Source: Chelativorans sp. J32 (lineage in GTDB: Bacteria; Pseudomonadota; Alphaproteobacteria; Rhizobiales; Rhizobiaceae). From it: DNA of 64,000 nt. Positions 1 to 64,000 of this stretch are shown here, piece after piece. A model generated the notes under the pieces. It was not told where the DNA came from, did no database searches, and saw only the letters and a program-made list of their open reading frames with translations. Position numbers and translations under genes: made by a program. The stretch spans positions 186,001-250,000 of the forward strand of contig NZ_JAEQ01000002.1 in the NCBI RefSeq assembly GCF_000518985.1, in the 5' to 3' direction. How positions within the stretch are numbered: the stretch's first letter is position 1; the number at the start of each line of letters is the position of its first letter.

Positions 1-940
1 CGAGCTGGTTTGCGCCGGCGTCGTAGCACATGGATGCGGCGCTCGGGATGCCGGTGGCGATGAGTTCCGCCTTTCCATCCGGGGAAATACGGGAAATTCC
101 GCCTTCCCTGACGCTGCTGACGTATTTCGTCCCGTCTTCCATGATCACGATGCCGTCGCTTCCGCCTTGCGCGGCCTCTTCGGTCTTGATCAGTTCGCCT
201 TCGGGCGAGAAGGTCAACACGGCCTTGTCTCCGATGTTCACCACGACGAGATTCCCGTCATTGTCGATGGCGATGCCGTTCGGCAGGTTGAGCGGATCGC
301 CTTCGATCAAGACGGTCGAGGTCCCGTCCGGGGTGATCTTGAAGACCCGGAAGGTCGAAGGATCGGGGTTCTGACCGCCGGCGGAAGTCTGCGTCGCGTA
401 GATGGTGCCGTCAGAGGCCACCTCGATGTCGTTGAAGCCGGGGGATTCCTCCGTCTTGATTTCGCCGGCAGGCGCCCCGGTCTCCATGTCGAACATCCGA
501 ATCACGGAAACGGTGGGGGTGTTCTCGTCGGTGCCGCCATCCCGGTCGGCCACGTAAAGCTTGCCGCCCTCGATGTCGCTGCCGAATGGCTGGTTGAGAA
601 CCAACCCGTTGCGATTCACGCCGATCCAGCGGGCGGTGTGAACCGAACCGTCGTGATTGATCAGGGAGATGAAGCCGTCATTCGGCGCCTCATCCTGATT
701 CGCCCCCCTGTTGACTGCCACGATCAGGTCTCGCGATTCGTCGTAGGAGCAGCTTTCCGCATTCACGATCGCACCGTAGACTTTGACGTTGTCGGACATG
801 GCCGTGTAGTTGCCGTTGACCGTCACGCCGAGAGGCTGTCCTGCTTCGAAGGGCTTGTCGCCCTGGTTCGCATCCTGTGCATGGACCAGCGTGGAACCCG
901 TAAGAAGCAGACCAAGCATGGTCGGTACCAGATATTTCAT
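1..940 (-). CDS. Secreted SMP-30/gluconolactonase-like beta-propeller protein (C-terminus beyond window)
   Basis: About 313 residues are visible; the gene runs off the left edge, so the C-terminus is missing. The start at 940 follows a strong Shine-Dalgarno (AGGAGG, about 8 nt upstream). The N-terminus is a signal peptide (MKYLVPTMLGLLLTGSTLVHA). The mature part has NHL/SMP-30-type blades, for example LPNGIAIDNDGNLVVVNIG and GFNDIEVASDGTIYATQ. Family knowledge: such propellers are lactonases or strictosidine-synthase-like hydrolases, often metal dependent. Here the protein would act in the periplasm. It is divergent from the Rieske/PQQ dehydrogenase genes, so hydrolysing a lactone made by the quinoprotein is a reasonable inference, but no substrate can be read from the sequence. 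Confidence 0.8.
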   Translation of the reverse strand, partial: MKYLVPTMLGLLLTGSTLVHAQDANQGDKPFEAGQPLGVTVNGNYTAMSDNVKVYGAIVNAESCSYDESRDLIVAVNRGANQDEAPNDGFISLINHDGSVHTARWIGVNRNGLVLNQPFGSDIEGGKLYVADRDGGTDENTPTVSVIRMFDMETGAPAGEIKTEESPGFNDIEVASDGTIYATQTSAGGQNPDPSTFRVFKITPDGTSTVLIEGDPLNLPNGIAIDNDGNLVVVNIGDKAVLTFSPEGELIKTEEAAQGGSDGIVIMEDGTKYVSSVREGGISRISPDGKAELIATGIPSAASMCYDAGANQL

Positions 941-1252
941 GATTGAAACCTCCTATCGTGAAGTATGTGCGCGGGAGCAATGAATACGGGAATCCGTACA
1001 CTCCCTGGCCATGGAGCAGCTTTTCGCTGCGGGCATGTCATGTTGCCACTGAAACGGGTCACGTGGGTAGACTTAACTGCGACTTTTTTACTTGCAGTCA
1101 CCTGCTTCTCTTTATAGCCTAGATGATGTGAGGAGGTTCCCCTAGGTGACCCAGAGGTCAGCGGCCTGGGGATGTGAAAGTTCACTGAATTCTCCGATGC
1201 GGTGTTAAGAATGGGCCCTTGGGCCCAGTTAACGAGTTCAGGACGTCATCCA

Positions 1253-1846
1253 TTGAAACGTGATTCGGAAAACCAACAGTCCACAGTAGGATGCTGTGGG
1301 GGAAACGTTAATCGCCGCCTAGTCGTTGGCGGCATCGTCGGGATCGCAGCAGCACCGGCATTGGCCCAAGACCAAAGCTCGGATGCAGCTTCCGCTCCTC
1401 CCCAGCCGGGCGACTATCTCGTTCGCGCCAGCGGCGATGACCAGACGACCCCGCTTACGCCAGACGACATTGTGCCAAACTCGGCGCCGGTCCAGGCATG
1501 GCCGGCGGATTCGGCCACACAGACGGTGCGCAGCGACAACTGGCAAAATCTGCTCGTGCTGACCCGGTGGGATCCCGCCGTGCTCAGCCCCGAAGGGCAG
1601 CAATACGCAGCCGGAGGCGTCGTCGCGCAAAGCGCGATCTGCACGCATGAGGGATGCGAGGTTACCAGCTGGGTTGCTGAGAACTTCTTGATGGAGTGCC
1701 CTTGCCATCTGTCCCGCTTCGATCCTCGGCAGAACGGTGCGGTGATGCAAGGACCCGCCAACCGCAAGCTGCCCGCTCTTGCTCTCAAGCTGGACGGGGA
1801 CAAGATCGTTGTAGCTTCTGGCTTCGACGGGCGCGTTGGGGGCTGA
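1253..1846 (+). CDS. Tat-exported Rieske [2Fe-2S] protein
   Basis: A small periplasmic iron-sulfur protein. The cluster ligands are explicit: CTHEGC (Cys-x-His) followed by CPCHLSRFD (Cys-x-x-His), close to the pattern of arsenite oxidase small subunits (AioB). The N-terminus carries a twin-arginine stretch (NRRLVVGG) and a hydrophobic segment ending APALAQD, which suggests Tat export of a folded cluster protein. The start is uncertain: in-frame GTG 1202, ATG 1211 and TTG 1253 are all possible, none with a convincing ribosome site; 1253 gives a Tat leader of normal length. It lies 54 nt upstream of the PQQ dehydrogenase on the same strand, so it is probably co-expressed. Inference: it accepts electrons from the quinoprotein in place of the usual cytochrome c. 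No molybdopterin subunit is nearby, which argues against arsenite oxidase. Confidence 0.8.
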   Translation: MKRDSENQQSTVGCCGGNVNRRLVVGGIVGIAAAPALAQDQSSDAASAPPQPGDYLVRASGDDQTTPLTPDDIVPNSAPVQAWPADSATQTVRSDNWQNLLVLTRWDPAVLSPEGQQYAAGGVVAQSAICTHEGCEVTSWVAENFLMECPCHLSRFDPRQNGAVMQGPANRKLPALALKLDGDKIVVASGFDGRVGG

Positions 1847-1900
1847 CCCCACCCGTACGTATATCTTCACTTTCTCATCGCGCTCTCTAGGGAGGGAATT

Positions 1901-3784
1901 ATGTCGCGTAGATTAGCTTCTTCAACTTTACTTGGCGCGGGGCTTGCCCTGCTCATGGTGTCCACGTCGCTTGCTCAGCAGGCGCCCGCGGGACCCACCG
2001 CACCTCCGGCCGGACCGACGGCTCCTCCGGCTGGCCCCGGAGCCCCACCTGCCGCCGCAGGTGCTCCCGCAGCACCGGCCGCACCGGTCGTGATCCCGGA
2101 TTACAAACCCGTGACCCAGGACATGCTGACAAACCCCGCCGATGGTGACTGGCCGAACTATCGCCGCACCTATGACGGATGGGGCTACAGCCCGCTGAAG
2201 CAGATCACCACGGAGAACGTGGCTGACCTGGAGCCGGTGTGGATGATCTCTACCGGAGCAGCTGAAGGACATGAGTCGCCGCCGATGGTAATCGACGGCA
2301 TCATGTTCGTCACTCAGGCCACGACGACGAGCAACCAGGTGATGGCTATCAAGGCTGACACCGGCGAAATCCTGTGGCGTTATCAGCGCGCGCTTCCTCA
2401 GGACATGCACACTTCGCACCCGACAAACCGCGGTGTGGGCTTCTGGGGCGACAAGATCTTCTTCACCTCGCGCGACGCAGTTCTGGTCGCACTCGATGCG
2501 AAGAGCGGTGCCGAAGTTTGGACCGTGCCAATCGAGGATTACAAGAACGGCTACTATGCGAACCTGGCCCCGCTCGTGATCGACGGCAAAGTCATTGTCG
2601 GCACCTCGGGCGGCGAACGTGGTATCCGTGGCTTCGTCGCGGCTTTCAATGCCGACGATGGAAAGGAACTCTGGCGCACCTACACCATACCTGCTCCGGG
2701 CGAGCCGGGTTCGGAGACGTGGCCTGACAACGACGCATGGAAGACGGGTGCCGGCTCGACCTGGATCACCGGTCACTACGATCCCGAAAGCAAGCTGATC
2801 TACTGGGGTGTCGGAAATGGCGGCCCGTGGATGGGCGATCAGCGCCCGGGCGACAACCTCTATGTCACTTCGGTGATTGCGCTCGACCCCGAGAGCGGCG
2901 CGATCAAGGGACACTTCCAATACCATCCGAACGACTCGTTCGACTGGGACGAAGTGGCCGCTCCGATCCTCGTCGATCTGCCGGGCAAGAATGGTGGCGA
3001 GAAGGTCAAGGGCCTGGTGCATGCCGCCCGTAACGGCGTGCTTTGGGAGCTTGAGCGGACCGACGAAGGCGAGATCAAGTTCATCCGCGGCACACCCTAC
3101 GTGAAGGAAAACTGGATCAAGAGCATGGATCCGGAGACCGGCCGCGTGGAATATGCCGAGGGAACGAAGCCGGGTACGGGTATCCTCGGCGATTTCTGCC
3201 CCTCGTTCTGGGGTGGTAAGGATTGGCCTCCCGTCGCTTATGACCCGGAGACGAACTACGTCTTCATCCCGGCGAACGAGAACCTCTGCACCAAGATGCA
3301 GGGCGGCACCGTGGTCGAATACCGTCCCGGCGCCAGCTTCACGCGCGGCACGCAGGGTGACCGTTCCGATCTCTATCTGGCCGAAGGCGCGAACCATATC
3401 GGCGAAGTCCAGGCTTGGGATCTGTCGACCGGCAAGCAGGTGTGGAAGCATGAGTTCCCCAATTCGGCGAACTGGGGCCCGCTCATGACCACGGCTGGCG
3501 GTCTGGTGTTCGGTGGCGGAACGAATGACAACATGTTCCGTGCCTTCGACGCCAAGACGGGCGATGTCGTCTGGGAGACCAAGCTCAATTCGAGCGTGAT
3601 CGGTGTGCCTTCCACCTTTGAGGTCGACGGCAAGCAGTATGTCTCGGTGCAGGCCGGTTGGGGTATTGACGCTGCGTCCATGCAGAGCCGTCTCGCCACA
3701 TCTTATCCGGACAAGTTCAAGCCGGGTCCGACGGTTCCGACCGGCGGCGTGATCTGGGTCTTCGCACTCCCGGACAACAACTAA
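1901..3784 (+). CDS. PQQ-dependent alcohol dehydrogenase, lanthanide-type active site (XoxF/ExaA family)
   Basis: A 627-residue periplasmic quinoprotein with an eight-bladed W-motif propeller. The start is supported by AGGGAGG upstream. After the signal peptide (to about residue 25) comes an unusual Pro/Ala/Gly-rich linker to about residue 60. Metal/PQQ ligands are intact: Glu239 in SGGERGIRG, Asn306 in GVGNGGPW and the catalytic Asp348 in NDSFDWD. Asp350, two residues later, is the residue that in XoxF/PedH-type enzymes coordinates a lanthanide; calcium enzymes have Ala, Ser or Thr there. The vicinal Cys-Cys of methanol/ethanol dehydrogenases is absent: its place before NRGV reads HTSHPT. 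Substrate unknown, probably a primary alcohol or aldehyde. Neighbours are the Rieske gene upstream and a degenerate paralogue downstream. Confidence 0.92.
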   Translation: MSRRLASSTLLGAGLALLMVSTSLAQQAPAGPTAPPAGPTAPPAGPGAPPAAAGAPAAPAAPVVIPDYKPVTQDMLTNPADGDWPNYRRTYDGWGYSPLKQITTENVADLEPVWMISTGAAEGHESPPMVIDGIMFVTQATTTSNQVMAIKADTGEILWRYQRALPQDMHTSHPTNRGVGFWGDKIFFTSRDAVLVALDAKSGAEVWTVPIEDYKNGYYANLAPLVIDGKVIVGTSGGERGIRGFVAAFNADDGKELWRTYTIPAPGEPGSETWPDNDAWKTGAGSTWITGHYDPESKLIYWGVGNGGPWMGDQRPGDNLYVTSVIALDPESGAIKGHFQYHPNDSFDWDEVAAPILVDLPGKNGGEKVKGLVHAARNGVLWELERTDEGEIKFIRGTPYVKENWIKSMDPETGRVEYAEGTKPGTGILGDFCPSFWGGKDWPPVAYDPETNYVFIPANENLCTKMQGGTVVEYRPGASFTRGTQGDRSDLYLAEGANHIGEVQAWDLSTGKQVWKHEFPNSANWGPLMTTAGGLVFGGGTNDNMFRAFDAKTGDVVWETKLNSSVIGVPSTFEVDGKQYVSVQAGWGIDAASMQSRLATSYPDKFKPGPTVPTGGVIWVFALPDNN

Positions 3785-3790
3785 TGCAGC

Positions 3791-3819
3791 AACCCGCCTC
3801 GGTTAAGCCGGGGCGGGTT
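3791..3819 (+). terminator. Stem-loop after the PQQ dehydrogenase
   Basis: A 12-bp stem (one G-T wobble) with loop TTAAG starts 7 nt after the stop codon. No U-tract follows, so it may be an mRNA-stabilising or partial-termination hairpin between the two propeller genes. Confidence 0.6.
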
Positions 3820-3889
3820 ACAGGCTCTATGAGCTCATTTTGACGGCGGTGCGGGCATGCTCGTATCGCCGTCGCAGATGTTAGGCATC

Positions 3890-5551
3890 ATGAAATCCAT
3901 TTCTGTCCCTGCATGCATCCTGGGGATCGGCTTTGCGCTATGGAGCGCATCCGGCACAATCGCCGCCGAGGTCACGCCGCAACGCCTCCTCAATGCGGCG
4001 GAGGAGCCCCAGAACTGGCTTATGAATCTCGGCGCTTATGACGGCAGCCGTTATTCCAGCCTCGCTGGCATCAATCGCGATAATGCGTCGAAACTGGTTG
4101 TTCATTACAGCGTTCCTCTCGGTGGGCTGATCGAAGGAAGCGGCAATTTCCGGAACGCGCTGCCCATGAGCCCGCTGGTGGAAGACGGATTCATCTACAT
4201 CGTCGATGGCTGGGGTCACGTCTCAAAGCTGGATGCACGAAAAAAGGGCGAGGTGGTCTGGCAGAACAGCGAATTGCAGACTGATCTCGACAGTTGGTTC
4301 GTAGCCGGCCGAGGCTTGGCCCTTTATGGAAATTTCGTTATTGCCGCTTCTTCCGACGGCCATATTCATTGGCTCGACAAGGACACCGGCAAATCCGTCC
4401 GGTCTGTCCAGGTGGGGGATCCTAAGCAAGGATACACCATTCAGGCCTCTCCGCTGGTGGTCGGCGATCGCATCATCGTTGGCAGCGGCGGTGCCGAGCG
4501 GGGCGCCATCGGCAGGATCGACGCCATCGATGCGAAGACGGGCTCGTCGTTATGGCATGTAGGCACCACCGATAACGCCCTTGGCGGCGGAACGATCTCG
4601 CAGACAGGGGTTTTCGACCCCAAAACAGGCCTGACCATCTGGGGGACCGGCCATCCCAATCCCCGCTACAATCCGCAGGCCCGTCCCGGAGACGATCTGC
4701 ATGCCAACAGCGTCCTCGCGATCGACGTGGAGACCGGCGAGTTGCGTTGGCATTTTCAGTATACTCCGGGGGATATCAATGGTTTCTCTGAGGACGGAAC
4801 GCATCAGCTGGTCTATCCTGCTGGTGCGAGCGAGCCCGTTGTCACGCACTTCGCCAATAACGGTTATTTCTACGGCCTGACCGGCAAGCAAGGGAAATTC
4901 CAGATCGCGGCTCCTTATGTCGTGGGGCTCGAATGGACCGCCGGCATCGATGAAGCGGGTCATCCGGTCGAGTATCGGGCCAGCGCGGATGTTCAGGCCT
5001 ATAAGTCGGGTGCCTGGCAAGGCCGCCCGGACTGCCCGAACATCAAGGGGGCGTCGTCATTCGCTTCCGCCTACAGCCCTAGGACCGCTCTTGCCTATGG
5101 TTCAGGGGCCGACGGGTGCCTTTCCGAAAACATCCCGGTCATTCGTACGGAATCGGCGCCTGGCTGGCTCGGCGCCTATTATTCCGGGGCTGCGGCCGAT
5201 ATGGGCATGCTGACGGCTGTCGATCCGCAAAGCGGGACGGTCAAGGCGCAACGGTTGTTTGATTTTCCGCTGCATGCCGGCGCCTTGGCGACTGCAGGAG
5301 GGCTGGTGTTTACGACCACCGCCGAGGGCACGCTCCATGCCCTGAATGATGAAACGCTTGAAACGGTGTGGAGCACCAAATTCGGTTCGCTGACGGACGT
5401 GCCGCCGATTACCTTTGAGGTAGACGGCCAACAGTTCATCGCGGTCGTCGTCGGTGGAAACAGCTACACTGGCAATCTCTCCTATCGCCCACCGGAAATG
5501 GGGTTGTCCGAGCCGCTTTTCGTCCTGGCTGTTCTGGGGCTGCGGCCATGA
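3890..5551 (+). CDS. PQQ-dehydrogenase-like propeller protein with degenerate active site
   Basis: A secreted homologue of the upstream quinoprotein (553 residues from the ATG at 3890, whose leader MKSISVPACILGIGFALWSA is a good signal peptide; in-frame ATGs at 3857 and 3878 are alternatives). The W-motif blades are kept (GELRWHFQY, GSSLWHVG) and the Glu ligand survives in SGGAERGA. The Asn ligand motif GNxxPW has become GHPNPR. The catalytic region NDSFDWDE of the neighbour aligns with GDINGFSE, so catalytic Asp is Gly298 and the lanthanide Asp is Ser300. Family knowledge predicts no dehydrogenase activity. It may be a scaffold, a PQQ or metal chaperone, or a lectin-like subunit. The stop overlaps the next gene's start. 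Confidence 0.85.
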   Translation: MKSISVPACILGIGFALWSASGTIAAEVTPQRLLNAAEEPQNWLMNLGAYDGSRYSSLAGINRDNASKLVVHYSVPLGGLIEGSGNFRNALPMSPLVEDGFIYIVDGWGHVSKLDARKKGEVVWQNSELQTDLDSWFVAGRGLALYGNFVIAASSDGHIHWLDKDTGKSVRSVQVGDPKQGYTIQASPLVVGDRIIVGSGGAERGAIGRIDAIDAKTGSSLWHVGTTDNALGGGTISQTGVFDPKTGLTIWGTGHPNPRYNPQARPGDDLHANSVLAIDVETGELRWHFQYTPGDINGFSEDGTHQLVYPAGASEPVVTHFANNGYFYGLTGKQGKFQIAAPYVVGLEWTAGIDEAGHPVEYRASADVQAYKSGAWQGRPDCPNIKGASSFASAYSPRTALAYGSGADGCLSENIPVIRTESAPGWLGAYYSGAAADMGMLTAVDPQSGTVKAQRLFDFPLHAGALATAGGLVFTTTAEGTLHALNDETLETVWSTKFGSLTDVPPITFEVDGQQFIAVVVGGNSYTGNLSYRPPEMGLSEPLFVLAVLGLRP

Positions 5552-6246
5552 GACGGCTCCAACTCATCGGCACCTGCCTCGTGACGTTGCTGGCAGCTTC
5601 GCCCGCCTTGGCGTGCCAGGGTGGACCGAGCGTGTGGGATATCCAGCTAGGATCGATGATCCGGGATCTGCCGGGTGGCTTTACCGATCATGCCTGCGGA
5701 AGCAATGGCGGCCCTCCCGGCAAACTGTTGTCGAGCTTTGAGGATTTCAAACAGTGCAGGCCGGAAGGAGACGGGCTTTTTGAAGTCGCCTTCCGCTATG
5801 ACGATGAGCAGGAGTTCGTGGCACGTGCCCTTGAGCAGACACGCGCTTTAGCGCTCTGCGAGGGCACGAAGGTTTTCGGCTTCCCCGTCGTTCCCACGGT
5901 TCTGCTGGATGGTGACGGAGTTGTGCGGGGGCTTCGCCTCGTGACCGATCCGCGTGGGGTGGAGCCAGCCGACCGGAGCAATGCCTGGGCGCTGGGCAAT
6001 ATGCTCAAGCGCCGGTACGGGGTGGAAGGTTGGACATGCGAGGACCTGCCTGAGGTGCCGGGAGAGACGCCGGTGGCCAGCTTCAAATTGCGGGAGCGCT
6101 GCAGCAAGTCAGTGGAGGGAGTCGAGCTTTCCGTCGAAAGCGAATACTACCACCGTGCAGGACAGTCCTTCACGGACGAATTCGGCAATGTGCAGCCGGG
6201 TCTCTTTATCAGCCAGGCGCGCTTCGAGATGAAGCAGCAGCGCTGA
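5548..6246 (+). CDS. Secreted protein of unknown function in the quinoprotein operon
   Basis: 232 residues. Its ATG overlaps the stop of the propeller gene (ATGA), indicating translational coupling. The signal peptide is MRRLQLIGTCLVTLLAASPALA, and the mature protein begins at a Cys (ACQGG). It is not a clear lipobox, since PALAC has Ala at -1 but Leu at -2 rather than the usual Leu at -3. Six cysteines occur in the mature part (ACQGG, DHACGSN, FKQCRPE, ALCEGT, GWTCED, RERCSK), so disulfides are likely. No family was recognised. Context suggests a periplasmic accessory protein for the PQQ dehydrogenase or its degenerate paralogue. Confidence 0.75.
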   Translation: MRRLQLIGTCLVTLLAASPALACQGGPSVWDIQLGSMIRDLPGGFTDHACGSNGGPPGKLLSSFEDFKQCRPEGDGLFEVAFRYDDEQEFVARALEQTRALALCEGTKVFGFPVVPTVLLDGDGVVRGLRLVTDPRGVEPADRSNAWALGNMLKRRYGVEGWTCEDLPEVPGETPVASFKLRERCSKSVEGVELSVESEYYHRAGQSFTDEFGNVQPGLFISQARFEMKQQR

Positions 6247-6348
6247 AACCGGCTATCCTGAAAACCGGAGCGGTTCGGAACGCGCCGTCGCTTCGATTCA
6301 ATAAACATAACCTCGCTGTGCGTCGCAAAGGACGTACAGCGCTTTACG

Positions 6349-6375
6349 GCCACAGGAAGCTTAGTTTCCTGTGGC
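6349..6375 (-). terminator. Perfect 10-bp stem-loop spanning a stop codon
   Basis: GCCACAGGAA and TTCCTGTGGC flank a 7-nt loop that contains the stop codon of the minus-strand pentapeptide gene. No U-tract follows. It may end transcription from either side of this convergent pair or protect the 3' end. Confidence 0.5.
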
Positions 6376-7185
6376 TGGGCCTATGAGCGCGTTTTCGATC
6401 CGCACGCAAGCGAACACGGCATCGTCCTGCCGCATGCCGCGAAGATCGGCGTTGACCATGCGGGCATCGGTGAAATTCGCGGACATGAAATCGGCATTGA
6501 AGGCATTGACGAGGCTGAGATCCGCCGAGGTGAAATTCGCCTCGATGAAGCCCCCATTCGTCAGCACCGCGCTTCGCATATCCGTCCGCTGGAGGTTGGC
6601 CCCTTGCAGATTGGCGAGTTGCAGATCGGCTTTGCGCATGTCCGCACCGGTGAAATTCGCCTGCATCGCCATGGCGTGGACAAGTTTGGCTTCCTGCAAC
6701 TGCGCCTGTGTCAGCCGCGCGTGTTGCAGGCGCGCCCAGGTGAGATCCGCGCGCGTGAGCACGGCGCGGCTCAGATCCGACCTGTAGAGCAATGCCTGAT
6801 TGAGGTTCGCTTCGATCAGTGATGCGTTCTTCAGATCTGTCAGGTTGAGATTGGCGCCTGCGAGGTTCGCCGCATCGAGCTTTGCGCCGGTGAGCGATGC
6901 GCGGTGCAGCGAGGCACCGGACAAATCCGCGCCGCGAAGATCTGCGCCCGCGAGATCGCGCCGTTGCAACTGTGCCCCTTTCAGACTGCAGCCGGGACAA
7001 TCCTTCGTTCCTCCTGCGAGGAACGCCTGCGCATCACCAACCGGGAGCGGCTCCGACCGATCAATCGAGGGGAGGGGGGCGAAGGGTTGCGAGATGACCG
7101 GATGACATATCCGGCCGCCGCTCTGGGCAAAGGCCGGAAAACAAAGGCTGGTCAAAGCAAAAACGGTGAGGATCAGACGGGCCAA
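6361..7185 (-). CDS. Secreted pentapeptide-repeat protein
   Basis: 274 residues with a signal peptide (MARLILTVFALTSLCFPAFA). From about residue 65 nearly the whole protein is A(D/N)Lxx-type pentapeptide repeats (for example LAGADLRGADLSGASLHRAS, ANFTGADMRKADLQLANLQG), which fold as a right-handed quadrilateral beta-helix. Two cysteines precede the helix (KDCPGC). Family knowledge: known roles include DNA-gyrase mimicry and host or surface binding, but the signal peptide rules out a gyrase-protection role here. Function unknown; it is convergent with the quinoprotein operon. Confidence 0.85.
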   Translation of the reverse strand: MARLILTVFALTSLCFPAFAQSGGRICHPVISQPFAPLPSIDRSEPLPVGDAQAFLAGGTKDCPGCSLKGAQLQRRDLAGADLRGADLSGASLHRASLTGAKLDAANLAGANLNLTDLKNASLIEANLNQALLYRSDLSRAVLTRADLTWARLQHARLTQAQLQEAKLVHAMAMQANFTGADMRKADLQLANLQGANLQRTDMRSAVLTNGGFIEANFTSADLSLVNAFNADFMSANFTDARMVNADLRGMRQDDAVFACVRIENALIGPATGN

Positions 7186-7588
7186 AATGAGTTCGCGCCT
7201 TTCGGATGGAGTCAGGCTAATCTATCCAAGTTGCAGGGGCGGGTTCAAGAAGGAACCGATGCATTTAATACATGGGGAACTACGGGAGCAAGCGTGCCAA
7301 AGCGCGGATTTCTGGGGTGGCGAGACGCTTTCCACACTGGCGGGAAGTGACACCGTGACGGGCCGCGAAAGAACCCGGTAGCCTCTGACCTTCAGGGTTA
7401 AGCGATACCATTGAGGCTTCTTGAGAGTACGGTAGTTCATACATAAACCCGGAGAGGACCTCAGTTTCAGGGAAAATTCTATACTGCGAGGCGGCCGAGA
7501 CAGATCAGCTGGAGGCAGGATGACATTTGCGGGTAAGGACGTGACGCCGAGCCAGCATGAGGCGAGCGGCGACCGGTGCTTGGCGGTT
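7186..7588. other. Intergenic region, nothing recognised
   Basis: About 400 bases without a convincing gene, RNA or repeat. Short open frames exist on both strands, but none has a ribosome site together with a recognisable product. The promoter of the pentapeptide gene should lie near 7190-7300. Confidence 0.5.
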
Positions 7589-7726
7589 TCACATCAGTGA
7601 TCTAGCGGCGAAGTAAAGTATTGCAGCCAGGATCAGCACCGCAGCGAAATGACCATAGACCGAACTGGTGGCTCCATGGGACGTGACCTCGGGCCGGGTG
7701 ACGCTTGCCCCAAGAGAAACACACAT
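7589..7726 (-). CDS. Possible small membrane protein
   Basis: From the ATG at 7726 the frame gives 45 residues ending in one hydrophobic segment (GHFAAVLILAAILYFAARSLM), compatible with a C-terminal transmembrane helix. The frame is open further upstream, to 7825. The ribosome site is weak (GCAGG). No family recognised; this could be a chance frame. Confidence 0.3.
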   Translation of the reverse strand: MCVSLGASVTRPEVTSHGATSSVYGHFAAVLILAAILYFAARSLM

Positions 7727-7875
7727 GGCGCCTGCGAACAAGCAAACGTTCGGTTCCTGCTTTGACACCCGGAATGACCGCCGTTTAGCCGGGTGGGTGG
7801 CTCGATCGAGCAGGCTGGTTGCCATACGGGGATCTTAGCGAGAGACCGCAGCTTCTGACCCGTGATCCGTCGTGT

Positions 7876-8175
7876 CTAACCGCAGGTGGCCCGGACTATT
7901 TTTCCCGTATCCGCATCGGTTTCGATCGTCACGCGATCTTCGCGGAAATCCATCGTCACCGGGTCGCCAGGCTTGACCTGGCGCACGATGGTCGCTCCGG
8001 TCAACTGCTTGGCTTGTTCGTCGGTCACCCTGTCCCGCCCGACCAAGGCCTGGGCGGCCTCCGGCTTGCAAGTACCTTCAGACGCTTCAGCAATAGGTGG
8101 TTCTTTCTGGCAACCCGCTAAACCCAGGGAAAGGAGAGCGGCTGCAAAAACGGCAAGGTGACGCGCGCAAATCAA
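7876..8175 (-). CDS. I78-family peptidase-inhibitor lipoprotein
   Basis: 99 residues. A lipoprotein signal with lipobox LGLAGC ends at Cys22, so the protein should be lipid-anchored. The mature part matches the I78 inhibitor pattern: a conserved Cys, then ALVGRDRVTDEQAKQL, then the core VRQVKPGDPVTMDFREDRV and a terminal IVRATCG. The two cysteines probably form the disulfide known from Aspergillus elastase inhibitor relatives. Likely role: protecting the envelope from serine proteases. It is monocistronic. Confidence 0.85.
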   Translation of the reverse strand: MICARHLAVFAAALLSLGLAGCQKEPPIAEASEGTCKPEAAQALVGRDRVTDEQAKQLTGATIVRQVKPGDPVTMDFREDRVTIETDADTGKIVRATCG

Positions 8176-8434
8176 AGCTGAACCTCGTTCATGAAAAGCA
8201 GTGAAGGGTAAATCAGACGTGGCTCATGCTGGCAATAGGTGCCGGATGACGGTAAGGCTCCCATAAGAGCGAGGGCGCTCACCAAACTCCGAGTCGCGGT
8301 GAAGTTCCAAGTAGGTCGGAGTGCAAAACTCCCGGGCGAGGCCACCCCAACGAAAAGTGAGTGGCGCGCCCGAGGAGTTCCCCGCAGGGCGCGAGGATTG
8401 GCCTAGCCTAAGTGAGGGCTGGGCCGCGTATCGG

Positions 8435-8755
8435 TCATTGATCGGTGTTTCCCTCGATAAATCCGCCGTCAATACATTGCTGCAATGTGATCTCTGAAAC
8501 GTCAAACGCGGCGTTTTCTCCGCTCTCGCTCGTGCTTTGACGGGCCTGGTCACCAGCGTTTTCAGTCATGGTCGTCTCGGGCTGTTGAGTGCCTGTCGTT
8601 CCTTGCTGTGCCTGAAGCTCAGAGCAGCGTTCTTCGACAGCGCTCATCTGACCTTCGGGGACCGCCTTGCCGTCGATCATGTGATCTTGAGCAAGGGCAT
8701 TGAACGGCGCGGCGAACAGAAGGACCGGCAGGAGTAGACTGATGCGTTTCATCAT
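8435..8755 (-). CDS. Small secreted hypothetical protein
   Basis: 106 residues with signal peptide MMKRISLLLPVLLFAAPFNALA. The start follows AGAGGTGACGA. The mature protein has a Gln/Thr/Ser-rich polar middle (QQGTTGTQQPETTMTEN) flanked by two cysteines (EERCSELQ and LQQCIDGG), which may pair. No family recognised; similar small periplasmic proteins are frequent in Hyphomicrobiales. Confidence 0.65.
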   Translation of the reverse strand: MMKRISLLLPVLLFAAPFNALAQDHMIDGKAVPEGQMSAVEERCSELQAQQGTTGTQQPETTMTENAGDQARQSTSESGENAAFDVSEITLQQCIDGGFIEGNTDQ

Positions 8756-8948
8756 TCGTCACCTCTCTTTCTGGGTGACTAACTCCGTGTCGGAGCAGCC
8801 GTTCCCACAGTTCTTTGCCCAGGGATTATCCAGGTCAGCGGAAACTGCGTTCCGACCGCTGGATATCTACCGGCCGCTAAGTCCGCAGCTGCCGGGAAAA
8901 GGGCGATGCGACTGCCACTCTTCGGGTTTCGCAGAGAATCCGCTGGAA

Positions 8949-10154
8949 CTAGAGAACACCTTGTTCTCCAGACATCAGTTCCGCCAATGCGCGGCCAGTT
9001 ACGGGGCCCAGCGTGAAACCTTGATGGCCGTGCCCAAAATTCAGCCAGAGGTTCTTGTGCCGTGGCGCTTGACCGACGACAGGCAGCATGGCGGGCATGC
9101 AAGGTCTCGTGCCTAGCCAGGGCTGATCTTCTACCGGCTCGCCAAGAGAAATGAGCTCACGTGCTGCCCGTTCGGCGCGTTCAAGCTGCCACGGTGTTGA
9201 GGGGGCATTCGGCGCGGAGAGTTCAGCGCCGGTGGTGATGCGCAAACCGCGAGCCATGGGCGCCATCACATATCCATTGGCTGCGTCCAGCAGCGGTATG
9301 TGCAAGGTAGGCTGGCATCGATAGTGGCGGTGATAGCCGCGCTTACGAACCATAGGATAGTTATAGCCGAAACGGCGCAGCAGTTCAGGCGACCAAGGGC
9401 CCAGGGCGACAACGGTGTGCTCCGCCTCGAGCACTCCGCCTTGCGTGTCCACTTGCCAGCTGCCGGATGCCTTCTGGCGCAGCGAGAGTGCTTCTCCAAT
9501 GCTTATCGTGCCTCCCGCATCGGTGAAGGATTTGGCATACGCCTTGGTCAGTGCGCCGGGATCGCTGACCGACCACGCGTTCAGCCAATGGATTGCTCCT
9601 ACGCCCGCCTGTTTCAGGGCTGGCTCGGCCGCGGCAAGCTCCGACGCGGATAGGAACTTGAAGGCGACACCGTATTCGGCGCGCACCCGCTCCGCATCGG
9701 CAAGCGCTGCTGCCATCGCCTCCTCATCGCGCTCCATGACCCGGAAGCCCTCGCGCCGCACGAGGTGATCGGCCGAAGCGCGTTCTATCAGCGCTTGGTG
9801 CTCCCGCGTGGCCGCCGCCGCCATCTGCGAATATGCAGCTGAAATCCGGCGGTGGCGCTTCGGCGCAGAATGCCACCAGTAGCGGAAGAGCGGAGCAAAA
9901 TGTCCCGGCAGGGAGCGCAGGTCATAGCGGACATCGTTGGAAGCGCCGCGCGCTATCGCCCAGAGCTGGCGGAGCTTTCTCGGCATGCCGTAGGGTTCGA
10001 CAGCCTCGCCTTGAATGAGACCGGCGTTGCCGTAGCTCGTTTCCATTCCCACGCCGGTGCGATCGACCAGTGCCACTGACCAACCGCACGTTTGCAAGTG
10101 CAGCGCGGTGGAGACGCCAACCATTCCTGCGCCGAGAACGATCGCCTGTGTCAT
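8949..10154 (-). CDS. FAD-dependent D-amino-acid dehydrogenase (DadA-like)
   Basis: 401 residues of the DAO/DadA flavoprotein family. The N-terminal dinucleotide site is IVLGAGMVGVSTALHL, followed by GNAGLIQGEAVEPYG as in DadA enzymes that oxidise D-amino acids to 2-oxo acids. The C-terminal FAD-contacting segment is NLWLNFGHGHQGFTLGPVTG. GGGAGA lies upstream of the ATG. It is divergent from the LysR gene and shares its promoter region. The adjacent D-aminopeptidase and peptide importer suggest that it oxidises D-amino acids released from imported peptides. Distinguishing it from other amine oxidoreductases of the family needs assay. Confidence 0.85.
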   Translation of the reverse strand: MTQAIVLGAGMVGVSTALHLQTCGWSVALVDRTGVGMETSYGNAGLIQGEAVEPYGMPRKLRQLWAIARGASNDVRYDLRSLPGHFAPLFRYWWHSAPKRHRRISAAYSQMAAAATREHQALIERASADHLVRREGFRVMERDEEAMAAALADAERVRAEYGVAFKFLSASELAAAEPALKQAGVGAIHWLNAWSVSDPGALTKAYAKSFTDAGGTISIGEALSLRQKASGSWQVDTQGGVLEAEHTVVALGPWSPELLRRFGYNYPMVRKRGYHRHYRCQPTLHIPLLDAANGYVMAPMARGLRITTGAELSAPNAPSTPWQLERAERAARELISLGEPVEDQPWLGTRPCMPAMLPVVGQAPRHKNLWLNFGHGHQGFTLGPVTGRALAELMSGEQGVL

Positions 10155-10341
10155 GCGGGATCTCCCTTAAGCGCCCGGCCGATGGCCCTGAACGGCAGTT
10201 TGCTGGCTCACATCTGCGCTCATGCGTAAGTTCCTCGCGACCCTGGCTCCATTCCCCTCATCGCCAATGTGCAGCAGCGGCGACATGCTGACATGGCATC
10301 TCCTGCGGCGGACTATGAGTACCGGCCGGTTGCTGTGCAAC

Positions 10342-10377
10342 TTCCTTTTATTTTGGTATCTATTCCGCAAAACTATA
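10342..10377 (+). promoter_or_regulatory. Putative LysR operator, copy A of a 36-bp element
   Basis: Lies between dadA and the LysR gene, ending 19 nt before the LysR ATG. Aligned without gaps to the element at 22409-22444 it is identical at 27 of 36 positions. Shared blocks include TTCCTTT, ATTCCG, AAA and TATA. Inference: binding site of the LysR protein encoded next to it. Confidence 0.55.
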
Positions 10378-10396
10378 GGTTGGGGAACCTCAGGCC

Positions 10397-11350
10397 ATGC
10401 AGCTGCGCCACATCGAAGTCTGTCACGCAGTTTTTCAGACCGGCGCGATCAGCCGGGCTGCACAGTTGCTTGGGATCAGCCAGCCTGCGGCGAGCAAGCT
10501 TGTAAAGCACGCGGAACAACGGCTTGGTTTTCCCCTCTTCGAACGCATCAGAGGCCGTCTTGTACCAACGCGGGAAGGGAAGTTGCTGGCGGCTGAAATT
10601 GACAAGCTGTTCTGTCAACTCACCCAGGTGCAAAGGCTCAGTCAAAACCTTTTGGCGCGCGAGCAGGAGCATCTTCGCATCGGATGCCTTCCCTGTTTTG
10701 GCTTCGGCCTGGTGCCTCAGGCAATCCAGCAGTTCCAATCCCGGCACCCGAGCCTCACTTACAAGGTGCATACGCAGCACGGCAGACGGCTGGTCGAAGC
10801 CCTGTTGTCCCAGGAAATCGATGTAGGCATTGCGCTCGACCCGATCCCGACGGCAGGCATTCATATGGAGACGCTTGGAACCGCCGAACTCGTCTGTGTT
10901 CAAAGCAAGCAGGCAAAGCCACAGAATGGCGAGATGCAGTTGACCGATCTCGACCTGCAGCGCTTGATAGGGCTCGAGGAAGGCGATCCACTTGGACGGA
11001 AGCTGGATGTCCGGCTACGGCAGTTGGGGCTCGCGGCCGCCCCGGCCATTCGTGTGCAGACCTATTACATCGCATGTGCCCTTGCGGAGAAGGATTGCGG
11101 GACAGCCGTGATCGACGCTTTCACGGCGCAGGCTTTTTCCAACAGCGGCATCACGATATCGCGGATAACGCCGGCCATACAGTTCGAAGTCGTCGCTCTC
11201 TACAACGAGCTTGTGCCGCAGTCTCGCATCTGCGCCGAGTTCATTTCGCGCGTGGGCGCGATCGTCAGGCAGCGGGGAAGCATCGAAGCGAAATCCAAAT
11301 CTGAACTCACGTCCCGGCTTTCGCAGGCAGAGCACTCTCGGTCAGCTTGA
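10397..11350 (+). CDS. LysR-family transcriptional regulator of the D-peptide cluster
   Basis: 317 residues. The N-terminal winged helix-turn-helix is typical (residues 1-60: IEVCHAVFQTGAISRAAQLL then SQPAASKLVKHAEQRLGFPL), followed by the periplasmic-binding-like effector domain from about residue 90. It is divergent from the DadA-like gene. Its 3' end overlaps the convergent M20 hydrolase gene by 44 bp, so the last residues (HSRSA) are encoded opposite the hydrolase C-terminus. The position between two catabolic genes and the shared 36-bp element imply control of the whole 8.9-22.3 kb cluster. The inducer is unknown; a D-amino acid or dipeptide is plausible. Confidence 0.9.
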   Translation: MQLRHIEVCHAVFQTGAISRAAQLLGISQPAASKLVKHAEQRLGFPLFERIRGRLVPTREGKLLAAEIDKLFCQLTQVQRLSQNLLAREQEHLRIGCLPCFGFGLVPQAIQQFQSRHPSLTYKVHTQHGRRLVEALLSQEIDVGIALDPIPTAGIHMETLGTAELVCVQSKQAKPQNGEMQLTDLDLQRLIGLEEGDPLGRKLDVRLRQLGLAAAPAIRVQTYYIACALAEKDCGTAVIDAFTAQAFSNSGITISRITPAIQFEVVALYNELVPQSRICAEFISRVGAIVRQRGSIEAKSKSELTSRLSQAEHSRSA

Positions 11351-12482
11351 TCCAGTAGCTCACACCATAGGGGATCGCTTCATCGTTGAAATCATAAGCG
11401 GGGTGGTGCAGATACTCGGAGTCGCCGTTGCCCATGAATATGAACGCACCGGGCCTGGCTTCCAGCATATAGGAGAAATCCTCCCCGCCCATGGCCGGCG
11501 GTAAGCTCCTGTCAACCTGCTCTTCGCCAGCGATATCCGCAGCGACGTTGCCGGCAAACTCCGTCTCATCGGGATGATTGAAGGTGACCGGGTAATTCGT
11601 GTTGTAAGCGAGATCCACCGTCACGCCGAAAAGGGCGGCGATTCCGTTGCATATGGTGCGGATACGCTCCTCTGCGCTCTTGGAGACCTCCCTTTTCAAG
11701 GTGCGCACGGTCCCCGTGATCTCGGCTTGGGCGGGGATCACATTGTAGGCTTCGCCCGCATGGAACGTGGTTACCGACACGACCAGGGATTCAAGAGGAT
11801 TGGTGTGGCGCGCGACGATATTCTGGAGAGCAATGACAAGCTGGCTGCCGGCGACGATCGGGTCGATCGTGTGATGCGGTAGCGCAGCATGCCCGCCGCG
11901 GCCTTTCACGGTGATGGTGAACTCGGCCGTAGCGGCCAGGATTGGGCCAGGGCGGATGCCGAAATGTCCGATCGGCATGCTCGGCCGGTTATGCATGCCG
12001 AAGACCTTCTCTATGGCAAAACGCTCCATCATGCCGTCATTGACCATCTCCTTACCCCCGCCGCCACCTTCTTCCGCCGGCTGGAAAATGACCGCAAGCC
12101 TACCGGCGAAATTGCGTGACTCTGCCAGGTATTTGGCTGCACCCAGGAGCATGGCGGTGTGGCCGTCGTGGCCACAGGCATGCATCGTGCCCGGAACAGT
12201 CGAAGCATAGGGCTTGCCGGTGGTCTCATGGATTGGAAGGGCATCCATGTCGGCACGCAGGCCGATTGTTGGGCCATCGCCCCGGCGACCGCGGATGATG
12301 CCGACGACACCGGTTCGGCCGATGCCGGTCACGATCTCGTCGCAGCCGAATTCCTTCAGCTTTTCGACGACGAAGGCAGCGGTGCGGTGAACGTCGAAAC
12401 CAAGCTCCGGTATCTGGTGCAGGTGACGGCGCCAACCGGCAATCTCGTCTTGCATTTCGGCTACGCGATTCAGGATAGGCAT
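11307..12482 (-). CDS. M20-family amidohydrolase (hippurate / N-acyl-amino-acid hydrolase type)
   Basis: 391 residues. Metal-site motifs of the M20D group are present: MHACGHDGHTAML, QPAEEGGGGGKEM, GMHNRPSMPIGHF and the late PPAMGGEDFSYML. The dimerisation domain lies between about residues 180 and 290. Family members cleave N-acyl or N-carbamoyl amino acids, aminobenzoyl-glutamate or indole-acetyl-amino acids. Just downstream of the D-aminopeptidase in the same direction (30-nt gap), it probably deacylates or cleaves a product of peptide breakdown. Exact substrate unknown. Confidence 0.88.
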   Translation of the reverse strand: MPILNRVAEMQDEIAGWRRHLHQIPELGFDVHRTAAFVVEKLKEFGCDEIVTGIGRTGVVGIIRGRRGDGPTIGLRADMDALPIHETTGKPYASTVPGTMHACGHDGHTAMLLGAAKYLAESRNFAGRLAVIFQPAEEGGGGGKEMVNDGMMERFAIEKVFGMHNRPSMPIGHFGIRPGPILAATAEFTITVKGRGGHAALPHHTIDPIVAGSQLVIALQNIVARHTNPLESLVVSVTTFHAGEAYNVIPAQAEITGTVRTLKREVSKSAEERIRTICNGIAALFGVTVDLAYNTNYPVTFNHPDETEFAGNVAADIAGEEQVDRSLPPAMGGEDFSYMLEARPGAFIFMGNGDSEYLHHPAYDFNDEAIPYGVSYWIKLTESALPAKAGT

Positions 12483-12512
12483 GAGCGTCTCTTCTTCGGC
12501 GTTGTCAGGCTT

Positions 12513-14075
12513 TCAATCGACTTTCCGGTAGGGGATGTTTCTTGCCAGCCAGCACCCCACGGTCAGCCCGCAGATCTGTCCGGCATCGTTCCGGTTTACT
12601 TGGATGGTCCATCTTCCCGGAGCGGGTGCATCCATGGACCGCTGGCAGGGCAAGACGAATACGTCCTTTCCCGCGGGATAGATCGCGTGCATGGGGCCGC
12701 GGCCATGCAGGCCTTCGAAGCAGCCGAAGAGGCAGGTTCCTGCCATATCGATATGCAGAAAGGCTGCGAGCTCGGGTGAGAAATATCGTCCTGGCAGGTC
12801 TTGAACGCTGTCGCCCGTCACCCGGTTCGCAGTTGCGACCAGATTCTCCCTTGGGCGTTCGAGCCTGACGGTATCGCCAGCACGCGCAAGCGTCATCGAG
12901 GGGGAAACGAGCGTGCCGCCGGGACCGGGAAAGAGGCGTTCGGGCGACGTGGCATAGCGGGCCTCCATGCCTTCTCCACTAATATGGATCTCGAGCAGCA
13001 GGCCGTTGGATTGGTCGAGATAACTGCCGTTCCAATCCGGATCCACCGGATAAGCTTGGCTCGGCTTTTCTTCAATACCGAGGCCCGCCCGCAGCAGCGT
13101 CAGCGCGGCTTCGTTTGCGCTTGCTTCATGATTGAAGAAAACCACAACCGACAATCTCCTCGATGCGACGTGAAAGCGCTGCAGGCGAAAGCCGCGCAGC
13201 CCCCCGGCATGCCCTGTCGTGGCGGCATCGCCGACGTGGCCGTGGACGAGGCCGTAACCATAGGGCGCCGGTTTTCCATCCGAGAATGTCTGTTTTTCGG
13301 AGAGGCGGCGATAAAGACCATCAGGGTCGTCCCGGGTCGCATCGATATAGATCTCCCAGGCGAGCATGTCGTCCAGCGATGCCGAGATGCCCGCGTCCCC
13401 CTCCCAATAGATGCGGTTCGTGGCGGGGAAGAACCCGACGCGGTCGTTTCCCTCATAGCCCAGTACGCCGTCCAGCGGCGTGCTGGTGTCGGCGGTCAGG
13501 AGAGCGGTGTGCATGCCGGCCCGGTCGAAAATTCGCTGAACATAGAGTTCTGCGAGAGAACGGCCGGCATACTCCTCCAGCAGATCCGCCAGAATCCGGA
13601 AGTTCCCGTTCGAATAGGAATAGCTCTTGCCCGGTTCGAAGTGGGTCGTGCGCGCGCTGGCGAGCAGGGGCTTTGCTGCCTCGCGCGGGAATACGCCCTC
13701 CGGGTGCGCGCCATGCAGCACCGTCAGCGCCCAATAATCGCGCAGGCCCGACTGCATATTGCAGAGATCCACCACCCCGGGCGGATGGCCTTCCAGGTGC
13801 GGCAGATAATCAGCAAGGCGCGCGTCGAGCAGGTGGGGATCGCCGATCAGATCCAGCAGAACCGCACAAGTGAACTGCTTGGTGATGGAGCAGATCGGCA
13901 TCCGCGTCGCCGTCGTCATGGCTAGGCCGGTCGCCAGGTTTGCGTATCCCCACGCTTGCCGCGCGACGATCTTGCCGCACTCCACGACGCCGACTGCACC
14001 GCCTGGCCCTTTGAACTGCTGGGGCAGGCAGAGGATTGCCCGCTCCAGGGCGGAAATGTCGATTGCTCCTGTCAC
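12513..14075 (-). CDS. dap: D-aminopeptidase (serine, S12 / beta-lactamase fold)
   Basis: 520 residues closely resembling the Ochrobactrum anthropi D-aminopeptidase known from memory: RMPICSITKQFTCAVLLD contains the nucleophile Ser-x-x-Lys, SYSNGNFRILADLLE the Tyr-Ser-Asn element, and TGHAGGLRGFRLQRFH the His-x-Gly element. C-terminal eight-stranded barrel domains are present (FPGPGGTLVSPS, RSMDAPAPGRW, SVGCWLARNI-like end). It removes N-terminal D-residues such as D-Ala from peptides. The GTG start at 14075 is chosen because TGAGGG lies 7 nt upstream and the N-terminus then aligns with the known enzyme; the frame is open to a GTG at 14111. It has no signal peptide, so it is cytoplasmic, acting after ABC import. 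Confidence 0.93.
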   Translation of the reverse strand: MTGAIDISALERAILCLPQQFKGPGGAVGVVECGKIVARQAWGYANLATGLAMTTATRMPICSITKQFTCAVLLDLIGDPHLLDARLADYLPHLEGHPPGVVDLCNMQSGLRDYWALTVLHGAHPEGVFPREAAKPLLASARTTHFEPGKSYSYSNGNFRILADLLEEYAGRSLAELYVQRIFDRAGMHTALLTADTSTPLDGVLGYEGNDRVGFFPATNRIYWEGDAGISASLDDMLAWEIYIDATRDDPDGLYRRLSEKQTFSDGKPAPYGYGLVHGHVGDAATTGHAGGLRGFRLQRFHVASRRLSVVVFFNHEASANEAALTLLRAGLGIEEKPSQAYPVDPDWNGSYLDQSNGLLLEIHISGEGMEARYATSPERLFPGPGGTLVSPSMTLARAGDTVRLERPRENLVATANRVTGDSVQDLPGRYFSPELAAFLHIDMAGTCLFGCFEGLHGRGPMHAIYPAGKDVFVLPCQRSMDAPAPGRWTIQVNRNDAGQICGLTVGCWLARNIPYRKVD

Positions 14076-14129
14076 CTCACATCCCTCAAAAGGCCGCGAC
14101 AAACGCGGCACCGATACTTGCCTGCACGC

Positions 14130-15104
14130 CTACGCCGCTGCCGGCACGAGCCGCACCCGGTGATCGTCACCTATGGAAACGAGCTGCGAAGCCGGAGGGT
14201 CGCTGTAGATATCGTGGGTGCCGAACTCCCTCGGATGGTAGTCGAAGCCGTGGGGCGGCCCTTGCGCTCCGGCCTCGTCGATCAGGCTGGGGGTGGTGAA
14301 CGCGGCAAAGGGATCTGGTATCGCCGCGATTAGGCGGCGCGTATAGGGATGTGCGGGATTGCCGAAGATTCGATCCCAGCGCCCTTCTTCGACGACCTGG
14401 CCAAAATACATCACAGCGACGCGGTTGCTCATATGTTCGACGACGCTGAGATCGTGGCTGATCATGATGTAGGAAAGCTCCAGCCTCTCCTTGAGGTCGA
14501 GCAGCAGATTGATGATCTGTGCGCGGATCGAAACGTCGAGGGCGGATACGGGCTCGTCCAGCACCACCACCTTGGGACTGAGTATCAAGGCGCGGGCGAT
14601 GCCGATACGCTGGCGCTGGCCGCCCGAGAATTCATGCGGAAAGCACTTGGCCTTGTCCGGGCTCAGTCCGACCAGGCGCATCATCTCCATAACGCGCCCC
14701 TCAACCTCGCCATTGTTGACGATGCCCTGCAACCGCAGAGGCGCTGCGAGCGAGGTAAGCACGGTCTGGCGCGGATTCAGCGACGCGTAGGGGTCCTGAA
14801 AGACAATTTGCGCCATACGCGCGCGCTCGATGCGCGAGGGCTGAGCTTTCCCGGTGATCGCGCGGCCTTCGAAATGGATGGATCCGGAAGTCGGCGTTTG
14901 CAGGCCGACGATGGAAAATGCCAGCGTGGACTTGCCGCATCCCGACTCGCCAACCACCGACAGGCATTCGCCCTTCTCGAGCGTCAGATCGACGTTGTTC
15001 AAAGCGCGCACCAGCCTGCGTGATCGTCCGAGGAGCCCGGTTCTCACGGGAAAGTGGACGCTGAGGTTTTCTACTCGCAGTAACGGCCCGGCCCGATTAT
15101 CCAT
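14130..15104 (-). CDS. Dipeptide/oligopeptide ABC transporter ATP-binding protein (DppF-like)
   Basis: 324 residues. Walker [10 protein letters not shown], signature FSGGQRQRIG, Walker B VVVLDEP and the switch His (MISHDLSVV) are all present. The frame is open to 15386, but that part is antisense to the neighbour's 3' end. ATG 15104 has CAGGTG 8 nt upstream and overlaps the stop of the preceding ATPase gene (ATG 15122 is an alternative). The C-terminal extension beyond HPYTRRLIAAIP is the usual oligopeptide-ATPase tail but lacks a clear FeS/CRFRxRC zone. It pairs with the upstream DppD-like subunit. Confidence 0.92.
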   Translation of the reverse strand: MDNRAGPLLRVENLSVHFPVRTGLLGRSRRLVRALNNVDLTLEKGECLSVVGESGCGKSTLAFSIVGLQTPTSGSIHFEGRAITGKAQPSRIERARMAQIVFQDPYASLNPRQTVLTSLAAPLRLQGIVNNGEVEGRVMEMMRLVGLSPDKAKCFPHEFSGGQRQRIGIARALILSPKVVVLDEPVSALDVSIRAQIINLLLDLKERLELSYIMISHDLSVVEHMSNRVAVMYFGQVVEEGRWDRIFGNPAHPYTRRLIAAIPDPFAAFTTPSLIDEAGAQGPPHGFDYHPREFGTHDIYSDPPASQLVSIGDDHRVRLVPAAA

Positions 15105-16080
15105 GGTGAAAGCACCTGACATAACCCTCATCTCCGAGATCGGCTTGGTCGGGTTGCGTGGTTGCACACAGCGCGCTCGCACGCTCGCAGCGCGGCTGGA
15201 ACCGGCAGCCGGCAGGGAAAGCGGAAATAGAGGGCACGACTCCAGTGATCTCCTGCAGGCGCTTGCGGCCATGAATGCCACGGGAACCGAGCCGCGGCAG
15301 CGAGTTGAGCAAGCCGTTGGTGTAAGGGTGAGAGGGCGAGCGGAATATGGCTTCCACGGGCCGCTGCTCGACCAGATGCCCGGCATACATGATCCCCACG
15401 TTCCTGCACATTTTGGCGATCACGCCGAGATCGTGGCTGATCATCAGCACGGCCGTGCCGCGTGCCGAGCAGAGCTCCTTCATCAGTTTGAGGATTTCCG
15501 CCTGGACGGTAACGTCTAGCGCCGTGGTCGGTTCGTCGGCGATCAACAGATCCGGCTTACAGGCCAAGGCGATGGCGATCATGATGCGCTGGCGCATACC
15601 GCCCGACATCTCATGTGGATAGCTTTTCACCCGCTGTTCCGGCGCTGGCACCTGCACGCTGGCGAGCGCTTCGACAGCCTTTCGTTCCGCTTCATGCCAG
15701 GTCGCCCCCTGATGAAGAACGAACATTTCCGCGATCTGGCGACCCACCGGAGATACCGGGTTGAGCGCCGTCATCGGCTCCTGGAAGATCATGGCGATGC
15801 GATTGCCCCTCAGCTTGCGAAGCTCCCGCTCCGGCAAGCCGCGCAATTCCCTGTCCCTGAAGCGGATCGAGCCGCTGCTGATGACGAGCGGGGATCGTAG
15901 CAAGCCGATCATCGCAAGTGCCGTGATACTCTTGCCGCAGCCGGACTCGCCGACGAGGCCGAAGGTCTCGCCGTGGTCGATGGTAAAGGAGACATTCTCG
16001 ACCACGTTGTGCCGGTGCTTCGCTGACACAATGTCGATCTGCAGGTCCTGCACCTCCAGAAGCGCGCGTGTCCCGCTCAT
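15097..16080 (-). CDS. Dipeptide/oligopeptide ABC transporter ATP-binding protein (DppD-like)
   Basis: 327 residues with Walker [10 protein letters not shown]-loop [11 protein letters not shown], signature [10 protein letters not shown] and Walker [13 protein letters not shown]. The C-terminal oligopeptide-transporter zone [15 protein letters not shown] is present with its cysteines. The start ATG overlaps the stop of the DppC-like permease (ATGA). It forms a heterodimer with the next gene to energise the importer. Confidence 0.93.
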
Positions 16081-16907
16081 ACCGGCCGTGTCCTCATATG
16101 CGGGTCCAACCAGTCACGCAGTCCGTCGCCGAAGAGATTGAGCCCGAGAACGGTCATGAAGATCGCAAGTCCGGGAAAGATCGCGACCCACGGCGCGATG
16201 GCGATCAGCTCGCGCGCATCTGTCAGCATGTTGCCCCAACTCGGCTGCGGTGGCTGGATGCCGAGCCCCAGGAAGGACAACGCGGCCTCGGCAAGGATCG
16301 CATCTCCCATCCCGAGTGTGGCGATGACCAGAACCGGGCCGACGATATTGGGCAGGATCTGCGTCAGCATGATGCGGAAATCGCTGTAGCCGAGCGTCTT
16401 GGCTGCCTGCACATAGCTTTGGCTCTTCAATGACAATGTCGAACTGCGGGCGATGCGGCAGGTCCATGACCAGTTGGTGAGGCCAAGCGCGATCAGCAGG
16501 CTGGATAGACCGGGGCCCAGGACAGCCATGATAGCGAGTGCGAAGATGAGCGACGGCACCGACAGCATCAGGTTCGTCAGGCCGTTGACCAGGTCATCCC
16601 ACCAGCCGCCGAAGTAGCCGGCCGATATGCCCAGGATGAGCCCGATGGTGGTATTGATGAGCTGCGATCCGATCCCCACAGTGAGCGAAACCCGCGCGCC
16701 ATAGAGAATGCGGGTGAATACGTCGCGGCCTTGCGCGTCCGTCCCGAACCAGAATTCTGCACTCGGTGGCAGTTCGGCATTCATCAAGTCCGCGTCCATC
16801 ACCGGGCTGAGAGGCGTCAGCCAGGGTGCCAACACTGCCGCTACGATGACGATGAGGCATAGCGTGCCGCCAAGCACAAGGTTGAGTCTTAGTCCCATGG
16901 CATTCAC
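16077..16907 (-). CDS. Peptide ABC transporter permease (DppC-like)
   Basis: 276 residues from the GTG at 16907, or 273 from ATG 16898. The N-terminal membrane helix is followed by a periplasmic segment (FWFGTDAQGRDVFTRILYGA, the DppC signature) and then five more helices. The EAA-type coupling loop is YVQAAKTLGYSDFRIM. The start overlaps the stop of the DppB-like gene. Forms the inner-membrane channel with that subunit. Confidence 0.93.
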   Translation of the reverse strand: MNAMGLRLNLVLGGTLCLIVIVAAVLAPWLTPLSPVMDADLMNAELPPSAEFWFGTDAQGRDVFTRILYGARVSLTVGIGSQLINTTIGLILGISAGYFGGWWDDLVNGLTNLMLSVPSLIFALAIMAVLGPGLSSLLIALGLTNWSWTCRIARSSTLSLKSQSYVQAAKTLGYSDFRIMLTQILPNIVGPVLVIATLGMGDAILAEAALSFLGLGIQPPQPSWGNMLTDARELIAIAPWVAIFPGLAIFMTVLGLNLFGDGLRDWLDPHMRTRPV

Positions 16908-17839
16908 CCGTGGCTGATGCGGGGGTCGATGACCGCATAGAGGACGTCGACAACTGTGTTGATGACGAGAAAGCAGAGCACAAGCACCAGTATACTGCCT
17001 TGCACCACCGGTATATCGCGCAAGCCTACGCTATCGATCAGCAGGGAACCCAGGCCCGGCCAAGAAAATAGTTTCTCGACAACGACCGCCTGTCCCATCA
17101 TTGAGCCGAATTGCAGCCCTAGCGTGGTGATTATCAGCACCAACGCGTTGCGCGTCACGTGCCATTTCACCAGCCGGAAACTGCTCATGCCCTTGGATCG
17201 CGCGGTACGAATGAAGTCCGTGCTCATGACCTCCAGGACCGCAGCGCGTGTGGTGCGCGCCAGCAGCGCCATTGGCCCCACGCCGAGCGTCAGGGCGGGC
17301 AGAACGAGATTGCGCAGACCTCCCTCGCCATATCCGAAGCTCGGCAGCCAGCCGAGCGTCAGCGCAAAGAGGTACATGGCGAGCAGGCCAAGCCAGAATT
17401 GCGGCACGGAGAGACCTGATACCGCGCCGACCATGGTGATGCTGTCGAGCAGGCTACCCGGCCTCATCGCCGCGAAGAAGCCAAGCGGCAGGCCGATCGC
17501 GATCGCCACGCACATGGCGGCAATCGCCAGCTTCAGGGTGGGCCAAATCCGCTCCCCGATCAACTCTGTTACCGGCTGACGTGTGCGAAAGGATGTGCCG
17601 AGATCGAACTGCGCAAGGTTCCAGATATAGTCGCCGAAGCGGACGTGGACCGGCCGGTCGAGACCGAATTCGCGGTTGAGCCTCTCGATCAGTTCGGGGT
17701 CATTGGCGCCGCGGCCATCCGCAATCATGCTGGAAGCGATGCTGCCGGGCACGACGCTGAAGATGATGAAAATCAGCAGCGATACCGCGATCACTGTCGG
17801 AACCATCTGCAGAAGGCGGCGTAAGATGAAACGGAGCAC
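16904..17839 (-). CDS. Peptide ABC transporter permease (DppB-like)
   Basis: 311 residues with the DppB-type start LRFILRRLLQMVPTVIAVS and six membrane helices. The cytoplasmic coupling loop is FIRTARSKGMSSFRLV. GTG start with AAGGAG about 10 nt upstream. It is separated from the binding-protein gene by 145 nt containing a strong hairpin, an arrangement typical when the binding protein must outnumber the permease. Confidence 0.92.
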   Translation of the reverse strand: MLRFILRRLLQMVPTVIAVSLLIFIIFSVVPGSIASSMIADGRGANDPELIERLNREFGLDRPVHVRFGDYIWNLAQFDLGTSFRTRQPVTELIGERIWPTLKLAIAAMCVAIAIGLPLGFFAAMRPGSLLDSITMVGAVSGLSVPQFWLGLLAMYLFALTLGWLPSFGYGEGGLRNLVLPALTLGVGPMALLARTTRAAVLEVMSTDFIRTARSKGMSSFRLVKWHVTRNALVLIITTLGLQFGSMMGQAVVVEKLFSWPGLGSLLIDSVGLRDIPVVQGSILVLVLCFLVINTVVDVLYAVIDPRISHG

Positions 17840-17939
17840 CGAGCCCGTTCTCCTTCCATTTTTGCAGTGAATCTCTGCATGGGAGGTTTGCGATAACCTG
17901 CAATCCCTCTACAGGACAGCCACGCCGAGACCCGGAGGA

Positions 17940-17972
17940 CAACCGGCGCCGGCAGATTGCCCGCGCCGGTTG
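17940..17972 (-). terminator. Intercistronic hairpin after the peptide-binding protein gene
   Basis: A perfect 10-bp stem (CAACCGGCGC / GCGCCGGTTG) with a 13-nt loop, just past the binding-protein stop on the minus strand. No long U-run follows, so it probably attenuates readthrough or stabilises the upstream mRNA. Confidence 0.6.
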
Positions 17973-17984
17973 CTTCGGCTTCGA

Positions 17985-19583
17985 TCAACGAGACGGTGCG
18001 CTCTCGTCGAACCAGATTTTCTCGTAAGATTGGAGCGCGATTTCCATAGAGTTGGGCTGTGCCCCGTGCAGCCAGGGCTGATATGCGATCACCGCCTTGT
18101 TGTAGTTGAAGAACCACATCGGCGCCTCCTCCTGGAGGAGGTTGTTGGCCTGGCGCAGGAGTTCGTTCTTTTCGTCTTCGTTCCTGGCCTGTTTGGCGGC
18201 ATCGATCAGCTTGTCGTAATCGGGATTGTTGAACTTCTCATAATTGCCGCTCGATTGAGGCGTCTCCGAATGGAAGTTGAGCAGCGCCGTGAGCGGATCC
18301 GGCCCGCTCGTATATGACCACATGAAAGCCTGAAAATCGCCAGCGGGAACGACTTCCGACAGCACCGAGCTTTCCACGGGCTTGGCCTTCACCGTGATGC
18401 CGACCTTCGCCAGCATCGGGATGATAGCTTCCACGATGGTCAGGCCCCAGCTCTCGTTCTGGGTTGCGGTGAGCTCGAACTCAAAGCCCTCCGCATAGCC
18501 TGCTTCCTTCAGAAGCTCCTTGGCCTTCTCGGGATCGTACGGATAGGGTTTGGCATCCTTGTCATAGGCCGGTGAAGAGATCGGCAGCCAGCTTGTTGCG
18601 CGATAAGCCTTGTCCTTAGCCAGTCGCTTGATGATCAGATCGCTATCGATCGCATAATTGATTGCCTGGCGGACACGCTTGTCCTTGAACGGCTCATAAT
18701 CGAGGTTGAAGCCGACAAAACGGGTGAAGACCTCCGGCACCTCCAGAATGTACTTCGACATTTCCGGGTCCGCCTTGTAGGCCACATATTGCGCCGGGCC
18801 CAGAACAGAAACATCGATCTCCTTGTTGCGGAAGGCCACGTCGCGTGCCGAGGCATCCCCCATGATCATAATATTTACTTTGTCGAGATAAGGCTTGCCG
18901 GAGTCGAAGTACTTCTCCCATCTTTCCACGGTAAGGCGTGAGCCGGGGACATATTCGGCAAATTTGTAAGGCCCGACGCCGATCGGATGCTTGAGGAACT
19001 CCTCGCTGTTACCCTCGTCCTTCGGATAGATCGAGGTAACGTTTCGCATCAGCAAATAGGCCGGATCCATCGGGTCCGTGAATGTAATTTCCAGCGTGAA
19101 ATCGTCTATTTTCTTCAGGCCGGAAATCGCTTCCGCCTTGCCTTCGCTATATTCCGCGGCTCCCTTGATGTAGCGGATAAACCGCGCCGACGGATAAGCC
19201 TTCTGCGGATCCATGATCCGCGTATAGGTCCAGATGATGTCGTCCGCCGTCATCTGCTTGCCGTTGTGGAAATACACGTCCTGGCGCAACTTGTAAGTAT
19301 AGACCAGTCCGTCGTCCGACGCCGCGACATCGGTCGCGAGGGCCAGCACAGGCTGGTTCGCGTCGGCGTCCCAGTCATAAAGCGGTTTGTGGATGGCCTT
19401 GGACCAAATTGCGTCCTGGATTTGCGCCGAGGCATGGATGTCTAGTGACGAGAAGCTTGACCCGTACGGTGCAACATAGTTGAGCGTGCCACCTTGCCGC
19501 GGCTCGTCCGCCCGGGCGGATGATGCACCTGCCGCAAGCAGAAACGCGGCAAGCGCCAGAGCAAATGCTGATCTTCCAGCCAT
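17985..19583 (-). CDS. Periplasmic peptide-binding protein, SBP family 5 (DppA-like)
   Basis: 532 residues. ATG 19583 is preferred over 19595 because GGAG sits 6 nt upstream of it. The signal peptide is MAGRSAFALALAAFLLAAGA (mature start near ADEPRQGG). Family-5 landmarks: YTYKLRQDVYFHNGKQMTAD, FEPF-type KDKRVRQAINYAIDSDLI and KAKELLKEAGY. It captures short peptides for the adjacent permease. Given the neighbouring D-aminopeptidase, the ligand may be a D-residue-containing peptide or a peptidoglycan-derived peptide. Confidence 0.92.
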   Translation of the reverse strand: MAGRSAFALALAAFLLAAGASSARADEPRQGGTLNYVAPYGSSFSSLDIHASAQIQDAIWSKAIHKPLYDWDADANQPVLALATDVAASDDGLVYTYKLRQDVYFHNGKQMTADDIIWTYTRIMDPQKAYPSARFIRYIKGAAEYSEGKAEAISGLKKIDDFTLEITFTDPMDPAYLLMRNVTSIYPKDEGNSEEFLKHPIGVGPYKFAEYVPGSRLTVERWEKYFDSGKPYLDKVNIMIMGDASARDVAFRNKEIDVSVLGPAQYVAYKADPEMSKYILEVPEVFTRFVGFNLDYEPFKDKRVRQAINYAIDSDLIIKRLAKDKAYRATSWLPISSPAYDKDAKPYPYDPEKAKELLKEAGYAEGFEFELTATQNESWGLTIVEAIIPMLAKVGITVKAKPVESSVLSEVVPAGDFQAFMWSYTSGPDPLTALLNFHSETPQSSGNYEKFNNPDYDKLIDAAKQARNEDEKNELLRQANNLLQEEAPMWFFNYNKAVIAYQPWLHGAQPNSMEIALQSYEKIWFDESAPSR

Positions 19584-19659
19584 AACCTTCTCCATTGTTG
19601 TCCGGCACCCGTTGTGTGGGTAACCTTCCCCTCTTTCTTGCCGATACGGCTGCTAGCCT

Positions 19660-21288
19660 CTACCGGACGAAGACCACCTCGCCGCCGCGCAGCGTGAGTA
19701 CGCATTGTGTATCGTGCAAGATCTCTTCTGGCGTCGCTTCCAACATGTTGCGCGAGAACACCGCGACGTCGGCGAAATGCCCTGGAACGAGCTTGCCTTT
19801 CACATCCTCGAGCTTCTGCGAGAACGCCCCGTATTCGGTATAGACCTGCAGCGCTTCCCCAATGGACACACGCTCCCGCGCATCCATAACCGTACCTTTC
19901 CCGGTCTTGCGCGTCAGCATCGTGTAGATGTTCGGGAACGGATTGGGGTGGCAGACCGGTGAATCGCTGCCTGTCGCCGGCTTGAAGCCCAAGTCTCGCC
20001 AGGTCTTGAGCGGATAGCTCGACAGGGCTCTGTCCTCGCCCAGAACCGAGATGTAACCGTCGCCGAAATCGTAGATGAATACCTGCTGCGGGCAGGGGTA
20101 GATGCCGGCCTTTCGCATGCGCTTGTGCTGCTCGTCATTGGAGAAGCCGCAATGTTCGATCCGATGCCTGCGGTCCGGGTCCGGCACGTTCGCAAGCGCC
20201 TTCTCATACGCGGTGATCAACTGCTCGATTGCGGCGTCGCCGATGGCGTGGCACGCCAGCTGGTAACCCTTGCCATGATAGTCGAGAACCAGCCCCTCAA
20301 GCTCCTCGTCTGAAAGGATTTGCGTGCCTTTATTGTCATCCTCGCCGAGATAAGGCTTTTTCATCCAGGCGGTGCGCCCGCCGGCCGAGCCGTCGAGAAA
20401 AATTTTCACGGCGCCTATCGTGAGCATCTCGTCGCCGATGCCCGAGATCAGGCCTGCCGCGTGGCATTGCTGGACGATGGAAACGCCTGGATCGCCAAGA
20501 AGGACCAGCCACGTGCGCACCGGGAGCCTACCGCTCGACCTTGCAAGGTTATAGGCCCTGATCTCGTCAAAGCCGCCTACCTGCCCTACGGCAGCATCCA
20601 TTACGCTGGTGATGCCATAGGAGAGAAGCAGATTTCCTGCTCTCTCGATCGCTTCTATGATCTCGGAGGTGGTCGGCTTCGGGATGATCGCTCGAATCAG
20701 CCGCTGCGCAGTCTCGGCCACCATGCCGGTCAGCTTTCCGTTGCGCTGCTCGATGATGCCGCCTTCCGGCACTCGTGTGGACTCGTCGATCTTTGCGAGT
20801 TCGAGAGCCTTCGAGTTGAAAACGGACACGTGTCCGCAGGCGCGCGTCAGCATGACTGGATGGTCGGGGGCGGCGGCGTCCAACTCGCTGCGGTGTGGGT
20901 GGCGGCCCACATCGAGCTTGTTCTGATCGTAGCCTCGCGCACGAATCCAAGCTCCAGGTGGCGTCACCGCCGCCTGCTTCCTGATGGCATCGAGCAGGCT
21001 GTCGAGGGTAGGCGCCTTTTGCGGTGTTGCGTCGATCCACGAAAGCGTAAGCCCGGTGGCCACAAGATGCAGATGCGCATCGTTGAGACCAGGGGTGGCA
21101 AACCTGCCGCTCAGATCGATCAGGCGTGTCTGGGCACCCTTGAGGTTGAGGATATCGTCGTTCGACCCGACCGCAAGCACCTTGCCTTGCCAGATCGCGA
21201 GCGCCTCTACCACTCCTTCCCCATGACCGCACCAGATCGTGCCGTTATGCAGAATGGTGTCCGCCTGAAGAAACTGCCCTCTCGCCAC
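19660..21288 (-). CDS. Amidohydrolase family 3 protein (YtcJ-like)
   Basis: 542 residues. GTG 21288 is favoured: GGGAGG lies 6 nt upstream. In-frame TTG 21309 and GTG 21294 are alternatives. The metallo-hydrolase hallmark NDAHLHLVATG is at the N-terminal third, with GSAGGRTAWMKKPY in the middle and LACHAIGDAAIEQ and HRIEHCGF later. The C-terminal SDSPVCHPNPFPNIYTMLTRKT is typical of this family. Such enzymes hydrolyse N-formyl, N-acyl or cyclic amides (including N-acyl-D-amino acids), but most are uncharacterised. Cytoplasmic. Its place between the transporter and a beta-lactamase-like hydrolase suggests a deacylase step on the imported compound. Confidence 0.88.
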   Translation of the reverse strand: MARGQFLQADTILHNGTIWCGHGEGVVEALAIWQGKVLAVGSNDDILNLKGAQTRLIDLSGRFATPGLNDAHLHLVATGLTLSWIDATPQKAPTLDSLLDAIRKQAAVTPPGAWIRARGYDQNKLDVGRHPHRSELDAAAPDHPVMLTRACGHVSVFNSKALELAKIDESTRVPEGGIIEQRNGKLTGMVAETAQRLIRAIIPKPTTSEIIEAIERAGNLLLSYGITSVMDAAVGQVGGFDEIRAYNLARSSGRLPVRTWLVLLGDPGVSIVQQCHAAGLISGIGDEMLTIGAVKIFLDGSAGGRTAWMKKPYLGEDDNKGTQILSDEELEGLVLDYHGKGYQLACHAIGDAAIEQLITAYEKALANVPDPDRRHRIEHCGFSNDEQHKRMRKAGIYPCPQQVFIYDFGDGYISVLGEDRALSSYPLKTWRDLGFKPATGSDSPVCHPNPFPNIYTMLTRKTGKGTVMDARERVSIGEALQVYTEYGAFSQKLEDVKGKLVPGHFADVAVFSRNMLEATPEEILHDTQCVLTLRGGEVVFVR

Positions 21289-21328
21289 TGTCACCCTCCC
21301 GTCAAACAAAGAGCCGTAGCCGGCCGCA

Positions 21329-22294
21329 TCATATCTGCATATCGGCCGCAGGCTGCGCGGCTCGGAACTGTTGCGTCAATGAGCAGACCTTTTCGGCGAT
21401 CGCAGGCAGTATTTCCGCGTTCTCCGAGACTTCCTTTCCTTCTGTGAAGACCGCCAGAATGAACGATTTTCCACTTGGCAGCTCCACATATGCGGCATCG
21501 TGGCGGCGGTAGCTGGCGTTTTCATCGCCAGTCCATAGTGTTCGGCCGCATTTCGACCATAGCCTCGCCCCGTCGGGCAGGCCGGCGCCAAAATAACCCT
21601 CGATCTGAGCCTGCGGATGGCACGCGAAGGCGGGGTCGGTAGGCCTTTCGAGCAAGTCGCGCATGTGCCGGCTCCGGGTGGGCGTAACGATGCTGCCGGT
21701 CAGAATGGCATAGAGAAGGCGTGTGGTGGCGTCGGTGGTCAGGCGGTTATGATTGTTGCCGCCCCACTGGACGAAGATGCTCTCGCGGCCGTACCGCTGG
21801 TCGTCCATGAGCTTTTGGCAGACATTCAGGTTCTCGAACTCGGCCCAGCCGAGCGACCGAAAATATCGGTTCACCCATAGGCGTTTGTCGATCCAATCCC
21901 GCATTTCGGCATCATCGAGCAGGGTGTCGCCGGTCGTGCCGGTGACAAGGTCAACGATATAGTTCGTACCTGTGTTGCTCGACCAAAGAATCATATCCCG
22001 CATGGCGCGCTCGAGCTCACCATGCATCTGTACGGTACCTTCCTCCAGTCGCGCTTCGGCGGCGGCCAGGTAGAACAACTTCACAACACTGCAGGGATAG
22101 AAGGACCTTCCGCCATTGTGCCCGTAACCTTGGACGTCCTGTCCGGCACAGGCTGGCGTGAGGCGAGCCGCAAACGGAAGCAGCGTAATGGCTAAATTTT
22201 CCTCTTTGAGACCGCATCCGCCAAACCGATCGAGCGCCCAAGCCACAAGCTCATCGCCCATTCTCTGTGTCTCAGGAGATCCTTGGTAAAACAT
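21329..22294 (-). CDS. Beta-lactamase-fold serine hydrolase (class A-like)
   Basis: 321 residues, no signal peptide. Active-site elements of the class A/transpeptidase fold are visible: Ser-Val-Val-Lys (SFYPCSVVKLFYL) for the SxxK, SSNTGTNYIVD for the SDN loop, and KCGRTLWTG in the KTG position. The nucleophile helix with HNGGRSFYPCS matches secreted beta-lactamases, yet this protein appears cytoplasmic. A Cys replaces Thr of KTG. It is the first gene of the leftward operon, with the 36-bp element about 115 nt upstream. Probably a peptidase or amidase acting on the imported substrate; a true beta-lactamase is possible but less likely without export. Confidence 0.82.
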   Translation of the reverse strand: MFYQGSPETQRMGDELVAWALDRFGGCGLKEENLAITLLPFAARLTPACAGQDVQGYGHNGGRSFYPCSVVKLFYLAAAEARLEEGTVQMHGELERAMRDMILWSSNTGTNYIVDLVTGTTGDTLLDDAEMRDWIDKRLWVNRYFRSLGWAEFENLNVCQKLMDDQRYGRESIFVQWGGNNHNRLTTDATTRLLYAILTGSIVTPTRSRHMRDLLERPTDPAFACHPQAQIEGYFGAGLPDGARLWSKCGRTLWTGDENASYRRHDAAYVELPSGKSFILAVFTEGKEVSENAEILPAIAEKVCSLTQQFRAAQPAADMQI

Positions 22295-22696
22295 CAGCCA
22301 TCCCTATTCCCCCGGCAAAACCTAAAGCCCGCTCTTGGAGACGTGACGAGCAGGAGTTCGCGGCTGCAGGCAGGGGGAAGTATGAATTTCACTCGCTAGC
22401 AGCACAATTTCCTTTCATTCCGGAATGCATTCCGGAAAGTTATATCTGGTGACCCCATCAAAGGCTGGGTGACAGGTTCGTATCTGCCAATACGATTGAT
22501 CGACTGGCACCGTTGGAGATGAAGGCGAGATCGAGAGCGCTCAAGCTCTGCGTCAGCGCCGCGAACTCCAAAAATTTTGCGGCCTCACATCGTGAGGCGC
22601 GCCCTCACGCCCTTTGGTCGATCGGTCAGGAAGACGGTGCAATTCGCCACTTCAGCTCTGGCCGACAACACAAAACCAAACAGAAAGGGCAATACC
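22295..22696. other. Divergent intergenic region with operator and promoters
   Basis: Separates the leftward D-peptide operon from the rightward repeat-protein gene. It contains the 36-bp element at 22409-22444. Nothing else recognisable was found; a frame open from 22577 into the next gene is probably untranslated leader. Confidence 0.5.
22409..22444 (+). promoter_or_regulatory. Putative LysR operator, copy B of a 36-bp element
   Basis: Contains two adjacent copies of the palindromic core ATTCCGGAA (at 22418 and 22429), with TTCCTTTC before and AGTTATA after. It aligns without gaps to 10342-10377 at 27 of 36 positions, and lies about 115 nt upstream of the first gene of the leftward operon. 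Inference: the LysR protein binds both ends of the cluster. Confidence 0.55.
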
Positions 22697-23146
22697 ATGC
22701 GCAAAGCCATTCTCGGTTCCACCTTCGCCATCCTCGGGCTCGGTCTAGGCACGGCCGACGCGTTTGAGAACATTATCGGGTTCAGCGTCACAGACAATTT
22801 CGGCTTCAGCGAACAAACCGACCTGCCGATCTCTAAGCGGCAGCCTGCCGGCTTGGATGCGATCGAAAACTCCGGCACTATTGTCGGGAGGAGGGGTGCA
22901 GGCTATCCGCAGTTCGGTGCCGGCCGGATCCACAGCTATAATGCGGCGGATGATTTTGGTCCGAGCGAGCAGGACGATCTGCCGTCCTCTTTGTCCAAGG
23001 GGCGGTCTGGCGGGGCCGATATCGGCAACATCACCTCCAGCACCGGCGTGGAGACAAGGACAAGCGGTTATCCGCGCCAGCTGCAGTTCGGGCGCGGATC
23101 TCGCGGCTACAATGCCTCTGACGATTTCGCCGTTTCAGACGATTAA
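22697..23146 (+). CDS. Small secreted protein with three internal DDFG-type repeats
   Basis: 149 residues. ATG 22697 follows AAAGGGC; the frame extends upstream but without a signal. The signal peptide is MRKAILGSTFAILGLGLGTADA. The mature protein repeats one unit about three times: GFSVTDNFGFSEQTDLPIS, SYNAADDFGPSEQDDLPSS and a short terminal GYNASDDFAVSDD. Each repeat is Asp-rich, which could bind calcium or another cation. No family recognised. Confidence 0.65.
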   Translation: MRKAILGSTFAILGLGLGTADAFENIIGFSVTDNFGFSEQTDLPISKRQPAGLDAIENSGTIVGRRGAGYPQFGAGRIHSYNAADDFGPSEQDDLPSSLSKGRSGGADIGNITSSTGVETRTSGYPRQLQFGRGSRGYNASDDFAVSDD

Positions 23147-23174
23147 GAGAACTGAGGCGAGTCAATCGTCAATA

Positions 23175-23210
23175 CAAAATGGGCAGCCTCGATCGAGGCT
23201 GCCCATTTTG
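23175..23210. terminator. 36-nt perfect palindrome, bidirectional terminator
   Basis: An 18-bp perfect inverted repeat around GATC, with an A-run on the left arm and a T-run on the right arm. It works in either direction. It sits between the repeat protein and the convergent TPR remnant. Confidence 0.85.
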
Positions 23211-23218
23211 TGGCGCGA

Positions 23219-24585
23219 TCAGCCGCCGGATGCAAGCTGCCACTCGATGACCTGCTCCGGCTGATAGGAACAGAACGTGCCGGTGCGCAGGCTGTTGGTG
23301 AGGTGTTTCGCGAGCGGCTCGTGCACGGCTTCGATTTTGCGTAGGGCATGACGGATGCGCCAAGTGACGGTGGTGCGGGCGCGCTCGGCCAGGCTGCCGA
23401 TGCGCCGGCTGCGGCCACCAAGACCCAGGGCGCTCGCGAGCGTATCGATAAGCTGGTCCAGCTCGCCGCGCAGACGCGCCGCCTGGCCAAGATCATTCAT
23501 GTCCTGCGCTTCGGCCAGTTCTTCCTGCAGGTCACGGATGCGCCTCTTCAGCGCCGTTCGTGCCTTGTCGTCGAGCATGACATCGCCGCCATAGGAATCC
23601 TCTCCGCGCTCGGCCAAATCGAGGCAGTGGATTTCCTCGCCCGCCCGCTCGATGAGGCGCTGAATGTCCCTCAGGCCTTTCATGTCCGGCAGGCTGATCT
23701 GCCGCCGGGAGAAGGTTATCAGCCATATATTCCCCTGGCGAACGAAGCTCTGCTCATCTTGCCTTTGCGGTTTGGCGGCCGGCAGGCTGTCGCCGCGCGT
23801 GGCCGCGACAGCTCCGTCGAAAAGGCGGAAACCATCGGCCAGAAAATCGATGTCCTCCTGGCGGCGATAGGGAATGTTCTGAAGGAACCAGCGGCAGGCC
23901 TCGCCCGGCTCTGGCTCGCGGCCGCCGATGATGGACTGGCGGAAATTGCTTTGGAATAGCGCGAACTGTTGGCGCGCCTCCTCCATCTGTCCGAGCTTGG
24001 CGTAGACGATGGCGGTGTAGGCGGGCGCTTCGATCAGCTGCGCATGTTCCGACATCTGCGAGATCTTGCCCATCGTGAGAAGCGTTGCCTCGAAATCACG
24101 CGCCATGAGGTAAGCCAGCGCCAGGACGGCGTAGTATGAGTTGCGGTGATACGGATTGAGCCGCAATGCCTTCTGTGCGTACTCGACCGCGGATTCGGGA
24201 TGGCCCAGGAAAACCGCGTTGATCGCCTGCTGGATCAAAAGCTCGGCATCGTTCGGACAGAGCATCAGCGCCCGGTCGAGATACCACGCCGCACGTTCGA
24301 AATTGCGATCGAAGATCAGCAGACGGCCGAGAACGAGATGCGCCATGGCATCATTGTCGTCGAGATCGAGGGCCGTGTGGGCGTACCCGTAAGCGGTCTG
24401 CCAGCTTTCCTGGAAGCGGTCCCAGAACTGGTAACCCCACTCGTTGAACCAGGAAAGGGACAGGCCGACATAGGCGCGCGCATAGTGCGAATCGAGCTCG
24501 AGCGCTCGCTCGAAGAGCGCGCGCCCTTCCTCGTCCGTTTCCCTGGTTCCCTGACGCAGGAGGGCGAGCGCATAAAGGGCTTCTC
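23219..24585 (-). pseudogene. 5'-truncated TPR regulatory protein
   Basis: The C-terminal roughly 455 codons of a TPR protein. They begin near ALLRQGTRETDEEGRALFER, with successive TPRs (ALELDSHYARAYVGLSLSW, ALMLCPNDAELLIQQAINAV, ALRLNPYHRNSYYAVLALAY). They end in a conserved regulatory tail (ISLPDMKGLRDIQRLIERAG, ARTTVTWRIRHALRKIEAVH, LRTGTFCSYQP) seen in adenylate-cyclase/AAA-type regulators. The expected N-terminal cyclase, winged-helix or ATPase domain is missing: upstream of about 24580 the frame stays open to 25174 only by reading antisense through a sugar-binding-protein fragment. Probably non-functional, or a chimera if translated. Confidence 0.75.
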
Positions 24586-25009
24586 GGACGTGATTGCCGA
24601 GACCAACATCAAGATCCTCGACATCCAGTATGCCAACTGGAACCAGGACGAGGCATTCACGCTGATGCAGGATTATCTCGCCAAGTATCCGAAGATCGAC
24701 GCTGTATGGGCGAACGACGACGACATGCTGCTCGGCGTTATCGAGGCGATCGATCAGGCCGGTCGCACCGACATCAAGTATGCACTCGGTGGCAACGGCA
24801 TGAAGCAGGTCATCGAGATGGTAAAGGAGGGCGACGAGCGTACGCCGATCTCCACACCTTACCCACCGTCCATGATCAAGTCGGCAATTTACATGACCGC
24901 CGGCCAGTTCGCTGGCCAGGCGCCCATGCGCGGTTCCTTCCTGCTGGACGCGCCGCTGATCACGCCGGAGAATGCGGACCAGTTCTATTTCCCCGATTCT
25001 CCATTCTGA
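24563..25009 (+). pseudogene. 3' remnant of a sugar ABC transporter substrate-binding protein
   Basis: Only the C-terminal ~148 residues remain, starting near ERIKGFSDVIAETN. Characteristic RbsB-like motifs follow: ILDIQYANWNQDEAFTLMQD, KIDAVWANDDDMLLGVIEAI and KYALGGNGMKQVIEMV. The signal peptide and lobe 1 are gone. The upstream open frame (from 24146) is antisense to the TPR remnant. The downstream pfpI-like gene is intact, so an ABC sugar locus was cut by a deletion or inversion whose end is at about 24560-24590. Confidence 0.8.
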
Positions 25010-25021
25010 ACTGACCCAATC

Positions 25022-25045
25022 GGCACCCGGCCATGTCCGGGTGCC
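25022..25045 (+). terminator. Hairpin after the binding-protein remnant
   Basis: A perfect 9-bp stem (GGCACCCGG / CCGGGTGCC) with a 6-nt loop, 12 nt after the stop. There is no U-tract. This is an intercistronic hairpin of the kind that follows binding-protein genes. Confidence 0.55.
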
Positions 25046-25072
25046 AACAATCGACACATGAGAGGAGACGCA

Positions 25073-25660
25073 ATGAGCGGCAAGAAGATCCTGATGCTCA
25101 CAGGCGAGTTTACGGAAGAGTACGAAATCTACGTTTTCCAGCAGGGCATGGAAGCCGTCGGGCACACGGTCCATGTCGTCTGCCCCGACAAGAAGGCGGG
25201 CGATCGCATCAAAACCTCACTGCACGATTTCGAGGGCGACCAGACCTATACCGAAAAGCTCGGCCATTATGCCGACATCAACAAGACCTTTTCGGAAGTG
25301 ATGGTCGAGGATTATGATGCGATCTACTGCGCCGGCGGTCGCGGGCCCGAATATATCCGCACCGACAAGCGCGTCCAGGATATGGTCCGTCATTTCCATG
25401 AAACCGGCAAGCCGATCTTCACGATCTGCCACGGCGTGCAGATCTTGATGGCAGTCCCCGGTGTCCTGAAGGGCAAGAAGGTGGCCGGCCTCGGCGCCTG
25501 CGAGCCGGAAGTGACGGCCGTGGGTGGCATCTATGTCGACGTAAAGCCGACAGAAGCCTATGTGGACGGCAAGATGGTGTCAGCCAAGGGCTGGACTGGT
25601 CTCGCAGCTTTCATGCGAGAATGCCTGAACGTGCTTGGCACAAAAATCGTCCACAGCTAG
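25073..25660 (+). CDS. DJ-1/PfpI-family protein
   Basis: 195 residues. The start is chosen at 25073 because GAGAGGAGAC precedes it. The glutamine-amidotransferase-like fold is indicated by IYCAGGRGPEYIRTDKRVQD and the nucleophile elbow TICHGVQILM, whose Cys-His is the usual catalytic pair. Family members are proteases, deglycases, chaperones or hydratases. It follows a truncated sugar-binding-protein gene in the same direction, so it may have belonged to a sugar-transport operon whose upstream part is lost. It may now be expressed from an unidentified promoter. Confidence 0.88.
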   Translation: MSGKKILMLTGEFTEEYEIYVFQQGMEAVGHTVHVVCPDKKAGDRIKTSLHDFEGDQTYTEKLGHYADINKTFSEVMVEDYDAIYCAGGRGPEYIRTDKRVQDMVRHFHETGKPIFTICHGVQILMAVPGVLKGKKVAGLGACEPEVTAVGGIYVDVKPTEAYVDGKMVSAKGWTGLAAFMRECLNVLGTKIVHS

Positions 25661-25718
25661 CACATGGGGACCAATGCGCCACCCTGCCAGGAGTGCATTG
25701 GCTTTTCCTTATCCGATA

Positions 25719-25747
25719 CCAGGCGACGCGTGGTGAGCGTCGCCTGG
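25719..25747 (+). terminator. Stem-loop downstream of the PfpI-like gene
   Basis: An 11-bp perfect stem (CCAGGCGACGC / GCGTCGCCTGG) with a 7-nt loop, about 60 nt after the stop. No U-run. Confidence 0.5.
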
Positions 25748-25885
25748 CGGCGACAGCAAAATCCTGCGGCTCGAACTGCTCACTCGTTCACGGCGCCCAG
25801 GCGGCGGTTGCGGGTTTCACTTGCCGCTGCTACCCCGGCAGATGTCCGGTCGCCCGGGGCGAGTTGCTGTCTGGCGACTTCCTAC

Positions 25886-27022
25886 TTACCAGTTGACGAT
25901 ACTGCCGCCGGGAAGGATGGCTTCGAGTGCGGGGATCTCTTCCTGCTTGAAGGGATGGCGGGCGGCGGCAATCTCATCGGTTTTGATGCCGAGTCCCGGC
26001 GCTTCGGGCACGCCCCATCCTCCGCCCTTCAGGTCGAGCGGATAGGTGTTGGTGCAGATATCGTGAAACCAGGGGACCAGCCCCACCGCCTCTTCCTGGA
26101 TGAGGAAGTTAGGGGTGGCGAGGTCGAATGGAGCGCTACGGCGCCAGCCATGGGGCCCATGGGGTTGTGAGGAGCCACGCCCATATGGGAAGCCTCGGCT
26201 ATCGCGGCGATCCTCCGGCCACCGGTCAAGCCCCGCAATGGGCAAGGTCAGGCTGAATGTAGGCTACCGCCGTTTTCGGCGATATCGGCGAATTCGCGTG
26301 GAGTGAAGAGGCGTTCGCCAGTGGCGAGCGGGCAATCGACGCGCCGGGCGAGGTCCGCCATTGCCGCGGCGTCGCCGGGCTGGATGGCTTCTTCCACGAA
26401 CAACGGGCGGATCGGGGCGATCGCGTCGATATACACCTTGGCCGCTTCAAGACTGTCCGGGCGGCCGTGAAAATCGGTCATGATTGCGATCTTGTCGCCT
26501 ATCCGCCCGCGGACGGCTACAGCCAGCTTTTCGACATGGCGGACCTCGGGCAGTGGCGCCTCGTAACCGGTATACGGAACGAAGCCGAATTCATGGCATT
26601 GCAGCCCATCTCGACGGTTTCCTGCACCGCATCGCAGAACACGCCGATATCGGTCGCCGGCACCTGCTCACCGATTTTTGGCGGCGGAGGTGGGTCTAAA
26701 TACGCACATAGTCGCGAACGCGCCCGCCGAGCAGTTGGTGAACCGGCACACCTAGCGCCTTTCCCTTAATGTCCCCGAGCGCCTGCTCGATGCGTGAGAC
26801 AGCGGTGAGCCCGATCGCGCCGAGCGGCCAAAAGCTGAAGCCGTTCATGCGGTGCACAATATGCTGGATGCGCACGGGATCCTCGCCGATGACGAAGCGC
26901 TCAAGATCCTCGATGCAGGCGCAGACCGCCCGGGTTTTCCATTCGAGCGTTGCCTCTCCCCAGCCGTGAAGGTTTGGCTGTTCAGTCAGTACGAATATCC
27001 GGTTGCGATGGACCGCGTTCAC
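25886..27022 (-). pseudogene. Frameshifted enolase-superfamily dehydratase (mandelate racemase / galactonate dehydratase type)
   Basis: Pieces of one protein are spread over all three minus-strand frames. In order: LHGWGEATLEWKTRAV with SRIEQALGDIKGKALGVPVH (27022-26697); a TAG stop near 26697; then a second frame with CDAVQETVEMGCNA; a shift near 26590 into FVPYTGYEAPLPEVRHVEK and MTDFHGRPD; a shift near 26250 into AYIQPDLAH; then GLTGGRRIAAIAEASHMG with PHNPMGPMAG; and a last shift into TPNFLIQEEAVGLVPWF up to the stop at 25886. Metal-ligand regions (TDFHG, EEAIQP, GERLF) are recognisable. At least four lesions exclude a functional product. Originally it probably dehydrated a sugar acid. 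Confidence 0.88.
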
Positions 27023-27025
27023 GAC

Positions 27026-27300
27026 TCAGGGATTGAGAACGTTGGGTAGCCACGTCGATGTCTCCGGGACGAGGCAGAGGATGATCACGGCGATAAGCTG
27101 CGCGATGAGGAAGTGGAGGAGCGCCCGCATCAGAGGGATCATGGCTATGGTGCCAACGCGCATCACCACGAGGAGCACAACGCCGACCCGAGGAGTGACC
27201 AGGCCGATGGCACGCGTCACCATCACGACCATGCTCGCTTGCCACGGGTCGATGCCAGAGGCTGCGACAGCCGGCATCACCAGGGCGATGTTGGATGACC
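27026..27300 (-). pseudogene. 3' remnant of a TRAP transporter large permease (DctM)
   Basis: About 90 codons resembling the C-terminus of DctM: MPAVAASGIDPWQASMVVMV, IGLVTPRVGVVLLVV and CLVPETSTWLPNVL before the stop. The other ~340 residues are absent. It lies directly upstream of the decayed dehydratase on the same strand, consistent with a former sugar-acid TRAP uptake and catabolism operon that was deleted up to the tRNA gene. Confidence 0.7.
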
Positions 27301-27439
27301 TCCCACGCGAGATCGGCGGCAAAAGCCCGGGAGGTAAGCGACTCGACCGGACAAAATAGGTCGCAACTTTCCATGTAGGCCCATGATGGGCCCAAAACGT
27401 TTTGGGCCGAAGGCAATTTTCATGAGAAATCAAGTATTT

Positions 27440-27515
27440 TGGTGGGCCCGGAGGGACTCGAACCCCCAACCAAGCGGTTATGAGCCGCCGGCTCTAACCA
27501 TTGAGCTACAGGCCC
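27440..27515 (-). tRNA. tRNA-Ile (CAU, Ile2 type)
   Basis: 76 nt including an encoded CCA. The acceptor stem GGGCCTG pairs with CGGGCCC (one G-U). The D-arm is TAGCTCAATGGTTAGAGC, the anticodon loop CTCATAA with anticodon CAU, and the T-arm GGGGGTTCGAGTCCCTC. The CAU anticodon together with GCGGCTCATAACCGC and CTTGGTT resembles the lysidine-modified tRNA-Ile2 rather than an elongator Met tRNA; that choice is a judgement. Its 3' end faces the decayed region. Confidence 0.9.
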
Positions 27516-27678
27516 GGACACGCTCAATTAGTGGGTTTTCGCATGAGGCACAAGTCCGGAGCGCCGCATTCGCCGATCCTCCACCGAACTCTTTCATGCA
27601 TCACTGTGCTTCGGTGCCGCAATCGGTTCATAATCGGATTTTATTTCAGATTCGCATCAACCAACCGAGGAGATTGCC

Positions 27679-28407
27679 ATGACCCGTCCCTTCATTCCGC
27701 TGGCGCTCGCCGCCTCGTTCCTGGCGGTGCCGCCAGCCGGAGCGCAGGAGGCCGGCAGAGAGCCGCAAATCTCGGTGACCGGGCAGGGGGAAGCCAATAT
27801 CGCTCCGGATATGGCTGTCATCAATCTTGCCGTCGTCCGCGAGGCTGCAACGGCGCGCGAGGCGATGGACGCCAACAGCCAGGCCATGGTCGCAGTGGTC
27901 GCCGCGCTGAAGGAAGCGGGAATAGAGGAGCGTGACCTCCAGACAAGCGGGCTATCAATCGAACCGCGCTATATCTATCCGAATGAACAGAACGGCGAAA
28001 AGGCGCCCCGGATCACGGGATATCAAGTGACGAACGGGCTCACCGTGCGGATTAGGGATCTCAAGAAAGTGGGCGAGATCCTCGACCGCTCCGTCACGCT
28101 CGGCGTGAACCAGGGCGGCTATATCTCCTTCACCAATGACGATCCGTCCGCCGCCCTGAGCGATGCCCGCAAGCGCGCCGTCCAAGATGCCGTTTCCAAG
28201 GCGCGCACCTTGGCAGAAGCCGCAGGCGTGAAGCTTGGCGACGTGGTGGAAATCTCCGAAAACATGGTGGGAACGCCGCCGCCCCGTCCGCTCGGCGCCA
28301 AGATGATGCGCATGGAGGCAGACCAGGCCATCTCAGTTCCTGTCCAGGCCGGCGAAAACAGCTATACGGTCCAGGTCAACGTGACCTTCGAGCTCGACCA
28401 GCAGTAA
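27679..28407 (+). CDS. SIMPL-domain periplasmic protein (BP26/OMP28-like)
   Basis: 242 residues. GAGGAG precedes the ATG. The signal peptide ends PPAGAQEA. The SIMPL/DUF541 fold is shown by ISVTGQGEANIAPDMAVINL, GYQVTNGLTVRIRDLKKVGE, AVSKARTLAEAAGVKLGDVV and the terminal VQVNVTFEL. It resembles Brucella BP26, which forms channel-like oligomers in the periplasm. Monocistronic with a strong terminator. Confidence 0.92.
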   Translation: MTRPFIPLALAASFLAVPPAGAQEAGREPQISVTGQGEANIAPDMAVINLAVVREAATAREAMDANSQAMVAVVAALKEAGIEERDLQTSGLSIEPRYIYPNEQNGEKAPRITGYQVTNGLTVRIRDLKKVGEILDRSVTLGVNQGGYISFTNDDPSAALSDARKRAVQDAVSKARTLAEAAGVKLGDVVEISENMVGTPPPRPLGAKMMRMEADQAISVPVQAGENSYTVQVNVTFELDQQ

Positions 28408-28425
28408 ACAAAATTCGATAAATGA

Positions 28426-28456
28426 AAAACGCCGCCGGGACCGGCGGCGTTTTTTT
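28426..28456 (+). terminator. Rho-independent terminator
   Basis: A GC-rich stem (GCCGCCGG / CCGGCGGC) flanked by an A-run and followed by seven T. It serves the BP26-like gene and, through the A-run, possibly the convergent small gene. Confidence 0.9.
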
Positions 28457-28468
28457 GTGTCGCGTGAC

Positions 28469-28822
28469 TCAGCGGGCGCGGATCACGGGACAATGCGGCG
28501 CGCGGGCGAAGACGATGCTTGCACGCTCATAGCGGGTGCGACCCGTCACACGAATGGTGTTCCGGTTCGCGCGCTGCACATGGACGTCGCGCAGACCCAT
28601 CCGATAAGCCTTTCGCACCGCATCCCGCGGGGTGCAGGAAGCCGCCCAACGCGGCCGATGGTTGTCGCGGCGGTCATGATCGCGGACATAGATGCCGGAA
28701 CGATTGTTGTCGCCGCCGAAGCTGAAATAGATCCCGTCGGCATGTGCTGCAGCAGGCATGGAAGCCAGCGCACCGAAGCCCAGCAGGGCTGAAAGCGCAG
28801 CGACTTTGATTTTCTGGAACAT
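28469..28822 (-). CDS. Small secreted basic protein typical of Hyphomicrobiales
   Basis: 117 residues from ATG 28822 (GGAGAG upstream); the open frame extends further but the extension lacks a start signal. The signal peptide is MFQKIKVAALSALLGFGALA, with mature start near AHADGIYFSFGG. It has two cysteines (ASCTPRD, APHCPVI) and an Arg-rich core (RKAYRMGLRDVHVQRANRNT). Similar unnamed proteins are widespread in Mesorhizobium and Brucella relatives. Function unknown. Confidence 0.75.
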   Translation of the reverse strand: MFQKIKVAALSALLGFGALASMPAAAHADGIYFSFGGDNNRSGIYVRDHDRRDNHRPRWAASCTPRDAVRKAYRMGLRDVHVQRANRNTIRVTGRTRYERASIVFARAPHCPVIRAR

Positions 28823-28933
28823 GAGGCTCTCCGATCTCTCCGTGGCAAAAACGCCGAAGCGAATGGGCGCACAATGGCATCGGCTGTCTGAACCGCGAGC
28901 GAATCCGCTGTTCATCCTGGGTTCAGCTGAGGA

Positions 28934-29350
28934 TCATTCCTCCTGGAGCGAGGCGGAGAGCCTTGCCGGATCGCAGCATATGGTGACGCGGGAGATCAGG
29001 TCCTCGTCATCGATATCCAGGAAGAGGCCGGCCGGAAGCCGGAAAGTCTGGCCGCGCGCTTCGGGAAAGCCAGGCAGGGTTGCAAGATAAGTACCGCTCA
29101 ACGTGAACTCGAGTGCGGCGCGAACGCCGCCCCGGTCTGTCATGATGGCGATGTCCATCGCCTCCGCCCTCAGGAAACGGGAGAGGTCCGCCAGCCGCCA
29201 GCGCGCCTTGTCGAGACCGATCTCCCGCGGTGTGCCAGGAAGATCCACTGCCACATCTTCCGCTAGGCAGGCTGCAACTCCATCGATATCACCTGCCTTG
29301 AAGGCTGTCAGTGCCCGGGCAATCACGGTTTCCGTATCGGCTGCACTCAC
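28934..29350 (-). CDS. SnoaL/NTF2-like protein
   Basis: 138 residues. The N-terminal [27 protein letters not shown] is the usual helix-strand opening of NTF2-like folds, and the C-terminal strands end [11 protein letters not shown]. Such proteins are small ligand-binding or isomerase-like domains. It overlaps the upstream YcgN-like gene by 4 nt (ATGA), so the two are translationally coupled. No catalytic residue can be assigned. Confidence 0.75.
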
Positions 29351-29790
29351 GGTTCTTTCTCCAGGACGTGCTCAAAATACTCATCCAGATCCTCAATCTC
29401 GTCTTCGAGCCTGCTGACGCGCCCGCGGATGGAGATCCCGGCTTCGTGCACGGTCTCCGCCCGGCCCGAAACGAGCGGATGCCAGGAGGGAAGATCCTTG
29501 CCTTCCGCCAAAAGCCGGTAGGCGCAGGTAGAAGGAAGCCAGGCGATCTCGCCGACATTCCGGGGCGTGAGCTGTACGCAATCGGGCACACGCGCCAGCC
29601 TGTCGGCATAATCCGAGCAGCGGCAAGTCCCGGCATCGAACAGGCGGCAGGCGACGCTCGTCCAGTGGATTTCGCCGCTGTCCTCGTCCTCCAGCTTGGC
29701 GAGACAGCATTTGCCGCAGCCGTCGCAGAGGGATTCCCACTCCGATTCGTCCATCGCCACGAGGGGCTTTGTTTTCCAGAAAGGTTCCAT
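29347..29790 (-). CDS. YcgN/UPF0260-family cysteine-cluster protein
   Basis: 147 residues from ATG 29790 ([20 protein letters not shown]); 29826 is an alternative start. The cysteine cluster is explicit: [38 protein letters not shown] and STCAYR. The family is conserved in proteobacteria and probably coordinates zinc or an Fe-S cluster; its role is unknown. Located head-to-head with the OmpA gene (about 130 nt between starts), so their promoters may overlap. Confidence 0.88.
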
Positions 29791-29920
29791 TGACTTCGAT
29801 GTGGCGTGGCGGATGGTCAAGGTCAAGCCGCAGAGCAGCCTTCTTTCTGCCCCTTCCGGGAACCAAGCTCAAAATCGCAGATTTACCCTGCGGAAGGGAC
29901 GCCCACCAGGAGCAACAAGA

Positions 29921-32089
29921 ATGAAAAAGTCGAATCGGTTTTGGGCAGGAACCGCTGTATGCCTGCTGATGGCGACGCCGATCGCTGCAAAAGCCGAAAC
30001 GGCGCGTCTCGCTTTTGGAGAGCGCCCCATAGATCTCAGCGCGCCGATGATGTTGGCGCAGGCGGAGCAACCGGCGGGCGAAGGGGAGGGCGCCGGCGGT
30101 GGATGCCCGCCTGGAACCGTGCCGGCCGACGGCGGATGTGCTCCGGTCGGGCAAGCTCCTGCCCAGGAGGAAGAGGCGCCACCACCAGAACAGGAGGCGC
30201 AGCCGGAAGCAGCTCCGGAGCCGGAACCGGCTCCCGAGCCAGAGCCCGCACCTGAAGAAGCCCCTCCTGCTGAAGCTCCTGCGGAAGAACAGCCTGCCGC
30301 ACCCGCCGAGGAGGCGCAGCCCGAGCAGGCTCCAGAGGAGGCAGCACCGCCCGCCGAGGAACAGGCACCCGCCGAGGAACAGGCACCCGCTGAGGAGCAG
30401 GCACCTGAGGAGGCTGCACCCCGGGAGGAGGCTCCTCCCGCCGCAGAGGAGCCGCCCGCTGCTGAGGAGGCACCGGCGGAAGAACAAGCTCCCCAGGAAG
30501 AGCAGGCACCAGCGGAGCCGGAAGCACCCGCAAGAGACGAGGCGCCTGCAACCGAGGAGGCCCCCACCCCAGAAGGGGCTCCGACCGAGCAGACTGCGCC
30601 AGCGGAAGAACAGGCGCCAGCCGAGCAACAGGCCCCTGCAACGGAAGAAGCTCCAGCGACCGAGCAAGCGCCCGCGACGGAAGAGGCTCCCGCTCAGCCG
30701 GAAGCCGCACCCGCGCAAGAGCAGCAGGAAGCCCCGCCGGCTGAAGGACCGCAGGCGCCCGAGGCTGCGCCTCAGGCCGAACAGCCTGGCGCGGAGCCGG
30801 GTACCACCGAGGAAGGCGGCCAGCCTACTCCCGAGGGCGAAGCGGCCCAGCCCGGTGCAGAAGCTCCGGCTACAGGGCAGGAGGCGCTCCCTGAAAATGC
30901 CGCGCCGGTGCTCGACAGCCAGAAGGAAGCTCAGCCTGCGGGCGAGGCTCAACAGCCCGCGGACCAACAGCCCGCTCAGCAGCAGCCGGCCGAAGGAGAG
31001 CAGGCGCCAGCAGGACAGCCTCAGGAGCAGGCCCAACCTGCACCCCAGGCAGAACCTGCGCCCATTCCTGAATCGGATGCGCAGGCCCAGGAAAACGTTG
31101 TTGATCCCCAGCAAGTGCAGCAGGAAATCCGTACCCTCGTGGAAGAGCAGGGGCAGCGGATCGAACTCGGCCAAACGCCGGAGGATCGGCGCGTGCGGCG
31201 GCGTGAGATTTTCCAGCCGCGCGAAAATGCCCGGGTCGTCGAGGAATTCAACGACAACCGCACGATCGTTGAGATCAACAACCACATCTATGTCGACAGT
31301 CCCGATTATGACCGTCTGATCCGTCGCGACGATCAGGTGTATTACGAGGAACTGCGCAATGGGCGCGTGCGCGAGGTGGTGGAGCGGCGCGACGGCACGC
31401 GGGTGATCACGGTCCGCAACCGGTATGGCGATGTCATCCGCCGGGTGCGTGTGGCGCCGGACGGACGTGAATATGTGCTCGTCTATGTTCCGGAAGATCG
31501 CTACGATGACGTGCTGGAGTTCCGGGATCCGGCCGCAGATCTGCCGCCGCTCAGGCTGACCATTCCGGTCAACGAGTATATCCTCGAGGCGGAGCAGGTA
31601 GACGACCCGAATGTCTACTACAACTTCCTCGAGCAGCCGCCGGTTGAACCCGTGCGCCGGCTCTACTCGCTGGACGAAGTGCGCTACTCGGCCCGGGTTC
31701 GCGACATGGTGCGCCGCATCGATCTCGATACCATCAATTTCGAGTTCGGGTCGGCCAGCATTTCCGAGAGCGAGATCCCGAAGCTTGAAGGCGTGGCAAA
31801 CGCCATCTCGCAGATCCTCGACAAAAACCCGGGGGAGACGTTCCTGATCGAAGGCCACACGGATGCCGTAGGCTCGGAGGTCGCTAATCTTGCACTTTCC
31901 GACCGGCGCGCGGAAGCCGTGGCGGAAGCGCTCACCAATGTCTTCGGTATTCCTCCCGAGAATCTCGCGACCCAGGGTTACGGCGAGCAATATCTGAAGA
32001 TCAACACTCAGGAGCGCGAGCGGGAAAACAGGCGGGTCGCTATCAGGCGCATCACGCCGCTCGTCGCCCCGGTGGCAAGCAACCGCTAG
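29921..32089 (+). CDS. OmpA-family outer-membrane protein with long Pro/Ala/Glu-rich region
   Basis: 722 residues; the start at 29921 has AGGAG 7 nt upstream. The signal peptide is MKKSNRFWAGTAVCLLMATP. From about residue 75 to 390 the sequence is almost only Pro, Ala, Glu and Gln (blocks such as APAEEQAPAEEQAPEEA), an extended spacer that can cross the periplasm. Residues ~400-580 form a charged domain (VREVVERRDGTRVITVRNR). The C-terminus is an OmpA peptidoglycan-binding domain: INFEFGSASISESEIPKLEG, IEGHTDAVGSEVANLALSDR and NRRVAIR. The repeat DNA creates a long antisense frame that is not a gene. Confidence 0.9.
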   Translation: MKKSNRFWAGTAVCLLMATPIAAKAETARLAFGERPIDLSAPMMLAQAEQPAGEGEGAGGGCPPGTVPADGGCAPVGQAPAQEEEAPPPEQEAQPEAAPEPEPAPEPEPAPEEAPPAEAPAEEQPAAPAEEAQPEQAPEEAAPPAEEQAPAEEQAPAEEQAPEEAAPREEAPPAAEEPPAAEEAPAEEQAPQEEQAPAEPEAPARDEAPATEEAPTPEGAPTEQTAPAEEQAPAEQQAPATEEAPATEQAPATEEAPAQPEAAPAQEQQEAPPAEGPQAPEAAPQAEQPGAEPGTTEEGGQPTPEGEAAQPGAEAPATGQEALPENAAPVLDSQKEAQPAGEAQQPADQQPAQQQPAEGEQAPAGQPQEQAQPAPQAEPAPIPESDAQAQENVVDPQQVQQEIRTLVEEQGQRIELGQTPEDRRVRRREIFQPRENARVVEEFNDNRTIVEINNHIYVDSPDYDRLIRRDDQVYYEELRNGRVREVVERRDGTRVITVRNRYGDVIRRVRVAPDGREYVLVYVPEDRYDDVLEFRDPAADLPPLRLTIPVNEYILEAEQVDDPNVYYNFLEQPPVEPVRRLYSLDEVRYSARVRDMVRRIDLDTINFEFGSASISESEIPKLEGVANAISQILDKNPGETFLIEGHTDAVGSEVANLALSDRRAEAVAEALTNVFGIPPENLATQGYGEQYLKINTQERERENRRVAIRRITPLVAPVASNR

Positions 32090-32098
32090 CTTTCCCCC

Positions 32099-32153
32099 GC
32101 CCTCCCGCTGGGAGGGCTAGGGCGCCCGGCCGGTTTCCCTCCCCCGGCCGGGC
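32099..32153 (+). terminator. Two successive hairpins after the OmpA gene
   Basis: GCCCTCCC/GGGAGGGC (32099-32117) and GCCCGGCCGG/CCGGCCGGGC (32124-32153) follow the stop within 65 nt. Neither has a U-tract, but together they should end or shield the message. Confidence 0.6.
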
Positions 32154-32374
32154 AGAATTTCGCCAAGGGAGCCGTGTGCCGCAAAATCCGAAAAGCTGCA
32201 TAGCCCATTTTGCCACCACCTCCAGAGAAGCCTGAAGGAGGAGGTCACAAGATCCCGACGCCAGCTGCCACAATAGTGGTTTTAATTTCAGCGACGCTCT
32301 TTATTTGCCGTAAATAACTTGAGTGAGATGATGGTTGGTATGTGCAGTATAGTTTCATATTAGGGAGATATTTA

Positions 32375-32710
32375 ATGAAAGGCAATATTCATCATGATAT
32401 ATACATTACTCTTAAGGACAAGAGCCCGGAGAACGTTCAAAGGCAGCTTGAACTCGGGAGGAAATATCTGACCAATCATCCTGGGGAGCTTTCTTTCTCC
32501 GCGACCGTGCTGGCACACAATCTCACGCGCCATAAGCAGGTCGCTTATCTCTTCAACGAGGACGACTTCGACGTTGCCTTTCACATGATCTTCTCCGACC
32601 GGCAGTCGCATGATGCGTATCAGGTTTCCGATGCGCACGTGAACCACTTCATCCCGGAGAGCAATCCGAACTGGGTGAAGATCCGCGTCTTTGACTCTGT
32701 GGAAGTCTGA
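32375..32710 (+). CDS. Small hypothetical protein, possibly Dabb-like
   Basis: 111 residues from ATG 32375, with AGGGAG 7 nt upstream and an AT-rich promoter region before it. The sequence (IHHDIYITLKDKSPENVQRQ, LTNHPGELSFSATVLAHNL, FDVAFHMIFSDRQSHDAYQV, HVNHFIPES) resembles stress-responsive alpha/beta-barrel (Dabb) proteins: a strand, a helix, then His-rich strands. Cytoplasmic and monocistronic. Family assignment is tentative. Confidence 0.6.
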   Translation: MKGNIHHDIYITLKDKSPENVQRQLELGRKYLTNHPGELSFSATVLAHNLTRHKQVAYLFNEDDFDVAFHMIFSDRQSHDAYQVSDAHVNHFIPESNPNWVKIRVFDSVEV

Positions 32711-32742
32711 GCCAGCGATAAATGCGGCGTAAGTTGCCGATC

Positions 32743-32768
32743 GGCACCTCGGCATTTGCTGAGGTGCC
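32743..32768 (+). terminator. Stem-loop after the Dabb-like gene
   Basis: GGCACCTC / GAGGTGCC stem with a 10-nt loop, 33 nt after the stop. No strong U-tract; also close to the convergent CPPG gene's end. Confidence 0.55.
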
Positions 32769-32794
32769 CTTCACAATGACTGCCGCTGCTCAGC

Positions 32795-33196
32795 TCAGGG
32801 GATTCGTACCTCGGGAGCGGGTGGAGGAATGTTCGGCACCCTCAGCCGCTCGTCGAGCGGTGGCGGAAGGTTGAGCGTCGGCCTGCAATTGGGATAGACG
32901 CCCAGCGTCCCCTGTGGGCAGAAAGAGCGGACCGCCGGCCGGCAGGTAGGGTAGGCGCCAACCGTTCCCGGAGGGCATTGCTGCTGTACCTGCGGAACCC
33001 CACAGCGCCCGTTCACGAGAACGGAGCCGGGAGGGCAGGTGGGCTCGATGTTCCGATGGCGTTGTCCGCCGCCTAAGGCGGGATTTTGCGCATGAGACAC
33101 GGAGGCTGAAAGCGGCAGTGCGCCAAGCAGGAGCGTCAACACCGCAAGCCGGTATGTGCCCGCAAGGGAGCGGATTATCGTGCTGCTGCGAGCCAT
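32795..33196 (-). CDS. Secreted protein with CPPG cysteine repeats
   Basis: 133 residues with signal peptide and mature start near SHAQNPAL. Three tandem units follow: CPPGSVLVNGRCGVP, CPPGTVGAYPTCRP and CPQGTLGVYPNCRP. Each has two cysteines 9-11 residues apart, so three small disulfide loops are likely. The tail is Pro-rich (LNLPPPLDERLRVPNIPPPA). It resembles short EGF-like or keratin-like surface repeats; function unknown. Confidence 0.7.
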   Translation of the reverse strand: MARSSTIIRSLAGTYRLAVLTLLLGALPLSASVSHAQNPALGGGQRHRNIEPTCPPGSVLVNGRCGVPQVQQQCPPGTVGAYPTCRPAVRSFCPQGTLGVYPNCRPTLNLPPPLDERLRVPNIPPPAPEVRIP

Positions 33197-33280
33197 TACG
33201 TGCCTCAGACTGTTCTACTCGGGCAGCCTTGCGCCGCCTTCATGACGGATATCGGCGATTGATGGCGGAATTCAAGCGGG

Positions 33281-34486
33281 TCACCGGCCCGGTTCGAAGC
33301 GAAGCGAGACCGTCACCCGGCCGCCAGTATAGCTGCTGGGCGGACGGGGATATGGTATTGCACGGCGCGTAGCCGCCAGGGCTTCTTCATCGAAGACCGG
33401 CTGCCCGGAACTTCGGGCAATCCGCGCGCCGAGAAAGCCACCTTGGGGATCGAGTGTTATCGCAACCCGTACCGTCCCGGAAATGCCCTGGCGTTCCGCT
33501 GCCCGGGGATAGCGCTTATGGCGGTCGATGTGCCGTAGCAGCCGTGACGTATAGGCTTGAAGCTCGCCGGCGGTCGCACCACCCCGCCGGCCGGCGGATG
33601 AGGGTGAGGGCGATTTTCGCGGCATGGGCGAAGGTTTTTTGGCGGTGGCGACTTGCCTTTGATTCGATGATGCCTTGGATGCGGCTTTCCCGCCTTGTTC
33701 GCGCTTCGCGGCCTGGCTGGTGGATTTGGTCGATTGTTCCCGTCGTGGCTTTGGAGGCTCGGGGCGCGCGGTTGGAACAGGGATGTTTACGGTCGGCGGC
33801 GCGATCAGCGCGAGTGTATCGGTCTCGGTCGTCGCTTCCTTTTCGGGCGCGGGATCAGACGGCTCTTCCTTCTGCTTGTTTTCAGCCTCTGAGGCGATTT
33901 CGGAAGGCGCTGGTTCGGCCATCGGTCTGACGCCAGCATCGTCCGGCTCGGCAGTCGCCGGTTCGCTTGCTGCGGTTTCTTCCGATCCCCCCGCATTCTG
34001 TTCCTGAGCCTCCACTGCAGGCTCGTCTCGAGAATGAGCGGCGGGCACTTCCTCTTCATCTGGCACGAATGTCTCTTCAGAAGAGGCTGGACTTGCCGGT
34101 ATGGAGGAAACCTGCGGCCGAGAAGCTACTCCGGCTGTCGGGGAGGGCGGTTCCTCGAGCACGATCTCGACGCTAACCGCGTCGCTTGGCGCCTCAACTC
34201 CCGGCCTGACGATCTGCTCCAGCAGGAAGGCGAGCACTCCTGTGTGGATCATGGCCGAGGCGACGACCGCGAGAATGAGACCTGCGGAAAAGAGCCGGAT
34301 ACGGCGCGGGAGTGCAGGCCCTGTCGGGGGCGGGAGCGCTGGGCCAGCCTCTTCCGGCGGGTCGGACGCGTCCAGGTCAACAGGCGGTGCGCGGTCCGCA
34401 TCGATGCCGAATTCCCTCCGAGGCGGTTCGATGGGCTCCGCATCGGCGCGTTCGGCTACGCGGACGATCTCCGGCCAGGAAGTCAT
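33281..34486 (-). CDS. tonB: TonB energy-transducing protein of the cobalamin operon
   Basis: 401 residues. The start at 34486 overlaps the btuD stop (ATGA). A cytoplasmic N-terminus (~70 residues) is followed by one membrane helix (LFSAGLILAVVASAMIHTGV), a long Pro/Glu/Ser-rich periplasmic spacer and a C-terminal TonB domain (ITLDPQGGFLGARIARSSGQ, DEEALAATRRAIPYPRPP). It couples proton motive force via ExbBD to the outer-membrane receptor. Being last in the operon it is a dedicated partner for BtuB. The long cytoplasmic N-terminus is unusual. Confidence 0.88.
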   Translation of the reverse strand: MTSWPEIVRVAERADAEPIEPPRREFGIDADRAPPVDLDASDPPEEAGPALPPPTGPALPRRIRLFSAGLILAVVASAMIHTGVLAFLLEQIVRPGVEAPSDAVSVEIVLEEPPSPTAGVASRPQVSSIPASPASSEETFVPDEEEVPAAHSRDEPAVEAQEQNAGGSEETAASEPATAEPDDAGVRPMAEPAPSEIASEAENKQKEEPSDPAPEKEATTETDTLALIAPPTVNIPVPTARPEPPKPRREQSTKSTSQAAKREQGGKAASKASSNQRQVATAKKPSPMPRKSPSPSSAGRRGGATAGELQAYTSRLLRHIDRHKRYPRAAERQGISGTVRVAITLDPQGGFLGARIARSSGQPVFDEEALAATRRAIPYPRPPSSYTGGRVTVSLRFEPGR

Positions 34487-35259
34487 GGCACAGCCGTGAG
34501 CCCCGTCGGGGCTAGTATGAGTCCGCCTTCGTCGCGCGCGAAGTGGGCCGCTATTCCGTAGATATCGGCAAGGCATTCCGGTGTCATCACCGCTTCGGGT
34601 GGCCCCCCGGCGGCGATCCGCCCCTCCTTCAGCATGATGACGCGGTCGCACCAGCGCGCGGCGAGCGTGAGGTCGTGGAGGGAGACGAGGACCATGCGCC
34701 CTTCCGCGGCGAGCCGGCGCAAGGCCTGCATCATCAAGATCTGGTGCGCTGGATCGAGGCCCGAGGCAGGCTCGTCGGCAATGAGCGCCGGAGTGGATTG
34801 GGCAACGGCGCGCGCAGTGAGCACGCGGGCCTGTTCGCCACCGGAAAGCTCGGTGGCGGGACGATCTGCCAGATGCGCGATATCCATGAGCGCCAGTGCG
34901 CGGTCGACAATCTCCACGTCTTCCGCGGTGGGACGAACGCCGAGGCGGCGCCATGGAATCCGCCCGAGGCCGACGACATCGCGAACAGAAATGCTCCAGC
35001 CTATGACACGGGTCTGCGGCAGATAGGCGAGAAGCCTTGCCCGCGCAGCCGGTGCGAGGGCTGACAGGTCCTGGCTGCCAAGACGCATGCTGCCGGATGC
35101 GGAGACCTGTCCGGCCAGCGCGCGCATCAGGGTCGATTTGCCGGCGCCGTTCGGCCCCAAAAGACCCACCACCTCGCCAGGGGAGAGGCTCATGGCTATG
35201 CCCCTTAGCACCGGGCGGCCAGAAAGCGCGACGTCGAGATTTTCGACCTCAAGCCGCAT
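34483..35259 (-). CDS. btuD: Cobalamin ABC transporter ATPase
   Basis: 258 residues with Walker [10 protein letters not shown], signature LSGGEQARVLTARAVAQ, Walker B ALIADEP and switch His LVSLHDLTL. By sequence alone it could be called an iron- or heme-importer ATPase (FecE/HmuV). The upstream cobalamin riboswitch and BtuB-like receptor make cobalamin the likely substrate. Its start lies at the stop of the permease gene. Confidence 0.88.
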   Translation of the reverse strand: MRLEVENLDVALSGRPVLRGIAMSLSPGEVVGLLGPNGAGKSTLMRALAGQVSASGSMRLGSQDLSALAPAARARLLAYLPQTRVIGWSISVRDVVGLGRIPWRRLGVRPTAEDVEIVDRALALMDIAHLADRPATELSGGEQARVLTARAVAQSTPALIADEPASGLDPAHQILMMQALRRLAAEGRMVLVSLHDLTLAARWCDRVIMLKEGRIAAGGPPEAVMTPECLADIYGIAAHFARDEGGLILAPTGLTAVP

Positions 35260-36248
35260 CAGAAAACCTCCCGGCGGGAGCGTATCACCAGCCAGAGGAA
35301 AAAAGGTGCGCCAATGAGGGCGGTGAGTACACCCACATTGAGTTCACCCGCCGGGAGGATGAGGCGGACGGCAACATCGGCGGCAAGGAGGAGAGCGGCG
35401 CCTGCGAAACCCGCCGGCAGTAACAACCGGCTGGGCAGCCGGTTGGTCAGCGGACGGACGAGATGCGGTACGACCAGGCCGACAAAGCCGATGGTGCCGG
35501 CGACCGCTGTCGCCGCCCCGACCCCGAGGGCGGTGCCCAGCACGATAAAGAGGCGCGCGCGCCGCATGTCGATTCCGAGGCTGGCTGCGGTCTCCTCGCC
35601 CAGAGAAAGCGCATCGATGGCGCGGGCGGAAAGCGCGATCAGCAACCATCCCGCGAGCGTCAGGGGCAAGGCGAGCCAGACATGCTCTATCGATCTGTCC
35701 TTGAGCGAGCCCAGGAGCCAGAAGATGATCTCGTAGCTTGCGAATGGATTGGGCGAAAGATTGAGCACGAGCGAGGTTAGTGCCGCGGAGAGGCTGGACA
35801 GGGCAACGCCCGCAAGGATCAGCGTGAGGGTCGATCCACTGCGCGCGGTGAGGGCGAGCAGGAGGAGAACTGCAATCAGGGCGCCGATCAAGGCACCGGC
35901 CGGAAGCGCGTAGAGCGTGCTGCCGGCAAGCCCCGAATAGAAGACAAGAACGGCGCCGAAGGCCGCCATGGCCGACACACCGACAATGCCAGGCTCGGCC
36001 AGCGGATTGCGCAGAAATCCCTGTAGCACCGCACCGGAAATGCCGAGGGTAAAGCCGATGCCGAGGCCAAGCAGCGCACGCGGCAGGCGGATTTCGCGCA
36101 TGATGATGGCTGCCGCCTCACCGCCGCCGGCAAGAAGACCTCGCACGCTCTCCGAAATGCCGAGTTCGGCGGGGCCCACGGCGAGTGAGGCCAGGAAAAG
36201 AGCCAGCATCAGCAGGCAGAGGACAGCGTTGAGAACGACGGGCCTCAT
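35259..36248 (-). CDS. btuC: Cobalamin ABC transporter permease (FecCD family)
   Basis: 329 residues from ATG 36248, which overlaps the btuF stop; the frame is open further upstream without a signal. About ten membrane helices. FecCD landmarks are RLPRALLGLGIGFTLGISGA, QGFLRNPLAEPGIVGVSAMA, GTIGFVGLVVPHLVRPL and the final LTALIGAPFFLWLV. It forms a homodimeric channel in the inner membrane. Confidence 0.92.
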   Translation of the reverse strand: MRPVVLNAVLCLLMLALFLASLAVGPAELGISESVRGLLAGGGEAAAIIMREIRLPRALLGLGIGFTLGISGAVLQGFLRNPLAEPGIVGVSAMAAFGAVLVFYSGLAGSTLYALPAGALIGALIAVLLLLALTARSGSTLTLILAGVALSSLSAALTSLVLNLSPNPFASYEIIFWLLGSLKDRSIEHVWLALPLTLAGWLLIALSARAIDALSLGEETAASLGIDMRRARLFIVLGTALGVGAATAVAGTIGFVGLVVPHLVRPLTNRLPSRLLLPAGFAGAALLLAADVAVRLILPAGELNVGVLTALIGAPFFLWLVIRSRREVF

Positions 36249-37117
36249 TGCAGGGCTCCGCAGGGCGCTATCTCCTCGCGCAGTCTCGCCAGCGCTTTGA
36301 CGGCGTCCAGGACGAAGGGGCCGCCGCAGGACCATGTGCCACGCGGCACGAATGGTCCTATGCGCGTGTCTTGGAGGGCCCGCAATGCGGGGTGATAAGG
36401 GACCTTCGCGCCCAGCGAGGGGGTATCCTCCTCGCCTGCGCGGGTGATGATGACATCGGGTTTCTGGCTGACGATCAGCTCGATCGACATGGGTGCCATT
36501 CCGACAATTCCGGACTCGGCGGCGAGATTGCGGAAACCGGCCGCGGCAAGGACCGAGTCAGCCAGCGTACCGCTTCCGGCCGCGACGCCACCCTGCTCGA
36601 AGGCGATTGCGGTCGGGCGCTGACCGCATTGGCGGGCCTCGATTCCCGCCAATTCCTTCTCGAAGCTGCTCGCCAGGGCTTCCGCCTCCGGCTTGCGTCC
36701 GAGGAGCGCGCCCATGCGGCGGATGTCGCCGGGGATCGTTTCAATCGTCTGGACGAAGCTGAATTCTTCCACCCGGAAGCCAAGCCGCTTCAACAACCCC
36801 GTCGTGTTCTGCAGCGAATAGGTGCCGGTGACGACGAGGTCGGGTTTTTCCAGAAAGACCTCCTCCGCCCGGCCGTGGTTCACGGGATAGGTCTCTGCCT
36901 GGCCGCTCATGGGCGAGAGGGAGGGATCGCGGGAGAGGAAGGAGATGGAGACGAGCTGCCCCGGCGCGGCCAGCTCCATCGCGAGCTGGTCCGTGCACAG
37001 ATTGAGCGACATGACGCGGGTGGGGGCTTCGGCGATTGCCTGAACGCATGAGAAGGCCACGGCCGAAAAGGCGATCAAAGATCTGCGGATCGCACTTGTT
37101 CGGCCCGCCGTCATCAC
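36245..37117 (-). CDS. btuF: Periplasmic cobalamin-binding protein
   Basis: 290 residues with signal peptide (AFSAVAFSCVQAIAEA). The helical-backbone binding fold (PF01497) is shown by RVMSLNLCTDQLAMELAAPG, NHGRAEEVFLEKPDLVVTGT, GLLKRLGFRVEEF and PDVIITRAGEEDT. It overlaps the receptor stop by 4 nt. It delivers the corrinoid to the permease. Confidence 0.88.
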   Translation of the reverse strand: MMTAGRTSAIRRSLIAFSAVAFSCVQAIAEAPTRVMSLNLCTDQLAMELAAPGQLVSISFLSRDPSLSPMSGQAETYPVNHGRAEEVFLEKPDLVVTGTYSLQNTTGLLKRLGFRVEEFSFVQTIETIPGDIRRMGALLGRKPEAEALASSFEKELAGIEARQCGQRPTAIAFEQGGVAAGSGTLADSVLAAAGFRNLAAESGIVGMAPMSIELIVSQKPDVIITRAGEEDTPSLGAKVPYHPALRALQDTRIGPFVPRGTWSCGGPFVLDAVKALARLREEIAPCGALQ

Positions 37118-39066
37118 GGTCCGAATTTCGCCTTGAACCCGGCAAAGGCGGAGATGCCGGGAGATCCATAGCCGTAGACGGTCTGATAATCCTGGTCGAG
37201 CAGGTTTTCAACGCGCAGGTAGAGCTCCGTATCCTCCGTGGCTTTGTAGGCGAGCTTGGCATCCAGGAGCACGTAGTCGTCAAGCTTGACGCGCTCATAG
37301 GTGCCGAAACTCGGCGAGATGAAATCGACCGTATCGAGGGCGATCTTGGCGGAAGCGGAGACGGTCCATTTTTCCGCTGGTCGTGCCTCCGCGACGAGCC
37401 CGATCATATGGCGGGGGATGCGTGGGCGGCGTTCGTCGTCGGCCTCCACGGCCGTGGTGTAGGTGTAGCTTCCGCCCAGGGAGAGCCAATCATTGACGTC
37501 ATAAGATAGCGCCATCTCCACGCCGCGGCGGCGCGTCGTGCCCTCGAACTGGATGTAGGTGTCCCGGATGAAGTCGTAATCGATCAGGTTATCCGTATCG
37601 AGCTGGAAATAGGTGAGACTCGCCGTTCCTCGTCCATTCATGAAGCTCTGATCGACCCCGATATCCCAGGAAAAGCTCTCTTCAGGCTGGAGATCGGGGA
37701 GAGGCACCGTCGGATCGAAGCTTATATAATTGTTTTCGTAAAGGCTTGGGGCGCGGAAGCCTGTGCCGATCGAGCTGCGCAGCTTGGTTCCTGTCGAGGG
37801 GAGCAGATAAGCCACCGTGCCGCGATAGGTGGTGTAGCCTCCGAACCGGCTGTGGTCGTCATGTCGCAAGCCGGCCGTCACGGTGAGGTTTTCGATCAGC
37901 TCGGCGGTTACCTGCCCCCAAAAGCCGGCAATCCAGTCGTCGTCACGCGTATCGGTGCCGAAATTATTGGTGATATGCGCCTGCCGCCGCTCGTAGTCCG
38001 CGCCGAACTGAAGCGTCAGACGCTCGTTCAGATCAAAGGCGCCCTGGTAATCGATCTTGCCTCGGCGCCCATTGTATTGGCCCTCGAATGGGCTGGCGAA
38101 GCCTCCGAAGACGCTGACGCTGGAAATGTCCCGATCAACCTCCGATAATTGCCCGGAAATCGTGTTGCGGAACCGCCCCTCCATCAAGTCGAAAGAGACG
38201 CCCGCTCTGCCGGCGATCTGTCTGTAGTGCCCTTCGTTGAACTCGTTATCGGTGGGCGGCAGGCCCGAATCGTCGAAGGCGCCCTTGCTGTTGATCAAGA
38301 GGCCAGAACCGAAAATGGTGACGTTTTCGCCCAGTTCCTGCTCGCCGGCAAAGCTGGCAGTGAAATTCCGGTAGAAATCGTCTTCCAGGCTGGACTGACC
38401 CGAATCGATCAGCGGGTCGCCATTGACGAGCGCCGCCGAAATCCCGCCCGTGTACAGTCCCGAAAGATCGAAGGACATGCGCCCGGTTTCGGTGACGTTG
38501 GACAGGCCGTAGCTCGCACGGCCCGTCTCATGTGAGCCCCCTTCCACCATCACCCGGTGCGTGAGGCCGATCGGATCATTGCGCAGCGTCGAAACGTCGA
38601 TGACACCGGCGACCGCGTCCGCGCCATAGAGCGTGCTCTGGGAACCCTTGAGCACTTCGATATGGCTTATGCCGCCGATCAGCAGATGCTCATAGGATGG
38701 CTGTATCTGGGTGGCGGTGGGATCGGAGATATCGATCCCATTGAAGAGCGCCTTGACGTATTTCTTGTCGGCACCGCGTATGGACAGGGACGTCTCCTTG
38801 CCCATCCCGCCCTGTGTGGCGACGTAAATGCCAGGCAATTCGCTCAGATAATCGGTCAGGAGAGGACGGGACTGGGCCTCGATCCTCTCTTGGTCGATGA
38901 TCTCCACCGATGAACCGCTCGCCGACAATTCCGTCGGCGCGCGATTTGGCGTTACCACGATCTCCCCGAGTTCAATGTCCTGCGCGCCAGCTGGAAGCGC
39001 GACTACAAGGATGGAAAGCGCCGAAGTGCCGGCGAGAAATCTGGATGTGATGCGTCCTGCGGTCAT
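37114..39066 (-). CDS. btuB: TonB-dependent outer-membrane cobalamin receptor
   Basis: 650 residues from ATG 39066 (GGGGGAC upstream). The frame is open to 39249 only through the riboswitch region. A signal peptide (ALSILVVALPAGAQ) is followed by a TonB-box-like IELGEIVVTPNRA, the plug domain (ELPGIYVATQGGMGKETSLS; IRGADKKYVKALFNGIDISD; HIEVLKGSQSTLYGADAVAG) and a 22-strand barrel ending in Pro after FKAKFG. A terminal Phe is typical, but here FGP ends in Pro. Directly under the riboswitch. Confidence 0.93.
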   Translation of the reverse strand: MTAGRITSRFLAGTSALSILVVALPAGAQDIELGEIVVTPNRAPTELSASGSSVEIIDQERIEAQSRPLLTDYLSELPGIYVATQGGMGKETSLSIRGADKKYVKALFNGIDISDPTATQIQPSYEHLLIGGISHIEVLKGSQSTLYGADAVAGVIDVSTLRNDPIGLTHRVMVEGGSHETGRASYGLSNVTETGRMSFDLSGLYTGGISAALVNGDPLIDSGQSSLEDDFYRNFTASFAGEQELGENVTIFGSGLLINSKGAFDDSGLPPTDNEFNEGHYRQIAGRAGVSFDLMEGRFRNTISGQLSEVDRDISSVSVFGGFASPFEGQYNGRRGKIDYQGAFDLNERLTLQFGADYERRQAHITNNFGTDTRDDDWIAGFWGQVTAELIENLTVTAGLRHDDHSRFGGYTTYRGTVAYLLPSTGTKLRSSIGTGFRAPSLYENNYISFDPTVPLPDLQPEESFSWDIGVDQSFMNGRGTASLTYFQLDTDNLIDYDFIRDTYIQFEGTTRRRGVEMALSYDVNDWLSLGGSYTYTTAVEADDERRPRIPRHMIGLVAEARPAEKWTVSASAKIALDTVDFISPSFGTYERVKLDDYVLLDAKLAYKATEDTELYLRVENLLDQDYQTVYGYGSPGISAFAGFKAKFGP

Positions 39067-39194
39067 ATCGTCCCCCAATAGCCCTGCAATTGCTGGGGAA
39101 CGGCCGTTGAGCCCGGTTCCGCCAGCGATGACTTGATCCGCCACCACTGCGAAACCACAGTCCCGAAAGCTGCCCGCATCCGGAAGGTGACGAC

Positions 39195-39366
39195 CCGAGG
39201 CAGGTTTCCTGGCTTGCGCTTCTCCGGCATCCTCGCCTTCCCAGGTCAAAGCCCAGTGGCATTTTGAGGAAGCCTCGGCGCTAACAGTTGCGGGAGCAGC
39301 TATGGCTCGGGCGACGCACGCCCTTCCATATTCCCTTTTAACCCCGCCGGGCGGGGCACCTCAGGC
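39195..39366 (-). promoter_or_regulatory. Cobalamin (adenosylcobalamin) riboswitch
   Basis: On the minus strand, 5' to 3': GGTGCC near 39360; GGGAAT with GGAAGGGC; the core CTGCTCCCGCAACTGT; GCCACTG; TGGGAAGGC; and the B12 box GCCAGGAAACCTGCC at about 39199-39215. These are the conserved elements of the cobalamin riboswitch in the right order, about 130 nt upstream of btuB. Family knowledge: ligand binding lowers expression of the downstream transport operon. Confidence 0.95.
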
Positions 39367-39615
39367 AATGGCCGAGACTTATCAACGCGTTCAGGTGCCG
39401 TCAATCGGCGCGTGAGACGCGATCCGATCCCGGGAAATTGATGAGGCCGACTGCCAAATTTCACTATTAGAATACGTTCCGGTGTTGTGTTCGAGGTCAG
39501 CTGACAGAGCGCTGTCAGGAGAATAGCGCTTTGACAATGCCGCTGGCCTGACGGAATGTTACTGGTCCAGGCCCGCCCAGTCGCAGCAAATCGGAAGTTA
39601 AGGGGAGAGTGCCAC
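39367..39615. other. Divergent promoter region between riboswitch and peptide-importer operon
   Basis: Must hold the promoter of the leftward btu operon and that of the rightward peptide importer. No unequivocal -35/-10 pair or operator could be picked out. Confidence 0.4.
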
Positions 39616-41268
39616 ATGAAGTTCTTCAAGAGCAACAGCGGAGCCGTCCCCGCCCGCATCTCAAGCATGGCCGAAAAGGCGCGTGCAGGCCAGATCGACC
39701 GCCGAGAGTTCCTTGCACTTGCCAGTATTTTCGGTGCCACAGCAGCCGGGGCTTATTCGATGGCCGGCCTTACGCTGCCCCGTCCGGCATTCGCGCAGGA
39801 GCCAAAAAAGGGCGGCGTTCTGAAAATGGCAATGTGGATCAAGGATCCGAAGGACCCCCGCACGGCGGACTGGTCCGAGATCGCGAATGCGATGCGCCAG
39901 ACCCTGGAACCGCTCGTCAAGTACACGGCCGACTTCACTTTCGAGGGAAGGCTGTTGGAAAGCTGGGAGGTGAACGAGGAGGCGACGGAATATGTCCTCA
40001 ATGTCCGGCCCGGCGTGACCTGGAACAATGGCGATCCCTTCACGGCGGATGACGTGATCTACAACATCACCCGTTGGTGCGATGAGACGGCCGAGGGCAA
40101 CTCCATGGCTACCCGGCTGACATCGCTCATCGATCCGGCGACAAAAAAAGTGCGGGACGGGGCCATCAAGAGGGTGGACGAGCAGACAGTGCGTCTTGTC
40201 CTGCAGAGGCCCGACGTCTCCATTATCGCAAGCTTCACCGACTATCCGGCGCTCGTGGTGCATCGGAGCTTTGACGAGACCGGCCGCGATTTCGTCGCCA
40301 ACCCGATCGGCACCGGCCCGTTCGAACTGGTCTCCTATGAAGTCGGCAACCGGGTTGTGGTCAAGCGGCGTGAGAACGGCCAATGGTGGGGCGGTGAGCC
40401 CTATCTGGACGGCGTGGAGTTCATCGATTATGGCACCGACCCTTCCGCGATGGTCTCGGCTTTCGAAGCGGGCGAAATCCATACCAATTACGAGACGAGC
40501 GCCGATTACGTCGACATCCTGGACGGGCTGGGGCTTGTAAAGAGCGAGACACTCACTGCCGCGACCATCCTCGCGCGCACCAATGTCAACAACAAGCCTT
40601 ATGATGACGAACGCGTGCGGCGGGCGCTTCAACTGGCGGTGGACAACGCCACCGTCCTTGCCTTGGGATATGGCGGGGCCGGTGATGTGGCGGAAAACCA
40701 TCATGTATGCCCCATCCATCCCGAATACGCCGAACTTCCGAAGATCCAGCGCAATATCGAGGAAGCCAAGCGGCTGATGCAGGAGGCCGGCCAGACCGAC
40801 TACGAGCATGTGCTCATCACCGTCGATGAGGATTGGCATAAGAACACGGGCGATGCGATCGCGGCCCAGATCCGTGAAGCAGGCTTCAAGGTGAAGCGGG
40901 AGGTGTTGCCGGGTTCGACCTTCTGGAACGACTGGATGAAATATCCCTTCTCCATGACGAACTGGGCGATGCGGCCGCTCGGGATACAGACGGTGGCGCT
41001 TGCCTATCGCTCGGGCGAGTCGTGGAACGAGTCCGGTTATTCCAATCCCGATCTCGACGCGCTGATCGATAGGGCGCTTACCATGCCGGACCCGGAAGAA
41101 CGCCGGACGGTGATGAAGGATATCGAGCAGCACATCCAGGATTCAGGAATCATCATCCAGCCCTACTGGCGCAGGGTTTACAACCACTCCGTGGAGGCGG
41201 TGAAAAACCATCGGATCCACCCGAGCTTCGAGGTGGATTTCGGGAAGGTCTGGCTGGACGAGGCTTGA
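39616..41268 (+). CDS. Tat-exported peptide/solute-binding protein, SBP family 5
   Basis: 550 residues; AGGGGAGAG precedes ATG 39616. The leader has a twin-arginine motif ([20 protein letters not shown]), so export is predicted via Tat, unusual for this family but known in rhizobia. Family-5 motifs: [37 protein letters not shown] and [20 protein letters not shown]. It feeds the downstream permeases and fused ATPase. Its ligand is unknown; short peptides or an opine-like compound are possible. Confidence 0.92.
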
Positions 41269-41365
41269 TGCCGATCTCCAAAGGAAACCGAGCCTTCATG
41301 CCTGAACGATCCCGCGGCGTCAGCAACACAGCGCGGCCCAAGGGTTCCGAGATGGACCATAGATA

Positions 41366-42403
41366 TTGCTGAGCTACATCATCCGCCGCCTGGGAATCAT
41401 GGCGCTGGCAATGCTCTGTTTGTCGCTGGCGGTCTTTTATCTCGTCAATCTGGAGCCGAATCTTAAGCGGCTGGCCATCAGCCAGCTCAATATGCGCTCC
41501 TCGGCCCAGGAGCTGGAGACCTGGCTCGAAAAGAACGGCTATCGCCAGAACTTCTTCGTCCGCTACGGCCAGTGGCTCGGCGTCATGCCGAAGGAGCCGA
41601 CCCTAGACCCGGTTACCGGGGAGGCAGTGCCGCGCTTTTCCTATTGTAATGAAACGACCGCAGCCCGGTATTCCGGGATATTGCAGGGGGATTTCGGCTG
41701 CTCGACGAAGTTCCGGGTACCAGTGTGGCAGAGGCTTGCTCCCGCCCTGAAGGCAACCGCGATCCTGATGTTCTGGGTCATGGCCGTGATGGTGCCCGTT
41801 TCGCTTTTGCTCGGTGTTCTGGCGGGTATGCGCGAAGGCAGCCGGACCGACCGCGCACTCTCGGCGGCTTCCATTACCACCGCCGCTACCCCGGAATATG
41901 TCTCAGGCGTCCTCTTCACCGTGGTGTTTGCCTCGTGGCTGGGCTGGCTCAACGGATCTGCCGCATCCGCCACCAATCAGGGGGTCAGTTTCTATAACTT
42001 CACCCTGCCGGTGATCACGATGGCCCTCTATGGCACGGGCTACATCGCACGGATGACGCGAGCCTCCATGGCGGAGGTGATGACCCAGCAATATATCCGT
42101 ACCGCCAGGCTAAAGGGTCTTGACTTCGGCGCAGTCGTACTTCGCCACGCGCTGCGCAATGCGCTCATCACGCCCTTCACTGTCATAATGCTGCAGTTTC
42201 CCTGGCTGCTGACCGGTGTGGCCGTGGTGGAAGTGATGTTCCGCTACCAGGGGTTCGGCTTCACGCTCGTGGAGGCTGCCGCCAATAACGACATCGACCT
42301 GCTCCTTGCCTGCTCGTTGATCTCCGTTTTCGTGGTTCTTACGACGCAGCTCGTTTCCGATGTCGGCTATGCGCTTCTCAATCCGCGCATCCGGGTGCGA
42401 TAG
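41366..42403 (+). CDS. Peptide ABC transporter permease (DppB-like)
   Basis: 345 residues beginning LSYIIRRLGIMALAMLCLSL. An in-frame stop at 41360 excludes longer forms, so the start is TTG 41366, or a nearby rare codon; the ribosome site is poor. A large periplasmic insert (SYCNETTAARYSGILQGDFG) separates helices 1 and 2, a subgroup trait. The coupling loop is YIRTARLKGLDFGAVVLRHA. Low-efficiency initiation may keep its level below that of the binding protein. Confidence 0.88.
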   Translation: MLSYIIRRLGIMALAMLCLSLAVFYLVNLEPNLKRLAISQLNMRSSAQELETWLEKNGYRQNFFVRYGQWLGVMPKEPTLDPVTGEAVPRFSYCNETTAARYSGILQGDFGCSTKFRVPVWQRLAPALKATAILMFWVMAVMVPVSLLLGVLAGMREGSRTDRALSAASITTAATPEYVSGVLFTVVFASWLGWLNGSAASATNQGVSFYNFTLPVITMALYGTGYIARMTRASMAEVMTQQYIRTARLKGLDFGAVVLRHALRNALITPFTVIMLQFPWLLTGVAVVEVMFRYQGFGFTLVEAAANNDIDLLLACSLISVFVVLTTQLVSDVGYALLNPRIRVR

Positions 42404-42412
42404 GGGCGGCCG

Positions 42413-43570
42413 ATGCAATTCGAAACCATCGGGCCCGTCGGCATTCTCCTTGGTGTGATCGCGCGGTTCTGGCCGGTCTGGATCGCCCTAGCCATTGTGC
42501 TCGCAGTCGGCTTTCGCCTGAGAAAGCGGCTGGGGATCTATGGCCGGCTCCATGACGATTGGGCGGGTTTGAGCGGCCTGATGATCTGCTTCTTCTGGCT
42601 GTTTACGGCAATCTTCGCCAGCATTGTCGCACCTTTCGAACCGCTGCAGCAGATCGCGATCATGAAGGATGCGCCCCCCGGAGCGATCGACCCCGATACG
42701 GGCGCGGTGTTTTTGTTGGGTGCGGACCGTCTGGCACGCGATGTGTTTTCACGCATGGTCTTCGGAAGCCAGATCGTGCTTCTCATTGCGCCGGCCGCCA
42801 CGCTCTTTGCATTGATCGTGGGCACGATGCTGGGCCTCCCCGCAGGTTATCACGGCGGCAGGATCGACGGTGTTCTCTCATTCCTCGCCAATCTCGTCCT
42901 CGCCTTTCCGGTGATCCTGCTCTTCTATCTGCTCGTGACCCCCGGCGTGAGCGAAACCCCGATCCCGCAGGTGCTTGCCGGCCTCTTCCTGGTCTTTCCG
43001 GTCATGTTCTTCGCCACACTTGTTTCGACGCGGTATTCCGGCCAGCCGAAGCTTCTCGCGCCGCTTCTCCTGGCAACTCTCGTCATCGGCGCCTGGTTTT
43101 ATGCGGGTCTTGTCTTCAACGTCGATCCGCTGGGGCTCATTTCTCTCGCACCCAACGAGCTCAACATCTTCGTGGCGGTGGTCTTCGCCTCGAGCCCCGG
43201 CGTCTTCCGCATCGTGCGCGGCCTTACGATGGAAATCAGGACGCGCGACTACGTTGCGGCGGCTCAAACCCGCGGCGAAGGGCCATGGTACATCATGCTG
43301 TGGGAGATACTTCCGAATGCCCGCGGGCCACTGATCGTCGATGCCTGCCTCAGGGTTGGCTACACGACGATCCTGCTCGGGACGCTCGGCTATTTCGGCT
43401 TGGGCCTTGCTCCGGAAAGTCCGGATTGGGGAACCGCAATCAAGGAATCGAGCAGGCTCTTGCGCGCGCACATCCATCCGGCTCTTCCGCCGGTGATTGC
43501 ATTGATGTCCTTCGTGCTGGGCCTCAACCTGCTCGCCGATGCTATCCGTGAGCAGGCGTTGAAGGATTGA
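42413..43570 (+). CDS. Peptide ABC transporter permease (DppC-like)
   Basis: 385 residues, starting 9 nt after the previous stop. Features are DppC-like: FLLGADRLARDVFSRMVFGS, the coupling loop RDYVAAAQTRGEGPWYIM and GYFGLGLAPESPDWGTAIKE near the end. It is about 90 residues longer than typical DppC because of an extra N-terminal helix pair and a middle insertion (residues ~195-235). Confidence 0.9.
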   Translation: MQFETIGPVGILLGVIARFWPVWIALAIVLAVGFRLRKRLGIYGRLHDDWAGLSGLMICFFWLFTAIFASIVAPFEPLQQIAIMKDAPPGAIDPDTGAVFLLGADRLARDVFSRMVFGSQIVLLIAPAATLFALIVGTMLGLPAGYHGGRIDGVLSFLANLVLAFPVILLFYLLVTPGVSETPIPQVLAGLFLVFPVMFFATLVSTRYSGQPKLLAPLLLATLVIGAWFYAGLVFNVDPLGLISLAPNELNIFVAVVFASSPGVFRIVRGLTMEIRTRDYVAAAQTRGEGPWYIMLWEILPNARGPLIVDACLRVGYTTILLGTLGYFGLGLAPESPDWGTAIKESSRLLRAHIHPALPPVIALMSFVLGLNLLADAIREQALKD

Positions 43571-43574
43571 GGTG

Positions 43575-45641
43575 ATGACCGTGGCAGTGCCCGAACCCCT
43601 CCTGGAGATCGAAGACCTCTCCATCTCCTTCTTCACGCGGGCAGGGGAGGTGCAGGTCGTGCGGGATTTCTCCACCACGATCATGCCCGGCGAAATCATG
43701 GGGATCGTGGGTGAATCCGGCAGCGGCAAGTCGACCCTTGCGCTCGGCATCATGCGTGGCCTTCCTTCCGGCGGACGAATCGTGGGCGGGCGCCTCATCT
43801 TCAAAGGCCGCGACGTCATTTCCATGCGCGAACGGGAACTGCGGCAGATCCGCGGCAAGGAGATCGCCATGGTTTACCAGGAGCCGATGGCGAGCCTGAA
43901 CCCGGCGATGAGGATCGGCAAGCAGCTGATGGAAGTGCCGCGTGTGCATGAACGCGTTTCACGCCAGGAGGCATGGGAGCGCTCGCTCGACATGGTGCGG
44001 GCGGTGGGACTTCCCGACCCCGAACGCATCATGCAGACCTATCCACACCAGCTTTCAGGCGGCCAACAGCAGCGCATCGTCATTGCGATGGCGCTCTTGT
44101 CGAAGCCGTCGCTCCTCATCCTGGACGAGCCCACCACCGCGCTCGATGCCACGGTCGAGGCAGGCATTATCGAACTCATCAAGGATTTGAGCCACAGATA
44201 CGGCACGGCCATGCTGTTCGTGTCGCACAATCTCGGTCTCATCCTGGAAGTTTGCGATCGTGTTGCGGTCATGTATTCGGGTGAGGCGGTGGAGACCGGG
44301 GATGTGCGCGATGTGTTCGAGCGCATGCGCCACCCCTATACTCAAGGCCTTTTCCGCGCGATTCCACGGCTGACAGCGGATAAGAACGCGCACCCGCTCA
44401 TCGCCATTCCCGGCCAGCAGCCCGCCCCAAGGGAGCGACCGAAAGGTTGCAATTTCGGGCCGCGCTGTCCGCACTTCCGGGAAGGGCTGTGCGACGCCGC
44501 CGATATTCCGATGGTTGCGGTGGACGCAGCGAATGCGCATTTCTCGCGCTGCATTCGCATCGGTGAAATCGATTGGGATGCGCCGCCGCAAGCTGCCGCG
44601 GCGCACGAGCCGATTGCGCCCGGCGCCCCCGTTCTCGAGGTGGAGGACGTAAGAAAATACTATCAGGAGAACGGAAACGGCCTGTTGGCCGGCGGCACGC
44701 GTGTCGTGAAGGCAAACGAGGCGATCAGCTTTGATGCCCGTGAAGCAGAAACCCTTGCGATTGTGGGCGAATCCGGCAGCGGGAAATCGACATTGGCAAA
44801 AATGCTGGTCGGCTTGGAAACGGCCACGAATGGCCGGATTGCCTATCGCCGCACGGAGATCCAGGACACGCCCGTGGAGGAGCGGGACAGGAAGACCGTG
44901 GCGGGAATCCAGATGGTCTTCCAGAATCCGTTCGACACCTTGAACCCAACGCAGCCGGTTGGCGCGCAGATCGTTCGCACGCTGGAGAAATTCAGGATTG
45001 GCAGAACGGCGGGTGAGCGGCGCGACAGGATGTTGAAGTTGCTCGATCTGGTGAAGCTGCCGCCTTCTTTTGCAAACCGAAAGCCCCGCCAACTTTCCGG
45101 AGGACAGAAACAACGCGTCGGCATTGCCCGCGCTTTCGCCGGCAATGCAAGATTGGTGGTGGCTGACGAGCCGGTCTCAACTTTAGACGTTTCCGTGCAA
45201 GCGGCCGTTACCGAGCTCCTGATGGATATCCAGCGCAGCAATCGGACGACCATGCTCTTCATCAGTCACGATCTGTCGCTGGTTCGCTATATCGCCGACC
45301 GCGTGATCGTGATGTATCTGGGACATATCGTGGAGCAGGGAACGACGGAGCAGATATTTTCGCCGCCCTATCACCCATACACGGAAGCGCTTCTCTCCGC
45401 TGTACCTCTTGCTGATCCCCAAGCCACGAAGAGGCGGATCGTGCTGAAGGGCGAAATTCCTTCGCCGGTCGATCCCCCTTCCGGGTGCCCGTTCCAAACC
45501 CGCTGTCCATACAAGCAACTGGTGCCGGATAAGCTCTGCGAGCGCGAACTACCGCCGTTCCGCGATCTCGGACGTGGTCATCGCAGCCTTTGCTGGCTGG
45601 GAGATGACGTGCTGGGCGAAATGAGACCGGTAATCGAATAG
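43575..45641 (+). CDS. Fused double ABC ATPase of the peptide importer (DppD-DppF / GsiA type)
   Basis: 688 residues holding two complete ATP-binding domains. Domain 1 (~10-260): [31 protein letters not shown], followed by the oligopeptide zone GCNFGPRCPHFREGLC. Domain 2 (~355-660): GESGSGKST, LSGGQKQRVG, LVVADEPVSTLD and CPFQTRCPYKQLVPDKLC. ATG 43575 immediately follows GAGGTG. The fusion replaces the two separate ATPases seen in the cluster at 14-16 kb. Confidence 0.93.
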   Translation: MTVAVPEPLLEIEDLSISFFTRAGEVQVVRDFSTTIMPGEIMGIVGESGSGKSTLALGIMRGLPSGGRIVGGRLIFKGRDVISMRERELRQIRGKEIAMVYQEPMASLNPAMRIGKQLMEVPRVHERVSRQEAWERSLDMVRAVGLPDPERIMQTYPHQLSGGQQQRIVIAMALLSKPSLLILDEPTTALDATVEAGIIELIKDLSHRYGTAMLFVSHNLGLILEVCDRVAVMYSGEAVETGDVRDVFERMRHPYTQGLFRAIPRLTADKNAHPLIAIPGQQPAPRERPKGCNFGPRCPHFREGLCDAADIPMVAVDAANAHFSRCIRIGEIDWDAPPQAAAAHEPIAPGAPVLEVEDVRKYYQENGNGLLAGGTRVVKANEAISFDAREAETLAIVGESGSGKSTLAKMLVGLETATNGRIAYRRTEIQDTPVEERDRKTVAGIQMVFQNPFDTLNPTQPVGAQIVRTLEKFRIGRTAGERRDRMLKLLDLVKLPPSFANRKPRQLSGGQKQRVGIARAFAGNARLVVADEPVSTLDVSVQAAVTELLMDIQRSNRTTMLFISHDLSLVRYIADRVIVMYLGHIVEQGTTEQIFSPPYHPYTEALLSAVPLADPQATKRRIVLKGEIPSPVDPPSGCPFQTRCPYKQLVPDKLCERELPPFRDLGRGHRSLCWLGDDVLGEMRPVIE

Positions 45642-45733
45642 CTTCTATAGCAAAATTTGATTCTTAAATAGGCTGGCAATATATCATAATACAATATTGG
45701 ACACTATAATAATTAAATTGAGATTACGCTAGT

Positions 45734-46135
45734 ATGGATTCCAGTTCTATCAGAAAAGTCGCGATTGCTCTTGCTTTGCTATTTGCTGCAGACGCTGCAT
45801 TCGCTGATGACGTGATTAGCTATAACTCGACTCGAGGTGGCAAGAAAGCATCATGCTTCTACTCTGAGCCAAATTTTGGAAATACCCGCTTCTGCGTTTC
45901 GGCCGGAAACTCAGTCGCATTTCCCTCCAGTCCCATCCGCTCCCTCCGCCTCTACAATGAAGCGAGAATAACGGATTGTGATGAGGAAATTTTTGGTGGC
46001 TCTTGTTGGAATTATGTCCCTGGTGAAGATGACTTTGAATATGTCATTGAGGACTTCATTGTAGATGGCTTTTATGATGATATTGATGGTGGCGATATCG
46101 GTTCATTAGAAGTTTATGAGTGGTTTTTGCAGTGA
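45734..46135 (+). CDS. Secreted beta/gamma-crystallin-like (I36-type) protein
   Basis: 133 residues with signal peptide ending AADAAFADD. The core CFYSEPNFGNTRFCVSAGNS has the Tyr-x-x-Pro-Asn-Phe-x-Gly pattern of beta/gamma-crystallin and I36 inhibitor motifs, then PIRSLRLYNEARITDCDEEI and GGSCWNYVPGEDDFEYV. Four cysteines in the mature chain are probably paired. The gene and its leader are visibly richer in A+T than the flanking genes, which suggests horizontal acquisition. Possible roles: calcium-binding surface protein or peptidase inhibitor. Confidence 0.72.
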   Translation: MDSSSIRKVAIALALLFAADAAFADDVISYNSTRGGKKASCFYSEPNFGNTRFCVSAGNSVAFPSSPIRSLRLYNEARITDCDEEIFGGSCWNYVPGEDDFEYVIEDFIVDGFYDDIDGGDIGSLEVYEWFLQ

Positions 46136-46215
46136 TGTAGATAACCGTCTTCTCTCCACCGGCGAATCCATTGTCGCCTTTCATAGGCGCAATTTTCTGC
46201 GATTGAGAAATGAAG

Positions 46216-46244
46216 GAGGTTAGCCCTGCTTGAGGGCTAACCTC
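46216..46244. terminator. Perfect 12-bp stem-loop between convergent genes
   Basis: GAGGTTAGCCCT / AGGGCTAACCTC with loop GCTTG. It lies between the crystallin-like gene and the convergent VOC gene and can serve both. Confidence 0.75.
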
Positions 46245-46262
46245 ACTTGCTGCAACTGGCTG

Positions 46263-47033
46263 CTAGCGTTTCGGGGCGTTCAATGCGAAAGCGGCGCCTT
46301 GGGGATCCATGCATTGCAGGATCCAGCTGCCGCCTGGTACTTCCATCGGGTCCATCAGGATCTGGCCCCCATTGGCCTTGACGAGGCGGAGGCCCTCCTC
46401 GATTGCCGGGATGTTGAAGTAGAATTGCCAGAACGGCATCGGGATCTGGGCCGGTTTGTTCATCATGCCGCCGATGGGATCGCCGCCAGCCGAGAAAAGC
46501 TGGTAGGTGCCCATAGGGCCCATGTCCATTGCTTCGGCCTTGGTCCAGCCGAACTGGCTTGAATAGAACTCGAATGCCTTCTGCCAATCGGTCGTATAAA
46601 GCTCATGCCAGCCGACATGGCCGGGCGTACCAGCGGGGACCGGAGGCTGGTCGGGACCCATCGGGTGCAGCAGCATGAACATCACGCCCTGCGGATCCGA
46701 CACGACGGAGAAGCGCCCGACTTCGGGAATGTCCGCGGGCTGGCGGTGCACAGTGCCCCCCGCGTCTTGTACACCTTGCGTCGCTGCATCCGTGTCATCG
46801 GTATAGATATAACCGAGCCACATGGGCTGACTGCCGGACTGACGGTAATCGTCCGGCATTTCCATGATTCCGCCCACACCCCGTTCACCTGCATTCATAA
46901 TGGTGTAGGGCGAGCTCCCCGGCGCTTCCCAACGTGAGGCCCGCCACCCGACCACAGCGCAGTAGAAGGCTTCCGCTGCGTTCACGTCCGTGGTCATCAA
47001 CTCGTACCAGAAGAAGGATTTTGGAGCCGGCAT
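46263..47033 (-). CDS. VOC (glyoxalase/bleomycin-resistance fold) protein, two domains
   Basis: 256 residues from ATG 47033, with AGAGGAGA upstream. Two VOC modules: FFWYELMTTDVNAAEAFYCA to DPQGVMFMLLHP, and GWHELYTTDWQKAFEFYSSQ to DPQGAAFALNAP. This layout is typical of the 27-kDa antigen CFP30B-like / glyoxalase-like proteins. Metal ligands cannot be fixed by eye. It has no neighbour in the same direction. Confidence 0.85.
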   Translation of the reverse strand: MPAPKSFFWYELMTTDVNAAEAFYCAVVGWRASRWEAPGSSPYTIMNAGERGVGGIMEMPDDYRQSGSQPMWLGYIYTDDTDAATQGVQDAGGTVHRQPADIPEVGRFSVVSDPQGVMFMLLHPMGPDQPPVPAGTPGHVGWHELYTTDWQKAFEFYSSQFGWTKAEAMDMGPMGTYQLFSAGGDPIGGMMNKPAQIPMPFWQFYFNIPAIEEGLRLVKANGGQILMDPMEVPGGSWILQCMDPQGAAFALNAPKR

Positions 47034-47230
47034 CGTATTTCTCCTCTTATGTTCTCTTCTTTGGTGGCCTGTGCGCAACGGTTCGAGCGGCTGCAGAGGC
47101 GCCTACTGGGTTGGCCACAACACCTTATGACTGAGGATAGGGGCCGGCCATACAAACAATCGTGTTAGTGCAGCCAAATAAAGATGATCTAGAGCCGCCT
47201 ATTCTTTTGCCTGTGTCGCATACCTGAATT

Positions 47231-47246
47231 TTGACCGATTGATAAA
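47231..47246 (+). promoter_or_regulatory. Putative RutR box upstream of preT
   Basis: TTGACCGATTGATAAA matches the E. coli RutR consensus TTGACCAnnTGGTCAA at 11 of 14 fixed positions, 47 nt before the preT start. A more complete copy occurs beside the RutR gene at 58226. Confidence 0.5.
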
Positions 47247-47293
47247 AAACAAAACTGTGTTACCGTCCCTCTCAAAAGAATAAGGGGAACGGT

Positions 47294-48646
47294 ATGGCTC
47301 AAAGCCGCTATGAGGACGGTATCGTCGCCGGCCGCCTCTCGCCGGACGTCTATGCCCAGAATTTCTCGGATCTTCATCCTCCGCTCGATATGCATGAGGC
47401 GCGGGTCGCGGCGGATCGCTGTTATTTCTGCTACGATGCGCCCTGTATGCAGGCCTGTCCGACCGCGATCGACATTCCGCTGTTCATAAGACAGATCTCC
47501 ACCGGAAACCCGCTCGGCGCGGCCAAGACCATTTTCGACCAGAACATCTTTGGCGGCATGTGCGCCCGTGTCTGCCCCACGGAGACCCTGTGCGAGGAAG
47601 CCTGCGTGCGGGAGTATGCGGAGGGCAAGCCCGTCCAGATCGGCCTTCTGCAGCGCTATGCCACCGATGCCGCTATGGGCCAGGGGCAGCAATTCTTCAC
47701 GCGCGCCGCACCGACGGGCAAAAAGATTGCGGTCATCGGTGCAGGACCTGCAGGACTTGCCTGCGCGCACCGGCTGGCAATGCATGGTCACGAGGTCATT
47801 GTCTATGAGGTCCGGCCGAGATCGGGCGGGCTGAATGAATACGGCATCGCGGCCTATAAGAGCCCGGGCGGGTTCGCGCAGGCCGAAGTCGATTACATTC
47901 TTTCCATCGGTGGCATCACGGTTGAGCATGGCAAGGCGCTAGGGCGCGATTTCACCCTTGCCGGCCTTGCAGCCGGCTACGACGCCGTGTTCCTCGCGAT
48001 GGGGCTTGCGGGCGTCAATGCGCTGCGCGCCGAAGGGGAGGAAGCCGAAGGCGTGGAAAACGCTGTCGACTACATCGCGACGCTCCGCCAGGCAGACGAT
48101 CTGTCGAGACTTCCGATCGGCCGGCGCGTCGTCGTTATCGGAGGCGGCATGACGGCGATCGATATCGCCGTTCAGGCGCGGCTGCTTGGAGCGGAGGAAG
48201 TAACCATCTGTTACCGGCGCGGGCGCGAACACATGAACGCCTCCGAATGGGAGCAGGAACTTGCCGCGGCCAAGGGCGTCGTGATCAGGCATTGGCTGCA
48301 GCCGAAGCGGGTTATCGTAGAGGGAAGCTGCGCAGCCGGGATCGAGATGGAGTATACCGCTATGGTCGATGGCCGCCTGATCGGCACCGGTGAGACACTG
48401 ACGCTGAAGGCCGACCAGGTTTTCAAGGCTATTGGACAGGGCTTCGAGCCCACGGTTCTCAATGGCAGCGGCGAGGCGATCGTGCTTGAGAGCGGGCGGA
48501 TCCGGGTGGATGCGGAAGGCCGTACATCCATGCCGAAGGTCTGGGCTGGAGGCGATTGCGTGCTCGGCGGCGACGATCTGACCGTTTCGGCCGTCGCACA
48601 GGGCCGCGACGCAGCCGAAAGCATTCATAGGGTATTGACTGGCTGA
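47294..48646 (+). CDS. preT: Dihydropyrimidine dehydrogenase (NAD+) subunit PreT
   Basis: 450 residues. The N-terminal Fe-S domain has CYFCYDAPCMQACPTAIDIP and GGMCARVCPTETLCEEACVR. FAD- and NAD-binding sites follow (KKIAVIGAGPAGLACAHRLA, RVVVIGGGMTAIDIAVQARL) and a GltD-like C-terminus (PKVWAGGDCVLGGDDLTVSA). With PreA it reduces uracil or thymine to the 5,6-dihydro form. AAGGGGA precedes the ATG. Confidence 0.95.
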   Translation: MAQSRYEDGIVAGRLSPDVYAQNFSDLHPPLDMHEARVAADRCYFCYDAPCMQACPTAIDIPLFIRQISTGNPLGAAKTIFDQNIFGGMCARVCPTETLCEEACVREYAEGKPVQIGLLQRYATDAAMGQGQQFFTRAAPTGKKIAVIGAGPAGLACAHRLAMHGHEVIVYEVRPRSGGLNEYGIAAYKSPGGFAQAEVDYILSIGGITVEHGKALGRDFTLAGLAAGYDAVFLAMGLAGVNALRAEGEEAEGVENAVDYIATLRQADDLSRLPIGRRVVVIGGGMTAIDIAVQARLLGAEEVTICYRRGREHMNASEWEQELAAAKGVVIRHWLQPKRVIVEGSCAAGIEMEYTAMVDGRLIGTGETLTLKADQVFKAIGQGFEPTVLNGSGEAIVLESGRIRVDAEGRTSMPKVWAGGDCVLGGDDLTVSAVAQGRDAAESIHRVLTG

Positions 48647-48660
48647 AACGGGAGGGCGCC

Positions 48661-49026
48661 ATGTTCGTGAAATTCGCCGAACTGCCCGTGTTCGATCAGG
48701 ATCGCGCTATCGCATTCTATGGCAGACATCTGGGATGCACCGTTGCGCGGGACGCCCCCTATGCGAAGGATGGCTGGCGCTGGGTGGAACTGAAGCTCCC
48801 CGGCGCGAGGACGCAGTTGCTGCTCACCAGACGCGGCGATGACGAGCCGTCGGACAGGCCGGTTCTCGTGCTCATCGAGGAAGATGTAAAGGGCCTCTTC
48901 GATCGGTTGGGAACCGAGAAGGTGAAGATCATTACGGCCCCGAAAGAGGCATCGTGGGAGCCGGGCAGCACGTTTGCGGAGTTTCGCGACAGCGAGGGCA
49001 ACCGCATCGTCGTGTCCTCTTCCTGA
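48661..49026 (+). CDS. VOC-family protein between preT and preA
   Basis: 121 residues, a single glyoxalase/bleomycin-resistance module: ELPVFDQDRAIAFYGRHLGC, WRWVELKLPGARTQLLLTRR and EFRDSEGNRIVVSS. It lies 14 nt after preT and 18 nt before preA, so it is co-transcribed with both. This is not part of the known pathway; it may handle a reactive by-product or be a passenger. Confidence 0.85.
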   Translation: MFVKFAELPVFDQDRAIAFYGRHLGCTVARDAPYAKDGWRWVELKLPGARTQLLLTRRGDDEPSDRPVLVLIEEDVKGLFDRLGTEKVKIITAPKEASWEPGSTFAEFRDSEGNRIVVSSS

Positions 49027-49044
49027 GGCCGGAGGAGAAAACCC

Positions 49045-50355
49045 ATGGCTGATATCCGCTCCAATTTCCTCGGCATCAAATCCCCGAACCCGTTCTGGCT
49101 GGCCTCGGCGCCGCCGACCGACAAGGCATACAATGTCGAGCGCGCATTCAAGGCCGGCTGGGGCGGGGTCGTTTGGAAGACGCTGGGCGAGGAGGGACCT
49201 CCGGTCGTCAATGTAAACGGCCCCCGCTATGGCGCCGTCTGGGGTGCCGACCGCAGGCTGCTTGGCTTCAACAATATTGAACTCATCACCGACCGCGATC
49301 TCTTCGTGAACCTCACCGAGATCAAACAGGTGAAACGGAACTGGCCGGACCGGGCGCTCGTGGTGTCGCTGATGGTCCCGTGTCAGGAGGAGGCCTGGAA
49401 GGCGATCCTGCCGCTGGTCGAGGAAACCGGGGCCGACGGGATCGAGCTCAATTTCGGCTGCCCGCACGGCATGAGCGAGCGCGGCATGGGTTCCGCGGTC
49501 GGTCAGGTGCCCGAATATGTGGAGATGGTCGTGCGCTGGTGCAAGCAGAACACGCGCATGCCGGTGATCACAAAGCTCACGCCCAATGTCACGGACATAC
49601 GCAATCCCGCTCGAGCGGCTTTCGCCGGCGGTACGGACGCCGTGTCGCTCATCAACACGATCAACTCGATCACCGGCGTCAATCTCGACACGTTCGCGCC
49701 CGAGCCGACCATAGACGGCAAGGGAACCCATGGCGGTTATTGCGGGCCGGCGGTGAAGCCCATCGCGCTTCATATGGTGGCGGAGATCGCGCGCGATCCC
49801 GAAACACGCGGCCTGTCCATCTCCGGGATCGGCGGGATCACGACCTGGCGCGACGCCGCGGAGTTCCTGGCGCTTGGCGCAGGCAATGTCCAGGTTTGCA
49901 CCGCCGCAATGACCTATGGCTTCAAGGTCGTCCAGGAAATGATCGAAGGTCTCAAGAGCTGGATGGACGAGAAGGGCCATGCCACGCTGGACGACGTGAT
50001 AGGGCGGGCGGTGCCCAACATCGCTGATTGGCAATATCTCAATCTCAATTACGCCACCAAGGCCCGCATCAACCAGGATCTCTGCATCAAATGCGGTCGC
50101 TGCCACATCGCCTGCGAGGACACCTCGCATCAGGCGATCACCAGCATGGTGAACGGCGTACGCCGTTTCGAGGTGATCGAGGAGGAGTGCGTCGGCTGCA
50201 ATCTCTGCGTCAACATATGCCCCGTCGAGAACTGCATCACCATGGTGCCGCTCGCGGCGGGAGAGGTCGACCGGAGAACCGGGCAGGTCGTCTTGGGCGA
50301 CTATGCCAATTGGACCACTCATCCGAACAATCCGATGAAGATCGCGGCCGAATAG
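49045..50355 (+). CDS. preA: Dihydropyrimidine dehydrogenase (NAD+) catalytic subunit PreA
   Basis: 436 residues. The flavin barrel contains KSPNPFWLASAPPTDKAYNV, LNFGCPHGMSERGMGSAVGQ (catalytic Cys loop) and NTINSITGVNLDTFAPEP. The C-terminus adds a two-[4Fe-4S] ferredoxin domain: CIKCGRCHIACEDTSHQA and CVGCNLCVNICPVENC. It forms the heterotetramer with PreT in the first step of reductive pyrimidine degradation. Confidence 0.96.
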   Translation: MADIRSNFLGIKSPNPFWLASAPPTDKAYNVERAFKAGWGGVVWKTLGEEGPPVVNVNGPRYGAVWGADRRLLGFNNIELITDRDLFVNLTEIKQVKRNWPDRALVVSLMVPCQEEAWKAILPLVEETGADGIELNFGCPHGMSERGMGSAVGQVPEYVEMVVRWCKQNTRMPVITKLTPNVTDIRNPARAAFAGGTDAVSLINTINSITGVNLDTFAPEPTIDGKGTHGGYCGPAVKPIALHMVAEIARDPETRGLSISGIGGITTWRDAAEFLALGAGNVQVCTAAMTYGFKVVQEMIEGLKSWMDEKGHATLDDVIGRAVPNIADWQYLNLNYATKARINQDLCIKCGRCHIACEDTSHQAITSMVNGVRRFEVIEEECVGCNLCVNICPVENCITMVPLAAGEVDRRTGQVVLGDYANWTTHPNNPMKIAAE

Positions 50356-50410
50356 CCCCGCGGAGATGAAATGCTGCCGTAACGGAAATTCGGACCCGCA
50401 CCCCTATTGC

Positions 50411-50441
50411 GGATACTCGATATCCAGGATAGAGAATATCC
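50411..50441 (+). promoter_or_regulatory. Tandem palindromes, putative Rrf2 operator
   Basis: Two copies of GGATAnnnnnTATCC, at 50411-50425 and 50427-50441, separated by one base so that their centres are 16 bp apart. They lie 20-50 nt before the Rrf2 start. Probable autoregulatory site. Confidence 0.65.
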
Positions 50442-50459
50442 ACGATAGGAGATTAACCC

Positions 50460-50981
50460 ATGAAGCTGAGCGACGGGGTTGAAGCTGCGATCCACTGTGC
50501 GGCGGTTCTGGCGCAATTGAATGGGGAGGCCACGCTTCCAGGCAGTGCTCTTGCCGAATTGCATGGTCTTTCACCCAGCTATCTGCTTAAGCACCTGCAA
50601 GCGCTGACTGCCGCGAAGATCCTCGAATCCATACCGGGGCCGAACGGCGGATATCGCCTGGCAAAGGCGCCCGAGCGGATCAGCTTGCTCGACATCGTCC
50701 TTGCCGTTGAAGGCCATCAGCCGGCCTTTCGCTGTGGTGAGATCAGGCAGCGCGGGCCGGGCGCTCTGGAAGCCGAAGCTTATGTGAAACCGTGCGGCAT
50801 CAAGGTGGCCATGCTCAAGGCGGAGCGGGCCTGGCGGGCCGTGCTGGCCGAGACGAAGCTTTCGCAGATCGTGTCAGGTTATGAGGCCGATGCCGATCCG
50901 CGCGCGGTCGCGTTCAACTGCGCCTTCATTGCCCGCCACCAGCGGCCTCAGGGCGAAACCTCTTTGAAAAAGTCGAAGTAG
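50460..50981 (+). CDS. Rrf2-family transcriptional regulator
   Basis: 173 residues. The winged helix-turn-helix is evident (LSPSYLLKHLQALTAAKILE, PGPNGGYRLAKAPERISLLD). The usual Fe-S cysteine trio CX5CX7C of IscR/NsrR is absent. Cysteines at IHCAAVL, FRCGEIR, KPCGIKV and FNCAFI are spaced too far apart, so thiol sensing or no metal is more likely. It is followed after 12 nt by the AhpD-like gene, its probable target along with itself. TAGGAG precedes the ATG. Confidence 0.88.
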   Translation: MKLSDGVEAAIHCAAVLAQLNGEATLPGSALAELHGLSPSYLLKHLQALTAAKILESIPGPNGGYRLAKAPERISLLDIVLAVEGHQPAFRCGEIRQRGPGALEAEAYVKPCGIKVAMLKAERAWRAVLAETKLSQIVSGYEADADPRAVAFNCAFIARHQRPQGETSLKKSK

Positions 50982-50993
50982 AAAGGAAGAGCC

Positions 50994-51458
50994 ATGCAGC
51001 CACGACTCAATTTTTTCCACGCCTCGCCGGAGATCATCAAAAACGTCCGGGCCCTGAACAAAGCCGTCGACGAATGCGGCCTGGAAAAGAGCCTGCTTCA
51101 TCTTATCAAGCTCCGGGCTTCCCAGATTAATGGCTGCTCCTACTGTGTCGACATGCATAGCCATGAAGCGCGCGAGGATGGGGAAAGCGAGCAGCGCTTG
51201 TATCTCGTCGCAGCCTGGCGGGAGTCGCCTCTCTTCTCCGAACGGGAACGAGCCGCCTTTGCCTGGACGGAAAGGCTGACGCGGCTTTCGGAGCAGATGG
51301 TGACGGACGAGGACTTCGAGCAGGCCCGCAAGCACTTCTCCGACGACGAATTGGTGAAGCTGTCCGTCGCCATCGGCATGATCAATGTCTGGAACCGCCT
51401 CTGCGTGCCCTTTCAGAGCATTCATCCGGTCAGGGAAGAGCGGATCGCGGCTGAATAA
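50994..51458 (+). CDS. AhpD-like carboxymuconolactone-decarboxylase-family protein
   Basis: 154 residues. The redox motif INGCSYCVDMHSHEAR provides the Cys-x-x-Cys and His of alkylhydroperoxidase AhpD, and NVWNRLCVPFQ is the typical end. It probably reduces hydroperoxides or acts as an adaptor in a thiol relay. It belongs to the operon with the Rrf2 regulator. Despite the family name it is distinct from the true PcaC encoded 3 kb further on. Confidence 0.88.
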   Translation: MQPRLNFFHASPEIIKNVRALNKAVDECGLEKSLLHLIKLRASQINGCSYCVDMHSHEAREDGESEQRLYLVAAWRESPLFSERERAAFAWTERLTRLSEQMVTDEDFEQARKHFSDDELVKLSVAIGMINVWNRLCVPFQSIHPVREERIAAE

Positions 51459-52529
51459 TTACGGCGCTGCTTTGCGGGTGGCGAAGGTAATACCGCCCGC
51501 AAGCTCGTTCGCGATTCTGAGCGCGGCACCTGTCGCGACGACCATCTGGGGAAGAAGCATCCATTCAAGGGTCCAGGCCGCGCCGGACCGCTCGTTCTCA
51601 TGGATCAGCGCGTGGTGCATGCCGGAAAGTAGCGTGGCGTTGAAGCGGGCAAGAGTGACGAGGATCTCCGCCTTAACGGGGTTTTGCTTGTGTGGCATGG
51701 CGGAGGAGCCGCCACCTTCCGCCACCTGCACCTCGCCCATTTCATTCTGGGCCATGAGGGCTACATCCTGGCCCATCTTGCCTAAGCTTCCCGTGACAAG
51801 AGAGAGGAAGGAGGCGAAATCGACAATGCCGTCGCGCTCCGAATGTCGCGCACGGGCGACGAGGTTGAGGCCGAGCTTGCGCGCGAGGCGAGCCGCCACG
51901 GCGGGTCCCTTTTCGCCAAGCTTGTCGAGTGTTCCGGCAGCTCCCCCGAAGGTCAGGACCGTCACGGATTTACGAATGGTTTCGAGCCGCGCACGGTGAC
52001 GCATAAGCGGATCGCGCCAGGAGATGATTTTCCGGCCCGCTCTCACGGGTATGGCAGCCTGCATGCGCGTATGCGCCATCACCTCAATGCCGCCGTCGCG
52101 CCTTTCCAGTGCGTCAAGGCTTTCGATGACCTCATCCAGCCGAGTGGCAAGCAAAGTGGTGGCCTGCGAAAGGCGCATCGCCAAGGCGGTATCAATGGGA
52201 TCCTGGCTTGTCGCTCCGAAGTGAAGGCAGGTGCGGTGCTCCTCGGGAAGCTTTTGGCGCAATTGCTCCACGAGCGCCGGGATTACCACCCCGTCGCGCG
52301 CAATGCCTCTATTGAGCGCGCCCACATCCGGCTTGTAGTGCTGCAAGGCGGCGGAAATGGCTTCCGCCGCCTCTTGCGAGATGATCTCTTCTTCCGCTTC
52401 GGCTTCCGCCAGTGCGATCTCGAAGCGAAGGATCGCCGCGAGTTCCGCGACGACGGAAAAGAGCGCCGCGAACTCCTCGTCGCCCACAAGTCCGGAGAGG
52501 ATGGGGTGGTCGAAGGCGCTGACGCTCAT
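51459..52529 (-). CDS. pcaB: 3-carboxy-cis,cis-muconate cycloisomerase
   Basis: 356 residues of the fumarase/aspartase superfamily. The signature GGGSSAMPHKQNPVKAE is present, with HFGATSQDPIDTALAMRLSQ and HTRMQAAIPVRAGRKI upstream. It converts 3-carboxymuconate to 4-carboxymuconolactone. It is shorter than typical PcaB (about 350-450), but complete. Last gene of the leftward pca operon; it ends back-to-back with the AhpD-like gene. Confidence 0.95.
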   Translation of the reverse strand: MSVSAFDHPILSGLVGDEEFAALFSVVAELAAILRFEIALAEAEAEEEIISQEAAEAISAALQHYKPDVGALNRGIARDGVVIPALVEQLRQKLPEEHRTCLHFGATSQDPIDTALAMRLSQATTLLATRLDEVIESLDALERRDGGIEVMAHTRMQAAIPVRAGRKIISWRDPLMRHRARLETIRKSVTVLTFGGAAGTLDKLGEKGPAVAARLARKLGLNLVARARHSERDGIVDFASFLSLVTGSLGKMGQDVALMAQNEMGEVQVAEGGGSSAMPHKQNPVKAEILVTLARFNATLLSGMHHALIHENERSGAAWTLEWMLLPQMVVATGAALRIANELAGGITFATRKAAP

Positions 52530-52535
52530 TCCGCC

Positions 52536-53150
52536 TCACACATCGAAGAACACGGTTTCCTTGTCACCCTGGAGATATATGTCGAAATTGTAGGTATCCC
52601 CAGTGCGCGGCGCAATCAGCGTTGGAACCCGATTCTGGTGTTCCAGACGTGTGAGCACCGGATCCGCCGCATTGGCTTCAGCCTCATCGCCGAAATACAT
52701 GCGCGTCTGCAGACCGAGATTGATGCCGCGGGCAACGATCCAGAGCGATACATGGGGCGCCTGCGGCCGCCCGTCGGTAAAGGGAACCCGACCCGGCTTG
52801 ACGCTCCCGAAGGTGAAGACGCCCGTTTCCGGATCCGACGCCTGCCTCCCCCAGCCCGTGAAATTGGGATCGGCCTTGCCGCGCGGCTCGGATGGCGAAT
52901 TGTAGAGACCATCCGCGTCAGCCTGCCAGATCTCGATCAGCGCGTCCTTGATGACGGACCCCGTGCCGTCGATGACCCGCATCTTGTAGGTGACGCGCTC
53001 ACCCCTCGTCTTCTCGTTGACCATGCGGACGCCGAGGTCCTCGGGATAGATGCCGCCGATATCGCAGTAGTTCGGCGTGAGCCCGATATGGACATATGGG
53101 CCGGCCGTCTGTGAGGCGGTTTCCTTCAGCCTTGTCAGTGACTGGACCAT
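52536..53150 (-). CDS. pcaG: Protocatechuate 3,4-dioxygenase alpha subunit
   Basis: 204 residues with intradiol-dioxygenase features (TAGPYVHIGLTPNYCDIGGI; IEIWQADADGLYNSPSEPRG; GRPQAPHVSLWIVARGINLG). As expected for alpha, the HxH iron ligands are not conserved (PHVSLW). It follows pcaH by 2 nt and together they ring-cleave protocatechuate. Confidence 0.95.
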   Translation of the reverse strand: MVQSLTRLKETASQTAGPYVHIGLTPNYCDIGGIYPEDLGVRMVNEKTRGERVTYKMRVIDGTGSVIKDALIEIWQADADGLYNSPSEPRGKADPNFTGWGRQASDPETGVFTFGSVKPGRVPFTDGRPQAPHVSLWIVARGINLGLQTRMYFGDEAEANAADPVLTRLEHQNRVPTLIAPRTGDTYNFDIYLQGDKETVFFDV

Positions 53151-53152
53151 GA

Positions 53153-53893
53153 TCAGTTGCCCTCCAGCTTGTTTTCGAACAGCGTCGAACGGCGCCCGCG
53201 CAGCACGATGTCGAATTTATACGCACGCGAATCCATCGGTACCGTGGATTCCATGTCGAGAGCGGCAATCAGCCCTTCGATCGCCTTCTTGTCGGGGATC
53301 GTGCGGACGATCGGACATTTCCAGATCATGGGATCGCCCTCGAAATACATCTGCGTGATCAGCCGCTGGACGAAGCCGTGGCCGAAGATCGCGAAGTGGA
53401 TGTGGGCCGGCCGCCAGTCATTGATGCCATTTGGCCACGGATAGGCTCCGGGCTGAACGGTGCGGAACCAGTAGTTCCCGTCTTCGTCCGTGATGGTGCG
53501 CCCGCAGCCGCCGAAATTCGGGTCGAGGGGGGCGAGGTAGCCATCCTTCTTATGGCGATAGCGGCCGCCGGCATTCGCCTGCCAGAACTCGACCAGCACG
53601 TTCGGGACCGGCCGCGCGTTTTCGTCCAACACCCGGCCATAGACGATAATGCGCGGCCCGATGGCGCTCTCGCCAGGCTTGGCGAAGTTGACGGTCAGGT
53701 CGTTATCGAGTGGCCCGAGCAAGCTATGGCCGAAGGTGGGTCCGGTAAGTTCGGAAAGCGTGTTGCCGAAGGAGATGGGCGCGCGCTGCGGCGAACGCAC
53801 CACTGTGCTCTTATAGCCCGGCGCGAAAGCCGGCGGGTGCCAGCTGCGGTCGCGCTGGAAGAAGCCGCCCGTTTCGGGTCTCTCGTTCTTCAT
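53153..53893 (-). CDS. pcaH: Protocatechuate 3,4-dioxygenase beta subunit
   Basis: 246 residues. The non-heme iron site is complete: Tyr in NAGGRYRHKKDGY, Tyr in TVQPGAYPWPNG, and HxH in WRPAHIHFAIFG. The core VLVEFWQANAGGRY is typical of the catalytic beta chain. The start overlaps the pcaC stop (ATGA). Confidence 0.96.
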   Translation of the reverse strand: MKNERPETGGFFQRDRSWHPPAFAPGYKSTVVRSPQRAPISFGNTLSELTGPTFGHSLLGPLDNDLTVNFAKPGESAIGPRIIVYGRVLDENARPVPNVLVEFWQANAGGRYRHKKDGYLAPLDPNFGGCGRTITDEDGNYWFRTVQPGAYPWPNGINDWRPAHIHFAIFGHGFVQRLITQMYFEGDPMIWKCPIVRTIPDKKAIEGLIAALDMESTVPMDSRAYKFDIVLRGRRSTLFENKLEGN

Positions 53894-54291
53894 TTCTTTT
53901 CTCCCGATTGCATTTCAGCAAGCGTCTGCTTGATGATCTTGATCGCGTGGTTCGCCGCAGGCACGCCGGCATAGATCGCGACATGCAGCATGGCCTCGCG
54001 CAGGTCGTCAGCCGTCGCTCCGGTATTGGCTGTGGCGCGCACATGCATCGCAACCTCGTCGTCGTGGCCCAGGGCAGCCAAAAGGGCAATGGTGACCATG
54101 GAGCGCTCGCGTTTCGTCCAGGTCGGCCCGGACCAGACGTGGCCCCAGGCAGCCTCGGTGATCAATTCCTGGAACGGCGCGTCGAATTCCGTCTTGTTCG
54201 CCTCGGCCCGGTCCACCCAGGCATCCCCAAGAACGGACCGGCGCGTGGCCATGCCTTCGCTGTAACGTTTGGAATATCCGTCTGTGCTCAT
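53890..54291 (-). CDS. pcaC: 4-carboxymuconolactone decarboxylase
   Basis: 133 residues from ATG 54291, preceded by GGAGGTAGGA; the frame is open to 54369 but the extension has no start signal. Motifs: AWGHVWSGPTWTKRERSMVT, ALLAALGHDDEVAMHVRATA and AIYAGVPAANHAIK. It decarboxylates the lactone to 3-oxoadipate enol-lactone. First gene of the pca operon; pcaD, usually adjacent, is not here. Confidence 0.94.
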   Translation of the reverse strand: MSTDGYSKRYSEGMATRRSVLGDAWVDRAEANKTEFDAPFQELITEAAWGHVWSGPTWTKRERSMVTIALLAALGHDDEVAMHVRATANTGATADDLREAMLHVAIYAGVPAANHAIKIIKQTLAEMQSGEKK

Positions 54292-54445
54292 TCCTACCTC
54301 CCGAGGCGGGGTGGACCGGGCCCGCCGGAATCGCACCCTAGGTTCAGCATGCATACAGGCGCTGGACATTGGAACTGCCGGTGACCGGCGGCAATGGACT
54401 TTTATCGCGTATCATTGCACTTTCCGATCATGAAATGAGGATGAG

Positions 54446-55348
54446 ATGGCCGGAAAGAACGTTCCCAATTACCGCCTTTATCGGGAGAACTCGGGAGAGT
54501 CGGAAGGGTTCTGGCTCCACAGCGAGACCTTGCCGTTTCGCAGCAGCCTGCACAATTGGGAGATTTCGCTTCACCGGCACGAGGCGCTTTTCCAGATTTT
54601 CGTGCTGGCGGCGGGGGGAGGGGAGCTCCTTGGCGGGTCCGAGCCCCGGTCCTTTGCGGCGCCGGCTGCGATCTATATTGCACCGGGGGCGGTACACGGC
54701 TTCCGGTATTACACGCGAAACGCGGACGGGCTGGTGATCACGGTGCTGGCGGACCGGCTCTCGCCCGTTCGAGCGGCTGACCCGGCGATTTCGGCATTCC
54801 TGTCCAGGACCCAGATCATCCCGCTCGACGGGTCGGGTCAGGATGCCTCGCATGTCGCGCCGCTTGCCCAGCGTGTTCATGAGGAGCTTCATCGGGCAGG
54901 GCCTGGGAGCGACATACTGCTGGACGCGATGGTGACCGAGCTCGTCCTGCGGCTCGCCCGGACGGGAGCGCAGGCCGAGAGGATGGGTGAACCCTTTGCC
55001 GGGCGTGCTCGGGATCGCCAGCGCATCCAAGCGCTCACGACCCTTCTTGCCGCGCATTGCAGGGAACACCGGCCGGTGAGTTTCTATGCCGAGAGATTGG
55101 GCATTTCGCCTGCCCATCTGAACCGGATCGCGCGGCGCGAAGCCGGGGCAAGCGTCCAGGAACTGGCGGCGCGGCATCTTCTCAGGGCGGCAAGGCGCGA
55201 ACTCGTCTTCACGCCGACGCCGGTTCAGGCCATCGCCTATTCCTTAGGCTTTCAGGATCCGGCCTATTTCAACCGCTTCTTCAAGCGCGAAACCGGCATG
55301 ACCCCTGGCGCCTTCCGCGATGCGGAGCGGAAGAAGCTTGCGGCGTGA
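54446..55348 (+). CDS. AraC-family regulator divergent from the pca operon
   Basis: 300 residues. An N-terminal cupin sensor (HRHEALFQIFVLAAGGGELL; IYIAPGAVHGFRYY) precedes the C-terminal double helix-turn-helix (YAERLGISPAHLNRIARREA; VQAIAYSLGFQDPAYFNRFF). It resembles PobR/PobC-type regulators of 4-hydroxybenzoate catabolism rather than LysR-type PcaQ. A 13-bp palindrome GCCGGTGACCGGC sits upstream at 54377-54389. It probably controls pcaCHGB. Confidence 0.9.
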   Translation: MAGKNVPNYRLYRENSGESEGFWLHSETLPFRSSLHNWEISLHRHEALFQIFVLAAGGGELLGGSEPRSFAAPAAIYIAPGAVHGFRYYTRNADGLVITVLADRLSPVRAADPAISAFLSRTQIIPLDGSGQDASHVAPLAQRVHEELHRAGPGSDILLDAMVTELVLRLARTGAQAERMGEPFAGRARDRQRIQALTTLLAAHCREHRPVSFYAERLGISPAHLNRIARREAGASVQELAARHLLRAARRELVFTPTPVQAIAYSLGFQDPAYFNRFFKRETGMTPGAFRDAERKKLAA

Positions 55349-55513
55349 CCGTAAGTTCTGCGACATTGACGAAGCCGGGCATCCACGATGGGGCGGCGCT
55401 CTCGGCCTTGTCGCCCTTCAGTTTGGCCGAAGGGATATTCCAACGATGAACATGAGGCAAACGGGCGTGCCCGGCCGCTAAATCGCACTTTCCTCGCCGG
55501 CTTGCCGTTCCCG

Positions 55514-56764
55514 TTACTCTACGATTTCGGCTGTTTCCACCACGGCATGGAAAAGCACGTCGCAGCCGGCCTGCGCCCATTCCTTGGTGATCATCTCGGC
55601 CTCATTGTGGGAGAGCCCGTCAACGCAGGGGCACATGACCATGGCCGTGGGCGCCACGCGATTGATCCAGCAGGCGTCGTGCCCGGCACCCGAGACGATG
55701 TCCCGATTCGTATAGCCGAGCCGCTCGGCTGCATTGCGGATCGCCTGCACGCAGCTCTTGTCGAACGTGACGGGATCGAAATGGCCGACCTGCTCGATCT
55801 CGTATGAGATATCCATCGCGTCGCAGATGGTCTCGATGCCCTGCCTGATGCGTGTATCCATCATGTCGAGCACCTTCTTGTCCGGCGAGCGGATGTCGAT
55901 GGTGAAAACCGTTTGGCCGGGGATGATGTTGCGCGAATTCGGATAGACCTCCATGTGGCCGATGGCGCCCACCGCATGCGGCTGGTAGTCCATCGCCACT
56001 TCGTGAACCAGCTCGATCACGCGGGCCATACCGAGCCCGGCATTTCGCCGCTTGGGCATGGGTGTGGAGCCCGTATGGGCCTCCCGGCCATTGAGCGTCA
56101 CCTGCAGCCATTTAAGCCCCTGGCCATGGGTGACCACGCCGATATCGATGCCCTCGTCTTCCAGGATCGGGCCTTGCTCGATATGGAGTTCGAAAAAGGC
56201 CTTCATCTTGCGCTGACCGACCGGCTCCTCGCCTTTCCAGCCGATGCGCTCCAGCTCGTCGCCGAAGCGCTTGCCGTCTTTATCCTTCCGGTCATAGGCC
56301 CATTCGAGGTCGTGTATGCCGGCGAAGACACCGGAGGCGAGCATGGCCGGGGCGAAGCGCGTGCCTTCCTCGTTCGTCCAGTTGGTGACGACGATCGGAT
56401 GTTTCGTCTTGATGCCCAGGTCGTTGAGCGTCCGGACGACCTCCAACCCGCCGAGCACGCCAAGGACGCCGTCATATCGACCACCCGTCGGCTGGGTGTC
56501 GAGATGGGAGCCGACATAGACGGGCAGGGCATCGGGATCGGTTCCCGGGCGCATCGCGAATATCGTGCCCATGGCGTCGACGGAGACGGTCATGCCCGCC
56601 TCCTCGCACCATTTTCTGAAGAGATGGCGGCCTTCGCCATCTTCGTCGGTCAGCGTCTGGCGATTGCTGCCGCCAGCAATGCCCGGACCGATCTGCGCCA
56701 TTTCATGAATGGAATCCCAGAGGCGATCCGCATTGATCCTGAGATTTTCACCGGGTGCCGCCAT
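55514..56764 (-). CDS. M20-family Zn-dependent amidase (beta-ureidopropionase / allantoate amidohydrolase type)
   Basis: 416 residues from ATG 56764. Motifs of the HyuC/AllC/AmaB group: YVGSHLDTQPTGGRYDGVLG, TNWTNEEGTRFAPAML, FELHIEQGPILEDEGIDIGV, NSRNIIPGQTVFTIDIRSPD and VSGAGHDACWINRV. Next to an omega-aminotransferase and RutR, the best inference is N-carbamoyl-beta-alanine hydrolysis in reductive uracil degradation. A hydantoinase-linked N-carbamoylase is an alternative. Confidence 0.9.
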   Translation of the reverse strand: MAAPGENLRINADRLWDSIHEMAQIGPGIAGGSNRQTLTDEDGEGRHLFRKWCEEAGMTVSVDAMGTIFAMRPGTDPDALPVYVGSHLDTQPTGGRYDGVLGVLGGLEVVRTLNDLGIKTKHPIVVTNWTNEEGTRFAPAMLASGVFAGIHDLEWAYDRKDKDGKRFGDELERIGWKGEEPVGQRKMKAFFELHIEQGPILEDEGIDIGVVTHGQGLKWLQVTLNGREAHTGSTPMPKRRNAGLGMARVIELVHEVAMDYQPHAVGAIGHMEVYPNSRNIIPGQTVFTIDIRSPDKKVLDMMDTRIRQGIETICDAMDISYEIEQVGHFDPVTFDKSCVQAIRNAAERLGYTNRDIVSGAGHDACWINRVAPTAMVMCPCVDGLSHNEAEMITKEWAQAGCDVLFHAVVETAEIVE

Positions 56765-56825
56765 TCGTCCGCCCTTTTGTTCTTTTTCCTCAGCCGAAGG
56801 CCGGCCAAAGGGCCGGCCGCTGAAA

Positions 56826-58157
56826 TCAATCCACCGCCCGCAGCACATCCCTTACGTGATCTATGATCTCGTCGATCTGGCCCTTGGTGATGATGAGTGG
56901 GGGCGAAAGGGCGATGATATCGCCCGTCGTGCGCATCAAGAGGCCATTTTCGAAGGCCTTCAGGAATGCGGAAAAGGCGCGCTTCGTAGGCTGGCCGGGG
57001 ATAGGCTCCAGTTCGATGGCGCCCACAAGGCCGATATTGCGGATGTCGATCACATGCGGTTCGCCCTTGAGCGAATGCAGCGCATCCTCCCAGTACTGGC
57101 CCAGCTCCTCGCCGCGCGTGAGCAGGCCTTCCTCCTTATAGGTCTCCAGCGTCGCCAGACCGGCGGCGCAGGCGACCGGATTGCCGGAATAGGTGTAGCC
57201 GTGGAAGAACTCGATCATATGGTCCGGGCCGGACATGAAGGCGTCGTGAATTTCCTTCTTCACGAACACCGCGCCCATGGGGATCACGCCATTGGTGACG
57301 CCCTTGGCGGTCGTCATGATATCCGGCACCACGCCGAAGTAATCGGCTGCAAATGGCGTTCCAAGCCGACCGAAGCCGGTAATCACTTCGTCGAAAATAA
57401 GAAGAATGCCGTGCTTGTCGCAGATTTCGCGCAGCCGTTTCAAATAGCCCTTGGGCGGCAGGATGACGCCGGCGGAGCCCGCCACTGGCTCGACAATGAC
57501 GGCGGCGATCGTGGAGGCATCATGAAGCGCCACGATCCGCTCCAGCTCATTGGCAAGCTCGATCCCGTGCTCCGGCTCACCGCGCGAGAAGGCGTTTTTC
57601 TCCGGCAGGTGGGTATGGGGGAGGTGGTCGACGCCGGCCAGAAGGGTGCCGAACATCTTCCGGTTGTTCACGATGCCGCCTACGGAGATTCCGCCGAAAT
57701 TCACGCCGTGATAGCCGCGCTCCCGGCCGATGAGACGCGTGCGCGCGCCATCGCCTTTCACGCGGTGATAGGCGAGCGCCATTTTCAACGCCGTCTCGAC
57801 CGATTCCGAACCGGAATTGGTGAAGAAGACATGATCCATACCCTCGGGCGCGATATCGACCAGGCGGCTCGCGAATTCGAACACGATCGGGTGGCCCATC
57901 TGGAAGGCCGGTGCATAGTCGAGTTCGCCCGCCTGATGCCTGATCGCTTCCGTGATCTTCGGCCGGCAGTGGCCGGCATTCACGCACCACAGTCCGGCAG
58001 TCCCGTCGAGCAGCTTGCGACCGTCAGCGGTCGTATAATGCATGTCCTTGGCCGAGACGAGCATGCGCGGCGCCTGCTTGAACTGCCGGTTTGCCGTAAA
58101 CGGCATCCAGAACGCGCTGAGATCGTTTGGCCTCGTGGGTCGCTCAAGCATCGCCAA
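56826..58157 (-). CDS. Class III omega-amino-acid:pyruvate aminotransferase
   Basis: 443 residues with the PLP fold: NSGSESVETALKMALAYHRV, ERGYHGVNFGGISVGGI, LLIFDEVITGFGRLG and the Schiff-base Lys in MTTAKGVTNGVIPMGAV. It resembles beta-alanine--pyruvate transaminase, giving malonate semialdehyde. It heads a leftward operon with the Zn-amidase and has a RutR-like box 69 nt upstream. Confidence 0.93.
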   Translation of the reverse strand: MAMLERPTRPNDLSAFWMPFTANRQFKQAPRMLVSAKDMHYTTADGRKLLDGTAGLWCVNAGHCRPKITEAIRHQAGELDYAPAFQMGHPIVFEFASRLVDIAPEGMDHVFFTNSGSESVETALKMALAYHRVKGDGARTRLIGRERGYHGVNFGGISVGGIVNNRKMFGTLLAGVDHLPHTHLPEKNAFSRGEPEHGIELANELERIVALHDASTIAAVIVEPVAGSAGVILPPKGYLKRLREICDKHGILLIFDEVITGFGRLGTPFAADYFGVVPDIMTTAKGVTNGVIPMGAVFVKKEIHDAFMSGPDHMIEFFHGYTYSGNPVACAAGLATLETYKEEGLLTRGEELGQYWEDALHSLKGEPHVIDIRNIGLVGAIELEPIPGQPTKRAFSAFLKAFENGLLMRTTGDIIALSPPLIITKGQIDEIIDHVRDVLRAVD

Positions 58158-58225
58158 GCCTCCTTTTAACCCCTCTTCGTCCCGGTCAAGCTTGGTATTT
58201 CAAAAGAAAAATGATACGCAATTTT

Positions 58226-58241
58226 TTGACCGTTTGGACAA
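58226..58241. promoter_or_regulatory. Putative RutR box between the aminotransferase and rutR
   Basis: TTGACCGTTTGGACAA matches the E. coli RutR consensus TTGACCAnnTGGTCAA at 12 of 14 fixed positions. It lies in the divergent region between the aminotransferase and the RutR-like gene, and resembles the site before preT. Confidence 0.65.
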
Positions 58242-58371
58242 ACGTTAACACCGCCGATAAGGCGGTCAAGGGCATTGTACGGATTTGCACTTGCCCCCGC
58301 GCGCGCCAGTCTGCCAGATGCGCTGTGCCAGAGGGGAAGTTTGACGGCCGATGCCCGGGGCAGGCGAAATC

Positions 58372-58986
58372 ATGGACAATCCCGCCAAGCCAAAACGCAC
58401 GCGCATCCAGCGCGAAAGACGCGAGCTCATCCAGGAGGCGGCCCTGGAAGTTTTTTCACAGCACGGTTTTCGCGGCTCGACCATCGATCAGATCGCGGAG
58501 GCCGCCGGTATGTCGAAGCCGAATCTGCTCTATTATTTCAAGAGCAAGGAAGCGATTTTCGTCGCGCTGATCGATCGGTTGATGGAGGCTTGGTTGGCGC
58601 CTCTGCGTGAAATGGACCAGGACGGCGACCCAGCGACCGAAATACGCTCCTATATCCGGCGGAAGATGGAGATGGCGCGGGATTTCCCTCGCGAAAGCCG
58701 GCTGTTCGCGAACGAGATCCTGCAGGGCGCGCCACGCGTCATGCCGCTTCTACAGGGCGAACTGAAGGATCTGGTCGACGAGAAGGCGAAGATCATCAAG
58801 GAATGGATGCGGCAGGGCAGGCTCAAGGGCGCCGACCCCTACCACTTCATCTTCGCTATTTGGGCCACCACCCAGCATTATGCCGATTTCGACGTGCAGG
58901 TGCGGGCAGTGCTCGGTCCCGAACGGGGCGGAGAAGGGCGCTTCGAGGATGCCGCCGCTTTCCTAGAGAAGCTGTTTCTGGGATGA
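58372..58986 (+). CDS. rutR: TetR-family regulator RutR
   Basis: 204 residues from ATG 58372 (AGGCG upstream); ATG 58351 is possible. Recalled E. coli RutR matches along its length: LEVFSQHGFRGSTIDQIAEA, AGMSKPNLLYYFKSKEAIFV, WLAPLREMDQDGDPATEIRS, ESRLFANEILQGAPRVMPLL and IFAIWATTQHYADFDVQVRA. RutR senses uracil or thymine and represses pyrimidine genes until they are present. It is divergent from the pathway operon and probably controls preTA as well. Confidence 0.92.
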   Translation: MDNPAKPKRTRIQRERRELIQEAALEVFSQHGFRGSTIDQIAEAAGMSKPNLLYYFKSKEAIFVALIDRLMEAWLAPLREMDQDGDPATEIRSYIRRKMEMARDFPRESRLFANEILQGAPRVMPLLQGELKDLVDEKAKIIKEWMRQGRLKGADPYHFIFAIWATTQHYADFDVQVRAVLGPERGGEGRFEDAAAFLEKLFLG

Positions 58987-59777
58987 TCTCTGCACTCTTT
59001 CCAAGAAGAGGGTAGATTTTTAAGCGACAGGGAAATCTCATTGCGTCAAAAGCTTTTGTGATTTCCAGCTGTTGATGAAACCCGCATTTAGACGGGTTTT
59101 TTCCCCGGGGATCTTTGTCCCTGCTCGTTCCAGGCGCCCCATCATTCGCCCGTGTTGTCTCGGGAGTCGGGGATGGATTTTGATAGGCTTAAAAGCAAAC
59201 AAAGCACGTATATCATTTCAATTCGCCAGTGCGGACTCCTGATGCGTGCCTATACAGCCCAGCTTCTTCTGGAGGACGTGCGACTTCAGTCCGGCTCCAC
59301 CGCGCATACCGCGCGGCCATCGATATAGCGGCCCCAAAGCCGGGCCTAGCCTGGAGGTCATCTGCGGCCGAGAGCAGGCCGTGGTTAATTCACATCGGTC
59401 AAGAGATCGAACCGCCTACCGCTCCGGCTGAACGACCTGGAACAGCTGCCGAACGGAATAGAATAGCCTGGCAGATCGCGCGATACCTCAAGCGCTTGCC
59501 TCCCATCCGCCGAGCGATCTTTCTCGCATCCTGCGAAGGCGACGCTGGCATCGAACCAAACGAAAGCGATTGCAGTGTCAAGCCCATGGTCCGCAGGCGA
59601 CGCCGGAATGTTACTGTGGACGTTCGATGAAGGGATTTTCAGACCAACCTGATATAATCTCCGGCGGAGAGGGCAGGCGGTTTCTGCCGTCTACCTCCTC
59701 CCCTGATCTGCTGCAGTATCCAGGCTATATGGTTGCAAACCCCTTACATCTCGTCGCTTCGCCCTAATTCCCGACAC
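58987..59777. other. Intergenic region, one terminator, nothing else recognised
   Basis: About 790 bases. After rutR there is a region with paired arms (GGAAATC ... GATTTCC, enclosing the palindrome CAAAAGCTTTTG) and then the terminator at 59078-59102. The rest, including an open frame at 59229-59630, shows no recognisable product, RNA or repeat. Confidence 0.4.
59078..59102 (+). terminator. Rho-independent terminator downstream of rutR
   Basis: AAACCCG / CGGGTTT stem with an 8-nt loop followed by a T-run. Good intrinsic terminator. Confidence 0.85.
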
Positions 59778-59939
59778 ATGAGCGATCAATCTTCCGCCAT
59801 GGCTCTTGGTATGGCGCTCGGCATCGGAGTGGGCGCGGCTATAGGCGCGGCGATCGACAATGTTTCGGTGGGAATAGCGGTCGGAGTTGCGCTCGGGGCG
59901 GCCGTCGGTGCGGCCTATCACGCGAGAAAAGGCGAGTAG
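59778..59939 (+). CDS. Tiny glycine-zipper-like protein
   Basis: 53 residues from ATG 59778 (no clear ribosome site; TTG 59733 also in frame). The body is alternating small and hydrophobic residues (ALGMALGIGVGAAIGAAIDN, VGIAVGVALGAAVGAAYHAR), a glycine-zipper pattern able to form one or two membrane hairpins. Unrecognised function; existence is uncertain because of the weak initiation signal. Confidence 0.45.
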   Translation: MSDQSSAMALGMALGIGVGAAIGAAIDNVSVGIAVGVALGAAVGAAYHARKGE

Positions 59940-59970
59940 GCGGTCTTCCCGGTTCGACCTGCTTCCGCTG

Positions 59971-61140
59971 TCAACTCTCTCCCAATTCGCGCAGAATTTC
60001 TTCGGTGTGCTCGCCAAGGCGTGGGCTCGGGCGCGTGTAGGTGAGCGGGGTTTCGGACATGACCATCGGGGCGCGTACGGAAGGAAGCGTGTTGCCCCGC
60101 CCGTCGTCAAGGCCGAGCCTCATGCCGCGCGCGATTGTCTGTGGGTCGGCGAACATTTCGGCAATGGTGTTGATCGGGCTTGCCGGGACGCCGGCTTCCT
60201 CGAGCTTTTTCAGGAGAAGATCGCGGGCGAAGGTTTTCAGCACCGGGACGATCTGCGTCCGCAGCTTCCCGCGGTTGGCGACGCGCGCGGCGTTGGTCGC
60301 GAAATCGGGGTCCGAAGGCAGGTCCTCTCGACCGATTACGCCGCAAAAACGGGCAAACTGTCCATCATTGCCGACAGCCAGGATAAAATGTCCGTCTTCG
60401 ACTTCGAACACCTCATAGGGGCAGATGTTCGGGTGGGCATTGCCCATGCGCGTCGGCGCCGCGCCGGAAGCCAGGAAATTGAGGTTCTGATTGGCAAGCA
60501 CGGAGATCTGGGCGTCATAGAGTGCCATGTCGATGTGTTGTCCTTCGCCGGTCCTTTCCGCGTGCCGGAGCGCGGCCTGGATGGCGATGACAGAATAAAG
60601 ACCGGTGAAAATGTCGGTGACCGCCACCCCCACTTTCTGCGGCTCGCCGTCCACGGCGCCGGTGATGGACATCAGGCCTGACATGCCCTGGATGATGAAA
60701 TCGTAGCCGGCGCGCGGAGCGTAGGGCCCGTCCTGCCCGAAACCGGTGATGGAGCAGTAGACGAGGCGGGGATTGACCGCCTTCACGCTTTCATAATCGA
60801 GGCCGTATTTTTTCAAGCCGCCAAGCTTGAAGTTCTCGATCAGCACATCGGCGGAGGCGATCAACTTCAGAAGAACCGTGCGATCCTTCTCTTTCGCGAA
60901 ATCGAGGGCGATAGAGCGCTTGCCCCGGTTGCAGGCGTGGAAATAGGCGGCGGAGAGGTTCTCGCCATCCTTTCCGGTCACGAACGGCGGCCCCCACTTG
61001 CGCGTGTCGTCCCCGCCATCGGGATTTTCGACTTTGATGACGTCTGCGCCGAGATCGGCGAGAAGCTGGCCCGCCCAGGGGCCGGCGAGAATACGGGCAA
61101 GTTCGATGACGCGAATGCCTTTGAGCGGCGGTTGTGCCAT
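59971..61140 (-). CDS. CaiB/BaiF family III CoA-transferase
   Basis: 389 residues. Family motifs: GIRVIELARILAGPWAGQLL, LADLGADVIKVENPDGGDDT, RGKRSIALDFAKEKDR and the catalytic Asp region YDFIIQGMSGLMSITG, with NAHPNICPYEVFEVEDGHFI later. It moves CoA between carboxylic acids (for example formate/oxalate or succinate and a dicarboxylate). No linked decarboxylase or ligase is seen, so the acid is unknown. Confidence 0.93.
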   Translation of the reverse strand: MAQPPLKGIRVIELARILAGPWAGQLLADLGADVIKVENPDGGDDTRKWGPPFVTGKDGENLSAAYFHACNRGKRSIALDFAKEKDRTVLLKLIASADVLIENFKLGGLKKYGLDYESVKAVNPRLVYCSITGFGQDGPYAPRAGYDFIIQGMSGLMSITGAVDGEPQKVGVAVTDIFTGLYSVIAIQAALRHAERTGEGQHIDMALYDAQISVLANQNLNFLASGAAPTRMGNAHPNICPYEVFEVEDGHFILAVGNDGQFARFCGVIGREDLPSDPDFATNAARVANRGKLRTQIVPVLKTFARDLLLKKLEEAGVPASPINTIAEMFADPQTIARGMRLGLDDGRGNTLPSVRAPMVMSETPLTYTRPSPRLGEHTEEILRELGES

Positions 61141-61215
61141 GGTGGTCGTGGCCTTTCTGTTTTCAGCGCTGCCTAGCAGATGTTGGCGCGGACCGCCACT
61201 TGCCTGGGCTGGTTC

Positions 61216-62145
61216 TCACCGCAGGGCTCTTTTGGCCCAATGGACGAAATCACTCATGATCAGGCTTCGATTCAACTCGTTGAGAGATTCGTGCCGGTTC
61301 TCCGGGTAGATCCTTGTTTCCAGATTCGAAAAGCCGTTCCGGCGCAGCCGTCGTTCCAGCCGCAGAAGGGTAGCTCCGCCATTGGTAGAGGGGTCTGCGC
61401 CCCCTCCGACGAGTTGAATAGGGAGGGATCGGGGTATCGACACGAGGGTTCGCTCATCGATACCCATCAGGTTGAAATCGAAGACGGCGCGCCACAGGCC
61501 CACGGATGCATTCCAGCCGCAGAATGTGTCGGCGATGTAACGATCGACCTCTTCGGCATCGCGCGACAACCAGTCGAATGACGTCCGTGCTTCCGGAATG
61601 GCCCTGGCCCAGGCCTGGAAGGTGAGGCGGGGCAGAATGCGCGAGGGTATGTCGGAGCCGAGGCGGAAGCGTTCCCAGGCGAGAAGGGCTTTGGCGGCGC
61701 GCGCTTCGATGCGCGTTCCAAGCGGCATGTTCCACAGCGCCGCCCCATGAACCCGTCCCGCGTGCCAGCTGAGAAAGGCAAGACCGATCATTGCACCCAT
61801 AGAGTGGCCGAAAAGGATCAAGGGAAGGCCGGGATGATCGACCGCGATACGCTCATGAACCGCGAGCACATCGGCCAGCATCGTTTCCGCGGAAGCCTCC
61901 GCGCCAAAGTGGCCGGGCGGCGTTCCGGCTGCGTTCGAATGACCGTGGCCGCGATGATCATGGGCATAGACGTGAAAGCCGCGCTCTGAGAGAAAGGCGG
62001 CGAACCGGGCATAACGGCCAGCATGCTCGGCAAGGCCATGGTTGATTTGTACGATGCCGACCGGATTGGCCTTTGCGCGGCTGATATAGAGGCGCAATCG
62101 TGACCCGGATGCGGTCTTGAGAGTCGTTGCAGTTTCGAATGCCAC
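61216..62145 (-). CDS. Alpha/beta hydrolase (monoglyceride lipase / lysophospholipase-like)
   Basis: 309 residues from GTG 62145, which has GGGGAG 5 nt upstream; the open frame extends to 62283 through a repeat-like stretch and is less likely. The serine elbow is GHSMGA, the oxyanion region NHGLAEHAGRYARFAAFL, and the catalytic His is in the last part (YPENRHESLNELN). The cap domain is of MGL type. It probably hydrolyses an acylglycerol or a lysophospholipid. Divergent from ettA. Confidence 0.88.
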   Translation of the reverse strand: MAFETATTLKTASGSRLRLYISRAKANPVGIVQINHGLAEHAGRYARFAAFLSERGFHVYAHDHRGHGHSNAAGTPPGHFGAEASAETMLADVLAVHERIAVDHPGLPLILFGHSMGAMIGLAFLSWHAGRVHGAALWNMPLGTRIEARAAKALLAWERFRLGSDIPSRILPRLTFQAWARAIPEARTSFDWLSRDAEEVDRYIADTFCGWNASVGLWRAVFDFNLMGIDERTLVSIPRSLPIQLVGGGADPSTNGGATLLRLERRLRRNGFSNLETRIYPENRHESLNELNRSLIMSDFVHWAKRALR

Positions 62146-62195
62146 ATTGCTCCCCGGACACACTTGGCCTACATACGCGGCAACCTTTTGATCGA

Positions 62196-62297
62196 GTGAA
62201 TAGTGAATGGTCAATGGTGAATGGTTCCGGCGAGGCTTCGCCCTGATTGGCTTCCCCGCCGGCCGCTTCCATTCACCATTCACTATTGACCACTCAC
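62196..62297. repeat. Imperfect inverted repeat made of TGAATAG/TGAATGG units
   Basis: The arms are 62196-62224 and 62269-62297 (29 nt each). The inner 12 nt or so (GGTGAATGG) pair perfectly; the outer parts match only partly, because each arm is itself a run of degenerate 7-mers (GTGAATA, GTGAATGG, TCAATGG). A 44-nt spacer lies between. It is an intergenic repeat between the hydrolase and ettA. Confidence 0.65.
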
Positions 62298-62323
62298 CTT
62301 ATCCACGGAGCAGTTTCGCCCCC

Positions 62324-63973
62324 ATGGCACGTCAGTTCATTTACCACATGGCCGGCCTCAGCAAGGCCTACGGAGCCAAGAAGGTTCTCGATAACGTCCA
62401 TCTGTCCTTCTATCCGGATGCCAAGATCGGTATTCTCGGCCCGAACGGCGCCGGTAAATCCACGGTGCTGCGCATCATGGCGGGCCTCGACAAGGAATAT
62501 ACCGGCGAGGCCTGGCTGGCGGAGGGCGCCACCTGCGGATACCTGCCGCAGGAACCGCAGCTCGATCCCGCACTCGACGTGCTGGGCAATGTCATGGAAG
62601 GCGTGGCGGCAAAGAAGGCGATCCTCGACCGCTACAACGATCTCATGATGAACTATTCCGACGAGACGGCGGACGAGGCTGCCAAGCTCCAGGACCAGAT
62701 CGACAGCCAGAACTTGTGGGATCTCGATTCCCAGGTGGAAATGGCCATGGAGGCTCTGCGTTGCCCTCCGGGTGATGCGGATGTGACGAAGCTTTCCGGC
62801 GGTGAAAAGCGCCGCGTCGCACTTTGCCAACTCCTGCTACGCCAGCCCGACCTTCTCCTTCTCGACGAGCCCACCAACCATCTCGACGCCGAGACAACCG
62901 CATGGCTTGAAAAGCACCTGCGCGAATATCCCGGTGCGGTGCTCATCATCACCCACGACCGCTATTTCCTTGACAATGTCACGGGTTGGATCCTCGAGCT
63001 CGATCGCGGCCGCGGCATTCCCTATGAGGGCAACTACTCCGCCTATCTGGAAGCCAAGGCCAAGCGCATGGCGCAGGAGGGGCGCGAGGAGGCTGCGCGC
63101 CAGAAGGCGCTTGCGCGCGAGCGCGAGTGGATCGCGGCGAGCCCCAAGGCCAGGCAGGCAAAGAGCAAGGCCCGTATCCGCGCCTATGACGAACTCGTCA
63201 ACGCTGCCAACGACCGGCGTCCGGGCGAAGCGCAGATCATCATCCCGGCCGGCGAGCGGCTCGGCAATGTAGTGATCGAGGTCGAAGGAGTATCGAAGGG
63301 CTATGGCGACCGGCTGCTCATCGATGATCTCACCTTCAAGCTGCCTCCCGGCGGAATTGTCGGCGTCATCGGCCCGAACGGTGCCGGCAAGACCACCCTT
63401 TTCCGCATGATCACCGGCCAGGAACAGCCCGACCAAGGTGCGATCCGCATCGGCGATACCGTGAAGCTCGGCTATGTCGACCAGAGCCGCGATACGCTCG
63501 ATCCGAACAAGACGGTCTGGGAAGAGATCTCCGGAGGAAATGACGTCATCAAGCTCGGCAAGCACGAGGTGAACAGTCGCGCCTACTGCTCTTCCTTCAA
63601 CTTTAAGGGCGGTGATCAGCAGCAGAAGGTCGGCACTCTTTCGGGCGGCCAGCGCAACCGCGTGCATCTGGCCAAGCTGCTCAAGGACGGCGGCAACGTC
63701 ATCCTGCTCGACGAACCCACCAACGACCTCGATACCGAAACGCTTGCAGCGCTCGAGGATGCGCTGGAAAACTTTGCCGGCTGCGCCGTCATCATCTCGC
63801 ACGACCGCATGTTCCTCGACCGGCTCGCCACGCATATCCTCGCTTTCGAGGGCGACAGCCATGTCGAATGGTTCGAGGGCAATTTCGAGGAATACGAGGC
63901 GGACAAGGTGCGCCGGCTGGGCCCCGACAGCGTCAATCCGAAGCGGGTCACCTATAAGCGACTGACGCGTTAG
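62324..63973 (+). CDS. ettA: Energy-dependent translational throttle protein EttA (ABC-F)
   Basis: 549 residues from ATG 62324; the upstream in-frame stretch covers the inverted repeat and is rejected. Two ABC domains: [37 protein letters not shown]; then [37 protein letters not shown]. The linker [20 protein letters not shown] followed by [20 protein letters not shown] matches the P-site tRNA interaction motif of EttA. It binds the ribosomal E site and gates translation by ATP level. Confidence 0.94.
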
Positions 63974-64000
63974 CGGATTTCATGAAGGAAAGGGCAGAAT

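Follow-up and report, generated by a model that had tools for sequence, protein, structure and literature searches.

Peptides containing D-amino acids, derived from cell walls and secondary metabolites, constitute a nutrient pool in soil, and to our knowledge the ways in which bacteria use this pool are poorly mapped. Among the closest described systems, dppABCDE-ykfABCD of Bacillus subtilis places a D-aminopeptidase and a dipeptide importer in a shared operon, its ykf genes acting on wall peptides, and ddpXABCDF of Escherichia coli encodes a D,D-dipeptide importer with a VanX-like dipeptidase under nitrogen control. The locus described here is a block of Chelativorans sp. J32 at positions 8949..22294 of the window, by which we mean the whole 64,000-nucleotide stretch of DNA analyzed, and its overall logic is already known from other systems. 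Like the B. subtilis operon, the block joins a D-aminopeptidase to a dipeptide importer, although its enzyme belongs to the S12 rather than the M55 family and its regulator is a LysR protein, unlike that of B. subtilis. Like E. coli ddp, it combines an importer with peptide cleavage, whereas the E. coli system has a single hydrolase, a VanX-like metallopeptidase, and is nitrogen-controlled.

A further parallel is found in the archaeon Pyrococcus abyssi, where the S12 (CubicO) peptidase Pab87 is encoded near a D-aminoacylase, a PLP aminotransferase and a dipeptide ABC transporter, a neighborhood for which processing of D-residue debris was proposed (PMC2651629). Pab87 resembles the block in setting an S12 D-peptidase beside a dipeptide transporter but belongs to another S12 subfamily than the block D-aminopeptidase (DAP), and neither a LysR box nor a PF13354 hydrolase or M20 protein is mentioned in the passages on Pab87; they do name Ochrobactrum anthropi as a DAP source (PMC2651629). 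The O. anthropi and block DAPs belong end to end to one protein family, but the former is known as an enzyme, and Brucella/Ochrobactrum DAPs lie in other neighborhoods (among loci L072-L112). Closest in gene content are four Shinella/Sinorhizobium loci (L141, L147, L149 and L150), which share an orthologous importer core (AH3 65-66%, DppA 59%). Their LysR proteins are not that of the block, and their enzymes also differ, comprising S58, M55 and/or D-amino-acid transaminase; the Shinella DAPs form a clade apart from the block enzyme.

Organization of the locus

The block consists of two predicted transcription units (Table 1): a nine-gene run encoding, in order, a PF13354 hydrolase (BLA2), an Amidohydro_3 hydrolase (AH3), DppABCDF, DAP and an M20 protein, and a divergent dadA-like/lysR pair. 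The genes of the run all lie on one strand, with intergenic gaps of 18-145 bp or overlaps, and are presumably co-transcribed. A sequence-only reading had named these genes, and each is indeed an open reading frame matching its expected family; the DppF frame in the reading-frame list is probably too long at its 5' end, its true start lying near 15104. The number of sites returned by a promoter and terminator scan of the block did not exceed that in shuffled sequences, and GC content along the block shows no clear step that would signal acquisition.

Table 1. Genes and predicted regulatory elements of the block (window coordinates)
Feature	Position	Strand	Support
DadA-like FAD amino-acid oxidase/dehydrogenase	8949..10154	-	Pfam DAO 207.4 bits
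Predicted LysR box 1, between dadA-like and lysR	10338..10377	+	30/40 bases match box 2
LysR regulator, divergent from dadA-like gene	10397..11350	+	Pfam HTH_1, LysR_substrate
M20 amidohydrolase/aminoacylase	11307..12482	-	Pfam Peptidase_M20; TIGR01891
S12 D-aminopeptidase (DAP)	12513..14111	-	PRK13128, PDB 1ei5; homology from ~14063
DppF-type ATPase	14130..15104	-	Family profile match and orthologue alignment; start inferred from homology
DppD-type ATPase	15097..16080	-	Family profile match and orthologue alignment
DppC-type permease	16077..16907	-	Alignment with orthologues at 30/30 core loci
DppB-type permease	16904..17839	-	Pfam and orthologue alignment
DppA-type solute-binding protein	17985..19595	-	Pfam SBP_bac_5 317.7 bits
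Amidohydro_3 metal hydrolase (AH3)	19660..21309	-	Pfam 392.4 bits
PF13354 class-A-like serine hydrolase (BLA2), first gene in run	21329..22294	-	Pfam PF13354 68.7 bits
Predicted LysR box 2, upstream of nine-gene run	22405..22444	+	Match to box 1

The importer is complete, as had been supposed. DppA, DppB, DppD and DppF were identified with Pfam and DppC by alignment (76-88% with its counterparts at 30 related loci), yielding the family-5 binding protein, two BPD permeases and two oligo_HPY ATPases of Dpp/Opp-type systems. DppA is the sole soluble block protein with a signal peptide, as judged by eye from its N-terminus. Transport of D-peptides does not follow from a Dpp label by itself, since DppA1-5 of Pseudomonas aeruginosa, according to the passages on these proteins, bound no dipeptide with D-residues (PMC12728205).

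Among the enzymes, DAP matches NCBIfam PRK13128 at 717.3 bits (cut-off 443) and scores above cut-off for both PF00144 and PF07930, the beta-lactamase-like and DAP_B domains. It aligns with PDB entry 1ei5, which we take to be the DAP of Ochrobactrum (Brucella) anthropi, at an E value of 5e-171. Residues S59, K62, Y150, H285 and G287, which belong to the catalytic motifs of such enzymes (the SxxK serine, the YxN tyrosine and HxG), are invariant across 23 aligned sequences; members of this family remove N-terminal D-Ala/D-Ser/Gly-type residues. The M20 protein matches TIGR01891 at 369.7 bits (cut-off 153.75), and AH3 is YtcJ-like. The guarded label "DadA-like" of the earlier reading proved apt: the oxidase reaches 150.7 bits against DadA (PRK00711), short of the NCBIfam D-amino-acid dehydrogenase cut-off of 383, which counts against a D-peptide function.

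A predicted element common to both transcription units

Two copies of a 40-bp element are present in the 4.7-Mb genome, one preceding each transcription unit. The two copies are identical at 30 of 40 positions, an identity attained by none of 2000 first-order Markov pairs (mean 22.6, maximum 28). A genome search with the element, allowing up to three mismatches, returned these two matches and a reversed control none; a looser pattern again gave exactly two.

Relatives of the regulator were sought in plasmid records, 297 family genomes and 347 order genomes; in Rhizobium, Cupriavidus and Azospirillum they adjoin genes for D-amino-acid dehydrogenase. The nearest among the plasmid records (52.8%), in R. 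daejeonense, is divergent from such a gene, whose product scores 478 bits against the same cut-off of 383, and has a BLA2 relative and a peptide importer roughly 1 kb away. The same element is found between lysR and dadA in both R. daejeonense and Rhizobium sp. ACO-34A; a search for it at the LysR relatives of Cupriavidus and of genome G345 found none. Because the element stands ahead of both units and also beside the closest LysR relatives found, both units likely form a single LysR regulon with predicted boxes, and the earlier suggestion of a D-peptide block under one LysR protein holds as the best-supported reading, with LysR as the putative ligand of the boxes. A box common to two promoters is no proof of which protein binds it, however, and in R. 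daejeonense the box lies ahead of lysR/dadA only, with a different LysR gene facing BLA2, which speaks against this reading.

A conserved importer core with varying neighbors

The whole gene combination was absent from every other genome examined, and four genus mates lack relatives of DAP, BLA2, DppA and LysR at the thresholds used. Searches of the open-licence PMC literature turned up no account of it, and the earlier reading had named no known operon with the whole set. Conservation of the entire block as a unit is rejected; its parts recur in related bacteria, the exact mix occurring only in Chelativorans sp. J32 among the genomes examined, and the block looks assembled from modules. The related-genome search nevertheless disproves, for one of these modules, the possibility that gene order is conserved nowhere. 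Among 33 genomes with a DppA relative, the AH3-dppABCDF core is intact at all 30 loci fetched (12.9-20 kb each; the window, G086 and G158 excluded), with AH3 invariably on the same strand as dppA and less than 3 kb away.

Many of these cores have D-specific neighbors. In a distant clade (55-60%), S58, M55 or D-amino-acid transaminase genes are present at 16 of 17 loci. Weighing against the D-peptide reading, the clade nearest the window (68-78%) has such a neighbor at none of 12 loci, though a thirteenth, L193 (64%), carries a transaminase; the named records L142, L143 and L146 show the core without D-specific neighbors in the stretch seen. Across the 33 genomes and their 32 dppA places, 13 of 27 M55 matches and 16 of 89 S58 matches lie within 10 kb of dppA, against about 0.1 and 0.3 expected if genomes are taken to average 5.3 Mb; these figures omit 2 of 29 M55 and 5 of 94 S58 matches (short or sub-cut-off) and treat as independent genomes that kinship makes non-independent. 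M55 occurs in Shinella and some Sinorhizobium/Ensifer relatives. It has no match in the window's genome, and the block thus lacks the M55 D-aminopeptidase of a Bacillus-type dpp operon.

DAP itself is not the organizing gene, a candidate role rejected because its neighbors vary among the named DAP loci compared (the best 80 of 406): 20 of the 80 have DppB- and DppC-type permeases, and none has AH3, BLA2 or M20 relatives. In Shinella, four of five dppA records (L141, L150, L233 and WSD5-1, the last read from coordinates) combine core and DAP, L149 being without it. Kin of the dadA-like and M20 genes were sought in plasmid records. DadA-like relatives (46-50%) adjoin a PF13354 hydrolase and a Dpp importer at L133-L135. 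Of three dadA-like relatives whose surroundings were inspected, two lack a D-peptide cluster, and the third, at L213, lies next to genes for an ABC importer, an M20 enzyme and an amidase.

Proposed function and alternatives

The sequence-only reading had left open whether the block consumes D-residue peptides, peptidoglycan fragments or N-acyl/beta-lactam-like compounds. The first is best supported, in that D-specific genes accompany the core, the LysR protein and the hydrolase family elsewhere; the beta-lactam option draws on fold and motifs. The block is probably an inducible system for using short D-residue peptides as food. DppA would capture such peptides in the periplasm and DppBCDF bring them into the cytosol, where DAP would take off N-terminal D-Ala/D-Ser/Gly-type residues, and BLA2, AH3 and M20 may handle other bonds (D-amide or peptide bonds and N-acyl caps). 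The DadA-like flavoenzyme would then convert freed D-amino acids to keto acids, and LysR, the probable sensor of a D-amino acid or product, would bind boxes 1 and 2.

A special case of D-peptide use, possible though not favored, is scavenging of wall stem and cross-bridge peptides (D-Ala-D-Ala, D-Ala-Gly) from peptidoglycan turnover. At L137, L139 and L140, distant relatives of BLA2 share one run with DppABCDF and a YkuD-like ORF; in R. daejeonense, lysA stands in a row with genes for Dpp, YkuD and a D-aminopeptidase; and the Pab87 authors, in the passages on its neighborhood, suggest bacterial wall debris as a source (PMC2651629). Against this, the families found in the block include no LD-carboxypeptidase, epimerase or muropeptide gene. 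Moreover, DAP-type enzymes act where a D-residue is free at the N-terminus, and wall stems seldom offer such an end.

A nutrient cluster for peptides in general or for N-acyl/amide compounds is rather unlikely; in it, DAP alone would be D-specific and AH3, M20 and BLA2 would act on N-acylated or N-formylated compounds. The M20 and Amidohydro_3 families do span varied amide hydrolases, and the 12 loci of the core clade nearest the window, all without a D-specific neighbor, include four with M20; yet the LysR relatives beside D-amino-acid dehydrogenase genes oppose such a cluster, as does the shared predicted box, which places the nine-gene run under LysR.

It is improbable that unrelated genes were inserted by chance in an AH3-dpp operon. 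The full set is known from one genome only and the context of DAP varies, with DAP within 10 kb of dppA in one of 17 cases among the 33 genomes, the window itself, a count that also bears against D-peptide use; however, the close same-strand packing of nine genes and the common box argue otherwise, as do the BLA2-Dpp pairing with DadA-like or transaminase genes and the core-DAP linkage, each of which recurs separately.

The PF13354 hydrolase

The least known part of the block is an importer-linked, signal-less, class-A-like hydrolase family. BLA2 exceeds the PF13354 cut-off of 22 bits, and S69, K72, S105, N107, K248 and G250 of its SxxK, SxN and KxG motifs are invariant in 16 sequences; the SxxK-to-SxN spacing is much shorter than in class A beta-lactamases. 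Glu152 is near-invariant (at least 90%), with Asn five residues further in most alignment rows; the class A omega loop has Glu166/Asn170. Uptake of beta-lactam-like compounds, then detoxified or used via BLA2, accords with fold and motifs but is highly improbable and was rejected as a leading idea: BLA2 scores 37.1 bits against class A beta-lactamase NF033103 (cut-off 200), would act after import since its N-terminus shows no signal peptide by eye, is accompanied in the block by no match to a penicillin-amidase-type family, and has relatives with peptide-type binding proteins nearby.

Such a binding protein is found at 17 of 20 BLA2 loci, drawn from nine other family genomes, five other order genomes and six of 14 plasmid records (H31-H33 and H35-H39 falling outside the count, and L126 and L131 being near copies). 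It is the sole importer part at L127, L130 and L136. L132, L230 and L231 did not pass the distance criterion (limit 6.5 kb); at L132, DAP adjoins BLA2 and the Dpp set lies just past the limit or partly inside another run. An IMG/VR scan with BLA2 gave no match, and an anti-phage role was rejected, PADLOC having no match for DAP or BLA2.

Returning to D-peptide use, we tentatively propose, as an idea somewhat short of probable, that the PF13354 proteins are undescribed cytosolic, importer-coupled D-peptide/D-amide hydrolases for nutrition, relatives of class A beta-lactamases. Grouped around Dpp importers with D-amino-acid oxidases or transaminases and with S12, M55 and S58 enzymes that can replace one another, they would form a modular D-peptide economy in Rhizobiales. 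For direct testing, the locus provides a regulator and its two predicted boxes, a candidate importer and four putative hydrolases, and a signal-less family of beta-lactamase fold tied to peptide import bears on the roles of this fold besides antibiotics.

Organization of the block and identities of its enzymes

The sequence-only reading had placed a D-aminopeptidase, a DadA-like oxidase, M20 and family-3 amidohydrolases, a beta-lactamase-fold hydrolase, a Dpp-type importer and a LysR regulator in one block, and open reading frames together with family matches locate every one of these genes in the window. Nine form a minus-strand run in the order BLA2 (a PF13354 class-A-like serine hydrolase), AH3 (an Amidohydro_3 metal hydrolase), dppA, dppB, dppC, dppD, dppF, DAP (an S12 D-aminopeptidase) and M20 (an amidohydrolase/aminoacylase). 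Distances are 19 bp between BLA2 and AH3, 64 bp between AH3 and dppA and 145 bp between dppA and dppB, after which dppB, dppC, dppD and dppF overlap and DAP follows at 18 bp, with M20 a further 30 bp away. The dppA-dppB gap contains a 15-bp inverted repeat, 93% complementary, of a kind common after binding-protein genes. lysR is convergent on the run and shares 44 bp with the end of M20; the dadA-like gene, divergent from lysR, lies 242 bp away on its other side. Inspection by eye also identified a pentapeptide-repeat-like protein gene downstream of the dadA-like gene and, adjoining the block, two opposite-strand ORFs that look like overlapping remnants, one from a TPR-type protein and one from the end of a sugar-binding protein, and may be frame-broken genes.

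DAP scores 717 bits with the curated D-aminopeptidase family model (cut-off 443), finds its best PDB match in the D-aminopeptidase 1ei5 across 515 residues, and carries S59, K62, Y150, H285 and G287, all invariant among 23 aligned sequences. The oxidase is a DAO-family flavoenzyme that misses the DadA cut-off (150.7 vs 383 bits) and whose best PDB matches are glycine oxidases; M20 is assigned to amidohydrolase subfamily TIGR01891. BLA2 belongs to PF13354 (68.7 bits vs a cut-off of 22) and scores far below the cut-off of the class A beta-lactamase model (37.1 vs 200 bits); its SxxK, SxN and KxG residues are invariant among 16 aligned sequences, and its family profile yields only weak matches to beta-lactamases in the PDB, the best at E 7e-5. 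A signal peptide was seen by eye only in DppA among the block's proteins, and the enzymes look cytosolic from their sequences.

A shared element and a predicted LysR regulon

Each of the two predicted transcription units is preceded by one copy of a 40-bp element, predicted here to be a LysR box, and since both copies read on the same strand they are oriented alike relative to their minus-strand targets. The boxes agree at 30 of 40 bases, whereas 2000 first-order Markov pairs averaged 22.6 and never exceeded 28, and with either as query the next-best match over the 64-kb window is the other. Across the 4.7-Mb genome (45 contigs), the 40-base consensus of the two copies at up to 3 mismatches recovers the two boxes only (reversed control, 0), as does the looser pattern AAYTTCCTTT-N16-24-AAARYTAT. 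The dadA-like/lysR pair and the nine-gene run likely constitute one LysR regulon.

Coordinates of features in the window and in two compared loci
Feature	Record	Coordinates	Strand	Position
Box 1	window	10338-10377	+ (reading)	dadA-like/lysR gap; end 19 bp before lysR
Box 2	window	22405-22444	+ (reading)	start 110 bp before BLA2
Inverted repeat	window	17940-17972		dppA-dppB gap
Pentapeptide-repeat-like gene	window	6361-7185	-	downstream of dadA-like gene
Remnant-like ORFs	window	23219-25174 and 24146-25009	opposite strands	adjoining block
DAP	L066	2657-4201
Second cluster	L034	5258-15557

Beyond the window's own, no LysR relative passed 1e-60 among 297 family genomes. The nearest among plasmid records is that of Rhizobium daejeonense (52.8%), and Rhizobium sp. 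ACO-34A carries a near copy of it. The R. daejeonense gene is divergent from a flavoenzyme that exceeds the D-amino-acid dehydrogenase cut-off (478 vs 383 bits), and about 1 kb beyond lie a BLA2 relative, an annotated prolyl aminopeptidase gene and a peptide ABC importer. The same element, CAAYTTCC-N-AAARYTAT, is present in the lysR/dadA gap of both plasmids, and over 233 loci (3.34 Mb, overlapping loci and window copies counted in) the pattern occurs only there and at the two window sites; in R. daejeonense, BLA2 has no copy ahead of it and faces another LysR gene. Elsewhere, a Cupriavidus metallidurans relative (46%) has a D-amino-acid dehydrogenase (485.7 vs 383 bits) and an Amidohydro_3 gene after it, an Azospirillum thermophilum relative (38%) adjoins a gene annotated D-amino acid dehydrogenase, and in G345, a genome from a different family of the same order, a 40% relative is divergent from dppABCDF-BLA2 (BLA2 53%). 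Neither the Cupriavidus nor the G345 locus showed a box.

Separately, R. daejeonense has a second D-peptide-type cluster at locus L034, where LysR and lysA stand in line with the five genes of a peptide-type ABC importer, a YkuD L,D-transpeptidase gene and a D-aminopeptidase gene; this composition hints at diaminopimelate peptides.

The AH3-dppABCDF core and BLA2 in relatives

Of 297 family genomes, 33, with the window's own among them, encode a DppA relative over 1e-150. In all 30 loci compared from these genomes (stretches of 12.9-20 kb, identity 55-78%), AH3 and all five dpp genes (dppABCDF) lie on one strand, and DppA identity divides the loci into two groups. Among the 17 loci below 63% DppA identity, 16 carry an S58 peptidase, M55 D-aminopeptidase and/or D-amino-acid transaminase; a LysR of a type other than the window's is likewise present in 16. 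Only one of the 13 above 63%, L193 (64%), has a D-specific gene, a transaminase; the 12 nearest the window (68-78%) have no S58, M55 or D-amino-acid transaminase gene, and four have M20. The named records L142, L143 and L146 likewise have the core with no D-specific neighbours seen. Within 10 kb of dppA in the 33 genomes lie 13 of 27 M55 matches used (about 0.1 expected), 16 of 89 S58 matches used (about 0.3 expected) and one of 17 DAPs, the window's own, counts for which formal probabilities would be too small because the genomes are related.

DAP accompanies dppA in four of five Shinella records (the fourth, WSD5-1, placed by coordinates) and is absent from the locus of the fifth, L149. Three hold DAP, D-amino-acid transaminase, S58, M55, LysR, AH3 and dppABCDF within one stretch, and S. 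meliloti LMB1 and 1021 have this set minus DAP and M55.

In 20 fetched loci with BLA2 relatives (29-53% identity), a family-5-type binding protein lies within 6.5 kb in 17, with both permeases in 14, and a D-amino-acid transaminase, DadA/DadA-like, M55 or DAP gene within 8 kb in nine. At L137, L139 and L140, distant relatives (32-34%) stand first in a dppABCDF run whose last member is a YkuD-like ORF (31-34%).

Probable assembly of the block

By best match, the closest relatives of the window's modules differ module by module: 78-88% for AH3 and the dpp genes (locus L181), 69% for DAP and for M20, 59% for the dadA-like gene, and 53% for lysR and for BLA2. Four genus mates yielded no DAP, BLA2, DppA or LysR relatives at the thresholds applied. 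A quick tree of 99 DAPs puts the window's protein into a supported seven-member set whose other members include those of Shinella granuli and Mesorhizobium escarrei. The branch dividing this set from the Shinella DAPs linked to the core has full support, so DAP and the core probably came together on more than one occasion. The same tree groups the DAP of a record titled Bacillus subtilis SK6B4 (L066) inside Pseudochrobactrum, and that assembly is likely contaminated or mislabelled.

Relation to known systems

The pairing of an importer with a D-peptidase is already known, as in B. subtilis dppABCDE and E. coli ddpXABCDF. The Pab87 neighbourhood of Pyrococcus abyssi likewise joins an S12 D-peptidase to a dipeptide transporter, alongside a D-aminoacylase and an aminotransferase (PMC2651629). 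Caution comes from five DppA proteins of P. aeruginosa, none of which bound D-residue dipeptides (PMC12728205). The window set differs from the B. subtilis, E. coli and Pab87 systems in having its own enzymes, predicted LysR boxes and a BLA2 gene, and on account of these differences we read it as a variant of the known logic.
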